From the NCBI RefSeq assembly GCF_030704535.1, contig NC_081818.1, positions 26,983,501 to 27,047,500 of the forward strand: DNA of 64,000 nt, written 5' to 3'. The notes beneath the pieces are model-generated. The model was given only the letters and a program-made list of their open reading frames with translations. It ran no database searches and had not been told where the DNA came from. Every line of letters begins with the position of its first letter. Position 1 is the first letter of the stretch. A program made the position numbers and the translations under genes. Of the stretch, positions 1 to 64,000 are shown piece after piece. The stretch is from Vitis vinifera (lineage: Eukaryota; Streptophyta; Magnoliopsida; Vitales; Vitaceae).

Positions 1-626
1 TGTTTCTTGAACTTTGGATAATCTAATACTTAAGAAACATGCAAACTTTCTAACCTCATAAGAATTCAAAACTCTTGAACTTATTTTCCTGCACAAAAAT
101 CCATGTTCATTGATATAGTTTTAATAATAACTTCACCAATGTCTTTATTTTCCTCACTCTAAAGCTCTATGATAACATCCTGTTACACTTAATTCAAGCA
201 TCGACCTTTTCTTTGCTTGATATTAACATGAAATATCACATTTAGTTTTTAAAAGTGCCATTCAAGAAGATACTAAGAAAAATAATTGAGTGAACCTATT
301 GCATTAGCATAAAGGGTAAATAACACAAAGATATGGATGATGAAATCCTGCAACATAGGTAAATTCATATCCCCTTACAAAGGCTCGAATCCATATACTG
401 CACATAAAGGATCAGATCAAGGGTACTGATATATACAACTTATCCTCATTTGCTATGTAATAAAAAGGCAACATAGCAAATTAATACACATCTCTTGAGA
501 ACAAACATAAAATCAAATCGCTTTTAATGACCAATATAAAAGATGCAGGTGGATGGTGTATGCATATATGTGAGTAGCTCACTTCAACAATATTTCTTCA
601 AAAATAAATCTTTAACAATCAGTTAC

Positions 627-3623
627 CTCATTGTTTGCATGATGAGAAAAACATCAGGAGTTTTACCCTCCTTTTTTAGCATCTCCAGAAGTGTTTCCAT
701 TGCCTACCATAATGAACAAAGATTGAAAGTTAAAATAAAATGGCAGTAAACTTGTTAAAATATTTCAGCACTTTCAACCAGTGAAATGAAAATGATAATC
801 ATCAATTCATTATTTGGAGAAATTAAAAATTGGCAAACAAAGAAAAAGCGGGTGAAAAAAGATTTAAGATGGGTAGTTAAAGAAGTCCCTCTTCCATTAT
901 CAAAATTTAAAATTCAAACCATTATGCAGCACTAGATAATTTCTAGTATCCCAAAAGCCATTCATCAGGCAATAGCAGAGAAGCAGAAACTAGTTTAATT
1001 ATCATCAAGCCAAGCAAAAAGAACAAACAAAATATGTAACTTATGTGTGTTTTGCATATGAGCTCCTTTTAGTGATTGTAACTCAAGATATTTTACAAAT
1101 GCTAGCGATAATGAATCCCACATCATACCTCTACATTCCTAAGATCCGCAAAGGCATGAAGTGCAACATGATACACAGTTAGTTGCCTATTCAGAAATCC
1201 AGCACGCCTATGAACATATTCAGCAGTGGGAATATTATATAACTCTTCTTCCGAAACACCCATCATCACATTTTCGGCCATGTCTCTTGTTGCTTCAATC
1301 GATGACCACCCCTTTGACTGCTCAACAAGCTCGATGATCTTTTCCAGGAAAGGGAAACATTAGAAAAAACCTGTTTTGTAAGTGAGAGAATAAGAATCTA
1401 ACCAAAGAAAATGGAAACATCTGATAACTACTTTGGAAGCTGTATCATCTGTTAAAGGTATCTTGTTCTTGTGTGCAGCTATAAGTCCTGCATAGCAGAA
1501 CTTGTTCAAACCAAGACCAGCTGCAGTCATATCACGGACAATTGCATACCTATAACAATAAAAGACAAGTTATTTCAGCTAGCATTTAATTTCGGGATGC
1601 ACTCAGGCAAGTCACTATAGAATAATTATATCAGGACACAATATGAAGGAGAGTAAATTCCAATAGGCTTATCAAGAAGCCAGATATTGGCTCAAGCAAA
1701 ATTTGAGCTTATATCGCTTCTATGCTAGTCCAAAGTTATTTGCTTATGGAAAACATTGCAGGCCTTTTAATGGCAATCCCAGATAATAATTATGAAAGAT
1801 TAGAACCTCTAGAAAAATGTGTTGATATCGATCAATATCTGATGAAATGGATAAAATCGCGTTATTGAACTAACATGAAAAGAGATAGTCATTAGTTTGC
1901 AGGCTAGATATCCTCAGTTACCATCAGAAGGTGGTGAATATTCACCATTGGCCCATGTAAAACAGATAAGAGTTAGAAAATGAAATGATGACATACACCC
2001 GATCAGTTCTGCCAGAAGCAGCGCATGCATTGAGCAGACAGATGTAGGTTTGTCCAGTCGGTTTCACTTCATTTTTCTTCATTTCTTCCAAAATCTTGAA
2101 TTCAGAGAGACAAAATTCAGAAATATTAGTTTTCTTAAAGCATGCAAACCTATTGAGGATTCTAGAACCGTATAACAGACGAAGAAAAAAATGTTAAATG
2201 ATACTCAGGAAACATACATGTATTGCCTGGTCAGAATTTTTGCATTTCCCGCAGGTTGAGACCAAGAAGTTGTATAGCGCAACCTATAACATAGATTTAA
2301 ACATCATGAACTACCAAGGGAATCAATTAAGTAAAAAAAATAAACTCTAGCTTATAGAGTCAAATATCTGAATGAACTGGATTAGAATCTTACTGAGAAG
2401 GTCAGAAATAATGTAAATGACTAAACCTGGTTAGTTTATTCACTTGGTCTAATGGATTTTATTCACACACAACATTAAGAAACTGTTTGGTCAGCATTCT
2501 TTAAAACAAGAAAAGCACTATTAAGATGTTAGCCAAACAATGCTTAAATTTTCTAAGCAATCTGTTTTAAGGATTGGAAAAATGTGTCCTTCTTGCAGTC
2601 CAAGGTAATGAAACTACAAATGCCTCATATAACTGGAGAAAGATTAATTGCTAATAGACATTCAATTGCTTTCTTATCCCTGCCAATCTTTTTTGATCTA
2701 AGCAGTTTGCCCTAACCCAAGCAAATACCATGTCGCCCAAACAGGGAAGAGCATATAACACACATTAACATCCACAAATAGATGAATTCATCTTCCCACA
2801 CATGAGAGAGAACGCAGGGACTTTCCATTAGCCGCCATCTGCTTATTGAGAGTTTTAAATCTCTATCCACTGTTACTGCCCAAAAAAACGCCATTGGACT
2901 GAACCTAGTAAGCTCATCTGGAATGGTCTTAGTCAAAGTTTTCATTGCCCAAAAGAGAAAAAAAAGGGAAAGGAAAGGAAAAAAAAAGGAAATTTGTTGT
3001 TTCCTTTTCTTTTCCTTCATTTTCTCGTCCACCAAACAGAGGCCTAGACAAAACCAAATTAGTTTTTACACTTCTTGGATAATAAACTCATCATCTACAT
3101 ACATCAGGAACCAAACCCATAGTTTTCATTTGGTCTATGAAGAAGAAGGAATCCTGCAACCGAGCTCCTTTCATGGTCCCAACGATCAGCGAATGAAAAA
3201 TGTCTCGAGATGGCTGAACCCCATCAAGCATCATATCATCATACGCATCTCTCAACAGAAAATGCCTATTACCACCACAACAACAAAACCCAATAAATCC
3301 CTTAAGAATAGAGCTCGAGAGAGAAAAAAGGAAACAAAACCCATCAGATTTCTTCATAGAACAATGAGATTGGCGAAAGACCTGCGCTGAGCAGTTAGAG
3401 AAGAAACAACGGTTGTGTACTCGGAAACATTGCTGGCATAGTTCCTCTTGGCGTACTCTTCTGTTGAAGCTGCAAAGTATCGACGCCCAAGTGCTCGAAG
3501 CAGCGGTGAACAGCGCTGCCCTGTGAATGATACATGAGATTGTGAGTGTTGAAATCAAAATCTGTAAATGGGGTTGTTGAAAAATCGAAGAATACCAGCA
3601 ACGATCTGAAGCAGCTTCTTCAT
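627..3623 (-). CDS. PPR protein, mitochondrial type (5' eight exons; gene continues beyond base 1)
   Basis: Exons on the minus strand, in order: 3596-3623, 3382-3520, 3103-3265, 2218-2283, 1997-2094, 1432-1549, 1129-1338 and 627-703; every junction is GT-AG and keeps phase. The start is the ATG at 3623 (MKKLLQIVAG). The N-terminus is basic and amphipathic (LLRALGRRYFAAST), as in a mitochondrial presequence. PPR-type helical repeats follow: DAYDDMMLDGVQPSRDIFHS, then GLVPDVALYNFLVSTCGKC, then ILEEMKKNEVKPTGQTYICL. The protein resembles the one I recall as Arabidopsis At4g35850. PPR proteins bind organellar RNA, but the target here is unknown. The last visible exon ends in phase 2 (residues METLLEMLKKEGKTPDVFLI then MQTMR), and I find no convincing further exon before base 1, so about the last quarter lies outside. 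The family assignment is firm; the exact function is not. Confidence 0.87.
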
Positions 3624-6600
3624 GGTTAGTTACAATATGATAGCACAGTAGGGTTTTGGGGCTGCTTAAATTTGCAGAGTTTGAAGGGGGTTTAAGCTGA
3701 ATCCCTGATTCTGTTGCCGGGATCACTCACTCCTTCTCGGACCCAAACTCCCGGGTTTGGATCTGGTTTCTCAAATTTTTATTAAAAATTAAAAATAAAA
3801 TCTTAGAAAAAGCAAAATGATTTATTTATTCAAATAATCTTCAATTTTAAAATGTAATTTTTATTTTAAAAAAAAATTAAAAATATTCTCATTTGAACGA
3901 AGATAACTCTTGTAATTTATGAAACCAATTTTCTTGTATATAATTTAAATGATTTGTGTTATGATTTTTTTTTATCTCGTTCTTTCTTTTTTATTTTTTA
4001 TGATAAAATGGAATTTTAAAATATAAGAAGAATAAATTAAAATATTTTATTTGTGAAATAAAATATTTTATAATTTTATCATACCAATAATTTGTTTGAT
4101 AACTCCGATATTTTAGTTAGAAAAAAGCCAAGGTATCAAAGAGATACCTACTAGACTCTCAATCTCCCCTATCAAAAATATATATAAAAATAAATAAATA
4201 AACAAAATTTAGATGGTTTGACGAATATACAAACAATAGATCCGAGTATAAACAATAACATAACAAGATACAAATGAATGTGATCAAATTACAAAGTAAT
4301 ATAGCCTAAATGTGCATGGACATGACTTAATTGGTCAAACTTTTTTTATGAGTACCTCTTAGTATGCTTTCAATTATATAAGATTGAGTTTTATAAAACT
4401 AATTCAATAATTAAAAATGTAATTTATTATAGAATAACACAATTAGAAAAAAAATTTTGAATAATGAATGGAACGGAATACTCGCAAATAATAATATTTC
4501 ATTTCATTAGTAGGTTTTCTTTTATAAACAATCAAATTGAGATTTACATCATATGGATAATATTCAGAAGCTTCTATAATATAACAAATTTTTATATATC
4601 ATAATACACCAGTTTGAGAATCATTAAAAATATGTTTTATTAAAACCTTATTTTTTTTAAAAAAAAAACCTTAGTGAAAAAAAGAGTAGTATTCTTCAAA
4701 TCATTTGGTCATTAGCTTTCTCCCTCACTCTCTCTCTCTACATGTTTAACAATATTTCAATGCATTGAATTCATTTATTGTAGTATTAGTTGATTGTCTT
4801 TCAATGACATTAACTCATATTTGCTTATACAATAATAAAAATATTCTAAAAAATTTCATGTTATTATTCTACAATGTAAGAAATTTCATGTTGTTCTTTT
4901 GTAATTGACCTTTCTCTTCTAAACAACACGAAAATTAGCTCAATAAATGGACAATTCATGCAATATTTCATACTATTCTTCAGGGGTGTAAATAGTTTAG
5001 AAGTTTCTAATTTTATAACTTATGTCTTCTAGTTTTACAACTCATGTCAATGTGACTTGTAATAAGTAAATGCATAATTGTCTACTCAGGAGAAAATTGA
5101 TTTTGTTATGTTATTACGAATATAATGAAATGTAAAATGTCATTCACATAAAATCACATGTCGGTAGTGTGAAGACTCGAACTCCCATAAACGAGCATTG
5201 AACCCAGTATACACAAAACCTAACCAAGTAGGATTGCTCCATAAATACACATCCGTTACGATTACCCTACTATTATGCAATATCAGTGAGATGTTACTGC
5301 ACCATTAAAAGAAAAGTTTAAAAAAAAACATTAGTTATGAAAGGGCTATAGAATTCATGATATAAGATATTGAAATGATGAGAATCAGGGGTAAGTGTTT
5401 TTTATTTTTCCCTTTTAAGGAAAAATAAAAAGGTTTCAACTACTTTAATTATCAAAAAAGTTTGTTTCGAACCCATGTAGGTATTTTTTTGCAAGGTGTT
5501 CGAGGAGGAGAAATTGGAGTAGCTGCTCGGGGAAGTCACCTAAAAGAAAGTCCCAATAACTAGTGACATAATGCTAACTCTTTTGGAGCTTTTAATAAAG
5601 TTTTCATTGTCTAATATGATATTAGTGTTGATTCTTATTAATATTATACAATCAATGAGACAAATTGAAAAAAAATAAAGAAATCATAATCTTGTTCCTT
5701 ATGAATATAGTTGGTAGCATTCAATGGGAAAATCACTCAAAGTCCACAAACTTGGCCATATCAAATTTTGGACTCAATCGTAGCTAGTATGTCAACATCA
5801 CCTATAAAACCTTTTCAACTTAGAAAGATTGCATTAACATTTCTATACTACGGGTTATTTGTGGAAAGTCAAGAGATCAAATATCTCTTAACCTCTCATG
5901 TAGGAATTGATGAGGATGCAGACACTTAAAATTTAACCAGGATCAAAGCTGATCAAACTGTTGATCCGACCACGATCTGGTTTGCTTTTTGAGCTAAAGG
6001 GGATATTGAATTGGACGGTTGGACCTCTGAATTAGTCATCTGGTCTGTCAATTCTACCTCTTTTCCCTTTTTTTGGGTCAAAATAATAAGCTCATCACTA
6101 TTGGGTCTCATAATGGTCTCTCCTAAGAGAGCATGGGATGGTCGGATGAGGATTTTAAGCCTCTTTTCATCCCCTCATGCTCCTATCGATGTGGGATCAT
6201 TGGGATGAATAATTTAAGGAAAAAATCAGCAAACAATGCAAGAAGTTGATTTTAAAAATTGTGAAACAATAATAAAATGCATAATTATTTAAAAAAATTC
6301 TTATAATAATAAACATGTAAATAATATAAGAAAAATAATGCAATTTTTAAAAAAAAAAATCATAAAATAATAACACATATAACTTTTAATATATATAGGT
6401 AAAATTAAAAAATATGGTTTTTTTTCTTCATTTTATTAAAATATATTTTCACATTTAAATATTATATATGCACTTATTTTATAAAATTTAAAAGATTAAT
6501 TTATTTATATTTATCCATGATTTAATTTGATATTAATTCATTTATATCAATTTTAGTTTTAATGGTATATAAATCAAATTATTAATCATAGTTCAATCAT

Positions 6601-7372
6601 CACTCCGATTATTGAATTATAAAATTATAATTTTTTTAATTTAATGATTTAATGATTGATTTGATTCTTAAGATATTGACCAAAATAAAATATCTCAAAA
6701 TAACATGATCTAATTAATTACAATAAATCAAAATATTTATTAAAATTTACTATTATTTTAAATATTCAAGGGTATCACACAATATCATAATTTTATAAAA
6801 TATTTGATATAATCTTGATAGCATGTAATATCTCCATAGCGAAACAAAATTTTAAAATATGATATTTTACCATAATCTAAAAATTCATGCACATCACCCT
6901 GCGTCACCCTTTTCTGCACGTATGTTTTTGTACCTGGTATAATATTTAGAATGGATAAGATGATGGATAATTATATTAACTTTATTAATTATTTATGTAA
7001 TAAAAGTTAATTAAAAATATAATAAATAAATAAATAAATAAAGCCAGACTGGACATTACAGAACATTTTGGTATCCAATTTTTGACATTATTATTATTAT
7101 TTTATTAAAAAAGAAAAGAGAGTGACCAAAAATATAGACTATAGAGTTGGATTGGGGCTGGGCTCCACTGGAATAGGGCTGGATTTAGAGGTACCGGTGC
7201 CAAGGGTTTGGTGTAACTGTGTAAGAATAAAACGACAAAGCGAAATTTTCTCGAGAAAGTAAGGAAAATTTTCTTGAGAATCGGAAATCCAGACTATTTC
7301 TACAAAAAAATATCTGTTTTGTCCATTTTGTTCTAGATATCCAAACGTTATACAACTGACCCTGCAAAAACG
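3624..7372. other. AT-rich intergenic region
   Basis: About 3.7 kb with no supportable gene. It holds the divergent upstream regions of the PPR gene and SGF29, long A/T runs, and a possible decayed tRNA-like SINE at 5170-5235. Short open frames at 5711-5929 and 6011-6208 show no recognisable protein and no splice context. Confidence 0.6.
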
Positions 7373-10300
7373 ATGTCGTCGCCAGACATTACCGGAATCC
7401 TCGAAACCTCGAAGGATCTGGATCGATTGAGGAGAGAGCAAGACGAGATACTCCAGGAGATAAACAAGTTGCATAAAAAGCTTCAATCTGGTGCGTCTCT
7501 GAAACCCGATCTCTACCTCGATGCTCCACCTCTTCATAGAAGTTTTGTGGTTGAATGTGCTAAATTTTGCATATTGTCACACATAAATTTAATTAGGGCT
7601 AGCTTAGATTCGAGGTATGATTGATGGGTTTTGTTTTATAATGCCTTATTCTTTTTGCACATGTACATGTTCATGAATTGCGAAAGAAAAGGAAAAAAAA
7701 AAAAAAGAATCTTTTTGGGTAGTGTTGTACTGGTCACTGGTTCTTACTTCTAAAAAGCCCAAATAGATTTTGCTAGGTCAATGAATGCCTGTAAACTGTG
7801 CACCCGGTGAGACGATGGTAAGTGATTTTCCAGGAACAAGTATATTGTCACTCCAATTAATAACTTTTGTTTGGTTTGTCCAGGAAGAGAAAAGAGTGGA
7901 ATTAAGATGGCTGGAGGTATTCGTTTAACATTTCTTTCTTATTGATTGTAATTTTTCTACGCTTCTTTTCTTAAAATAGTCAGGAAATTAGTTGAATTGA
8001 TATTAGTGAGGAAGCTCGTAGTTCCATATCGGCTGGTAAACTAATGCAAGAGGATAATGTTTGATGCATCTTAATTTATGTTTGCTGATTTTTGCATTTA
8101 TTTCCCACCAACTGTTTGTAGCTTGTTTCTTGGTTAGATGAATCAAAATTTTTGTGCAGCATGTTTACTAGTTAATGTGTTAAGGGGCAGAGGAGGGATC
8201 GTGTTAACCAGAATCTTATGCTTTATTCCTGGATTCTAACATTGAAAATTAAAAGACTTGCAAAAGGTGCAAAAATAGTTGTTTAGGCAACCTTAAGTGA
8301 TTAAATAAACAACAATAAGATGAGTATGTGCACATCAGCTAAATATTGAAATGAAACTAGTATGATATTGTTACAACTAAAGTCATTGCTATGTTAACAT
8401 ATTTATCTAAAAATGGAAAAAATATTTCATGTTGGGCCAATCTATTTTCAAATATGATTATGATGTTCACTTAGGAATAAACTACAAAGCAATCAGGTTT
8501 CTGAAATATCAATAACATCAAGCATAATAATTGAGTTAGTAATAACAAAATTCAAGTCATGAGGTTCAATTTAGTCATGATCCATACTTGGTGTGTGAGA
8601 GGGTGCTTGTGTTGTGTAAAATGTTGAGCTTGATCCAAAGATTCAAAACATGCCTCAACTATCATTTCTGGAGTTTGTATATGAACCACAAAGAGATATA
8701 TTTAAGGTTGTCTTTCAAGTATTGTAAAGCGTCATTGTAGTGGAATCCCTTAACTTAGGCCATGCATGACAATCACTCGATTTAATGTTATTGATTACCA
8801 TGTATTGGTATAAAATACTAAACTAAAGGTTTGGTTGCTCAAATTTTGATTTCAAGTTACTTGCAAAATCATCTTTGTCTATTTACAACAATCTCTTCTG
8901 CTCCCATATAACATTTCTGTGACTTGAAACCATTAACCTTATGTCACAAACTTAGGTGTTTCTTAAGCACACGTGCGACAGTAGACAACTCAAACTATTT
9001 GAAGTTTTTAAGTCAACCTTTCCCCAAATATAAGCTTTTATTGATCAAGGCATTGTGTTTTCAAGAGCATGTTCAAAAGTGCTATTTGCTTTGACCAAAT
9101 GGGGTCATCACTCATTTATAGGCATCAAAGGTCCCCCACTACTCTAGAATTCCCTAGCAACTCCCACACAAAGGCAATGTACAAGTATGTGCAAGAGTTC
9201 TTCTGAACTCTCCAGAATATTCCACATACTCCACTTTCTCCCATTTGTGTGGGTGGCTCCAAGAACTTCCAGAACCTTCCTGCTCCCACATAAAGCTCAA
9301 GTGAGGGATCATTTTGAGTGGGTTGTGAAACTTAGCTTTGGGTATACTTTTTGCTTTTACCTATCAAAAAAAATTTAACTGATCCCGTGATTCTCATTGT
9401 CTGTTAATATTATCAAGGACTTCCATTCTACCAGTTTATTTTCAAATAATTGTGTTTTTCAAGTGACAGTTAACACTAAGATCATAAAAGGAGTGGTTTG
9501 TGTAAAATGCCCTAATACTAATACTAAGTTTGACAAATTCCGCACAAGAATATTTATATATATATATTGTAAACCATTCTTAGCTCTCTGCCCATATGAT
9601 TATATGCTACCATTTAATTTGAAGTTCTGTAACATTTAATGAACTGCAGTTTTGCTACATCTAGTTTTTCTTTTTAGGTTGATTTTAAAGATCTATTTAA
9701 ACCCAGGTTAATTGAACAAAGAAGATTTTTTTTTTTATCTTTTTCAATGTTACTTTTATGGCCTCTTTTGTTTTTTTTTTAATCACTACAGACATTTATA
9801 CATCTTTTATGGCCTATGTCAATGCAGCTCCTGAGATGGTTGAGAAGCCTACAGATAGTTCACTATCAAAGCTTAGGGCTTTATATTATCAGGCCAGGGA
9901 TCTTTCAGAGAATGAAGTGAGGTATGTCCATCTATTTTAAGAAGTTGACTACTTTCGCACCTTTTTTTTTTTTTTTTTAAGTGAATTAGAGGCACATTGA
10001 AGCTTTCACTTGGGCCCATATAGTTGCTTCTTGTATTATGTCTATAGATGATTCTATGTCCATGTTGGACTTCTTGGTATGGTTCTCAATGTTGTAATCA
10101 CATATTCTTCTAAAAATTATTCCTATATTTGGATGCAGTGTTTCCAATCAGTTGTTAGCTCAGCTGGATGCTCTGCTGCCTTCTGCACCTGCTCCTGGGC
10201 AACAACGAAGAAGGATAGGTGTGTGGTAGAACCATTGAATTATAAAATATGTCCTTATGGAAAAGGAAAATTTTATGGTACCCGCACTAAGTGCCTTTTT

Positions 10301-13300
10301 TGAGCATTTATTTTAAGCCTTTACATATTGATTCTTTGATTATCATAATGAATGCCAACTCTTTAATGTCCTCAGATGTTCAGAAGTTGGTTTTTTCTTG
10401 TTGGAGTGAACAAATCTTTATTTTCCATTCTATATTTACTTTTAGTTAAACAGACTAATTTTTTAAATTTATGTCTGGACTTGACACCCCAACATTGAAT
10501 AGTAGCCTGGTGCATATGTCAAGCCTATCATTGGTTAGCTGAAGCTGTTGACATCATATACAAGTTCTTTTGCCTTTTTGGAGGAGCTTACCAATTTACA
10601 TGTATTTGTAGTTCAATTAAGTCTCTTTTCCCCTCTTTTGTCCTACTCCATACTGTAATTGTCCCAGGGGAGTGGCATCTGATTCAGGGTACTAATGAGA
10701 AGCTGATAACTTTGATGTGCTGATCAGTGAAGTGAAGCATAGAACACTATCTAGTACTGCACTATCTAACCATTTGCCAACATCAGACTTTGTTTATGTA
10801 TCAAGGGTTATCAATAACTGTGCAGTCAACAATATGGGAATTGACGTGTTATTGGTTGATTCTGGTACAGGATTCACACGTTTTGTAGTGTGATCAAGGA
10901 ATTTTTAACATCTAATTGAAAGATATAAATTTAAAAAGGTTTTTGAGTTTTGTTAACTTGTCATGTCTTGGAGATTCCAATTAGTTGCTAATATTGTTAT
11001 TCAGGAAACTCCATACATCCTGTTTATGTAGCAGTTGTTACATAATTGCAGAAGGTAATGAACAGAAAAGGAAAGAGGATGAGGACTGATCTGAAGTACC
11101 AATGTGAGAAAAGACATGTCCTTTGATTAACGTTAATGCCTGACATGTGTGTTTAATGGGATGGTTGAGGAACTTTACATCACTACATAAGAACAGAAAA
11201 TATAGAAAGGCATTTGTGCTTTGTCAACTTGAAATGTCTTCTATTGCAATGAGTTTCTAATGCTGTTATTTAGGATCTCCTCATTTCTTGTTCATGCAGC
11301 TAATGCTACTTCATTGCAGATGGTAGCGAGCAGAAAAAGAAACGGATGAAGACTGATTCAGATATCTCTCGGCCTTCTCCATCCATTCGAAACCAACTTG
11401 AGGTTGCTGCTAGTCTAAAGGGTGAACAGGTAAGCATTTTGTTCTACAGTTATGATGTACCCATGTTTTCTTTCTGTATAGCACATTTAACCTTTTTTTC
11501 TTTGTTTCTAAACTTAGATAGCACTTCTTGCAGTTCTATTCTTATCTCTTTTAATGTTGAAAATTTGGAATCACTATATTTTTCAGGTAGCTGCTCGGGT
11601 CACTCCAGATGATGCTGACAAGGATGAATGGTTTGTTGTAAAAGTAATACATTTTGATCGGGACGCAAGAGAGTAAGTTTTAGTTCCAAAAAGTTAATTT
11701 TTTTGGTTAAAATTTGAATTTTATTGCCCTGGAATCTATATTTCTTCAACAATGTTAAAATTGCCTATTTAGTTTGTTTTCATGTATATATATATGCTGC
11801 CATAACAATAGTTTTTGTTTTGATAGTTACCAATGTCAATGCATTGTTATTGCTAAGATGATTTGATTGTCAATAATTTTATCAAGTGACAAAATAACCC
11901 AGATATTGGACTGTTTAAGCTCAGCCCATCAAGTTGGATTGTGTTCAAGTTCAACTCAAGCTTGAACAAATTCCAGAAAAGTGTTTTCAAGCTGGGCTTG
12001 TTCTTTTTGCATAAAGTCAACCTCATGTCTCCTTGGGTTGCTCAATTAAACAAGCCAGACTCAAGCCTATGAGGTCTTTTACGATGAATTAATAATTAAT
12101 CCAAGATATATATAAAATATACCATATATACGTGTAAGTATAATTTATAGAGAAAACCTAGTTTTTTATCATGATGAGAATGGATGAAAGATTGGAGAGA
12201 TAGAATTGAAACCCTAATTTTGATGCACACACTCATGCACATGCCTACTCTTTTTTTATTTATTTATTTATTATTATTACTGAGGAACCTTCTATGGCCA
12301 AGCCCTTAGGACTCTCCATGGAGACCCAAACCTCGGGGTACTGACCACCTCGCAACAACCAACACCAGGTAAATTCAGGGTATCATCAGTGGTAGAATTT
12401 GAACCTAGGACCATGTGGCACTTATTGAGACCACACTTTCCAGTGTTCGCCCTAACCAGTTGGGCTACCCTGACGGGTATGCACATGCCTACTCATGAGC
12501 ATAAGTGAACCTTGGGTTTGCTTGGCCATGGCTTATCAGGAAACAAACTTGCCCTAGATTAGGGCTTGAGCTCAAGTTTTGATAACTGAAAGGGTATGAA
12601 AAATTTTGTTATTCAACACCGCTTAAACTTTTTTATAACAGTGCGATTGATTGTGCCCTTTAATAAAATTCAGCATACATGCCTTGTATTGTTCATAAAT
12701 ATTGATGGAACAACTATATATGCAGATTTGAAGTACTTGATGAGGAACCTGGTGATGATGAAGAGAGTAGTGGCCAAAGGTAATAATCTATATAATGGAA
12801 ATCTGACATTATTTAGTTATATATTGTTGCCATTGAAGTGACATGATTTCACAAGATCAGCAACTGATGTACTAGATTTTTCATTTCACTCTTCAAATTA
12901 TGTGAAAAAACACTTTGGAAGTTTTTTATCCTTCTACCACCATAATGCTCTTTTAGGCCTCATTCTTTTTGGTGTTTATATGCATTCCCTTTTACGAAGA
13001 ATCATAATATCATGGTTGTTGTTTGTTAAAGTTTCCCCATTAACCTAGATCCATGCTTCCAAGCTTATTGTCACAACTTGCTCAAATTAACCCATCACAT
13101 GAACTTTATATTGGAGCAGGAAGCTTCTGGAAACACTGGAGACACCTACTCATCTCCACAAATGTAAGGGATAAGGTGCAGTAGAGTGGAGTATTCGAGA
13201 GAGTTTGGAAGAAAGTGGAGACAAATGTATAGGAGAAAGCAGCATAGTGTGAAGTATTCTAGAGGGTTCGGGAGAAAGTGGAGTAGTGTGGAGTATTCTA

Positions 13301-15738
13301 CCTTCAAGGGTTCTAGAGAGTTCCCTTGGTGCTTGGAAGCTCTCAAAGTGCTTGGTGCCTTGACTAAATGGGGCCTCCTCCTATTTATTTATTGATCTAT
13401 TTATTTACCTATCAAAAAAAAAAGGAGAGGCCCCATTTAGTCAAGGCACCAAGCACTTTGAGAGCTTCCAAGCATTGTAAAGTGCTTTTGAGTAATTAAG
13501 CTTCCATTCTTCCAAACTCTCTTTAAGTGCTGCTTCCTATGTGTACTCTAACTTCCTTGTCAAATAGCCTTGTGAGCTAAGTTCAAGAATAGATAGATTT
13601 AGCAACTTCTAGTGTCTTGAGTTGTCTAAGTGCCACACGGGTGCTTAGGAAACACCAAAATACATGACATTTTCATAGGAAGATGGGCTAGGCAGGCATG
13701 GTGATGAGTGGTTTTATTTCCAAATACTTGCTAAAAGGCATTGATGGTAATAACTATATAAAACATGCAGTGGAGCAGGTCAATCAATGAGCTATTTAAT
13801 TTCTTTTAATGAAGAGAGACTATTTAGAATAGTCTTCTACCATATGTCAAACATCATCCTCACACACAAGCATTCCTGGATATTTTTTTTAGGCAACCAA
13901 GAAACATCTAAAAGGTGGTTTTTGCTTTATGTGGTTTGAAAATATTGTTTAAGTTTTACTGTCCATTATTGGAAAAAGCATTTTTGTAGTGAACATAGAG
14001 TTTGGAATGAGAAGTGCAGGATTCTTTTTGTTGTTTTTGTTGTGTCGTCTTCAAATTAACAACTTGAAATGATGCTATGTGTTTTTAATCATAAAGCCGC
14101 CAACCTGTTTAAGTGTTGAGTCACTTAATTCCACTTTGAATGCAATTGTTGGAATATCTATGCCTAATGCTCACTTTAGTTGCTGAGATAAGATAGTAAT
14201 ATTAATGAAAGCTTTGAATTATATAATCGGTTGGATTTGGATATTCTGTTATGAATTTCTAGTTTGTTCATTTCCCATGAATTCTTTGCAATTGAACAGA
14301 ATACAAGGGAAACTTGATTCCCACAAGTTTTTCCCTTGAAACAAAATGTTTCCAATGTGAAATGCATTTGAAATATTTTGGAACTGGTGTCCAATGTTAT
14401 TGTTTTTAAGTTACCTGTACGTTTGATTCTATTCTGTGGTTCAATATTTAGGAAATTAGGATAGCATGACAGGAGATTTGGTTTTTCAATTCTTAAATGC
14501 TAAAGGGTATTACTTCACCTGAAAAGGGGCTTCTTTATCTCATTGCTAATTGCAGGAAGTATAAGCTGCCTATGTCGCATATTATACCTTTTCCCAAGCG
14601 AAATGACACTAACGGTGTCCCAGATTTCCCTAATGGAAGGCAAGTTTTGGCAGTCTATCCAGGGACAACTGCACTTTATAAAGCAACTGTTGTCAATCCC
14701 CATCGTAAGGTGACAATCCCATCCATCTACTCTAAGTAATGTGCTGGTTGGTGCTCATATTATAGGTTGTTTTTTCTAATGAACATATTAGAGTTATTTT
14801 ACTTTTCCTGTGATCAAATTGGGAATTGTCAAATAAGTTTCTTTTACCTATTTCTTTGATTATATTTTGGTTCTTTAATGGTACTCTCATTAGACTTACT
14901 ACTGATTGCATTGTGTGCCATGTGGTGCTTTCAACTATTCTGCAAAATGCCAGAGGAAGACCGATGAGTAAGTGGCTTTCCCTCCTTGTGTTTTATCAGT
15001 GTTGTTGCAGTTTTTGGAAGAGTGCTCTGTTTATGCAGTGTTTGGGGACTGAATTGAAATGAAATGACTAGGCTTCATTTCATTTGGATCATGGGAAAAT
15101 ATGAGGAAAGTAGAAGCCAAAGAAAATAAAGGGGAAAAGAAAAATGTGAAGGAAAATTAAAAATAAGTATGGATTCGATAATATTTTTTTTTATGGTCAT
15201 GGATGTAAAAAAAATTATATATAATTTTCCTTCGTATTTTTCATGCCAAACACAACAAAAGAATTTGAGAATCCTCTCTATTTTTTTTTCTCTCCATTTT
15301 GCTAGTACTTTCCATGATCCTAATGACTAATCTAGCCTCAAGTTTTTGAGGTCACACTGACAGATGCTTCACCAGAATCACTGAAAGGGGTAAAAATAAG
15401 AGAACTTCTGGAATTCTATCATGACCTTTCTAGGAAAACAAACAGGCTCGATTTAAATACCAAGAAAACGAGCAAAGGTTATTTGGTACAGAAAACAAAA
15501 GGGAATAATAAGATTTCCATTTTTTTTGGAGTGTTCTATATTCTGAAACAGAAGCTTGACGAACTTTTGACTTTGATTTCAATCACTACTGCTGTTGGTG
15601 TGGTGTCATATGCATATGTGTGTGTTGGTTTGCAGTTATGTACTGGAATTCGATGACGACGAGGAAGATGGATCTTTACCCCAAAGGGTAGTGCCCTTCC
15701 ACAAGGTGGTTGCCCTGCCGGAGGGACATCGCCAGTGA
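7373..15738 (+). CDS. SGF29: SAGA-associated factor 29 (SGF29), tandem Tudor histone reader
   Basis: Nine exons: 7373-7490, 9828-9921, 10139-10218, 11320-11429, 11587-11672, 12726-12779, 14556-14709, 14954-14967 and 15636-15738. They total 813 nt, giving 270 aa, close to what I recall for the Arabidopsis SGF29 proteins. Residues 1-60 form a coiled coil (LDRLRREQDEILQEINKLHK). Residues from about 135 on are the SGF29 tandem Tudor domain, with VAARVTPDDADKDEWFVVKV, VLDEEPGDDEE, then AVYPGTTALYKATVV and the C-terminal VPFHKVVALPEGHRQ. In SAGA this domain binds di- and trimethylated H3K4 and guides GCN5 acetylation in the nucleus. Exon 8 is only 14 nt. The introns are long and hold several repeats. 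A decayed copy of exon 4 lies near 11050. Confidence 0.96.
8940..9376 (+). repeat. Dispersed repeat, probable LTR-derived fragment (copy 1)
   Basis: Lies in SGF29 intron 1. It starts with a segment like TAGGTGTTTCTTAAGCAC, includes CCAAATGGGGTCATCACTCA, and ends at an A-run after ACCTATC. The same blocks occur in reverse orientation at about 13110-13670 in intron 6. It has no coding capacity. The family is not identified with certainty; an LTR fragment is my guess from the layout. Confidence 0.45.
10930..11100 (+). pseudogene. Decayed tandem duplicate of SGF29 exon 4 with its upstream intron
   Basis: This stretch aligns by eye with 11200-11365, which ends in the functional exon 4. Both contain a run like CTAATRYTGTTATTYAGGA, a TTGCAG acceptor, and an exon start reading (A)xGGTArnGAnCAGAAAArG. 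If the first copy were spliced at its acceptor near 11051, the frame would meet TGA after about 12 codons, so it cannot replace exon 4. This shows a past intragenic tandem duplication of roughly 270 bp, with one copy now lost to decay. Confidence 0.75.
12235..12494 (-). mobile_element. tRNA-derived SINE with 16-bp target-site duplication
   Basis: The element body is about 12251-12478 on the minus strand, in SGF29 intron 5-6 space (intron between 11672 and 12726). Read on the minus strand it begins CCCGTCAGGGTAGCCCAACTGG, carrying a Pol III A box (TAGCCCAACTGG). About 45 bp further on is a B box (AGGTTCAAATTC). The 3' end is an A-rich tail, seen on the plus strand as T-runs and TTTA repeats at 12251-12280. 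Direct repeats ATGCACATGCCTACTC flank it at 12235-12250 and 12479-12494 and are identical, so the insertion is fairly recent. Confidence 0.88.
13110..13670 (-). repeat. Dispersed repeat, probable LTR-derived fragment (copy 2, containing a hairpin)
   Basis: Same family as 8940-9376 but in opposite orientation, in SGF29 intron 6. Shared blocks, read on the minus strand, include GGTGTTTCCTAAGCAC followed by AGACAACTCAA, and GACTAAATGGGGCC. Its inner half (13180-13320) has short tandem units built on GGAGTATTC and GAGAAAGTGGAG. The perfect inverted repeat 13330-13474 lies inside it. Confidence 0.5.
13330..13474. repeat. Perfect 48-bp inverted repeat (hairpin)
   Basis: The left arm is 13330-13377 and the right arm 13427-13474; I find no mismatch between the arms, which begin TGCTTGGAAGCTCTC and GAGGCCCCATTTAG. 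The 49-bp loop is AT-rich. Transcribed within the SGF29 pre-mRNA it would form a long stem. Confidence 0.85.
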
Positions 15739-16932
15739 ATTTTTTTTTCTTCTAGTGTTCATAAATGTGAAATTGGTGTGCAGTGCTGTGAAAACCACTC
15801 CTTCAAGGCCCCCTATGTTTTTCTAACCCCTTGTTCTCTTGCTAAACTACTGAACTTCCTTTCCATGTTGATTGGAGTTAATACCTCAAGAGGAGTCTGC
15901 ATATCAATTCTCAGCATTTGAGAAAATAACTACCCTAGAATTTTAAAAATAAAAAATTGTTTTACTTGCATAACAGGAAGCAGCAGATAAATTTTGTAAG
16001 CATAATTTTCGGAACTGTGTTTTAAAAAGTTTTTTTGTTCTCTAGAATAAATTTTTTTTTATAGAAAACATGTTTGACATTTAAAAATTATTTTTTATTT
16101 TCTAATTCTTAAGGGTAGAAAACATGGTGTTTTAAGAAAATATTTTTTAGTTTGATGTTGTTTTCATTTGTATTTTGAGAAATGTTTTAAGAAATAATTA
16201 TATAATTATGTAAAACGATACAAAGTAAAATATTAAATATAAAAATTATTTTAAAATATTAAAAACAAGCTAAAAATGTTTTATGTTTTTAAAATAGATT
16301 TTGTTCTACAAAAATCAAAGAGCAATTTTTAAAACCTGTTCATTTTTAGGAATATATGTTTTTTTTAAATAACTTTAAGGTTTGTTTCACAAATGTTTTG
16401 GAAAATAGTTTTTCTATTTTTCAAAATAAAATATTAAGAAAACACTTTTAGTAATAAAAAATTATTTTCTTAAGAATGGAAAATATAATATTTTTTTAAA
16501 AAATAATTATTTAAATATTTAAATTATTAAAAATAAAACATTAGATATAAAAGTCAATTTAAGTTGTTAGGTAATAAATTGATTTTTTTCAATAAAGAGA
16601 CAAAAAGACTTTAAGTTAAACAGCATTGAAACAAGAATTTAAGTTAAAGCCTTAAAGGTACATTACAAGTCTAATTTTTCATTTTTGAATTTTTAAACAA
16701 ATTTTGAAAACCTTAAAATTTTATTTTAAATATAAGATTGATGATAAAGTCATGGAGAAAGGAGCCAATGACAGTTGAGATCAACGGTTGAAAATAATTC
16801 AATCACATCATAAAAATAACAACAGTAAGGGGGAAATGAGTGGAGTGGATTAAGTGGTAGCTCACTCTCTCAGCCTCGAATTCAATATCCTCATTTTCCT
16901 ATCGATAATCCATCTCCACACAAAACGCTTCC
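15739..16932. other. Intergenic, AT-rich; possible MITE remnant near 16010-16350
   Basis: No gene is seen. The stretch from GGAACTGTGTTTTAAAAAG (about 16012) to AATTTTTAAAACCTGTTC (about 16345) has loosely complementary ends and reads like a decayed small inverted-repeat element. No target duplication is clear. The 3' end of SGF29 and the promoter of tufA lie in this stretch. Confidence 0.4.
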
Positions 16933-17424
16933 ATGGCTTCCATCGTCGGAGCCCCATCCACTCCCTCTAAATCCCTATTCACATCACCGTCACTTTCAAA
17001 CCCTAAGCCCACTTCCTTTTTCCACAAAACTCAAACCCTAGCCACCAAATCTAACCCCCCTTTCGCCTCCTCTTTCACCAATGCCTCCTCCATTTTCCGA
17101 TACTCCGTCCTTTCTTCTCCGTCCACCGGATCTTCTCCATTTCGGCGCCGCTCACTCACTGTCCGCGCCGCCAGAGGCAAGTTCGAGCGCAAGAAGCCGC
17201 ACGTCAACATTGGAACCATCGGCCACGTGGATCACGGCAAGACCACTCTCACGGCGGCTCTGACCATGGCGCTGGCATCCATGGGGAACAGCGCTCCCAA
17301 GAAGTACGACGAGATTGACGCGGCGCCGGAGGAACGGGCGCGTGGAATCACCATCAACACCGCTACGGTTGAGTACGAGACGGAGAGTCGGCATTACGCC
17401 CACGTGGATTGCCCAGGCCACGCT

Positions 17425-17456
<32 letters not shown>

Positions 17457-18396
17457 TCAGATGGACGGCGCCATTCTCGTCGTCTCTGGCGCCGATGGGC
17501 CGATGCCGCAGACCAAAGAGCATATTCTTCTCGCCAAGCAGGTTGGAGTGCCCAATATGGTGGTTTTCCTCAATAAGCAAGACCAGGTTGATGATGAAGA
17601 GCTTCTTCAGTTGGTTGAATTGGAGGTTCGTGAGCTTCTCGCTTCGTATGAATTTCCCGGCGACGATATTCCCATTGTATCCGGATCAGCATTGCTAGCC
17701 CTAGAGGCATTGATGGCAAACCCTAGCATTAAGAGAGGAGAGAATGAATGGGTCGATAAAATCTATGAATTGATGGATGCTGTTGATAGTTACATTCCAA
17801 TTCCACAGCGCCAGACCGATTTGCCCTTCCTCCTTGCAGTTGAAGATGTGTTTTCGATCACTGGTCGTGGGACTGTGGCAACAGGTCGTGTAGAAAGGGG
17901 TACAATCAAGGTTGGGGAGACTGTTGATCTTGTTGGATTGAGAGAGACTCGGGCCACTACTGTTACTGGAGTTGAGATGTTTCAGAAAATTCTAGATGAG
18001 GCACTTGCTGGTGACAACGTGGGGCTTTTGCTGAGAGGTATTCAGAAGGCTGATATCCAGAGGGGGATGGTTCTGGCAAAGCCTGGAACTATTACGCCAC
18101 ACACTAAGTTCTCTGCCATTGTTTATATTTTGAAGAAGGAGGAGGGTGGGAGGCATTCGCCCTTTTTTGCAGGGTATAGGCCACAATTCTACATGAGGAC
18201 TACTGATGTCACAGGCAAGGTTGCACAAATCATGAATGATAAGGATGAAGAGTCAAAGATGGTTATGCCGGGAGACCGTGTAAAGATGGTTGTGGAGCTT
18301 ATAATGCCTGTGGCATGCGAACAAGGAATGAGATTTGCTATTAGAGAAGGGGGGAAGACTGTGGGTGCTGGTGTAATCCAGTCCATTATTGAATGA
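16933..18396 (+). CDS. tufA: Chloroplast translation elongation factor EF-Tu (nuclear-encoded)
   Basis: Single exon, 487 aa. It delivers aminoacyl-tRNA to plastid ribosomes as a GTPase. Residues 1 to about 79 are a Ser/Thr/Pro-rich chloroplast transit peptide, ending near [15 protein letters not shown]. The G-domain motifs are complete: GHVDHGKT (97-104), RGITI (137-141), DCPGH (159-163) and NKQD (214-217). Domains II and III follow and end in the family's usual [10 protein letters not shown]. The start ATG is the first in frame and gives a full transit peptide. The G+C-rich first half of the coding region stands out from the AT-rich surroundings. No defects are seen. It is one of the clearest genes in the window. 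Confidence 0.98.
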
Positions 18397-18989
18397 TCTT
18401 GGAGTTCATTTAATATTATTGATGTTTTTCATGTCTGGCATCTGGTGAGTGAAACTACCTCCATGTTCATTTTTAACGAGATTTTAAGTTTAGTTAGCAT
18501 TAATATGTTACAGAAAACCTCCATGGATTGTTTTCTTGTGTGCTTTTGATTTACTTTGATGATAGCATTTCAACATCTTATTATTTGTCTTTCATATCAT
18601 TCAGCGATCATTAAAATATTGTCTTAGTTTTTCGGGAAGAGATGAACTCTGTAATGACCAACTCTACAACCTTGATTTGAGAGTCTTTTGATGAAAGGAA
18701 AAGGGCTTAGGAAGAAAAGAGTGTTGTTTGAGTTGAGAATCTATATTTTTGACTGAGGATGGTTTGCAAAAGGTCACAAAAAACAAGATACTTTGAATCC
18801 CTTTCCATTGTGGATTTATAACTCAACTGTCGCATGGAAGTGATACAAGGCCAATTTCCATGTAGCAGCAGAAAAAGAAAAACAGAGAAACATTACTTAT
18901 CAAAAAGAGATAAAAGGCCAATTTTACCTTCATTTACTTTCCCAGTGGTCAAATGCTTTGCCTCGTTATTTTAATTAGCCGTCTATGGT

Positions 18990-19261
18990 GGTGTTTGTTT
19001 TTTTACTTAATTCTAAATAGAACCTTAATGCTTAATAGCGTTAAATATTAAGTTGTTTGTTTTTGTAGTATTTTATTTCTATTAAGTATTAAAAAGTAAA
19101 GAAAAACCAACATGTTATTTTTTTTATTTAGAAAAAACTAAATATTTTGGTTTTTTCTATTCAGTAAAAAGTTTATAATAAGTCATGAAAAAGTAGAAAA
19201 ACATATAACCTAAATTCTAAAAATAAATTGTTTTCATAAAAAAGCCAAAAAAACAAACACC
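18990..19261. mobile_element. MITE-like element with terminal inverted repeats
   Basis: It begins GGTGTTTGTTTTTTTAC and ends AAAAAAACAAACACC, which are inverted copies of about 15 bp. It is 272 bp, AT-rich and non-coding. The flanks CTATGG and TTATGT may be an eroded target duplication. A related but more degenerate element lies at about 36291-36500; both carry TTTTTCTATTCAGT near the right end. The terminal sequence suggests hAT-like, which is not proven. Confidence 0.6.
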
Positions 19262-19283
19262 CTTTATGTGATTTTCTTATTAT

Positions 19284-21255
19284 AACTACTCTCCACTGGA
19301 GACAGTTATCAAGGGAGTTATGGTTAAGGGAAGGGGATAGAAATACAGGCTTTTTCCATCGTACGGCAACTGCCCATCGTAGAAGTAATTCCATAGACAG
19401 AATCAAGATAAGTGGGGTGTGGTTGTCAGAGGAGCAAGAAGTGAGGGAAGGGGTAGCTAATGCCTACCAACAACTGCTCTCAAAAAACTCAGAGTGGAAG
19501 GCGGATATAGGGTGGCTGTAGTTAGAGAGCAGATCAATCAGCAAGAAGCGGAGAATCTGGAGCTTCCTTTTTCTGAGGTTGAAGTCCACTCTGCTTTGAT
19601 GGATATGAATGGTGACAAAGCCCCAGGACTGGATGGTTTCACTGTGGCTTTTTGGCAAAGCTGTTGGGATTTTGTAAAAGAGGAGGTCTTGGAAATGTTT
19701 AAGGAGTTCCATGAGCAAAGTTCTTTTCTCAAGAGCCTCAACAACATGTTTCTGGTTTTGTTACCTAAGAAATGGGGGGGCTGAGGACCTTGGGGATTTT
19801 AGACCCATTAGCCTTTTGGGGGGGGGGGGGGGGGGGGGGCTATATAATTTATTGGCTAAGTTGTTGGCTAATAGGCTCAAGAAAGTGATAGGGAAAGTGG
19901 TCTCCCCTTATCAGAATGCCTTTGTGATGGGTAGGCAGATTCTAGATGCCTCTTTAATTGCAAATGAGGTGATTGATTCATGGCAGAAAAGGGAAGAGAA
20001 AGGCCTCATTTGCAAATTGGATGTCGAGAAAGCTTATGACAGCATTAACTGGCAGTTTTTGTTGAAGGTCATGCAAAAAATGGGGTTTGGGTCAAAGTGG
20101 TTGGGTTGGATGTGGAATTGTATCTCTACAACCAAGTTTTGGTGAATGGAGTGCCAGCCGATTTTTTCCCAAGTTCTAAGGGGCTGCGCCAAGGAGACCT
20201 TCTTTCTCTCTACCTCTTTGTCATGGGAATGGAAGTGCTGAGTGCTCTTATTAGGAGGGCTGTTGAAGGGGGTTTCCTATCAGGGTGTAGTATCCAGGGA
20301 GGTAGAAGACCGGCTATGAATATATCCCACTTATTTTTTGCTGATGATACAGTTGTTTTCTGTCAGGCAAAGAAAGAGCACATAACGCACTTGAGCTGGA
20401 TTTTTTTTTTTTGTTTGAAGTCATGTTAGGGTTAAGGATTAATTTGGCCAAAAGTGAAATTATCCCAATTGGCGAGGTGGAAGAGGTTGAGGTGATGGTA
20501 GTGGAGCTAGGGTGCAGGGTGGGTTCTTTGCCTTTTGTTTATTTGGGACTGCCCTTGGGGGCTCCTAACAAGGCTTCTTCCGTGTGGGATGGGGTGGAAA
20601 AGAGAGTGAGGAGGAGACTTGCGCATTGGAAACGCCAGTATATCTCCAAAGGTGGGAGAATCACTCTCATAAAGAGTATGATGGCTAGTATGCCTTTGTA
20701 TCAAATGTCCATTTTCTGTATGCCCAAGTTAGTTGCAAGGAGGTTAGAAAAATTGCAAAGAGACTTTCTTTGGGGAGGGGGAAATTTGGAGAGGAAAGTC
20801 TACTTAGTTAATTAGGAGGTGGTTTGCTCGGATAAGGAAAAGGGGGGGCTAGGCTTAAGGAAGCTAGCCCTCTTGAACAAAGCCTTGCTTGGCAAATGGA
20901 TATGGAGATTTGCTTGTGATAAGGAAAATCTTTGGAAGCAGGTGCTTGTGGCGAAATATGGGCAAGAGGGTCTTGGTTGGAGGACAAAGAAGATTAATGG
21001 GGCGTTTGGAAGGAGATCTTGAAGGCAAATGATTGGTGGTGGAAAAATATGGCGTTTACTGTTGGAGAGGAGTCTCTCTCCCTTATAGGCTTCTTGAAGT
21101 GGTTAGCCTCCAGTTAAGGGTTGGCGAGGTTATTTGTTTTATCTTTTTGGTTGTGAGGTCCTAGCTGCCTTGTATACCCCCTGTATACTTTGTGGCTTTT
21201 TTGCCTCTTGTTAATACAATCTGTGCTTATTTATAAAAAAAAAACTGCTCTCCAC
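19284..21255 (+). mobile_element. 5'-truncated L1-type LINE with target-site duplication
   Basis: The element is 19297-21242, flanked by AACTACTCTCCAC (19284-19296) and AACTGCTCTCCAC (21243-21255), a 13-bp duplication with one mismatch. It starts downstream of the endonuclease. Reverse-transcriptase blocks are recognisable: DKAPGLDGFTVAFWQ (near 19616), SPYQNAFVMGRQILDA, KLDVEKAYDSINW, GLRQGD and FADDTVVF near 20340. A thumb-like region follows (VYLGLPLGA; GGRITLIKSMMASMPLYQMS). These sit in different frames with stops, so it is dead. The 3' end has the plant-LINE style TTAATACAAT then an A-run at 21236-21243. A 22-nt G run interrupts it at 19818-19839. Confidence 0.9.
19818..19839 (+). repeat. 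22-nt poly-G run inside the LINE
   Basis: An uninterrupted G homopolymer lies where the reverse-transcriptase family has a Gly-containing segment before LYNLLAKLLANRLKK. It could be a true expansion of a GGG codon pair or a sequencing/assembly artefact. Confidence 0.9.
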
Positions 21256-21794
21256 AATCCTCTAGAACACTTTAATATGATCTTGTGAAAGTAATCTTTT
21301 CCAAAACCATATCTTTCAAAGTTGTCAGACTGTTTAGCGTTTTTAATTTTGTTTTTCTTTATGTGCTTGTGATACATAGGTCCAGGATTGCTCTTGAAGA
21401 CAACTTTTTTTTTTTTTTTTTCTTTTTTCAGGAAAGCTCCTCTGAAAGACTACTATATGCTTCTTTTCTTTTTCTTGTGAATGGAAAAACAAAAATTTTA
21501 TTTATGCAACAAAATGAAGGTAAACTACTTAATGATGACAATTATGATTAGTAGGACTATCATATTCATGATTTTATTGGTGATAATGATTCTGGCATAA
21601 TGATTGCAATGTGGGTTAACATAACTTGGTGGACATTGACCATGAAGATGATGAGCCATTAGTGTTGCTTAAGTTGACAGTTTTATGACTTAAGACTCTT
21701 AGCCATGATCATAGGATCATGTTGGTAATGGTCATGGACTTGTGGTGGTGATGCTCACCTTATTATTAGGATGCCAATAATAGTTTTGTGATCA

Positions 21795-22565
21795 TTTTTT
21801 TTTTATGGCTAAAGGCAGGTTGTATTAATATAAAATGTATATATGATGTATATAAAGCAAACAGAAAGCATAAAGGCGCAAATATGCAAAAACTAGTAAC
21901 CGCATCCCACTGAGAGTCTAACCAATCCATAAAATCTAACAGCAATATAAAATCATCTCTAATGTACATTCTAACCCAATCCCAAAAAAATACTAAAAAG
22001 AACTTTTAATTGTTTGGTCCAAGCTTTCACAATTTTCAAATGTTCTCCTATTTCTCTCACTCCAAATGGACCAAAAAAAAAGTATAAAGGAGCAATCTTC
22101 CAAGCCTTTTTCCTTTTTTTTTTTGCCAACAAAGCAGCCACCCCAACTCAAGAGCATTCTTCTCACTTTAGTGTGCATCGCCCATTGTTCATCAAATAGA
22201 GCAAAGATCAATTGCCACAAAATGTGTGCTTCCATACAATGAAGGAGAACATGATCACCCGTTTCTTTTTCTGCTTTACACATAGCATCTATTAGGCATC
22301 CTCCAATCCCTCCTTCTGAGCTGTGGATCTTGAGTCAATATCTTGGTCTAAGTCGCTTCCCAAGTAAACAAATTAGCTCTTTCAGGAGCCCAAGAATTCC
22401 AAACCGTACCATGAGGGAATGACTCCACTCTCCTACTTGCCAAGGAGTAGAAAGACTTGATTGAAAAGTTACTGTTCTGTCTCCAACCACACCATAGTTG
22501 TGGATCTTGTGAAAGATGTGTAGAATGTTTGACATCATGTGATGTACAACAGCCTTGATTTCTGG
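21795..22565 (-). mobile_element. 5'-truncated L1-type LINE, 3' part (zf-RVT region)
   Basis: On the minus strand a frame at 21993-22283 reads MCKAEKETGDHVLLHC then FFWSIWSERNRRTFE, the Cys/His-containing zf-RVT domain at the C-terminus of plant L1 reverse transcriptases. Upstream on the same strand 22348-22569 gives FSIKSFYSLASRRVESF and WNSWAPERANLFTWEA, the segment just before it. The A-tail appears as a T-run at 21798-21806, next to TTGTATTAAT as in the other LINE. No clear target duplication was found. It lies in opposite orientation to the LINE ending at 21242. Confidence 0.8.
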
Positions 22566-23729
22566 CCAACTCTCTGAATTTTTATGGACCTAATTCACTT
22601 GTTTCCTGTCATTTTCTTTTTTCCTCTTTTCAATCAGCCTTTGAACCCCTGACCTCATATAGAACCTGAGGCTCCAAAAGGGTAGGTTTTACCTTTCACA
22701 TCTCTACCCAACAGTAAAAAATTAAAAAGACCTGTTGGCCCACAAGTAAATGGTAAACCATATTTCTATTTTTGTTCACAAGTAGTTGTGACAAGGCTCA
22801 GTTGATCCCAAACCAAAACTAAGACAGCCAATGCAGTTAGAGGAATTCTTGTTTCATTTGGAAAACTGGAGACAGTTTATGATCAATGCGTGCTAATCAA
22901 CTTGAAGGGGAAATTTCATTAGATGGGTATGACTCACACACGGAAGTAGAGATTAGTCAATGTGACAAGGGAACATTGAGGTAAACCACAGGCCTCATGA
23001 GTTAGAAGATTATGATGCTCTTGGCCTTCAGAAGCTGAACTCGAAGGCTTTTACTATTGAAGGATCTTTTACTATTGAAGGATCTAAATGACAGTTTGTG
23101 GGCACCAGCATGCTACTCAAACCTTTATTTTCGGTTTGCTGAATTGTTGACCTTTTGGTTTTTGTATGGAACAGTTAAAGCACTGACATGGAAGAAAGAT
23201 ACTACAATAAGTCAATGACCTTCTTTAAGTTTTGCTAAATTGATCTGAGGTTGGCATTTTTGTTCTTGTATGAAACAGTTATAGCAGGAAGAGAGGAGGA
23301 TACCACACTAATAGTACTTTAGGCTTGCTGAGTTGAGGTTGGCATTTTGGTTCTTGTAGAAACAGTTGCAGTACTGAGGGAGAAGAAGGAAGCAATTTGC
23401 CCCAGGATACATGCTCATTTATCAAGTAATATTATCATGACATGTTGGTAGCCTTGGCAAGCATTTGTTAGTGTGCATTTGCAGATGATATTATTCACAT
23501 GCGCCAGATGAGCACTTGGATCAGGGGAATGGATTGATAACTTTGCTTCCTTTTTTAAGTTTTTGGTTTAAGGTAATAAAAGAAGGTAATATATCTGTAA
23601 AACCTTGTATGGGTGACATTAAAACTAAACCGAAGAACATCAGGAAAATGAATTGTGTAGTTTTATTTTAAATAAAGATACATGGCTATATCCCGACAGG
23701 TTGAGGCTTGTGACATGCGTGGTCAATTG
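22566..23729. repeat. Duplicated 3' flank of the GDSL gene unit, with a local triplication
   Basis: No gene is seen. Several blocks match the region 30420-31220 downstream of the third GDSL gene, for example CTTTCACATCTCTACCCAA versus CTTTCACATCAATACCCAA and AAACTGGAGA followed by GATCAATGC versus GACCAATGC. Within it, about 23135-23400 holds three imperfect copies of roughly 100 bp, each with a segment like GGTTCTTGTATGAAACAGTT. Confidence 0.6.
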
Positions 23730-25166
23730 GAATGGCTATTATGAACCATTGAGTGTATGATTAGCAATCCAATGATTGGCAGCGTCTGTGTAGTGCACTA
23801 TCCCAGCTTATGTATTCTGAGGGATTTGCACAAGAACCACCAAATACATAGGTACCATTTATATCCGCCATCTGCCCCCATCAAACATTGTAGTCATTTA
23901 CTCGTGCCCCACAGCATCTCACTAGCGGATCCACAAATCCTGTTGAGAAAAGTTACATGGGATAAATGGGAATAATGATAAGACTGAGGAAAGCTAACAC
24001 TGGGTGTGTTTTGATGATGATCACCTTGTTCCTTATCATGGCTTATTAAGCCGTGCCTTGCGCCATAAAGATCATATGTTAGTGCAGCTTGTGGGAGCTG
24101 TGTCCTTAGCTCCATCACTGCTTGCTTGAGTTGCTTATTGAACTCAACAGCAATGTCATTCCGAGCCTTTAGACAACCACTCTGGTCAAGCGTGCCAGGT
24201 GGTGGATTTCGAATGTACATTACTGACCACGGCAAGCAACCAAGGGGGCCGGTGTTAGTATCCAGAGTGTCCTAGCTCCTCCATAGAGATGCTGTCAAGA
24301 AACACCACGTGCTTAATCAAGCCCAAATGCCAATTCCCTTTGTCCAGCCATGGCTATGCATAAAAGGGTGAAACTTACTTGGATTCCTGCTGTAAACTGG
24401 TTGACTATGTTCGGGATAAAAGCTCGGAGTTGTTCATAGCTCATGCTTTTGAAACCAGCAGAGAGATCATTTTGTCCAATATCAAACGTGGAAATAGCCA
24501 GGAGAATTCCCAAGGCCTTGGCAGGTTCTTTCTCTGGGAGGCTGACTTGGCTGAAGAAAATGATCATAATAAACATAAAATCAGAACTTGGTAGAAGATT
24601 CATTTTTGTTTGTGGATTTTAGGTGCCCAAGGTAGAGCGAGCGACCACTTCACCCTGCTTGTATAGATCGGTGGTGCGGGCTTTAAACCGATTGAACTGC
24701 CAAATCTGCATGTCAAGGTAGAAAGGGCTTATACCATACCGATACATGGTTTCATTGGGCTTCAAAATGGTAGACCCTCCTACTGCAAAATTCGCACCAT
24801 GCCGAAAATTTGGCCCGAAAATCTTACCATTCCCCAAATTCGCTCCAATTGAATCCAGGTTTGCACTCAGGTATGGCAGCTGTAGATACTCAGCCGCACA
24901 AATAACATCCCTATTATGAAGAATTAGAGAACGAAACTTATAACTAATGTTATGTTACCTATTAAGTCCACAGGGAGACGTCCATCACCACCCCTCCCTG
25001 CCGGCTTGTGGAAGAAGTTGTCACCATTTGGTGTTGGCACCGGACCAAAGGCCGCAGATCCGCCCCCAGTATCTGAGTCGGAGTCCCCGAAGTTGTACAT
25101 CGCCGGAAAACGACAGCCGGAGCGGCTCCTCACATCCTCACCTCCCACTCCCAACACTATCCATCC

Positions 25167-25169
<3 letters not shown>
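23730..25169 (-). pseudogene. GDSL esterase/lipase pseudogene (tandem copy A)
   Basis: All five exon equivalents of the family are visible on the minus strand: the block I region FPAMYNFGDSDSDTGG (near 25100), HGANFAVGGSTILKPNETMY (near 24780), [14 protein letters not shown] (near 24480), [16 protein letters not shown] (near 24210) and the block V region near 23800. Compared with copies B and C, exon 1 lacks its start codon and signal peptide, cut by a TA microsatellite at 25170-25218. Exon 3 has an altered stretch with a frame change. Exon 4 has a 1-nt loss after the LWI segment and lacks one codon (TYDLY for TYVDLY). Exon 5 has a TGA where the others have Trp, and a 2-nt loss in the codons around the catalytic DxxH (DGVHY in B and C). 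It is a broken host gene. Confidence 0.88.

Positions 25170-25218
<49 letters not shown>
25170..25218. repeat. (TA)n microsatellite at the broken end of GDSL copy A
   Basis: About 49 bp of nearly pure TA dinucleotide. It replaces the expected N-terminal coding part of the adjacent GDSL pseudogene, so the loss of that gene's 5' end and the repeat meet at one point. Confidence 0.9.
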
Positions 25219-25220
<2 letters not shown>

Positions 25221-26266
25221 TGTGGTATATTCAATTTTTATATAAGGTGGGGAAAAATAATATATGAAATAAATAATTGGTATATTTAATTTGATTTAAA
25301 AGTACTTTTGTTTAATTTTATTAAATCATTTGGCATTATATTTAATATAAATTATAATTAGTTAATTATATTTAAATATAATAAATTATATTTATTTAAA
25401 ACAAATAAAATATAAAATCATATTTGAAAAAACAAATAATATAAATTATTATATTAATTAATTATTTTTTATACACTATAATATAAGTGATATATAATAT
25501 CATATGTATGCAAGTTCAATTTAAATTTAAAAATTTATTATATTTTTATTTTTTATATATATAATAATTTATTCATTATAAAAATGTAAACAATGTAATG
25601 TAAATAAACAACTAAAAAAAATATCTCGATTGAGTTTTAACTTTAAGCTTAAAATTATAGTTGGTGACTATGATATTGAATTTTTTTATTTTTTTAAATG
25701 GTTAAACCCATATTCGCCAATTATGATTTTAACCACTTTATAATTTTTTCTATATTTTATTTTTACAATGAAAGATAAAAATATGCTTAATAATTATATG
25801 AAAAAAAAAGGTAAACTAAAACTTCTTTTTATGATTTTTGACCTTAATCTCAAAAATAAAAATGCACACAATTGATGAGTGTTAATTTCCCAATTTAAAT
25901 TTCATTTAAACATTTTTTGGAAATAAAATAATTTTAAATACTATGCCATTTTTAACTTTTACTATCTAATTTTAAGTTATATCCTTATAACTTGTTCTCA
26001 TTTGTTTATCTCTTCATTGGTAGATATAAACCGGTGCTACAAATGGTTTCTTGGATTACAGCACATTATCCTAATTAAACCGATGTTTATTGCCCTTTCA
26101 TGATCCGATTTTGATCAAATGATACAAACTTAGGTGGTCTCACTGAGGCGATTAGTGGTTAATCAACCTAATAAACACCTAAAGACACGAAACCGAACTG
26201 GTAGAAATTCAGCTGAAGAGCCCATGTTATACACTCGTGCTGGATTCCTCTCATGGCGATCAATGA
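25219..26266. other. AT-rich spacer between GDSL copies A and B
   Basis: About 1 kb of A+T-rich sequence with many TATA and TAAAT runs. No open frame of note, no splice-supported exon and no recognised element were seen. Confidence 0.6.
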
Positions 26267-27806
26267 TCAGACATGATGAGCTTTATGACATGCTTGGGCC
26301 ATGGGTATTGAATTGTCTGACACTAAACCCATGATTATTCGTTTAGCGAACCAATGATTAGCGGCCTCTGTGTAGTGCACACCATCCCAGCTGATGTATG
26401 ATGAAGGATTTTTGCAGGAAGCAGCATGGACTTCAGTACCATTCACATTTGCCTTCTGCCCGCACTGGACATCCACGCCATTCACCCTTTTCCCACAGCA
26501 TTTTTCAGGTGGTTCTACAAATCCTGTTGAGAAAAGTTGCGTACAATAAATGAGGATCATATATTCATATATGGTTCTATATATGTACTGAGTTTGTTTT
26601 GATGATGATCACCTTGCTTCTTTGCATCACTTATTAGCGCATATTTTGCTGCATAGATGTCAACGTATGTTAGTGCGGCTTCTGGGAGGTCCGCCCTTAG
26701 CTTGACCACTGCTTCCTTGAGCTGCTTATTGAATTCCATGGCTACTCCATTTGAGTACTTGAGACACCCACACTTGTCCAGCGTGCCTTGTGGATTTGGG
26801 GCGTATAATATCGATACTGGCAAGCAACCAAAGGGGCCAGTGTTGTGTATCCAGAATGCCCTTGCTCCTTGTTCGTACAGATGCTGTCAATTGATTCAAC
26901 CAAAACGCATGTCCCCTTTTGGATTAGACACGCCATGGTTATATGCTTGTATGTAAATGGGGGAGGGGGACAACTTACTTGGACTGCTGCGCTCAACTTG
27001 TTCACCAATTCCGGGATATATGCTTGGCGTTCTTCTTCTTTCTTTGAAAGACCAGCAGAGATATCATTCTGTCCAATATCGAGTATGTAAAGAGCCTTCG
27101 AAAAGTCCTCAGGCCTCGGCAGTTTTCTTCTCTGGAAGGCTGACTTGGCTGGAGAAAATGATCATAAACAGACACTCAGAATTTGTTTGCTATTGGATTA
27201 GTACTAGATTTTTTGGAGTGAACACTTCACCATGATTGTACAGAGAGGTAGTGCGAGCTTTGAATTGATCGAAATGTGCAATCTGGATGTCCAGGTAGAA
27301 TGGACTAACACCAGACTCAAACAGTGTCTTGTTTGGCCTCAAAATGGTCGCCCCTCCCGTCGCAAAATTCGCACCATGCCGGAAATTCACTCCAAAATTT
27401 CTACCATGCCGTAAACTGGATCCAAGTGAATCCAGATACGCACTCAGGTATGGCAACTTCAGATGCTCAGCTGCAGAAAGAACTTTGTAGCATTATCAAA
27501 ACACACCAACAATAGAATTAGATCAAATACTGATTAAACTTCCAAGTTACCTATGAAGTCCACCATTAGACGCCCATCACTCGCCCTCCCAACTGCCTCA
27601 TGGAAGAAGGTTTCACCAAATGGCCATACCATCGGATAAAATGCTGCCGACATACCACCGGTATCGGAGTTTGAATCACCAAAGTTGAAGATTGCCGGAA
27701 AATGGCAACTGGGTAAACCCGTGACTTCCTTACCTACCACACCCAACACCCACCCCACCAAAATCCCAACTGCAAACACTCTTAAAGCCTCCATTCTCAT
27801 CTGCAT
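26267..27806 (-). CDS. GDSL esterase/lipase (tandem copy B)
   Basis: Five exons: 27551-27806, 27231-27470, 26979-27148, 26613-26883 and 26267-26523, totalling 1194 nt and 397 aa in a clean frame. This is an SGNH-fold plant hydrolase, likely secreted: a hydrophobic signal peptide (RVFAVGILVGWVLGVVG) precedes the mature chain. The catalytic Ser is in [12 protein letters not shown] (block I), the oxyanion Asn in DIGQND (block III), and the Asp/His pair in SWDGVHYTEAANHWFA (block V). It is closest to the Enod8/alpha-fucosidase-like subgroup I recall as At5g14450, At3g26430 and At3g27950. The substrate is unknown. The start may be the ATG at 27806, 27800 or 27794. A TATA-like ATATAAG lies near 27826, which favours the later ATGs. 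No defect is seen. Confidence 0.9.
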
Positions 27807-30800
27807 AAACACCTTTTTTCACCTACTTATATCATGTAGAGCAGAAGCTTAGTTGATGAGCAAGGATCTGTCAATCTATATATCTTCAATGGCTATAGAA
27901 AAAATGACCCGCTCACCTTCCCTTTGGCAGCATGAATCAAGATCATTTGCAATGCTCTGACACATGCGTTTAGTTATTATTATCCTCTTCCAGAAGATTT
28001 GATTTGGATATTTGGGAAAATACTACATTTACAGATTAATTGACATGGTACCTTAAAAATTAAGATTGCTTTTGAAACATTCACGGGTTGGCATCTAATT
28101 TTATTTTATTTTTTAATAATTTTAATGCTTGCGGCTTATGTGCACATTAGTCAAACAAGTTGGTATGATTTGTACGTACATTTTAAAAATTAAATAAATA
28201 TTTTCTAAGTTTTTAGTCAAACAAGGCAACCCTTGTGCTATGGACCTGCGACCTTAATAATATTAAAAATTAAATAAATATTTTTTAAATATCCGAATGG
28301 GTTAACTTTAAATTAATATTCAAACTAAACCCATTTAATTTTTGGTTTGTTTTTTAACTTGTTTAACGGATAGTTCATGAAGAAGAATAAAATAATGAAA
28401 ATGTTTTTTGAAGCACATAGTAGCAAGTAGCTACTTATTGTCTAAAAAAGGATTAGAATGTGTTTTATAATAATTCTAAATCGTGTTTTCAGTCTCTTTA
28501 ATATTTAAAATTTTTTATTTTTCAAGTATTAAAAAATCTATAAATATTTTCTAAAATCACTCTCAAATGCATTATTACGCTTTAACATTAAGGTTTGAAA
28601 AGAAAAAAATGACCCAAATTGTTACCATTAGAGATTGGCCTAGAGATGGTCCTTACTTAAGATGATTTCCGTTTTTTTTTTCTTTAATTGGAATATGAAA
28701 TTAAAACCAAAATCAATTTTTTGAAAGACTAATATCAATATTATAAAAAATTTATTAAAAATAAAAATTCTTTTTATATGAGTTAAATAGGGTTTCTAAT
28801 AATTTTTTTTTGGAATTTTGTTTAAAATTCTTTGAATAAAATCTTCTAGAGTTAGGTTTAAAGTTGATTGATTTCATGCCCATTTCCATAATCGACAAAA
28901 ATGTGATAATGTTGTCACTTTCCATTGACCTGAAATAATGTGTATTATGATCACTGTCTCTGACTCTCTTATATGCAATTCCCATGTCATATAAATTTGT
29001 TATCAAGGTCTTTAACCATTGATTGCTTTGTAAAAGCACTTTGAAAAAGTAGTTTGGAACTTTGGAATCATTGAAGAAAAACACCCTTTCCATCTTCTTG
29101 TAGGCAAAGACATACACATCTTACTCATGCACTGCTCTTTCATATATTCTTATCAATTGTAAATTATAAGGTTTTTGAAATTACATGTTCAAAGGTGCCT
29201 AAATGTTTGGTTTTTCCCTTTCTTTCCTTTTCCATTTTTTCCCTCGTGTTGCTTGAAATTTGTGTCTAGGAAAAGAAATAGTTTGTGAGTGTTTTTGTGC
29301 TTTGGCAATTTTAGGCAAAATTTTAATTTTATACTCTTAATTTAAATGCTTCAAATCCTTTCTCGTACTCTTGTTATTTCAAAAATAGTTTTGACCAAAA
29401 ATACTTAAGAAAATGTTTAGAGTTTTGAGGTAATGAATGGATTCAAACACAACCAATCAAGTTTAAATTATTATAAGTTTATTCAAAATGGGGTTGGAAG
29501 TTATCAAAATTCTTGTTTAAACTCGAGTTTTAATCCATCCATGAACTATTATCCAAAATATTTCAATTTTTGGATTGATCACATTGTATAAACTTTTATT
29601 TTTATACTTTGATCTAAATCATGGGTTAAATTTAAAACCCTATTATTTGACTCATTTTGAAATGAGGGATTGGTGGTGAAGAGGGTTGAGTGTGCCTTTT
29701 CACATTCAAGGAAAAAAAATGCATGACATCAATGTAAGAAAAATAAAAATATATAATTATTTTTATATGCTTAAAACATATTTTAAAACTAGTAATTTAA
29801 CATATTTTCTAATACCAAAATTTATGACAATAGCAATAAGTTTATAATGATTAATTAATAATTAATTAAAAATTTGATAATTGGGTAATAATAAGAATTT
29901 CTTATTATATTTTATTTTCGAGAAAATGTTGAAAATTTTTTAAGCTAAGTTTCATTAGTGCATCTTTAGATTTATGGATTCATGATTAAAATGTGATTTA
30001 ATTATTGACTTTAATTCATTAATTCTTGGGTTTTCAATTTGGGAGGAACATCAAATCTTATATTTAATTTTTTTTTCAAAATTAATTAAAATTATGAATT
30101 CTAATGGATATTTAGATAGTATAAATTATTTTTTGAAAAGAATTGTTATTGAAATATTGTTGATATATTTTGATTTTGTTTTATTTAAGTTTTAGAACTT
30201 TTGGGTTTGTTTTAGATTCATCTCTCATGCAAATTAAATGACTTCTATATTATTAGTCTTGGTTCTTTAGTAAGAATTTGTGATGCCAATGAAGGGTTGA
30301 TTGTCATGATAATGCCCTAGTTGTGTGGATGACAATGTAAGAAAACTATGGAGGTGGGTCTTCTGTTGTCCTCTGCATTTCTTTACCTTCTCAACCATCA
30401 GTCCTCAAATCCCTGGGACTTGTGTAGATGATGAGGCTATAAAGAGGACTGGTTCTTGTCTTTCACATCAATACCCAATGTGCAAAGACCTGCCAATCAG
30501 GCTGCAAGTGAATGGTGAGTCATATGTTTAGGTTTGATTTCACAATATTAGCTACTCAAGTTAAAATCTAAACTACTAAAGATATGTATAGTGAGATCCA
30601 TGTTGTTGAGCAAGGGTAGAAGCAAATGGGATCAAGGTATGAGAGTAAAAACAAATGAGATTATGATATAAACGATGAGACTTGAAAATGTATACGTGAC
30701 AGTTAATGATGTCTTTTTGGTATCTACCGAAAAAAGTATCATTCGATGTTGTAGATTGATCTCAAAAATACTTGGAGGCATTTTCAATTTCTTTGGCAAA

Positions 30801-31361
30801 CTGGAGATTGTGACCAATGCACATCAATCACCTCCAAGGGAAAATGTTGTTAGATGGATATGAGACCAGTCATACAAAGAAAATGTCAAATGTCAATAAA
30901 CATTAGGACAGGGTTCATGTAACTTCGAGAAGAGAGCTGGAGACAAGAAAGCAGAGACTCATAATCCATGTAACATGGGAGCTTTAGGGTAGACCACGGG
31001 CCACCTGAGTGTGTAAAAGGCTTTATCATAAGTGCATGACCAGCAAGACCTTGCTGCACTAGTCTTTCCTTTGAGGTTAGCAATTTGGTTCTTGAATGAA
31101 GCAATTACAGATGAAAGAGCAATTGGGAAGGAAGCAGAGCAGTTGCTCTGCCTACAGACTCATTGATCATGCCACCATTATTGTTGCTTCCATTGTCTGG
31201 TTTTGATCCAAGGATACAAAAAGCCTCATATTGAACTCATTTGTTTGTTAACCTTAACACCATGACATAGAAACGAACTGAGATATTTTCCTACACCCAA
31301 GGTATTCTGTGTGTTCAAGCCCTTATATGAGTAGTCTTTAAGTAAACATACATAGGAATGA
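27807..31361. other. AT-rich spacer between GDSL copies B and C
   Basis: About 3.5 kb. The part 30420-31220 matches the 3' flank of copy A (see 22566-23729). A minus-strand open frame at 28755-29117 (120 aa, Lys/Asn/Phe-rich) resembles nothing I know and looks like chance in AT-rich DNA. The rest shows no gene. Confidence 0.55.
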
Positions 31362-32886
31362 TCAGAAGTGATAAGGCTTGTGACAAGCTTGGGCGATTGG
31401 AAGTGAAGAGTCCGACAGTGAGCCATTGAGTATATGATTAGCAAACCAATGATTCGCCGCCTGAGAGTAGTGCACACCATCCCAGCTTATATACGCCGAG
31501 GGACTTGCACAAGAACTGCCATACACTTCAGTTCCATTTATAATTGCCTTCTGCCCGCACCAAACATTGTAGTCATTCACACGATTCCCACAGCAGATCT
31601 TCAGTGGATCCACAAATCCTGTTCCAAAAAGCAATATAAATGAGAACTGCAGTTCAATGCTGATAGAAATTCAATACTGGGTTTGTTTTGAGGATGGTCA
31701 CCTTGTCCCTTTGCATCACTTATTAACCCATACTTTGCAGCATAGAGATCAACGTATGTTATGGAAGCTTGTGGGAGCTGCGCCCTTAGCCTCATCACTC
31801 CATCCTTGAGCTGCTTATTGAACTCCACAGCAATCTCATTCTGAGCCTTGTTGCAGCCATACTGGTCAAGCATGCCTGGTGGTGGATTTCGGATGTACAT
31901 TACTGCTACAGGCAAGCAACCAATAGGGCCTGTGTTATGTATCCAGAATGTCCTAGCTCCTTCTTGATAGAGATGCTGTCAAATTCAAGTAATCAAAACC
32001 CTAATCCCCTTCTGTTGGTTCCAGCCATGGCTACATAAGAAAGGGTTGAAACTTACTTGGACAGCAGCTGTAAACTTGTTGACTATATCCGGGATAGAAG
32101 CTCGGAGTTGGCCATAGCTCTGTCGGAAACCAACAGAGAGATCATTTTGCCCAATATCAAACGTGTAAAGAGCCTTTGGGAAGTCCTCTGGCCTCGGGAG
32201 TTTGTCTCTGTCAGAGGGTGACTTTGCTGAAGAAAATCATGAACAGATAATCAGAATTTGGGACAAGATTCATTTTTTGGGTTTTGGGAGGAGGTAGTAG
32301 TTACCTTGAATGTAGAGATCCCTGGTGCGTGCTTTGAACTGGTCGAACTGGGAAATCTGCATGTCAAGGAAGAATGGGCTTATACCATACTGATATATGG
32401 TTTCATTGGGCCTCAGAATGGTTGATCCTCCCGTTGCGAAATTGGCACCATGCCGGTAATTTGCTCCGATTGAATCCAGGTATGCACTCAGGTATGGCAA
32501 CCCCAGATGCTCAGCTTCCCAATGAAAACCAAAATACAAATTTTCATTTACTCAAGGAAACAGAAAACATGTAATTTTATTCATCTGGGTCAAAGATCAA
32601 ATAATGATTTTGATTTACCTATGAAGTCTATGAGGACACGCCCATCACTGTCCCTCCCAGCCGGCTTGTGGAAGAAGTTCTCACCATACGGCGCTGAAAT
32701 CGGAAGAAACGCCGCAGATATACCACCAGTGTCTGAATTGGAGTCGCCGAAGTTGTAAATCGCCGGAAAACCACAGCTGGGCAACCCCATCCCAACCTCA
32801 CCCCCCACACCCAACACCCATGCCACCAAAATCCCACCTAACAAAGCTCTGAAACTCTCCATTTTCATCCACATTTCACTCCTCAT
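31362..32886 (-). CDS. GDSL esterase/lipase (tandem copy C)
   Basis: Five exons at 32619-32886, 32305-32514, about 32058-32226, 31702-31975 and 31362-31618, about 392 aa. It has a signal peptide ([18 protein letters not shown]), block [13 protein letters not shown], the DIGQND block and the [16 protein letters not shown] block, so the catalytic set is complete. Gene order, strand and intron positions are the same as in copy B, hence tandem duplicates. By my count exon 3 is one base shorter than in copy B although the protein aligns throughout; this may be my counting error and the frame there needs a computed check. A TATA-like TTTATATAC (near 32905) sits very close to the first ATG (32886), so translation may begin at a later ATG (MWMKMESF or MKMESF). 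The substrate is unknown. Confidence 0.85.
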
Positions 32887-33560
32887 CACCTTCTTCACTC
32901 GTATATAAACCCAGTCAAGAACTCAATCGCAGACAAAATCTTATCTTCAGTTTGAAATAAAGCTCACGACAGTCACGCCTTCTCAATGCCAACTCTCAAA
33001 GTTGTCTCCCTGGTCTTTTTGGCAGTACTTACCGCAGATTCTGAATTGACAATCATTAACAGTGAAGTGATAAAAATCAGTAAGATTTTTTATTTTTCTC
33101 TCTCACGTTTGTTCTGCCTTCTCATGACACCATGATTTGGGGTTTTCCACTGCCAGTACTGTCATCCACTGCAGCCCCCACCAACACAGAAGGTGCCCTC
33201 ACCCACCATACTAAGTTGCTACGCCATGTGGCCAAACTGATAGCATTGGATGGAAATACCGAGGCGTTTTGAATGATGGCACCCATGTATGATTGTAGTC
33301 TGGTTGGCCCCCACATATCTCCAGACAAAAGTAAAGTGCAGATGCTTTTTTGTTTTTTCCATGGAAGCAAGAACAAGATTGTGGGTATGCGTTAAAGGTA
33401 CCCATGAATATGATAATGACGCCGCATAGTGTAGAGATTAGGGCAGAATAGCACTGAGTTTTTGCTTAATTGTAGCAGTGGAGATGGAGCGGATTGAGGA
33501 AAAACTGGGATAGTGAGCTTACTTTTGAAGAGTAAGGGTGAAGTTTTAGGGAGGGCGTCC
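32887..33560. other. Upstream region of GDSL copy C
   Basis: Contains the promoter side of copy C and unassigned DNA. Overlapping short open frames at 33122-33583 on the minus strand match nothing I recognise. Confidence 0.5.
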
Positions 33561-34149
33561 CAAAATGTAATGCCAAAACCCAATTTAGTTGTAATTTGGG
33601 AATTATTAATTAATTAAAAAAATTTAATAAGGGTAAAAAGATCATTTCGTATTTAAAACTTGTAGATATAAATTAGATATTCTCTATATTCTCTATTTAG
33701 AAAACCTTTTTACATAGAGATAAAAAATATTAGAGAGTAGAAGATTTAGATGTTTAGGATTTGAAGATCAATTTTTTAGGTAAGATTTTTAATCCTTAAA
33801 TTAATATTTTATATTCGTTAATTAGTTTTGAACACTTTAAATATTCTTTGAAATATCTCAATTTTGATTAGAGTTCGTTTAATTAATTTCTAGGTTAAAA
33901 AGATTAAAAATTTATGAATATAGTTTGATTTATTAATGGAGATCGATAAATTTTGATTACTCAAATGAATAGATCTAGATAAAAATAAAAATAAGAAAAT
34001 TATACAATTTTAGATGTGAAAATTATATAAAATTTATGAGTATGGATGTTAAAAGTTTTGAATTTAGAGAAGAAAAAAGATGATGAAAGATGCGGAGAAA
34101 GGATTTCGCGTGTTGAAAAAAAAATTTGTAGGTATTTATTAAGTTTCAG

Positions 34150-34470
34150 TAGGAGATTTAAATAATAGTAATAATAGTTTAATACAAATAAATATTCTTA
34201 AAAGATTTAATTTAGATAAGTTAGAAAAAAAAAAAAAGTAAATTAAATAGTAATAATAGTTTAATAAAAATATTCTTAAAAGATTTAATTTAGATAAGTT
34301 AGAAAAAAAAGAAATAAATTAAATAGTAATAATAGTTTAATACAAATAAATATTCTTAAAAGATTTAATTTAGATAAGTTAGAAAAATAAATAAATTAAA
34401 TAGTAATAATAGTTTAATGCAAATAAATATTCTTAAAAGACTTAATTTAAATAAGTTAGAAAAAATAAAT
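34150..34470. repeat. About 80-bp minisatellite, 4 copies, inside the solo LTR
   Basis: Each unit starts AGTAATAATAGTTTAAT and contains TATTCTTAAAAGATTTAATT followed by TAGATAAGTTAGAAAAA. Four copies run in the same direction, differing mainly in A-run length and one short deletion. Confidence 0.85.
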
Positions 34471-34779
34471 AAATTATTGTTTAGGAAGTAAGAATATTAA
34501 TATGAGAAATTAATTAGGATCTATAATAATAAATAAAATATTTTTAAGATTGTTAAATTTATATATTTAGATAAATAATCAATTTTTTTTTATATTGTAT
34601 TTTGAAATGTGTAAAAATATTATTTTTATTTTTTCGCATGGATCAAATATGTGTTTTGTATGAAAAATATTTTCTTGAGAATTTTCTTTGTTTATTTATG
34701 AAAAGTGAAAAAATGAGGAGATATGATATTTTGTTTTGTAAGTTTGAATTAATGAAATAAAATGTTTGACTCTATATTA

Positions 34780-34920
34780 TATGGACTTAGCCAATGGGTT
34801 ATAATTGTTGACATTTTCAACCCTAATCAACGGGTTATAATAGTTGATACTATATGACCCTAGTCAACGAGTTATAATAGTTGACCTTATGATCCTAGTT
34901 AACGGGTTATAATTGTTGAA
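34780..34920. repeat. About 40-bp tandem repeat, 4 copies
   Basis: Units contain CCTAGTCAACGGGTTATAAT and then AGTTGA, with small variations. They lie in the same solo LTR as the 80-bp array but are unrelated to it. Confidence 0.8.
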
Positions 34921-35601
34921 ATTTGGTTTTGTTCACCTTAATTAAAATAAATTTGAATTTAGTCACTCTTGTGAAGTCTCACCTAATTTGACACAATTTG
35001 TTATTTTATAACCAGAATAAAAATATTTTGAATGCTTTTGATTTGATTTTGATGAGAAATTGTTTTGAAATGGATATAAGAAAGTTTTATTCAAAAGTTT
35101 GAATATATTAGTATTTTGAACTCAAAAGTTTTTATGAAAATAAATATATGTTATATCTCCTATTTGTAATTATAATTAAAAATGTTTGATCTATGAAACT
35201 GTATTGATGTTCCTTATTGAACATACCCTTCGTTGATAATTTTTCAGGTACTCTCAATTCGAATGAGGAGTCATGACTAAGCTGGAGAAATTTTTCTTTG
35301 TTAGGATTTTGGTTCAAATTTTATTTTGGACATTGTTTAAATATTAAAATTTAATTATCGTTTAACTTATTTGAATTTGAAGTTATTTGGATAATAACAC
35401 TCTGATTGATGTGTTAGTTTTTAAAATTAAGAATTTGAGATCATAGAATTTATTTATTTTATTACTCTTAATAGAAATTTGATAATCGGTCATTTCTAGT
35501 TATAATATGAATATTTGTATCGTTTTTATTTTGGGCATTTGGGTTTGAAATGCGAAATGACCATCTTGTCCTTGAAGTGGGTTTTGGGACGTAACACAAA
35601 A

Positions 35602-36755
35602 TATCTTGAAGTTTTCCTTTGACTTTGAAACAAAAGCAGATCATTCCAAACCATTATCCTTCTACCACCTAACCTCGAGGCCATCTCGAGTAAAGAGGTA
35701 GTACTCATCACCCAATTTGACTAAAATACTACATCACTAATCTGCTTTAAAGGTGGAAGCTTCTGAAAAGTCTCTGCAGCTAATCAACCATCTTTCCTAC
35801 CTGATGTTGAAGAAAAGAAATCAAGTATCTTTGGCAACATGTGCAATAGGGCTCAAAAATGATCAAAAAAAGGTGGTAGAGGAGCAAAGGAACACGCTAT
35901 CAAAGGCCTGATCATCATCAACTTTCCCATCGAAAAAATTATAAATTACAGTGAAATAGTCACTTCATTGGTATTGTCGGTGGACTTGGTTAAAATGAAA
36001 CATCAACTAGGAAAGATCAAGGTAATCCTTACAAGAATGAAAAGCCAACACTCATATGCATATATGTCGGTGTTGCCAAGTTCAAATATTTAATACTAAT
36101 AGACTAACAAAATATACATATGACTAAATCATGAAAAAATCAGCACACAATCCAAGGAGAGCAACAACGGTAGCAATGGAAAATCGTTATGATACAATGA
36201 CTTTAAATAAATTTTAAGTTAATTTTATCGGACAATCTTAATATTTAAAATAGGTATTAAAATAATAAGTTTTAAGTTAATAATTTAAGTGGTGTTTGCT
36301 TTTTTATTAAACAAAAAAAGTCAAAATATTTTTTTTTTCTATTCAACTAAATATGTTAACATCGTTCAATATAACTAAAGTGAACATGTTATCAATTGGT
36401 TTATTTTAATTATGTTGAACAATGTTAACAGGTTACTCTTAACTTAATAGAAAAAATCAAATATTTTAACTTTTTCTATTCAGTCAAAAAATAAACAGTA
36501 TCTTAATTATAATTTAATTTGAATTATTAAATAATAAATTTGGAGATCAAAACATTGCAATCATTACACAACCATTATAACATATAGCATATATAACAAT
36601 TCTGTGACCGAGGAGGTCAGTATGTTATCAAAAAATTTCAGCCCCAGCCCAGTTTCATGAGTGGGGAAGGCCAATCCAAGTTGGTTTCTAATTGGGTCGA
36701 ATGGATTCGATCGATTTGCGGGTTACACCCCAGGGCGCATAACCCAATCCAAAGT
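35602..36755. other. Intergenic region with a degenerate MITE (about 36291-36500)
   Basis: No gene is seen. The stretch starting GGTGTTTGCTTTTTTATTAA and ending near CAGTCAAAAAATAAACAG is a more decayed relative of the element at 18990-19261. Confidence 0.45.
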
Positions 36756-36820
36756 ACTTAATGGGCCATTTCCATCTTGTATAAAGGCCAGCCCAACCAA
36801 ATAAACGACGTCGTTTTACG
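36756..36820 (+). promoter_or_regulatory. SURF2 promoter: site II motifs and a 14-bp palindrome
   Basis: About 90-150 bp before the ATG lie TGGGCC (36762-36767) and a reverse-oriented copy GCCCAA (36791-36796). Both match the site II class common in promoters of plant ribosome-related and growth-linked genes. At 36803-36816 is the perfect palindrome AAACGACGTCGTTT, with a GACGTC bZIP-type core. The function is inferred from motif identity only. Confidence 0.45.
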
Positions 36821-36906
36821 CTGATTGAGTCCTGCTAAGATGTTGTCGTTGAAGCGGGTTCTCTCACGCCCTACGAAATAGCAAAACCTAGTCAGAGAGC
36901 AGAGCA

Positions 36907-39900
36907 ATGGCGACAGCGGAGCAGAGAAGCAAAGAAGAAGAAGAAAAAGTGGAGGAGGAGAAGAAGAAGAAGGTAGGCCACGAAGGGAGCAACCTACTGG
37001 GGCCTCCCACTTTCGAAGCCCTAGCAAATGGCCGCTTCAAATGCGTTGAAACCGGCCACGAAATGCCCCCGAATGCCGTGGACTCCTATTCTCAAAGCAA
37101 ACGGTGCCGTCTGGGCCTTATCGATTTCGCTTTGTCACATAAAAAAACCCCTCTCAACCTTTTCAAGCAAGACCCTGTCTCTCGGTAAACCCCACCTCTT
37201 CCTTCCTAGATTCCAGATTTCTACTTTCTGTTTGGTTGCTGAGAAAGTGAAGGAAAAAAATAGAGCGGAATAATTATATTGACGTATGTGATGTTCTTTT
37301 CCTTCGCCTTTCTCAGCATCCAAACAGAGGTTCTGCCTGTTTTTTGATGTTTTCTTTTGTTCGTTATTGTTATTTTTTGGTTTTGTTGCAGTTCCAAGTT
37401 AATATGTAAACTGACTGGAGATACCATCAATAAAACTGAGGAACATATATGGAAGCACATCAACGGGCGAAGATTCCTGAACAAACTAGGTCTGTTTTTT
37501 TCACTTAGTCCTAATTTGTGAATCCCTGCTGTAGAAAATTGTAACATTTGTAGTTTTGAATTGGCTTGAAAAGTTAGAACACAAGAAATTTCATTTATTT
37601 GATGCATTTGAAGTGTGCTATTAGATATCCTATTGCTAACTTCGTATGGTGATTTGGTGTTTTGTTAACAGAGCAAAAGGAAGCTGAAAAACAGATGTCC
37701 AATAGAAAAGTAGTGGACAAGGGTGATCAGATGCAGCAGAAGGATGGGGAGAAGCACAAGAAGAAGGATAAGAAGAAGAAGAAAAAGAAGCAAGAGAAAG
37801 AGGTTGATGAGAATATCTCTGAAGCAAGGAAATCAGAGGTTGATGAGATCGATAAGAACAGTGATACTGAAGAAGCCGAATTTTGGATGCCTCCAGTAGG
37901 AGATCGATGGGATTCTGATGATGGAGGAGATCGATGGGGTTCTGATTCAGATTTGGAATGCGATATTGATGAAGTTAATGGAACTGGTATGTTTTGCCCT
38001 TATTGAGTTGGGACCTTTAATCATAATTGTTTTCTACTTGCCATTCATTATGTTAATGAACATTATGACTTTAGAAATATTTTTTGGTCAAATGCTAGTT
38101 AATTAGATATTTGTCTTTCCAATAACAGGGTGATAGTGAACAAATAGTTTATCTCATGTACCTTGATGCTTAATACCTGACTAGATTGATAGTTTGAGTC
38201 CTTGGGAGATTTCAAAAATTTGGGATTCGGTGCCCATTTTTTCAGTTGGAGTGCTACAACACCACCATCTCAACCAATGATTTGATGGCTTGAAGTCTTG
38301 ACTTGTTGGCTAGATCGACGGTTATGAAAACAATTGAATGTCTTATCCCATAATCAGGACAAAAAACCTTCTTACCTAGTTTTGGAGGGGAATTGAGAAG
38401 TGAATCGGATTGTTATGTCTGCCCAATATTAATTCCATTCTACCCTTGACATGTGTTGGACTTTATCAGCCAGCTAGAGATCTCCTGATAGATAAAAGAA
38501 ACATTTTAGACATTGCCCCTTTAGGTAGATCGGTGCATTTGGAAGGAATGCGACTAGAGATTCTTTAAGGGGTGGAATTGTCAAAGAAAGTTTTCAAAAT
38601 CCTGCTTGTCAAGTCTTTGATCAATTGGTGTAAGAAATTTCTTGGGGAGGCTAGTTTGTTATTCTTAATTTTATTTGTAGAGCATTGATTAATAGGGCAT
38701 TTTGGTCCCCATTGCAACTCTTTTTATATTGGCATTTTGGTTTGGCCTTTATGTTTGGGCCTCTAAATGCTTTTTTCTTCTAGTCCTTAAGGTTCATCTT
38801 TACATACTTCCAAGAGACTAGCATTTGTCTACCATTGTGACAATTTGAGAACTGATTAATCCCACTTCAGTGTTATGGGGAAAACTATGGATACAATGAC
38901 CCCTCACCCAGGAACCAACATGCTTGGTTGTAAATGTTTTGCTAGCTGATGAGATACAATATCATGGGATCCAAGTTGTTAAAGGTATGCTTTAGGTGTG
39001 TCTAGGCGGCCCATGGGGCAGCAACTCCTTAGTTGCTGCGCCTCCAGTGCCAAGGCACACACCCTATTTGATTGGCATGCCTCTTATATTTTACTTCCGT
39101 TTTGTTTTAAGCTCTGTGCAATATAATACCATTTTGTGCCCATTTTCTTAAGAAACTGAACAAGGGAGGGCAAAACAATGTCTATTGTTGCTCTGATTTC
39201 TAAGTCTCTCAGCACCAAACAGTTGAGCACAGATTTTTTATTTTTTTATTTTTAATATCTTACCATCTATGAAATTTAATGTTATTAAATTATATTTTGT
39301 TGATGTTTCTTTTAAATACTTGGAATCTTGGGTCATATTTGGTGATATATTAGCATGTAATGAATGTTTGCATTGCATATTCATCCTCAGTTGCATCTTA
39401 ATTTTCTCAGGCATGTGCCTTGGGTTAGTCTTGCACTTTGGCCCCTGAAACAATCTTTGTGCTGTTAGGTGCGCCTCACACTTTTTAGAACTATTCATGG
39501 GAGAAACTTTTGATTCTATCACATCAAATGATTTCTCCCAAGTGAGATTGCATGAAATGGAATTCATTTAACTGCAGCTTGTGTGAATATATGCAGCCTA
39601 AAAATTTTCTTCTAAGCTAAATGATTTTGGAATTTGAGTTTCGGCTGATGAGGCTGATACCACCTAAAATGGAACCGTCTTCGATTGTTCAAAAGTTATT
39701 CTTAGAATTCTGATGAACTGTGTCACAAGTGCCTACCATAACTGGAATTATATTTTATGTGAACAATGCAGCCTGAAAAGTCTGCTTTTAAATCAACTCA
39801 TAAAGGTATAAAATCGGATATTTTTGCAACAGATTGAATTATTTGTATCTGGAACCATGGTGTCAAAGCACTTCTGGGTGGGATAGAGCATTTAAATATA

Positions 39901-40179
39901 TCTGGTTGTTTCCTGAAACTGTGTTGCTAAATTTTGATGCTATTTTCCTCCATTAGATGGTGCTGAAGAAGAGCATGGCAACGAGTCAAGAGAGCTCTCC
40001 AAGCGGTATGTTACAACATGTTATTACACTGTTAGCAGTTCTTTCTCTTCTGCAATTTCTCTGTTGTGGATCCGCTTGACTCCTCTGTACTTTTCAGGAC
40101 AAAGCGACTGTCCATAGAAGTTGGACCGAGCAGCTTTGCCTCCAGGAAGAAGAAGAGCAAGACGAATTCCAAGTGTTGA
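36907..40179 (+). CDS. SURF2: Surfeit locus protein 2 family (SURF2)
   Basis: Five exons: 36907-37184, 37392-37489, 37672-37986, 39957-40005 and 40098-40179; 822 nt, 273 aa. After an acidic/basic N-terminal stretch (EEEEKVEEEKKKK) comes the SURF2 domain: LLGPPTFEALANGRFKCVET, GHEMPP, then SKLICKLTGDTINKTEEHIW and KHINGRRFLNKLE. A strongly basic Lys-rich tract (exon 3, near residue 150) is followed by an acidic region with two near-repeats, GDRWDSDDG and GDRWGSDSD, and a Lys-rich tail. SURF2 is linked in other eukaryotes to the nucleolus and ribosome assembly; its exact plant role is not established. The downstream neighbour is the convergent UKL gene, with only about 415 bp between stop codons. 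I recall an Arabidopsis SURF2 gene (At5g14440) between PMT9 and a GDSL gene, like here. Confidence 0.94.
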
Positions 40180-40594
40180 TTTGTTAAGCGATTCGGCTTC
40201 TCATGTAATACACAAATTTTTGGCAGTAACAACAAATCATTCGGTTTAGATTGGTTGTATCTCTGAATGAAAGAGCATGTGATGAGTTATTTTTTATGAA
40301 ATGAATTGAATGGAGAAGAATATGAAATTATTCTTTCCCTTCACAGCTTTCTGAAAAATAACTCACTGTACATCCATAACTGTGACTAAAGAAGGAACCA
40401 CAAACAATTCACTGGACAAAAAATTTGTACTCTTATGGAATTGAATTATTTAGACACTCGATTGAATTATGAGTAAGAACGCTCCGAGTGAAAGAAAACC
40501 GAATCCAATCATACTAAAAAATCAATGAATAAATAAACACATCTGTTGAGGGGTTCTTTCGATTTTTGACTACTGTTCAAAGGGGAAGAGCTGT

Positions 40595-45375
<4,781 letters not shown>

Positions 45376-46774
45376 CTCTATTAAAAGGGAACAAAACATC
45401 AGAAATCTTTCTAAACCAGGAATTAATACCGAATCAACAAATATCATCAAATTTGAGGAGATTAATTTAGATCTGGAGGAAAGAGATTGGAATTGGCGAT
45501 GAGGAAGGAATGATCACCTTGTGGAAGATGATATACAGAGATCTGTGAAGGCTTTTGGCAGGGTGCTAAAAGGAAAGAATCGACATTGGAGGTCTGAGGA
45601 GAAAATGACAGAGAGACAAGGCGGTTTTTCGGTTTCACTTCGGTATGGACTATGCACGCAAAGAGCGGGAAGCAAAGCAGTTATAGGATTGCCACGTGTT
45701 CAGCTCGGGTACATCCACGTCCCCAAGTCAATGTTGATGTGGGATTTCTATGCTCTAGGGGATGCATCGAGTAACAAAATGGTCTCAAATTTCAATCTAT
45801 TTTCTATATTTTGTTAATATGTTTTAAAAATAATTTCTATTTGTAATATTTGATTATTTTTTATATTTATATAATTATTTTTTAAATAAAAGAAAAAGTA
45901 TTTTCTGATTTTTGTTTTACAAAACATGATTTTTGGTTTTTTGTAATGAAAAGACATAAAACTGTTTTTGGAAACAGGTCCAAATATGACCATATATTAT
46001 GGCTTTACAAAACATTAAAAAAATACCATGTGTACGAATTCTTAGATCTCTCTAAAATAACGACTAAATTACAGTGATTATACCTTGGTGTTTGAGTCTG
46101 GCCCTTTTGAACAGAGCATGATTAATTTTTATTTTATTTGGTGCTTTTTTTTTATATATACCTTTTACACATGGAGGTTCTGCACTTTTCGTCGGGCATT
46201 CTTACTAGCTGTTTGCTTATTCCTCGTGAATGCTCGGGTTCTGAGAGAACCCAAACAGCTATACAACAGTTGTGGAGGAAGCTCGGCCAGTGCGAAAGGG
46301 CCAAAAGGAATTTACACCAGAAAATGTATGTGCAAGAGTATTTGTCAGTTCATAAAAGAAATGCCAGTCTACTTACGAAGCGATACTAATTACTTGAAAA
46401 CCCACCCAATGAATACAAAAAATGTTATTCAAATAACGCATTTATAGCTTAACTCATGCCCCACTGGTTCTTCCAGATAAGGCTGTATCCCTATATGGCT
46501 GCATTCCTAATCACTTGTCTCTTTACATGCTGTGACTTTTTCTCAAAAATTATGGAATCTTGGTCCTAAATGCCAACTCCAACTCAACAGAGGTCCTGGC
46601 ACCCCCACTCTTTTTCATGGGTACTAAGTTGTTGTTGCTCCCCTGCAGCAGCTGGCCTGCCTTAAAGAGACCGAAAAAAAAAAAATCAATAATGGATTCC
46701 ATGACGAACTAGAGTGAGAACGAGAGAAAAAAATAAATAGGCTCAGCACATACCAGGGCAAAAGGAAGCAGATT
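45376..46774. other. Spacer between UKL and the PMT9-like gene
   Basis: Holds the UKL promoter and 5' leader and the 3' region of the methyltransferase gene. The part 45820-45985 is AT-rich with AAACATGATTTTTGG and CTGTTTTTGGAAACAG segments, a motif style also seen at 58020-58320, perhaps a decayed inverted-repeat element. No gene is supported. Confidence 0.5.
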
Positions 46775-49700
46775 TCAAATTGTTGAAACCTCCTCCCATT
46801 TCTTTCTTGCAATTAAAACTCTTTCATCACTGGCAGAAAGAACATCAATCCTTGGTTCTACTTCTATTGACCAGCCATCCCACCTTAATGCAATCAAGAA
46901 CTTCTGTATATAATTTATGATAGAGGGTCTGTCCCTTATAATGACAAAGCCATCTGGCCGTAGTATCCGATCCATCTCAATTAGTAGATCCTCTGAACTA
47001 CAGCCATGTTCCTCAATCTCTGAGAACACTTGCCAGGCATGAAGTAGATCGTAGGTGCGTGGGTATGTAGAAAATGATTCACACCTGTAAATATATTAAG
47101 CAGAGCTCACAGTCAAAACTTAAAATAGAAAACGACTTAGAAACTGAATAGGGTAGAACCAGTGGCACTCCACCTTATATGATACTACAATCCATGTTAC
47201 CAGATAATCAAATAAAACTAGGTGAAGCAAAAGCAGAAGCAGAAAAAACTCGCAGCATCTATCACCATACAAGTCCCCTCAAACAGTCTAATTCAAGCTA
47301 GATTAGTTTACTGATCAATTAATTAATTCTCAATGCTACCATAGGCTCGTGCTTTTTTGACTAATTGGATACTAACAAAACTTTTCTGTGGATTCCGTAC
47401 ATTCTCTGATATGTGCTTTTATGGCATTTCCATTGTGTAAAGTGAAAGAGCAGTGATCTGAATCTGAGACCAGACACAAGATTTTTGCAAATAAATTTAT
47501 AAAAAAAAATTACATTCTTGTGCAAGAATCAAGATCATCAACAGGAAAGACTCAGGACATAAGATATGCATAAAGATATCAAAGGCTATTGAGGATGAAA
47601 AAAAGGTGTCAAGGGCTGCGCTAGTGGGATCAAAAGCATACCAATCATGAACTGTTCCAATCAAGCCTCGATCATATATGATCTTCAGTTTGGCAGATGC
47701 ATTAACAGGAGCAACATTCATCACCCAAACATCTTTATCTTTAAGAGCAGCAGCAAATCCACCAAGGTTTGAGTTCATATCCATGACATTTCTGAAGGAG
47801 TCCTTCTCTACAACAGACTTCATCTGCTTCCAGTACTCAAACACTCTAAAATACCAAATGCTCTGCATTACATGAGTCATATAATGACAAGAAGTTTAGG
47901 ATTTGTAACTAGAGACTGAAAATAAGAAGGCAGGAGAAACAGAAAAAATATAATAGTTCTATCATGCACTGCCTTTTCATAGTTCTAGAAACTTAGTGTC
48001 TTCTTGAAATTTCTGAAACTTACAGTGTCTTCTTGGAATTCCTCAGCACTGATACCAAATTCTTCAAGGCGAGAGGGTGCAGTGGTAAGCCTTTGTGGCC
48101 AAGGAACTAATCCACTCCCTTTTTGTCTGTGCACCTCTGTTTTCTCAAATAGATAGAAAGAAAAAAAAGTGAAAATCACAAACCAAAAATTATTTAAACC
48201 ACCAAAGGTAAAATGTTAAGAACAAAATCACTGGGAAAATTACTGCAGTTACAACCTCAGTCAATCAAAATGACAAGAATCAGGAAGTTCCATTTGAAGT
48301 TAGCCAGTAAAAATTGAGAATCCATGACCCAACCAAATGCATATGCAGGAATGTTTATCAATCTATGTGTATCCTATTCAAACTGAAATGTGCTCAAGAA
48401 CTTCAGAATACAATTGATTACACTGTTTATAAAAGTTGACACCTAATTAGTTTCCAGGTTAAACAGGCCATTAGCAGTCCCATTTTGCACAGAAGTCTAA
48501 GACGTGTGGGTAACTTTATGGAGGAGGATAAGAGGCAGGAGATCATAACCATCTGAAAAGGCATAACATGAATGGTCTATCTGACCGTGGCAAGCCCCTT
48601 ATGAAGTGCATTCCATGCATTCAACAGGATTTTCCAAACAACCACCCATGTATATAATTAGTAAAAATATTCACCTTTCTTTTGAATATCTTTTAAAATT
48701 ATACAGAGAAGATGGTCATAAAATCACTCTTTTCATCCTCACTTCATACCAAAAGAAGATGGATAGAAGGATTTCTAGAAACTAACCCCCAATTCAATTT
48801 TTGTGGTCAACATGCTTCCTTGCTCAACAAAACTTGCAATTTTAGTCAAAGGTTCAATTACAGGGAAATGCTTGTCCAAAAAAATATAGATTAGCAAGCT
48901 AACACTTTATTTGCTTAACAACAGTCAGCAGACTAGCCTATCAAAAACAAAATAAAAACAACAGTCAGCAGAATTGTATTTGGCTTTGCCATCTCCAACC
49001 AATTTGTACCAGGCTTCAGTTTTGGGGACTTGGACCATAAACTAACTTTTATCATCGAGCACACAAGAATGGAGGAGTTATATATTGGAAGCATACAATA
49101 TCAACAAAAGCAACCAACAGAAGGGGAGGGAAAATCAGTGCCAGAGAATTATGGTACCAAAATATTTGAAAGGCACAATATGAGAAAAGAAAAAATAAAA
49201 TAAAATAAAATCTACCAACTACCATAAAATCAGTGAAACATCATTATAAACTATCACAAATATGAGTGATCCTTACTTCCTGAGTATGGTGTGATGCATG
49301 CCTTCATGAACACATTCCAAGAGGCGTCAGGATCATCATCGGAACTGCACAGAGGGGGGAGAGTCCCAGGGTCTCTCTTTGCAAAACAGCTGTTACTTGT
49401 CGGCTTCGCCCATATAACAGTCTGGTCTTTCTTTGAAACAACTCTCCAGCACATCCTTTTCAGCAGATCAGATGTAGCATTCCAAATCCTTCGATTTACC
49501 GCATCCCGTGCATAGGCTTCAGGAGAAGAGTACACAAAATACCCACCTGGTCTTAGTAATCTATCCAGTTCTAACAAGAGAATCCCATCTCTTTGAAGCC
49601 AATCAATTCTACATCGTGAACAATGAGCCATTTCAAATGATCTGCTTGGATAAGGAAGTCTCTTTGTCCCCAAGACACCAAGAGTAGATGGGATCCCCCT

Positions 49701-51265
49701 CTCCAGTGCAAACTGTATTTGATTCTCATGAACATCATTGGGCGCAAGAGACATAGCCATAATGTTATGGGGGAGAAGATAGGCCCCAAAACTTGCAACC
49801 CCACAACCCACATCAAGAACATTCCTGATGTTTCCCCCATTGTTGAGTTTATCATCAGGAAACTTAAGCATCTACATCAATATGACATTGAACAGTAAGG
49901 ATATGATGAAAAAAATAGGAGAATAAAACCAAGTCAAATATAGGGTTAAATTATTGCATACCCTCGCAAGAGCAATGATGTACTTATCAGCTCCATTATG
50001 GAAATGGGTTCCACCACCAGGAAAATTTATTTTATCTCCATTCACAACCATCCAATTCTGATCCGATTTCTCTGATGCAAGATGTGTGTGTGGTATATTC
50101 ACCTTCCACACTTCATCCCTGCTTGCCGGCCATCTAATAGGTATCTGGTATCCTAATAACAGCCTAATCAGAATAAAAACCAACTGAAGCCAAATCAAAT
50201 GAACACTGGCATAAGAAAAAACTGTCACCAACCTTGTAACCAATTGGGGGTGGAATCAGGCAATTGTAGCGCCGCTCTGGAGGTGGACAATGCCGCTCAT
50301 AGTGCTCCATTAATGCCAAATTGGGCTTCAATTTCAGTTGGTATATGAGATTTCTATCCAAGCAAGGTATCAACTCCGAAAACCTCATATCACAAACCTG
50401 TTGGAGACAGTGAAAACAACAATTTTTGCCTAATCAAAACTCCAGAATTAAAAATTAAAAAAAAAAAAAAAAAATCAATTAATTGCACAGAAAATGTATG
50501 CTTTTTACCAAAACATAAAACAAAATAACTATCAACTAGCAAACAATATAAATCACTAAATATCGGTCTGCCTTTGTCTCAACTGATAACACAAAATGTT
50601 AACAAAAAAGTTGAAGTAAGTACAATTTGTTGTTACATACGTATATAATTTTAGCAGAATAGGCATTTCAACATAATCAACAAAATGCTCAACAGATACA
50701 AATTGTTACATATCCGCATGTTCTTTTCCAAACCAAAAATACTACAACGCCCATAACGATTTTGCCAGATCAAAAATACAATATAATTAATAAAAATTTG
50801 AATAACTACCAGTTGTTCAATAAAAGTGTGCCTTCACCAAATCAAAAACACGAAGTAGATTGTAAAATATTTCCCTGTTTCTTGAATCTCAATAAAGGCC
50901 GCAAAAAATTCCTTTTTTTTTAATACAGGCATACCGAAAATTAAAAGCAATTAACACGGTTTGCCGAATCAAAAAAAAAAAATCAATTAACGAAAATGCA
51001 AAGCAATGCATACAGGTATGCTTTTGGGAACTTCCGGGTTGTGCTCTTGATCTTCGAACAAGTCATCGAAATCACCGTCTTCACGTACATATCCGCCGAG
51101 CACGGGATCGACGCCGTCGGCGGTGGCATCGTCATCAGCTCTCCGGGAACCCGGAGCGAGCAAAGATCCGCAGTACAGACAAATCAAGCCCAGAAAAACA
51201 ACGAGTCCGACCAGAACGTACTTCACTAGCTTAGTAACATGAGCAGGCTCGCTTTTGTGCTTCAT
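46775..51265 (-). CDS. PMT9: Golgi S-adenosylmethionine-dependent methyltransferase, PMT9-like (DUF248)
   Basis: Seven exons: 51014-51265, 50233-50397, 49962-50144, 49277-49871, 48024-48136, 47642-47862 and 46775-47084; 1839 nt, 612 aa, all phases consistent. Type II Golgi membrane protein: a short cytosolic tail, a membrane segment ([19 protein letters not shown], about 15-33), an acidic stem, then the DUF248 catalytic region. Landmarks are [34 protein letters not shown], the SAM motif [48 protein letters not shown] and [15 protein letters not shown]. The sequence closely follows my memory of Arabidopsis PMT9 (At5g14430), also about 612 aa. The family methylesterifies pectin-type polysaccharides (QUA2 is the best-studied member); the acceptor for PMT9 is not settled. 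No defects are seen. Confidence 0.95.
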
Positions 51266-53928
51266 CTTTGGAGAAGGAGGGATTTGACGCGACGTCGCTT
51301 CACAAGCCGAACCCTAGTAGCAGATCCGTGAGAGAGCGACGGAGCAAGCAAAGCCTCCCGACTCCGAGAACATCGCTACTAGAATTTGATTGTGTGCTTT
51401 TCGCGAGTATGTCTGAGTTCAGACACGACCCCGTGACTGACCGTTGATGTGCCGTGGCAGCGACGGTGTCCGACGCATTTCACGGGAGTACGAGCGACGA
51501 GCGAAGAGCGAAGAGCCTGATGATGATTTGGTCGTAGAAATTAATGAATTATATACGGTCTGATTGGCCAAGATTGGAGGTCTTCGCCATTTCTCTCTGA
51601 CTTTATCTGATATCAGCCAATGAGATTTTAGATCAGTTTGCCAGCCAGTGGAGTTGAGCGTGTGTGATTGACAGTCTTGCACGAATTTCTGGGGCACGCA
51701 GTTGGTGGGTGCCCAACTGTAAATGAGGACATTGAATGACGGAAATACCCTTTGGTTTTGTCGATGGAAGCTTGGACCATTATGGGTGAGAAGGTATTTT
51801 CATTAAAAATACTGTTTTAAAATAAATTATTAACGTACGTTTATTTTTAAGTTATAGGAAGTAACTCATATTTAATATCTTTTATCATTCATAAAGAAAA
51901 ATGGAAGAATTTTTAAATTAGAAAACGTTTTTGAAAAAATTTTAGACCCTTGTAAAAATTTACAAAACACTTTTAAATATAAAAAAAAATCACTTATAAT
52001 ATTAAAAATCAGTTATAATATTCTTTTTTGGAAAAAAAAATATAGATAATTCTTCTAACAACACTTTAACACTTTATCATAAAACATTTGGAGTAAAAAC
52101 TTTTTTTAAAATGTGTTTGAAAATATTTTTACTTAAAATATTTTTAGTAAAAATATTTTTTCATCAATTATTTTTTAGAAAATTAAATACCAAGTAATTT
52201 TTTAAAAAAGACACTGTAAATGATTTTTTTAATATTATAAGTAATTTTTTAATTTTTTTAAAGTATTTTCTAAGTTTTGTGAAACACCTAATATTTTTTT
52301 AAAAAACACTTTTTATATTAAAAACATTTTTTAAAAATCAGTTGTCTATCGGATGGTTAATTATAAAGTTCTTTATTTTCCTTATTTTAGCCATAACTCG
52401 TACTTAAAAAAATCTCTTTAAACGTTCATCTCTATAAGTTTTTGTATTCTATATGGAAATTAAAATACAAAATTTTAATTAATTTTTTAAAAATTAGTAT
52501 CCATAACGAGTTTTTATATTTTATATAGAAATTAAAACACAAAATAGGAAATATATCCCATCTGATGCCAAATATTTAAATTTTATTTTTGTAATTTTTA
52601 TCTTCCTCCAAGTTGGAATCCTCAATCCCTGTCTTTACCCAAAGAGACGTGTTAACATGATGGGCATATTGAATAGAGTGGGTATCAAGGCTTTTGAATT
52701 TTGAGCATCCCCCTTTTTTTTAAAGAGGTTGGTAAGAAAAGTCCAACTACATGAAACAAAATCTGATTCCGTACGGGATGGAAAGTGACTGGACTTTCAT
52801 GCATGATATTTACTAATCATGGCCTTTTGTTGATGCCCAATTCTTCCAAAATCAAGTATGGGCTTCGAAAAGGGCAAAACCCAGTCCATCCAAACTCCGG
52901 AAGAAAAGGAAGAGGAGTTTTGGGTCAAAATACCCCTTTTATGAAAAAATAATTAAATTCAATCTCTTTGTTAGACTTGTGTTAATAATGATCTTTTTAT
53001 TACCACGTAGAATCATAATATTAAAAAATATATATTTTTTAATTTAAATTGAAGTTTCGATTGTCATACGAGTTTTCAATTGTTAATTACATAACCTAAA
53101 ATCTGTCAATTAAGAGTTTATTTTTGAACTAAAACCTCAATTGACAATTATGATTTCATTTTTATGGAAGAATGATGTGACACTCATATGATAAAAATAT
53201 ATCACATTAAATATAAGTTTTTTAAAAGGGTTTAAAACTTTTATTTTTGTGCTTCTTACCCAAAATTTAAGGAAGAGATTATTCAATTTGATTCCAAAGG
53301 TATGGTGTATGAAAAGAGAATGGGTAGAAGAAGAAGAAGAAAAGTATAACGATTTACTTATTTTATTTGTTTTTTGAACTTTTTTTTCAATAATAATTTT
53401 TTAAAAATAAAAAATAAGCTTTGTTTGGTAACTATTTTTTTTTATTTTTTTATTTAAAATAATGCATTAGACAAAAAAACAAAAAAAATGTTTTTAAGAA
53501 AAAAAAATTTTAAAGAGCATCTTTTATTTATTTTTACTTATTTCCTTATTATTGTTTTAAAAGTTAATTATATAAATATTAAGAATAATTAATTAAGTTG
53601 AAGTCTCAATTGTCATACGAGGCTTTAATTAAAAAATGAAGCATCAATTATTAATTATAGTTTCATTTTTTAACCTAAATATCAATTACCACTATAGTTT
53701 CATTTTGTAACCTAAACCTCAATTTGTCAATTGGGGTTTTATTTTTTAATTGAAGGTTTAAAGTGCATTTAAGTGTGATTTTAGAAAATATTTTTAATTT
53801 CTCTAACACTTGAATAATAAAATTTTTTAAATGTTAAAAATATTGAAAGTGATTCCTAAAAGTACTATCAAACAAGTTCTTAATTAGTAATTATAACTTT
53901 ATTTTTGTGAAAAGATGATGTGGCACTC
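51266..53928. other. Upstream region of the PMT9-like gene and AT-rich duplicated DNA
   Basis: 51266-51700 is G+C-richer and holds the promoter and leader of the methyltransferase gene; the open frame on the minus strand at 51419-51697 has no recognisable product. 51780-52600 is very AT-rich with runs like AAAAATATTTTTA. 53030-53330 is repeated further right (see 53590-57890). No gene is supported. Confidence 0.55.
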
Positions 53929-54834
53929 TGTAGACCCCCTGTTTTAAACCAAGTGTATTGGTTCAAGGGTACGTTTTTTTTTATTATTATTGCCTTCTTT
54001 TATTATTTTTATAAGTTGAAGCAAGGTGGCATTTCAAGGATGATCCCGGAGTGGGATTTAATGAGGAGGGGACCTCCCTTTCGGCATGAAAGCAGCTACG
54101 AGAGATGGGATGTGCAGCAAGTCAAGATGGCAGGGGCCATGCTGGTGATTGGAGGGCCATGCTGCTGATGCGAGGAACAGTAGGGCAAGTAATGGTTTGC
54201 CAAAGAAGATAGGAACAGGGGAGGATATAAAAAAGGGGAGAGGAGAGCTGCTGAGCAAGGATTTTTTTGGGGAGCATTGTATCTTTTCTGGAGGTTTTCT
54301 TTGAGAATGACGAATCCCACTCGAAGCTAAGGGTGTGCATGGTTTGAGCAGAATTTTTCCCAGGTATGTTTGTTTTTTAGTCGTTTTGCTATGATCTCAT
54401 TCACACTTCTATTCTTCTTTATTTTTTTTTTAATTTTTTTTATTTTTATTTATTTATTTTTTTTGAATTCCTAGACATTGTTTGTGTTGATATGGACATC
54501 ATGATCACCTATTCGTTTGCTGAATCTGATTGCTGGTTACCTTGCTCTGTTTTAGTCGTATTCTTAGGTTCTTTGTTTTTCTCTCTGTAAGCAGCTTGAC
54601 TCATTCTTGAGTCTTATACTTGGTGAACACATGTATGTTTCCATGTTTGTCCCACCTGTTCATAGCCCACTGATTTTGAAACATGCAACCTGGTTCTCTT
54701 GGTTCATTCCAATTCTATATTTTCATGCTCTGTTTTGGATGCCTTTCCTGGTCTCTGATACTTATTTATGAAGAACGGGATGGAAATTTATGCTGAGAAA
54801 AGATATCCTGAACCTTTTCTCTTTCTTTGTCGTC

Positions 54835-55260
54835 AATATTGTGAGTGGTGGGGTGCGTGCTGTTGGAGGGATTGGCAAACCCTTGAGTGCAAGACCAGTT
54901 ACACGGGTTCTATTGGCTGAGCTTCTCGGTCAATATTTGGTTTCCTGTAGGGTGGTCATCAGGGACAAGGAAGCTTGACACTAGGTATTGCTACAATTGG
55001 TCACGTTGGGCTCCATTTTGAGAATCAAAAGCTAACGAATTTCAGTCCAAGGGCAATGAAAATGAAGATTCGACTGTGATTAATCTAGCTCAAAGCATTC
55101 GCAGTGCTTTCTTCCCAAGTTTCAGCCAGGATGGGAAGTTTCTTGTGTTTTTATCCGTAAAAGAAGTTCTTTGGATTCTGGAGCACATTCTGCAGCTGTT
55201 TCACTTCACACAATTGCTTGGCCTATCAATGGGAACCCTGCCCGCCTACATAGTTGATGT
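54835..55260 (+). pseudogene. Captured, degenerate fragment of an acylamino-acid-releasing enzyme gene
   Basis: Within the solo LTR. The plus strand shows segments typical of the N-terminal beta-propeller half of plant AARE (acyl-peptide hydrolase): VRAVGGIGKPLS near 54858, a WSSGTRKL-like stretch followed by YCYN near 54955-55000, and VINLAQSIRSAFFPSF then DGKFLVFLS near 55075-55155. The order matches the enzyme. The peptidase domain is absent. It is one part of a dead element and cannot make the enzyme. Confidence 0.75.
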
Positions 55261-55369
55261 GATTCCTTATTGTGATGGCTGCTAAGAATGAGGAACCTAG
55301 AAAGAGTGATGAGGAGTTAAGACCGGCAGCTTCTCCTTGGTGCTATTTGCTATTGTGGTGACAGTGAGC

Positions 55370-55960
55370 ACCATGTTGATCCTAACTTTCCACCCTCAAC
55401 CCTCTCACCCTCTCATCACTCACGTTTCCCAGCCACTCTGCCTCTATACCCATATCTCACCCCCAATGCATGTCATCACACTCCCACACTCCACTATACC
55501 CGTCATTCATCTATCCATCTCTCCCTCTAAGTCTTCATACCCATTGTCATCCATTATAGCCATCATGCCATCCCACTAAACCCATTTTCCTATTTCCTCA
55601 TATCCATCTTTCATGCCTCCATGCGTATCACTTCTTTTTAACACCACCATACCCCCCACATTTTCACCATGCATAGCCACCTTTCATACCCATCTCTTCC
55701 CCTCTTGGCATGGCCATGCACGACCACATTGAACCCATTCCATGCACACCACATGCATGTGTGTACTCATCCCACCACCATTGGACTCACTTCCTCTCCT
55801 CAATTCACTCACCACCTATTCCTCACCCATTTATCTCTCATCTCTATGCCCATCTTTTTCTCCTTACCCATCTTTTGTTCCCGCCACCTTTCCTCTCTCT
55901 ATCACCACCTACCCATTTTCTCACCTCATGCCCACTATACTCAAGGCCAATCTCATGCAC
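55370..55960 (+). repeat. C/T-rich low-complexity tract in the LTR
   Basis: About 590 bp on the plus strand, almost without G. It is made of degenerate CAC, CCCAT and CTC words, giving open frames rich in His, Pro, Ser and Thr that have no protein meaning. It separates the two captured gene pieces. Confidence 0.8.
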
Positions 55961-56170
55961 TGGTAGATATATATGCAAGGCATGGAGATGAAGCTGTTGG
56001 ATGTTTCTTTGAAATGCTCAACTAAGGGATAAAAGCAAATGACGTTTGTCTTCATGGGTTTGTTTACAATGTGTATTCATGCAAGGTTAGGTTGGTAAGG
56101 AGCTGTTTCAATGCTATGGAAAAGGAGTTCATTCACTGGCATCTAAGGCCCCACGTGTATTGGGTTGATG
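55960..56170 (+). pseudogene. Captured, degenerate PPR-protein fragment
   Basis: Within the solo LTR. The segment reads ALVDIYARHGDEAVGCFFEM near 55958-56018, then IKANDV, and RSCFNAMEKEFIHWHLRPHV at 56098-56158. This is the pattern of the last PPR repeats of a PLS-class plant PPR protein (LVDMYAR-G ... AL--F--M ... PNDVTF ... G---F--M ... PHVEHY). It is unrelated to the PPR gene at the left edge of the window. It is degenerate and part of a dead element. Confidence 0.65.
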
Positions 56171-57890
56171 GGAAAATGGGTTTGTGGCTTTTTTTTTATT
56201 ATTTGTTTGTTTGCTTTTCTTTAAGTACACGCCTGTTTTCCATGCTAAGGTCATTCCTTTTTTTTTTTATCATTTTCTTGGTTTTTTCCAACTTTTGATG
56301 CGAAAGATTCATTTTCAAAATTTTATTTTTAATTTAATTATTTAAAAAAACTCCCATTAAAATATATATATATATATATATGTATATATAGTTTTCAAAA
56401 CTTTGACCTCTCAAACTTTAATTATTTTATTTATTTATTTATTTATTTTTAAAATTTCATCCTTAAAATAATTTTTCGGGTTTCCACTTTTCGAAATTTA
56501 ATTTTCCGACATTCTATCTCTAAATAATTTTTCAATTTTCCAATTCTTAAGTTCACTTCCCAATTTTCACAATTATTTACCTAATCATTATTACTATTTT
56601 TCCATTCGTTTATCCATTCACTTATTCTTTTATTTAAAATCTCATTTCTAAATAACTCTTCAAACTTTCAATCTCAAATATTTCACTATTCACGGTCATT
56701 CGTTTAAATATTATTCTCATTATTATTATTATTATTTCATTCATTTATTTTACAAATTCCAATAATTAAGGTTCAATTTTTCAAGATTCCGTTTTCTAAA
56801 TTTAATTTTTAATCTAAAAAATTCCACTATTCACATTAAGTTGTTTAATGATTATTTTCGTTATTATTATTATCCTATTCATTTATTTATTCACTTATTC
56901 ATATATTTAAAATCTCATCCCCAAATAATTTCTCAAAATGTCAATCTCTAAATTCAAATCTCCAATCTCTAAAATTCTATTTTTCGCAATTATTTACCTA
57001 ATCTTTATAATTTCATCATTATTATTATTCCATTTATTTATTTATTCACTCATTCGTTATTTAAGATTTTGTCTTTAAATAATTCTTCAAAATTCCGATT
57101 CCTAAATTTAGTTCTTCGAAATTTCAATTCCTTTCAAATTTAATTTCTAAAATTCTCATTCTTGTATTTAATTTCAAAAATTTCAATTTTCAAATAAATT
57201 TCAAAAATCCGGTTTTCCCTTGAACAGTTTTTAATTTCTATTTGGTGACGCATGTGATATGTTTTGTACTCTTTATTATACACTAACCTCACTTCTTGAT
57301 AACGCCTCATGGATCACTGCCCAGGTACGCATCTACATCCGCTCTGGTCATTTTCGATATGCATGTTTAGATTCTCACGTGTGCATGATCACTCTGAGTA
57401 TTCATTGATTTCCTCATCAATTGTCACGATTACTTCATTTTATTAGTAGAGACCCGTTTTTAGGGACTTAGAAGGGTGCTACGGTTTTTACCGTACCTTC
57501 CTGATAAGTAACCTGACCCCCGAACCCGATCCGGTTTTTCACATACCATCTTTTCCAAAACAAGGAGTCACACTTAGGGTTTTTCTTTCTTATTTTGTTT
57601 GCCCTTTAAAAATAAAACAAAAATAAGTGGCGACTCCAAGTCATTTTCTTAATCAACAAAAATCATTTTTTCGAAATTAAAATCGAGCTCGCCTTCGAGT
57701 GGGAAACGCATGAGCCAAAATGCGGGGTCTACACACTCACATGTCTAAGTTTTTTAAAAGGCCTAAAATGTATATTTTTTTATGCTTCAACGGACGATTT
57801 TGACCCAAAATTCAAGGAAGAACCTATTGAATTGGATTCCAAAGTTACGGTACATTAAGAGAGAATGGGTAGAAAAAGAAAGGGAAGGTA

Positions 57891-60720
57891 TAACAATTTA
57901 TTTAAGCAAAAACTAAAATAATAGGTTTTAAAGAATATAAAAATAATAAAATATCATTAAATCAAAATTAGATTTTTTTTTATTTATAAAAACTAAAATA
58001 AAACCTAGATAACAAGTTTCAGCCTATTTCGTAACTTTTCGAAAACAGTTTCTATGAATAATTTTTTAAAACTATTGTCTAATATTTTGTAAAATAAAAA
58101 CCTAAAATGTTTTTAATATATTTAAATATATTTTTAAAATAATTTTTATGTCCAATGTTATATTTTTTTTTTTATTTTATATGTTTTATAATTATTTTTT
58201 AAAACAATCTCAAAAAAAAATTAATCAAAAATAGTTTTTCATTGCTAAATATATATTTTTTATTTTATTATTCTAAAAAATAAAAAACTATTCTCAAAAA
58301 TAGTTATAAAAAGAATCTTCGTTTTTCAAATTATTGTTTTCTTAAGCGCTAAGTTATTTCAATGAAGTCAACCACAAAGTATTGAAATCAAAACTAGGTA
58401 GATTAATATTTTTAACTAATAAAATAATTATATACAATGGCTTTCCTTTTCATGAGTCGAATAATATAATACAAGCATTAGGCAAAGCGATTTTCAAATT
58501 ATTATCATTTATAAATGCTATTTGATGACATCATAGTGAATGTGACATTTCCATAAACTTCTTTATTACGATGTATTAGTCAAGTAGAAATTTGTTTCAT
58601 GTGGAAAAATTTAACGTAAATATTGTCATAACGACTAATTTATCTAGTCTTGGTCTCTTTCTTTTTTTTCTTTTTAAATTAAAAATTATTTGTAACTTCT
58701 AAGTAAAATATAATAATTCTTCTATAAATAAATAAATTTACCCAATCTCTTTAAAATAAAATTTTTTTAATGCCTCAAATTTTTTTAAATCATAACTTTC
58801 CAATATAATGAGAATATGTCTTTTTCATATAGAAACTCTTTCAATAATTATCATTATTCTATATTGACTTTTCCTTTTCCTGGATGACCTCCCTTTTTCT
58901 AATCAGGCTTAATAATAATAATAATAATAATCAAAACTATAAATTATTTTATTTTAAATATTTTTCTATATTTTTTTATTAGTTTAAAATAAAAAAGTTT
59001 GAATCAAATCCCATGTTTTATTTTCAACCAAAATTTTGGTTTTTTCGTCTTTTCCTATTCTTTCCCATCGACCAAATGGTTTGCTGAACTTATAGGAGAA
59101 AACTTAATTTTTAAATTCTTTAAAACTAATCTAAATTGGTATTGAATTGCAATTTTGCAAGAGTTACCCAAATCCCCAATGGATATGAAGGACAATAAAT
59201 TGTCATATTTCCATTCACCTTATATAATACATTTTCATACAAAAGATAAAAGATGCATTTTGTAAATGTCTTTTTAGATAGTAACTCTCCTTATTGTAAC
59301 TCTTTGGTATAATGAAAAGATGTCTTTTTCAATAATAACCCCTTTAATAAAAACTATTATTTTAGATTGACTTTTCATTATCCCATACCATTTCCTTCTT
59401 TTAATTAGACTTAATGATAATAATAATATTCAAAACTATAAATTAACTATTTTAAAATAATTATACTATTTTGTTTTAAATATTTTCCTACTTTTTTATT
59501 AGTTTAAAATAAAACTTAAAGATAAAGTAATTATTTTAAAGAAATAATGATAATGTTATAAAAATTCACTTTAGTTAAATATTAAGGTTGAGAATAAAAT
59601 TATATTTTTAAAAGCATAATTTTAATATTATAAATATTCATTATATTAAAAATAATATCGTAAAACATTTTTACCAAAAAACACCCCTATAAAAAAATTA
59701 ATTAATTTAATTTTCTTGTATAATACGTTTTTATATGGAAGATGTCTTTTTAAATGTTAACTCCGATGTCTTTTCAAATGTTTACTCCACTTATAATGAC
59801 TTTGGGAATATGTCTTTTCAAATGTTAATTCCTCGTTATGGTGGAAAGATAATTGAAGATGTCTTTTTTACATAGACTTTTCATTTTCCCATCATACTTT
59901 TCTTCTTCTAATAATAATAATAAAAAAAATGTCTTTTTCAAATAGACTATTCGTTCTCCCATCACATAACGAGCGTTACCTTCCAAAGAGATGTCTTTTT
60001 AAATGTTAACTCCGATGTCTTTAATTCCTCGTTATGGTGGAAAGATAACTAAAGATGTTTTTTTTACATAGACTTTACATTCTCCCATCATACTTTTCTT
60101 CTTCTAATAATAATAAAAAAATATATATATCTTTTTCAAATAGGCTTTTCGTTCTCCCATCACATAATGAACGTTGCCTTCTAAAGAGATGTCTTTTCCA
60201 ATTTTCCACCACAATAAACATTATCTTCTTCATTTAAGAATAATAATAATAACAATATATGTTTTTTTTTCAATTGGACTTTTGATTCTTCCTCTGCAAT
60301 AAGCATTACCTTCTAATAATAGTAATAATAATAATAATGTTGTATTTTCCAAATAAACTTTGCATTCTCCCACCATAATGAACATCACCTTCTACTACTA
60401 CAACTACTATTGCTAATAATAATAATAATAATAATAATAATTTGAAGATTATTATTATTATTTAAAGCTATAAATTACCTATTTTTAAATAATTATATGG
60501 TTTTATTTTAAATATTTTTCTATTTTTTCTTAGTTTAAAAAAAAAACAAAGTTAAAGTAATTATTTTAAAGAAATAATGATAACATTATAAAAATTCATT
60601 TTAGTTAAATATTATGGTTGGGAATATAATTATAATTTTAATATTATATATTCATTAGTTAAAAAGTAATTTCTTATATAAACTAAGGTTTCAATAAGAT
60701 AATTTTATGTTTTTTACTTA
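57891..60720. repeat. AT-rich region built of local duplications
   Basis: No gene is seen. A 190-250-bp unit is tandemly repeated at about 59757-60007 and 60008-60200, both with TTCCTCGTTATGGTGGAAAGA and TTCTCCCATCACATAA; shorter relatives follow to 60410. A second duplicated block, about 59420-59640 and 60465-60660, shares AAGTAATTATTTTAAAGAAA and ATAATGATAA. A third, more diverged relative lies at 58795-59000. TAA microsatellites occur at 58907-58930 and 60414-60442. The part 58010-58320 has loosely complementary ends and may be a decayed inverted-repeat element. Confidence 0.65.
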
Positions 60721-61425
60721 GAAGATGACAACTGGAGCAGTGGAGCGGGTAGCGGCTTGCGGGAGAAGAAAGAAATAGGGGATGGGTGAAAATCTTAAAA
60801 TGGAGCAAGAGAGGTTGAAGAAGGGTTCGAAGACAAATTGGAGACAACTTAAGGAAGAGAGAGGGTGAGCTGTTTGAAATGAGGGGGATGTCCGAAAACA
60901 GAGAAGGGGCACAACTGAACAAAAATGAGGAAAACTAAAGGAGAGGAGACAAAAAGGAGCTTCACTGGAGGAGCTCAGGTATGGCCGTTATGGGTACCTT
61001 TGCTTTGGGATTTCTTTATTTTCCTTCCTTGCCATTGTTGATCTTGAGCATCGTTTGTCGTGGATTGGATCTTGTTGAATCTAAGCTCGCTTCACACTTG
61101 CTTTGTTTTGGTCTCTTTTTAGTTTCTTTGATTTCTCCTATAAATGAGTGAGATATTGGTTTGTCTTCTCAGAATTTGATATTTGTTTAATTGCACAAGT
61201 GCTCACCTTTCGTTCCTCTCGTTTGTATCCATTCAGTACAACATGAAAGTGAGTTTAGTTTACTTTTAGAGCATGCTCTGTTTCTTAGAATCCGTCCAAA
61301 GCTTCCATCAAAATCCTAGATTTATGCTTGCCCATGAACCCCACTTAACCCTATTCCTCAAACCCCCTAAGCCCCTCAACCTTCTTTTCTTCTCCATCAA
61401 TCTTAATACCAAAAGTGAAATAAAA

Positions 61426-61870
61426 ATGCCCTCAAACCCTCCAAAATCCTCGATTGTGGTTCATAGAATCAACAATCCTAATAGCATTACCACTACCACC
61501 ACCTACTTATGTCGCCGCGATTAACAATAATACTTCAACCATGCCTCCTCACAAGCAAGTTCAGAAGCGGTCTCCTCTAACGAGCGCCACCCAGGCCCCC
61601 GACGTTGTGTCACGCCACCACACCCACTTTGTCGGCCCTAATCAATGTTGTTCCGCCGTCGTCCAGCAAATCGTCGTCCCTGTCTCCACCGTATGGTCCG
61701 TCGTCCGCCGCTTTGACAATCCTCAAGCCTACAAGCACTTCGTCAAGAGTTGCCACGTTGTTGTTGGCGACAACGATGTCGGCACTCTTCGCGAGGTCCA
61801 CGTCATATCCAACCTCCCCGTAGCCAACAGAACCAAAGTGCTCCAAGTAGTTCCTCCTAGGTTGGTGCTA
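61426..61870 (+). pseudogene. PYR/PYL/RCAR abscisic-acid receptor pseudogene (PYL4-6 type), 3' half missing
   Basis: ATG at 61426 opens MPSNPPKSSIVVHRINNPNS, as in the PYL4-6 group. A frame change after the Thr run (near 61500) moves the match to the +2 frame: TMPPHKQVQKRSPL, then HHTHFVGPNQCCSAVVQQI, VSTVWSVVRRFDNPQAYKHF and VVVGDNDVGTLREVHVIS. The ligand-gate loop SGLPA reads SNLPV. Homology then stops near 61853, so the latch (HRL) and the C-terminal half are absent. A stop follows at about 61890. The 5' flank looks like a normal gene leader, so this is a DNA-level copy; intronless structure is normal for this subgroup. It cannot bind ABA or PP2C. Confidence 0.85.
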
Positions 61871-62229
61871 CGTCTTCAAAGGAGTGTTGTGTAGGTGCGG
61901 TGCACCAAGGAGGATGGCCAAAGCGAACAACCACCACTTATCACCACCAACCCCCAACAACCACCCTCACTCTCACAGTCACCTCAACCGATCCCTCCTC
62001 CTCCTCCTTCTCCCACGCCCAAGGTAAGCAACAAACGTGGGGATGTGTTCGCGTTTAATAGGCCGACATCGGAGAGGATCATGGAGTGGGTTGTGAGTGC
62101 CAACAGTACATGGAATGAGTTTGGTTGGGACAATCTCTTGCATGGCATACATGGCCACCTTTGGTGGGCCATTCTTAAAACTCACGTGCCTCTTTCCTCA
62201 TCCATCTTCATGCATGCTGTTAGAAATAT
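61871..62229. other. Unassigned sequence after the PYL pseudogene
   Basis: A plus-strand frame 61895-62242 encodes a Pro-rich stretch and then RIMEWVVSANSTWNEFGWDN and HGHLWWAILKTHVPL. I do not recognise it. It lies where the rest of the PYL gene should be. Confidence 0.4.
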
Positions 62230-63530
62230 GAGGCTAATCTAACCTATGGTAATCACCCTAGAGAAGGGGTGAATAGGGTGATGGTCTCTTTTCGTAAATT
62301 TAAACTATGTGAATGAAGAGACAATTATATGCAAGTATATAATAAGCAATATAAATACAATTGCATATAAATTAAAAGAGTAGGAAAGAGAGAATTCAAA
62401 CACAAGAATTTATAGTGGTTCGACGCAACCCGGCCTACATCTACTCTCCTCTAGCTTCAATCCCGATCTTGAGATTCCACTAATTAAAGGCTTCCAAACC
62501 AAGCCTTCAAGCAATACAATTGGATTATGGTTCCAAGTACCCTTTACACTTCTCAAGAAATACCACACTCTTAAGAAACTTCTTCTCAAATGTTTACAAA
62601 TAAATGATCTCACAAAAATCCTAGCACAAAAACTTTAAGCTCAAATGATATAAGAAAACTAGAATTGAAAGGTGCACTAAGGATATGCAAGTTTTAGAAC
62701 AATTGTACACTCAAAAACACTCTTCCAAGGCTAAAAAATAATAAAGAAAGGTTTGGGAAGGTTAAGCTTTTTAAACAATGAAGATTGGAGCATTTTTATA
62801 GAAGAGAAAAACCAAAATAACCGTTTGGGGGTTCGACCGATCGAGCTAGAGGTCGACCGGTTAACTAGCTGTTAGCATTTAATACTTGGCAGGTGATTGT
62901 TGGGCCTTAACTGGACCTTAATCGGACCTCGACCGGACCTCAAATGGACCTCAACCAGTTGAGGTTCAACCTTGACCTGTTGAACAACCGTTCTGGAAGA
63001 AAGAGAAAGTTTTTTGCACCCTCGACCGGTTGAGCTGGAGGTTTACCCGGGCCTCGACCAATTAAGCTGTGGGTTGACCCAGACCTCGACCGGTTGAGCT
63101 TTCGGTCGACTGGTTCCTCATCTGGTTGAGCCGTTTTTTGGCTCAACAACCAAAATTTTCAACTTAAAACCTTTTAAAACAAGTTTGAAAGACATTTAAT
63201 ACAATGTTTTAGTTGAAAACATTAAATCATTCAATTCTTAAAATATTTAAAACAAAATAACTCTTGAATGATTTTGGTGCATAAGTAAATAATGTAATGC
63301 ATGAAAATCCTAGTGCACCAACAACCTTACAAAGTGATCTTATGAAGTTTGGGTCTTGAAAAACACTTATCTTTGAAGTGGTCTTCTTCTTCATAATTTC
63401 TCCTTGGCTTGATTTGTCTTTGTGATTTGCGACTTTGGAAATCATCTTACCTAATCACACTTAAAATATAATCATTAATTCTAAACTTTGTTTTGTTATC
63501 ATCAAAATAAAGATTAACCAAACCTTGGTT
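62230..63530. mobile_element. LTR-retrotransposon-derived fragment (family unresolved)
   Basis: Contains CACCCTAGAGAAGGGGTGAA followed by TAGGGTG, and ATTTATAGTGGTTCGACGCA then a CCTACATCTACTC word, a combination I associate with LTR parts of plant retrotransposons. No coding domain and no clear ends were found. A 40-bp minisatellite lies at 62830-63130. Confidence 0.5.
62830..63130. repeat. Minisatellite built on TCGACCGGTTGAGC
   Basis: About seven imperfect copies of a 35-45-bp unit with CTCGACCGGTTGAGCT and GAGGTTGACCC words. It is markedly G+C-rich against its surroundings. Confidence 0.75.
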
Positions 63531-63559
63531 TCACACATGTTTTTAAAAAATTGGTTTTA

Positions 63560-64000
63560 AAAAAAAACAAATCTTGTTTTGACTCCACAATTTTTCATCT
63601 TTAGAATTTTTAAGTCCCAAATTCCATTTTCCAATGATTTTCCAAAAATTCCAATTCTTAAATTTAATTTTCAAAACTTCAATCTTCATTTAATTTCCAA
63701 AACTCCAATTCCCAAATAATTTTCAAAATTCCAATTTCTTTTAAATTTAACTTCCAAAATTCCAATCCTTAAATTTAAAATCTCCAATTCTCAAATAATT
63801 TTCAAAATCCCAATTTCTTTTAAATTTAATTTTCAAAATTCCAATTTCTTTCAAATTTAATTTTCAAAACTGCAATTCTTAAATTTAATTTTCATAGCAC
63901 CAATTCTCAAATAATTTTCAAAATTCCAATTCCTTTCAAATTTAATTTCCAAAATCTCAATTTCTTTCAAATTTAATTTCCAAAATTCCAATTCTTAAAT
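63560..64000. repeat. AATTCC-type degenerate repeat tract, running off the window
   Basis: Units of 25-35 bp such as TTTAATTTCCAAAATTCC, AATTCTTAAATTTAATTTTC and AAATAATTTTCAAAATTCC. The same vocabulary fills 56290-57240 inside the 3.8-kb solo LTR, so this is probably part of another LTR of that family. Confidence 0.65.

Follow-up and report, generated by a model that had tools for sequence, protein, structure and literature searches.

In the portions of the literature available to us, several plant LTR retrotransposons are described as having taken up pieces of host genes. The Bs1 element of maize contains pieces of three host genes (PMC13317346), of which only exons are present (PMC4717578), and TRIMs of soybean and Medicago, e.g., GmaRetroS15, carry exon-only host pieces from up to three genes per element (PMC4717578). 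Pieces of host genes were also reported in LTR elements of maize, rice and sorghum (PMC2774510; PMC3726574), and, in the accessible text of the maize survey, pieces from two or more nuclear genes are not reported together in any one element (PMC2774510). Host-derived sequence inside LTRs is known from Cassandra, Helenus and Ajax, where it is 5S rRNA or tRNA sequence and likely acts as a promoter (PMC10886601). Abnormal template switching was proposed for the origin of BARE-2, where it would have occurred in the LTR (PMC13317346), and for complexes of the Triticeae (PMC1950507). Going by the available parts of these sources, exon-only capture by plant LTR elements is already established, and the cases found lie in internal regions.

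The stretch of DNA analysed here (the window) comprises 64,000 nucleotides of Vitis vinifera on contig C14, and the genome searched amounted to 495.6 Mb in 21 contigs. The window includes a solo LTR with TG..CA ends and a 5-bp target site duplication (Table 1). The appearance of its empty site is known, since a diverged neighbouring repeat copy at 53111-53339 aligns across the joined LTR flanks (161 of 245 columns identical). Moreover, a direct repeat with 82% identity is found on both sides of the LTR (53253-53335 and 57798-57880), and the element therefore landed in a duplicated stretch. Elsewhere in the window, frames were noticed by eye which we take to be like plastid EF-Tu (16909-18396), LINE reverse transcriptase pieces (19678-20815), GDSL-lipase pieces (23894-31978), methyltransferase exons (47497-50255) and a PYR/PYL-type ABA receptor (61424-61894).

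Table 1. Parts of the solo LTR, in window coordinates, and host-gene cargo of related LTR-type copies
Feature	Location	Strand	Evidence or remarks
Target site duplication CACTC, left copy	53924..53928	.	
Solo LTR, 3805 bp, ends TGTAGACCCC ... GGGGTCTACA	53929..57733	+	Ends and target site duplication; the same two ends occur in individual LTRs of full-length elements of the family
U3-like part	53929..54254	+	86-94% identity to sibling LTRs L035-L041
TATA-like box TATAAAAAAG, candidate promoter	54226..54235	+	Sequence only
Module X, T-rich	54286..54781	+	Common to LTR-type copies on C4, C10 and two to three places on C18
AARE retro-fragment	54782..55290	+	Five exon parts, four introns absent
102-column match to C1:21275548-21275648	55293..55394	+	83/102 identical
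CAT/CCC-rich stretch	55395..55941	+	Pieces recur in other LTRs of the family
PPR-like piece, weak	55942..56160	+	Pfam PPR E 0.051, below cut-off
A/T-rich part and U5	56125..57733	+	Common to sibling LTRs on C9, C17, C5
Target site duplication CACTC, right copy	57734..57738	.	
AARE, then TPR gene end (C7:966229-966448), DUF2470 gene (C8), C9:1234284, C19:4189665-4190422	C18 (L028)		
AARE, glutaredoxin (C1:26605617), C4:3550021	C4 (L026)		Glutaredoxin Pfam E 1.4e-7
About 960 bases of TPR gene mRNA	C2:4.98M (L056)		Three introns missing
Gamma-glutamyltranspeptidase	C1:26.57M (L057)		PF01019 E 6.9e-19; two introns missing
AKT1-like potassium channel	C15:19.53M (L053)		PDB E 3.4e-12, below the Pfam cut-off; judged by coordinates, lacks one intron

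The initial annotation had placed sequence of an acylamino-acid-releasing enzyme (AARE) at 54835-55260, and the results from DNA searches bear this out far beyond chance. The AARE gene on contig C5 (L031) matches 54844-55051 (E value 1.8e-46), 55043-55125 (E value 4.7e-22) and 55120-55261 (E value 1.5e-34). The borders needed correction, as the spliced alignment to this gene, in five exon parts, begins about 50 bases earlier and ends 30 later than had been given. Over 54782-55261 the identity is 401 of 487 aligned columns, a further 19-nt deletion being excluded from the count. All four introns of the covered stretch (97, 131, about 840 and 255 nt) are missing, which means that capture passed through spliced RNA; this is the result of the comparison with the intact gene that had been proposed as a check. 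Read along the LTR, the donor introns have GT..AG borders, which places the piece in LTR sense. Three lines of evidence identify the piece: the alignment of its DNA with the gene, the sister copies, and an exon of the gene itself, the product of which corresponds to AARE (PDB: 7px8; E value 2.2e-9). The copy in the C18 LTR is better preserved and is recognised by Pfam as APEH_N (E value 8.4e-15). In the window the copy is disrupted by frameshifts and stops and, being frameshifted, is unable to code for AARE; searched alone, it gave only PD40 in Pfam, below the cut-off (E value 0.0045), and only chance matches, AARE not among them, in the PDB. A tblastn search with a stretch of AARE reached an E value of 9e-12 in the window. 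Two further loci, L030 (C9:897500-905500) and L032 (C10:15232000-15241900), are intron-bearing relatives of the C5 gene, the former with a stop in an exon.

The AARE similarity is confined within the borders of the LTR, as had been claimed. The U3 and U5 parts of this LTR co-occur within single LTRs of full-length elements. The element on C7 has LTRs of about 3.67 kb with 55 mismatches in 3637 (98.5% identical) and the target site duplication AGTTG, while the LTR pair on C5 has 20 mismatches in 2952 (99.3% identical) and is adjoined by a gag frame (L040:5193-5999; PF03732, E value 1.4e-11). Both pairs possess the U3 and U5 parts of the window LTR and are free of the AARE cargo. In all seven sibling LTRs compared, the U3 similarity stops at 54223-54254, and similarity to the LTRs on C9, C17 and C5 resumes at 56125. 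The U3 similarity thus gives out at the TATA-like box or shortly after it, where transcription would be expected to begin, and the cargo, which follows, should be located in the presumed transcribed R-U5 part. As the initial annotation had it, the box lies upstream of the AARE piece, here by 556 bases, and its position, together with the end of the U3 similarity, suggests that the piece lies in the transcribed part of the LTR.

Of the other parts of the LTR, 55863-56124 is found at 97-98% identity in LTRs at C15:19535199 and C10:16138670. Module X is in part also present at C7:43633 and C12:23973021; at these two places and on C18, parts of it occur without AARE. Its start is near the splice-donor-like CCCAG/GTATGT, and its T-richness resembles that of a plant intron.

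The same AARE piece is present in a second solo LTR, C1:1637249-1641150(-), which has a different target site duplication, CAAAC. The two LTRs show 73 mismatches in 3792 aligned bases (1.9%), and their AARE parts 4 in 515 (99% identity), so that the piece has been copied as LTR sequence, i.e., as part of the repeat, as was initially surmised. The X/AARE junction recurs in three LTR-type copies, on C4 (L026), C10:25.3M (L027) and C18 (L028), which have the first part of the AARE piece, followed by other host-gene pieces. The C10:25.3M copy has about 5.4 kb of other sequence between most of X and AARE.

Beyond what the initial annotation had described, related LTRs bear spliced pieces of other host genes. 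In total, pieces from nine host loci were traced in ten LTR-type copies: those of the window, C1:1.64M, C4, C10:25.3M, C18:35.65M, C2:4.98M, C1:26.57M, C3:12.89M, C15:19.53M and C10:16.14M, a sample mostly chosen through sequence in common with a locus already found. LTR status is full, with both ends and a target site duplication, in two of the ten. The C15 copy matches at the start and in U5, the C10:16.14M copy at the start and in U3, those on C4, C18, C2, C1:26.57M and C3 at the U5 end only (LTR starts were not found for C4 and C18), and the C10:25.3M copy at a doubtful start only. Within about 1.5 kb, the C18 LTR holds pieces of five donors from five contigs. We take the TPR gene to be ETO1-like, the C4:3550 locus DUF630/632-like, the C9:1234 locus TAF12-like and the glutaredoxin CC-type. 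The TPR gene has sub-threshold TPR hits only in Pfam and none in the PDB; Pfam found nothing in L063, and nothing in L064, where the frame searched contains stops and the result has little weight. No host gene was identified in the LTRs of the C7 pair, C13, C9, C17, the C5 pair, C11, C2:10.05M, C10:23.45M and two on C18, and none could be tied to the segments that the C7/C13 and C9/C17/C5 LTRs have in common with other LTRs. In the copy with the gamma-glutamyltranspeptidase piece, a sense frame (L057:3092-3298:-) has a sub-threshold armadillo-repeat hit (E value 0.0069) and is perhaps a further captured piece. On C12, 458 bases (C12:12481564-12482021) are 98% identical to the gamma-glutamyltranspeptidase part of L057 and, since the match is contiguous, represent a second intronless copy.

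Altogether, 14 introns from six donors are absent and none was seen retained in the aligned stretches: four from AARE, three each from the DUF2470 gene and the TPR gene, two from gamma-glutamyltranspeptidase, and one each from the C19 gene and the potassium channel. Twelve have GT..AG edges that are clean or within a base, one (gamma-glutamyltranspeptidase) has an unclear 3' edge and one is known by coordinates only. The remaining three donors have no intron in the captured part and are uninformative on splicing. Two more short 'introns', each at the extreme end of an alignment with just 11 to 13 bases aligned on the far side, were dismissed as noise. Divergence from the donor is greatest for AARE, at about 18%, and falls to about 2% in parts of the C8 and C19 genes, which suggests that the captures took place at different times, though donor genes may evolve at different rates.

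All orientable pieces are in LTR sense. As a control, every stop-free frame of at least 75 aa in ten LTR interiors was searched against Pfam, counting hits with an E value of 0.01 or less. Hits were obtained with 6 of 38 sense frames versus 0 of 22 antisense frames, numbers too small to settle orientation by themselves; APEH_N, glutaredoxin and gamma-glutamyltranspeptidase are above the Pfam cut-off, while PD40, TPR and ion channel are below it. The Pfam control being weak, it is the introns that carry the sense orientation. Overlaps between the joined partners were found at three of five junctions read, namely GGAAA at X/AARE, AAGGAAGC at AARE/TPR and an imperfect one at glutaredoxin/C4:3550; AARE/glutaredoxin and C9/C19 have no overlap and a few unassigned bases. 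The glutaredoxin piece starts about 39 nt behind a TATA-like box in its gene, close to where the mRNA probably begins.

The occurrence of spliced pieces from further host genes in related repeats suggests that host messenger RNA was taken up by LTRs of this kind on several occasions. We propose as the probable explanation that the cargo was picked up by template switching during the copying of a long R-U5. The AARE piece would then be a spliced mRNA copy in the LTR R-U5 of a large gag-bearing retrotransposon family. Minus-strand synthesis from the primer site behind U5 would first copy the unusually long U5 and R, and reverse transcriptase could jump to a co-packaged host mRNA and then back to the element RNA. 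Host sequence would in this way enter the minus-strand strong-stop DNA and, by normal strand transfer, both LTRs; as strong-stop DNA is presumably copied into both, the cargo would be passed on as part of the LTR. Pieces might be added or trimmed in later rounds and when element RNAs recombine. With glutaredoxin, the enzyme would seem to have copied up to the mRNA end before jumping, and the break in U3 near the putative start site would be expected from strand transfer between subfamilies. Such a model would explain the spliced sense cargo, its place, the mosaics of several genes and the overlaps at three of five junctions. Counting against it are the two junctions without overlap, and the fact that the matches listed include no full-length element in which each LTR has an identified host piece. 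A stretch of 649 bases from the LTR-type locus L060 (C10:23447670-23450901) is found twice on C15, the two copies 15.8 kb apart, so that a single element may have cargo in each of its LTRs. By eye, frames of L060 resemble a DEAD-box helicase, but Pfam and the PDB gave nothing, and it was left out of the donor count. Cargo copies can also be moved between LTRs by DNA recombination.

Spliced pieces would likewise result if processed pseudogenes made by LINEs had been inserted serially into an existing LTR, or if cDNA had served as filler in break repair, with the LTR spreading afterwards. Filler repair fits the short unassigned bases at two of the five junctions, but every orientable piece is in LTR sense, and several pieces abut, with no poly(A) tract in the stretches read; we regard this origin as unlikely. 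Splicing at the RNA level could also have joined host exons to the LTR leader, by exon trapping or read-through, the chimeric RNA then being reverse-transcribed. While the GT-like donor CCCAG/GTATGT near the start of module X and the sense, spliced state of the pieces agree with this, the AARE piece begins and ends within exons, and a single LTR joins genes from five contigs, which is impossible by cis read-through, making such a history quite improbable. That a gene-capturing DNA transposon landed within the LTR is hardly credible, for although Pack-MULEs and Helitrons reportedly hold mosaics of gene pieces, in the available descriptions they carry introns as well as exons (PMC4717578), whereas 14 introns are missing here, and there is no inverted repeat of at least 60 nt in 45000-64000.

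Template switching in R-U5 would also bear on what such cargo means. Cargo in an internal region has one copy per element and is lost on collapse to a solo LTR, while cargo in R-U5 would be doubled, persist in solo LTRs, as in the window, and sit directly behind a promoter. If true, the junctions mark the points at which reverse transcriptase passed from element RNA to host mRNA or back, and if the family captures repeatedly, it would supply transcripts with shuffled exons and perhaps small RNAs directed at the donor genes. We speculate, tentatively and with somewhat less than even confidence, that because of an R-U5 several kilobases long the LTR of this family is a standing trap, an RNA-level counterpart of Pack-MULEs, which would collect and reshuffle spliced host mRNA pieces, copy them into both LTRs and spread transcribed exon mosaics behind a promoter. 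The common retention of donor introns in Pack-MULEs and Helitrons has no parallel here in the aligned stretches.

Serial capture inside the LTR is a new form of exon-only capture; in the open-licence literature searched, as far as its accessible text extends, we found no report of it or of mRNA pieces inside LTRs. With processed capture of the Bs1 and TRIM type, the grapevine family shares the absence of donor introns, but its cargo is not in the internal region. The cargo of Bs1 reportedly is internal. Moreover, Bs1 is described as one element making a chimeric gene, whereas in grapevine the LTR itself holds the cargo, which varies from one related LTR to another. The gene-carrying TRIMs, in the descriptions available, are short with internal gene pieces, while those of grapevine are held in LTRs of 3-4 kb. 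Elements of the maize survey have at most one nuclear gene according to its accessible part, in contrast to the five donors of the C18 LTR, and the descriptions compared for maize, rice and sorghum do not separate LTR from internal position. In BARE-2 and the Triticeae complexes, the foreign part, as far as described in these sources, is another retrotransposon, and in grapevine it is spliced host mRNA. Finally, Cassandra, Helenus and Ajax are portrayed in the available text as very short elements with small-RNA sequence, whereas the grapevine LTRs are long and hold pieces of protein-coding mRNA.
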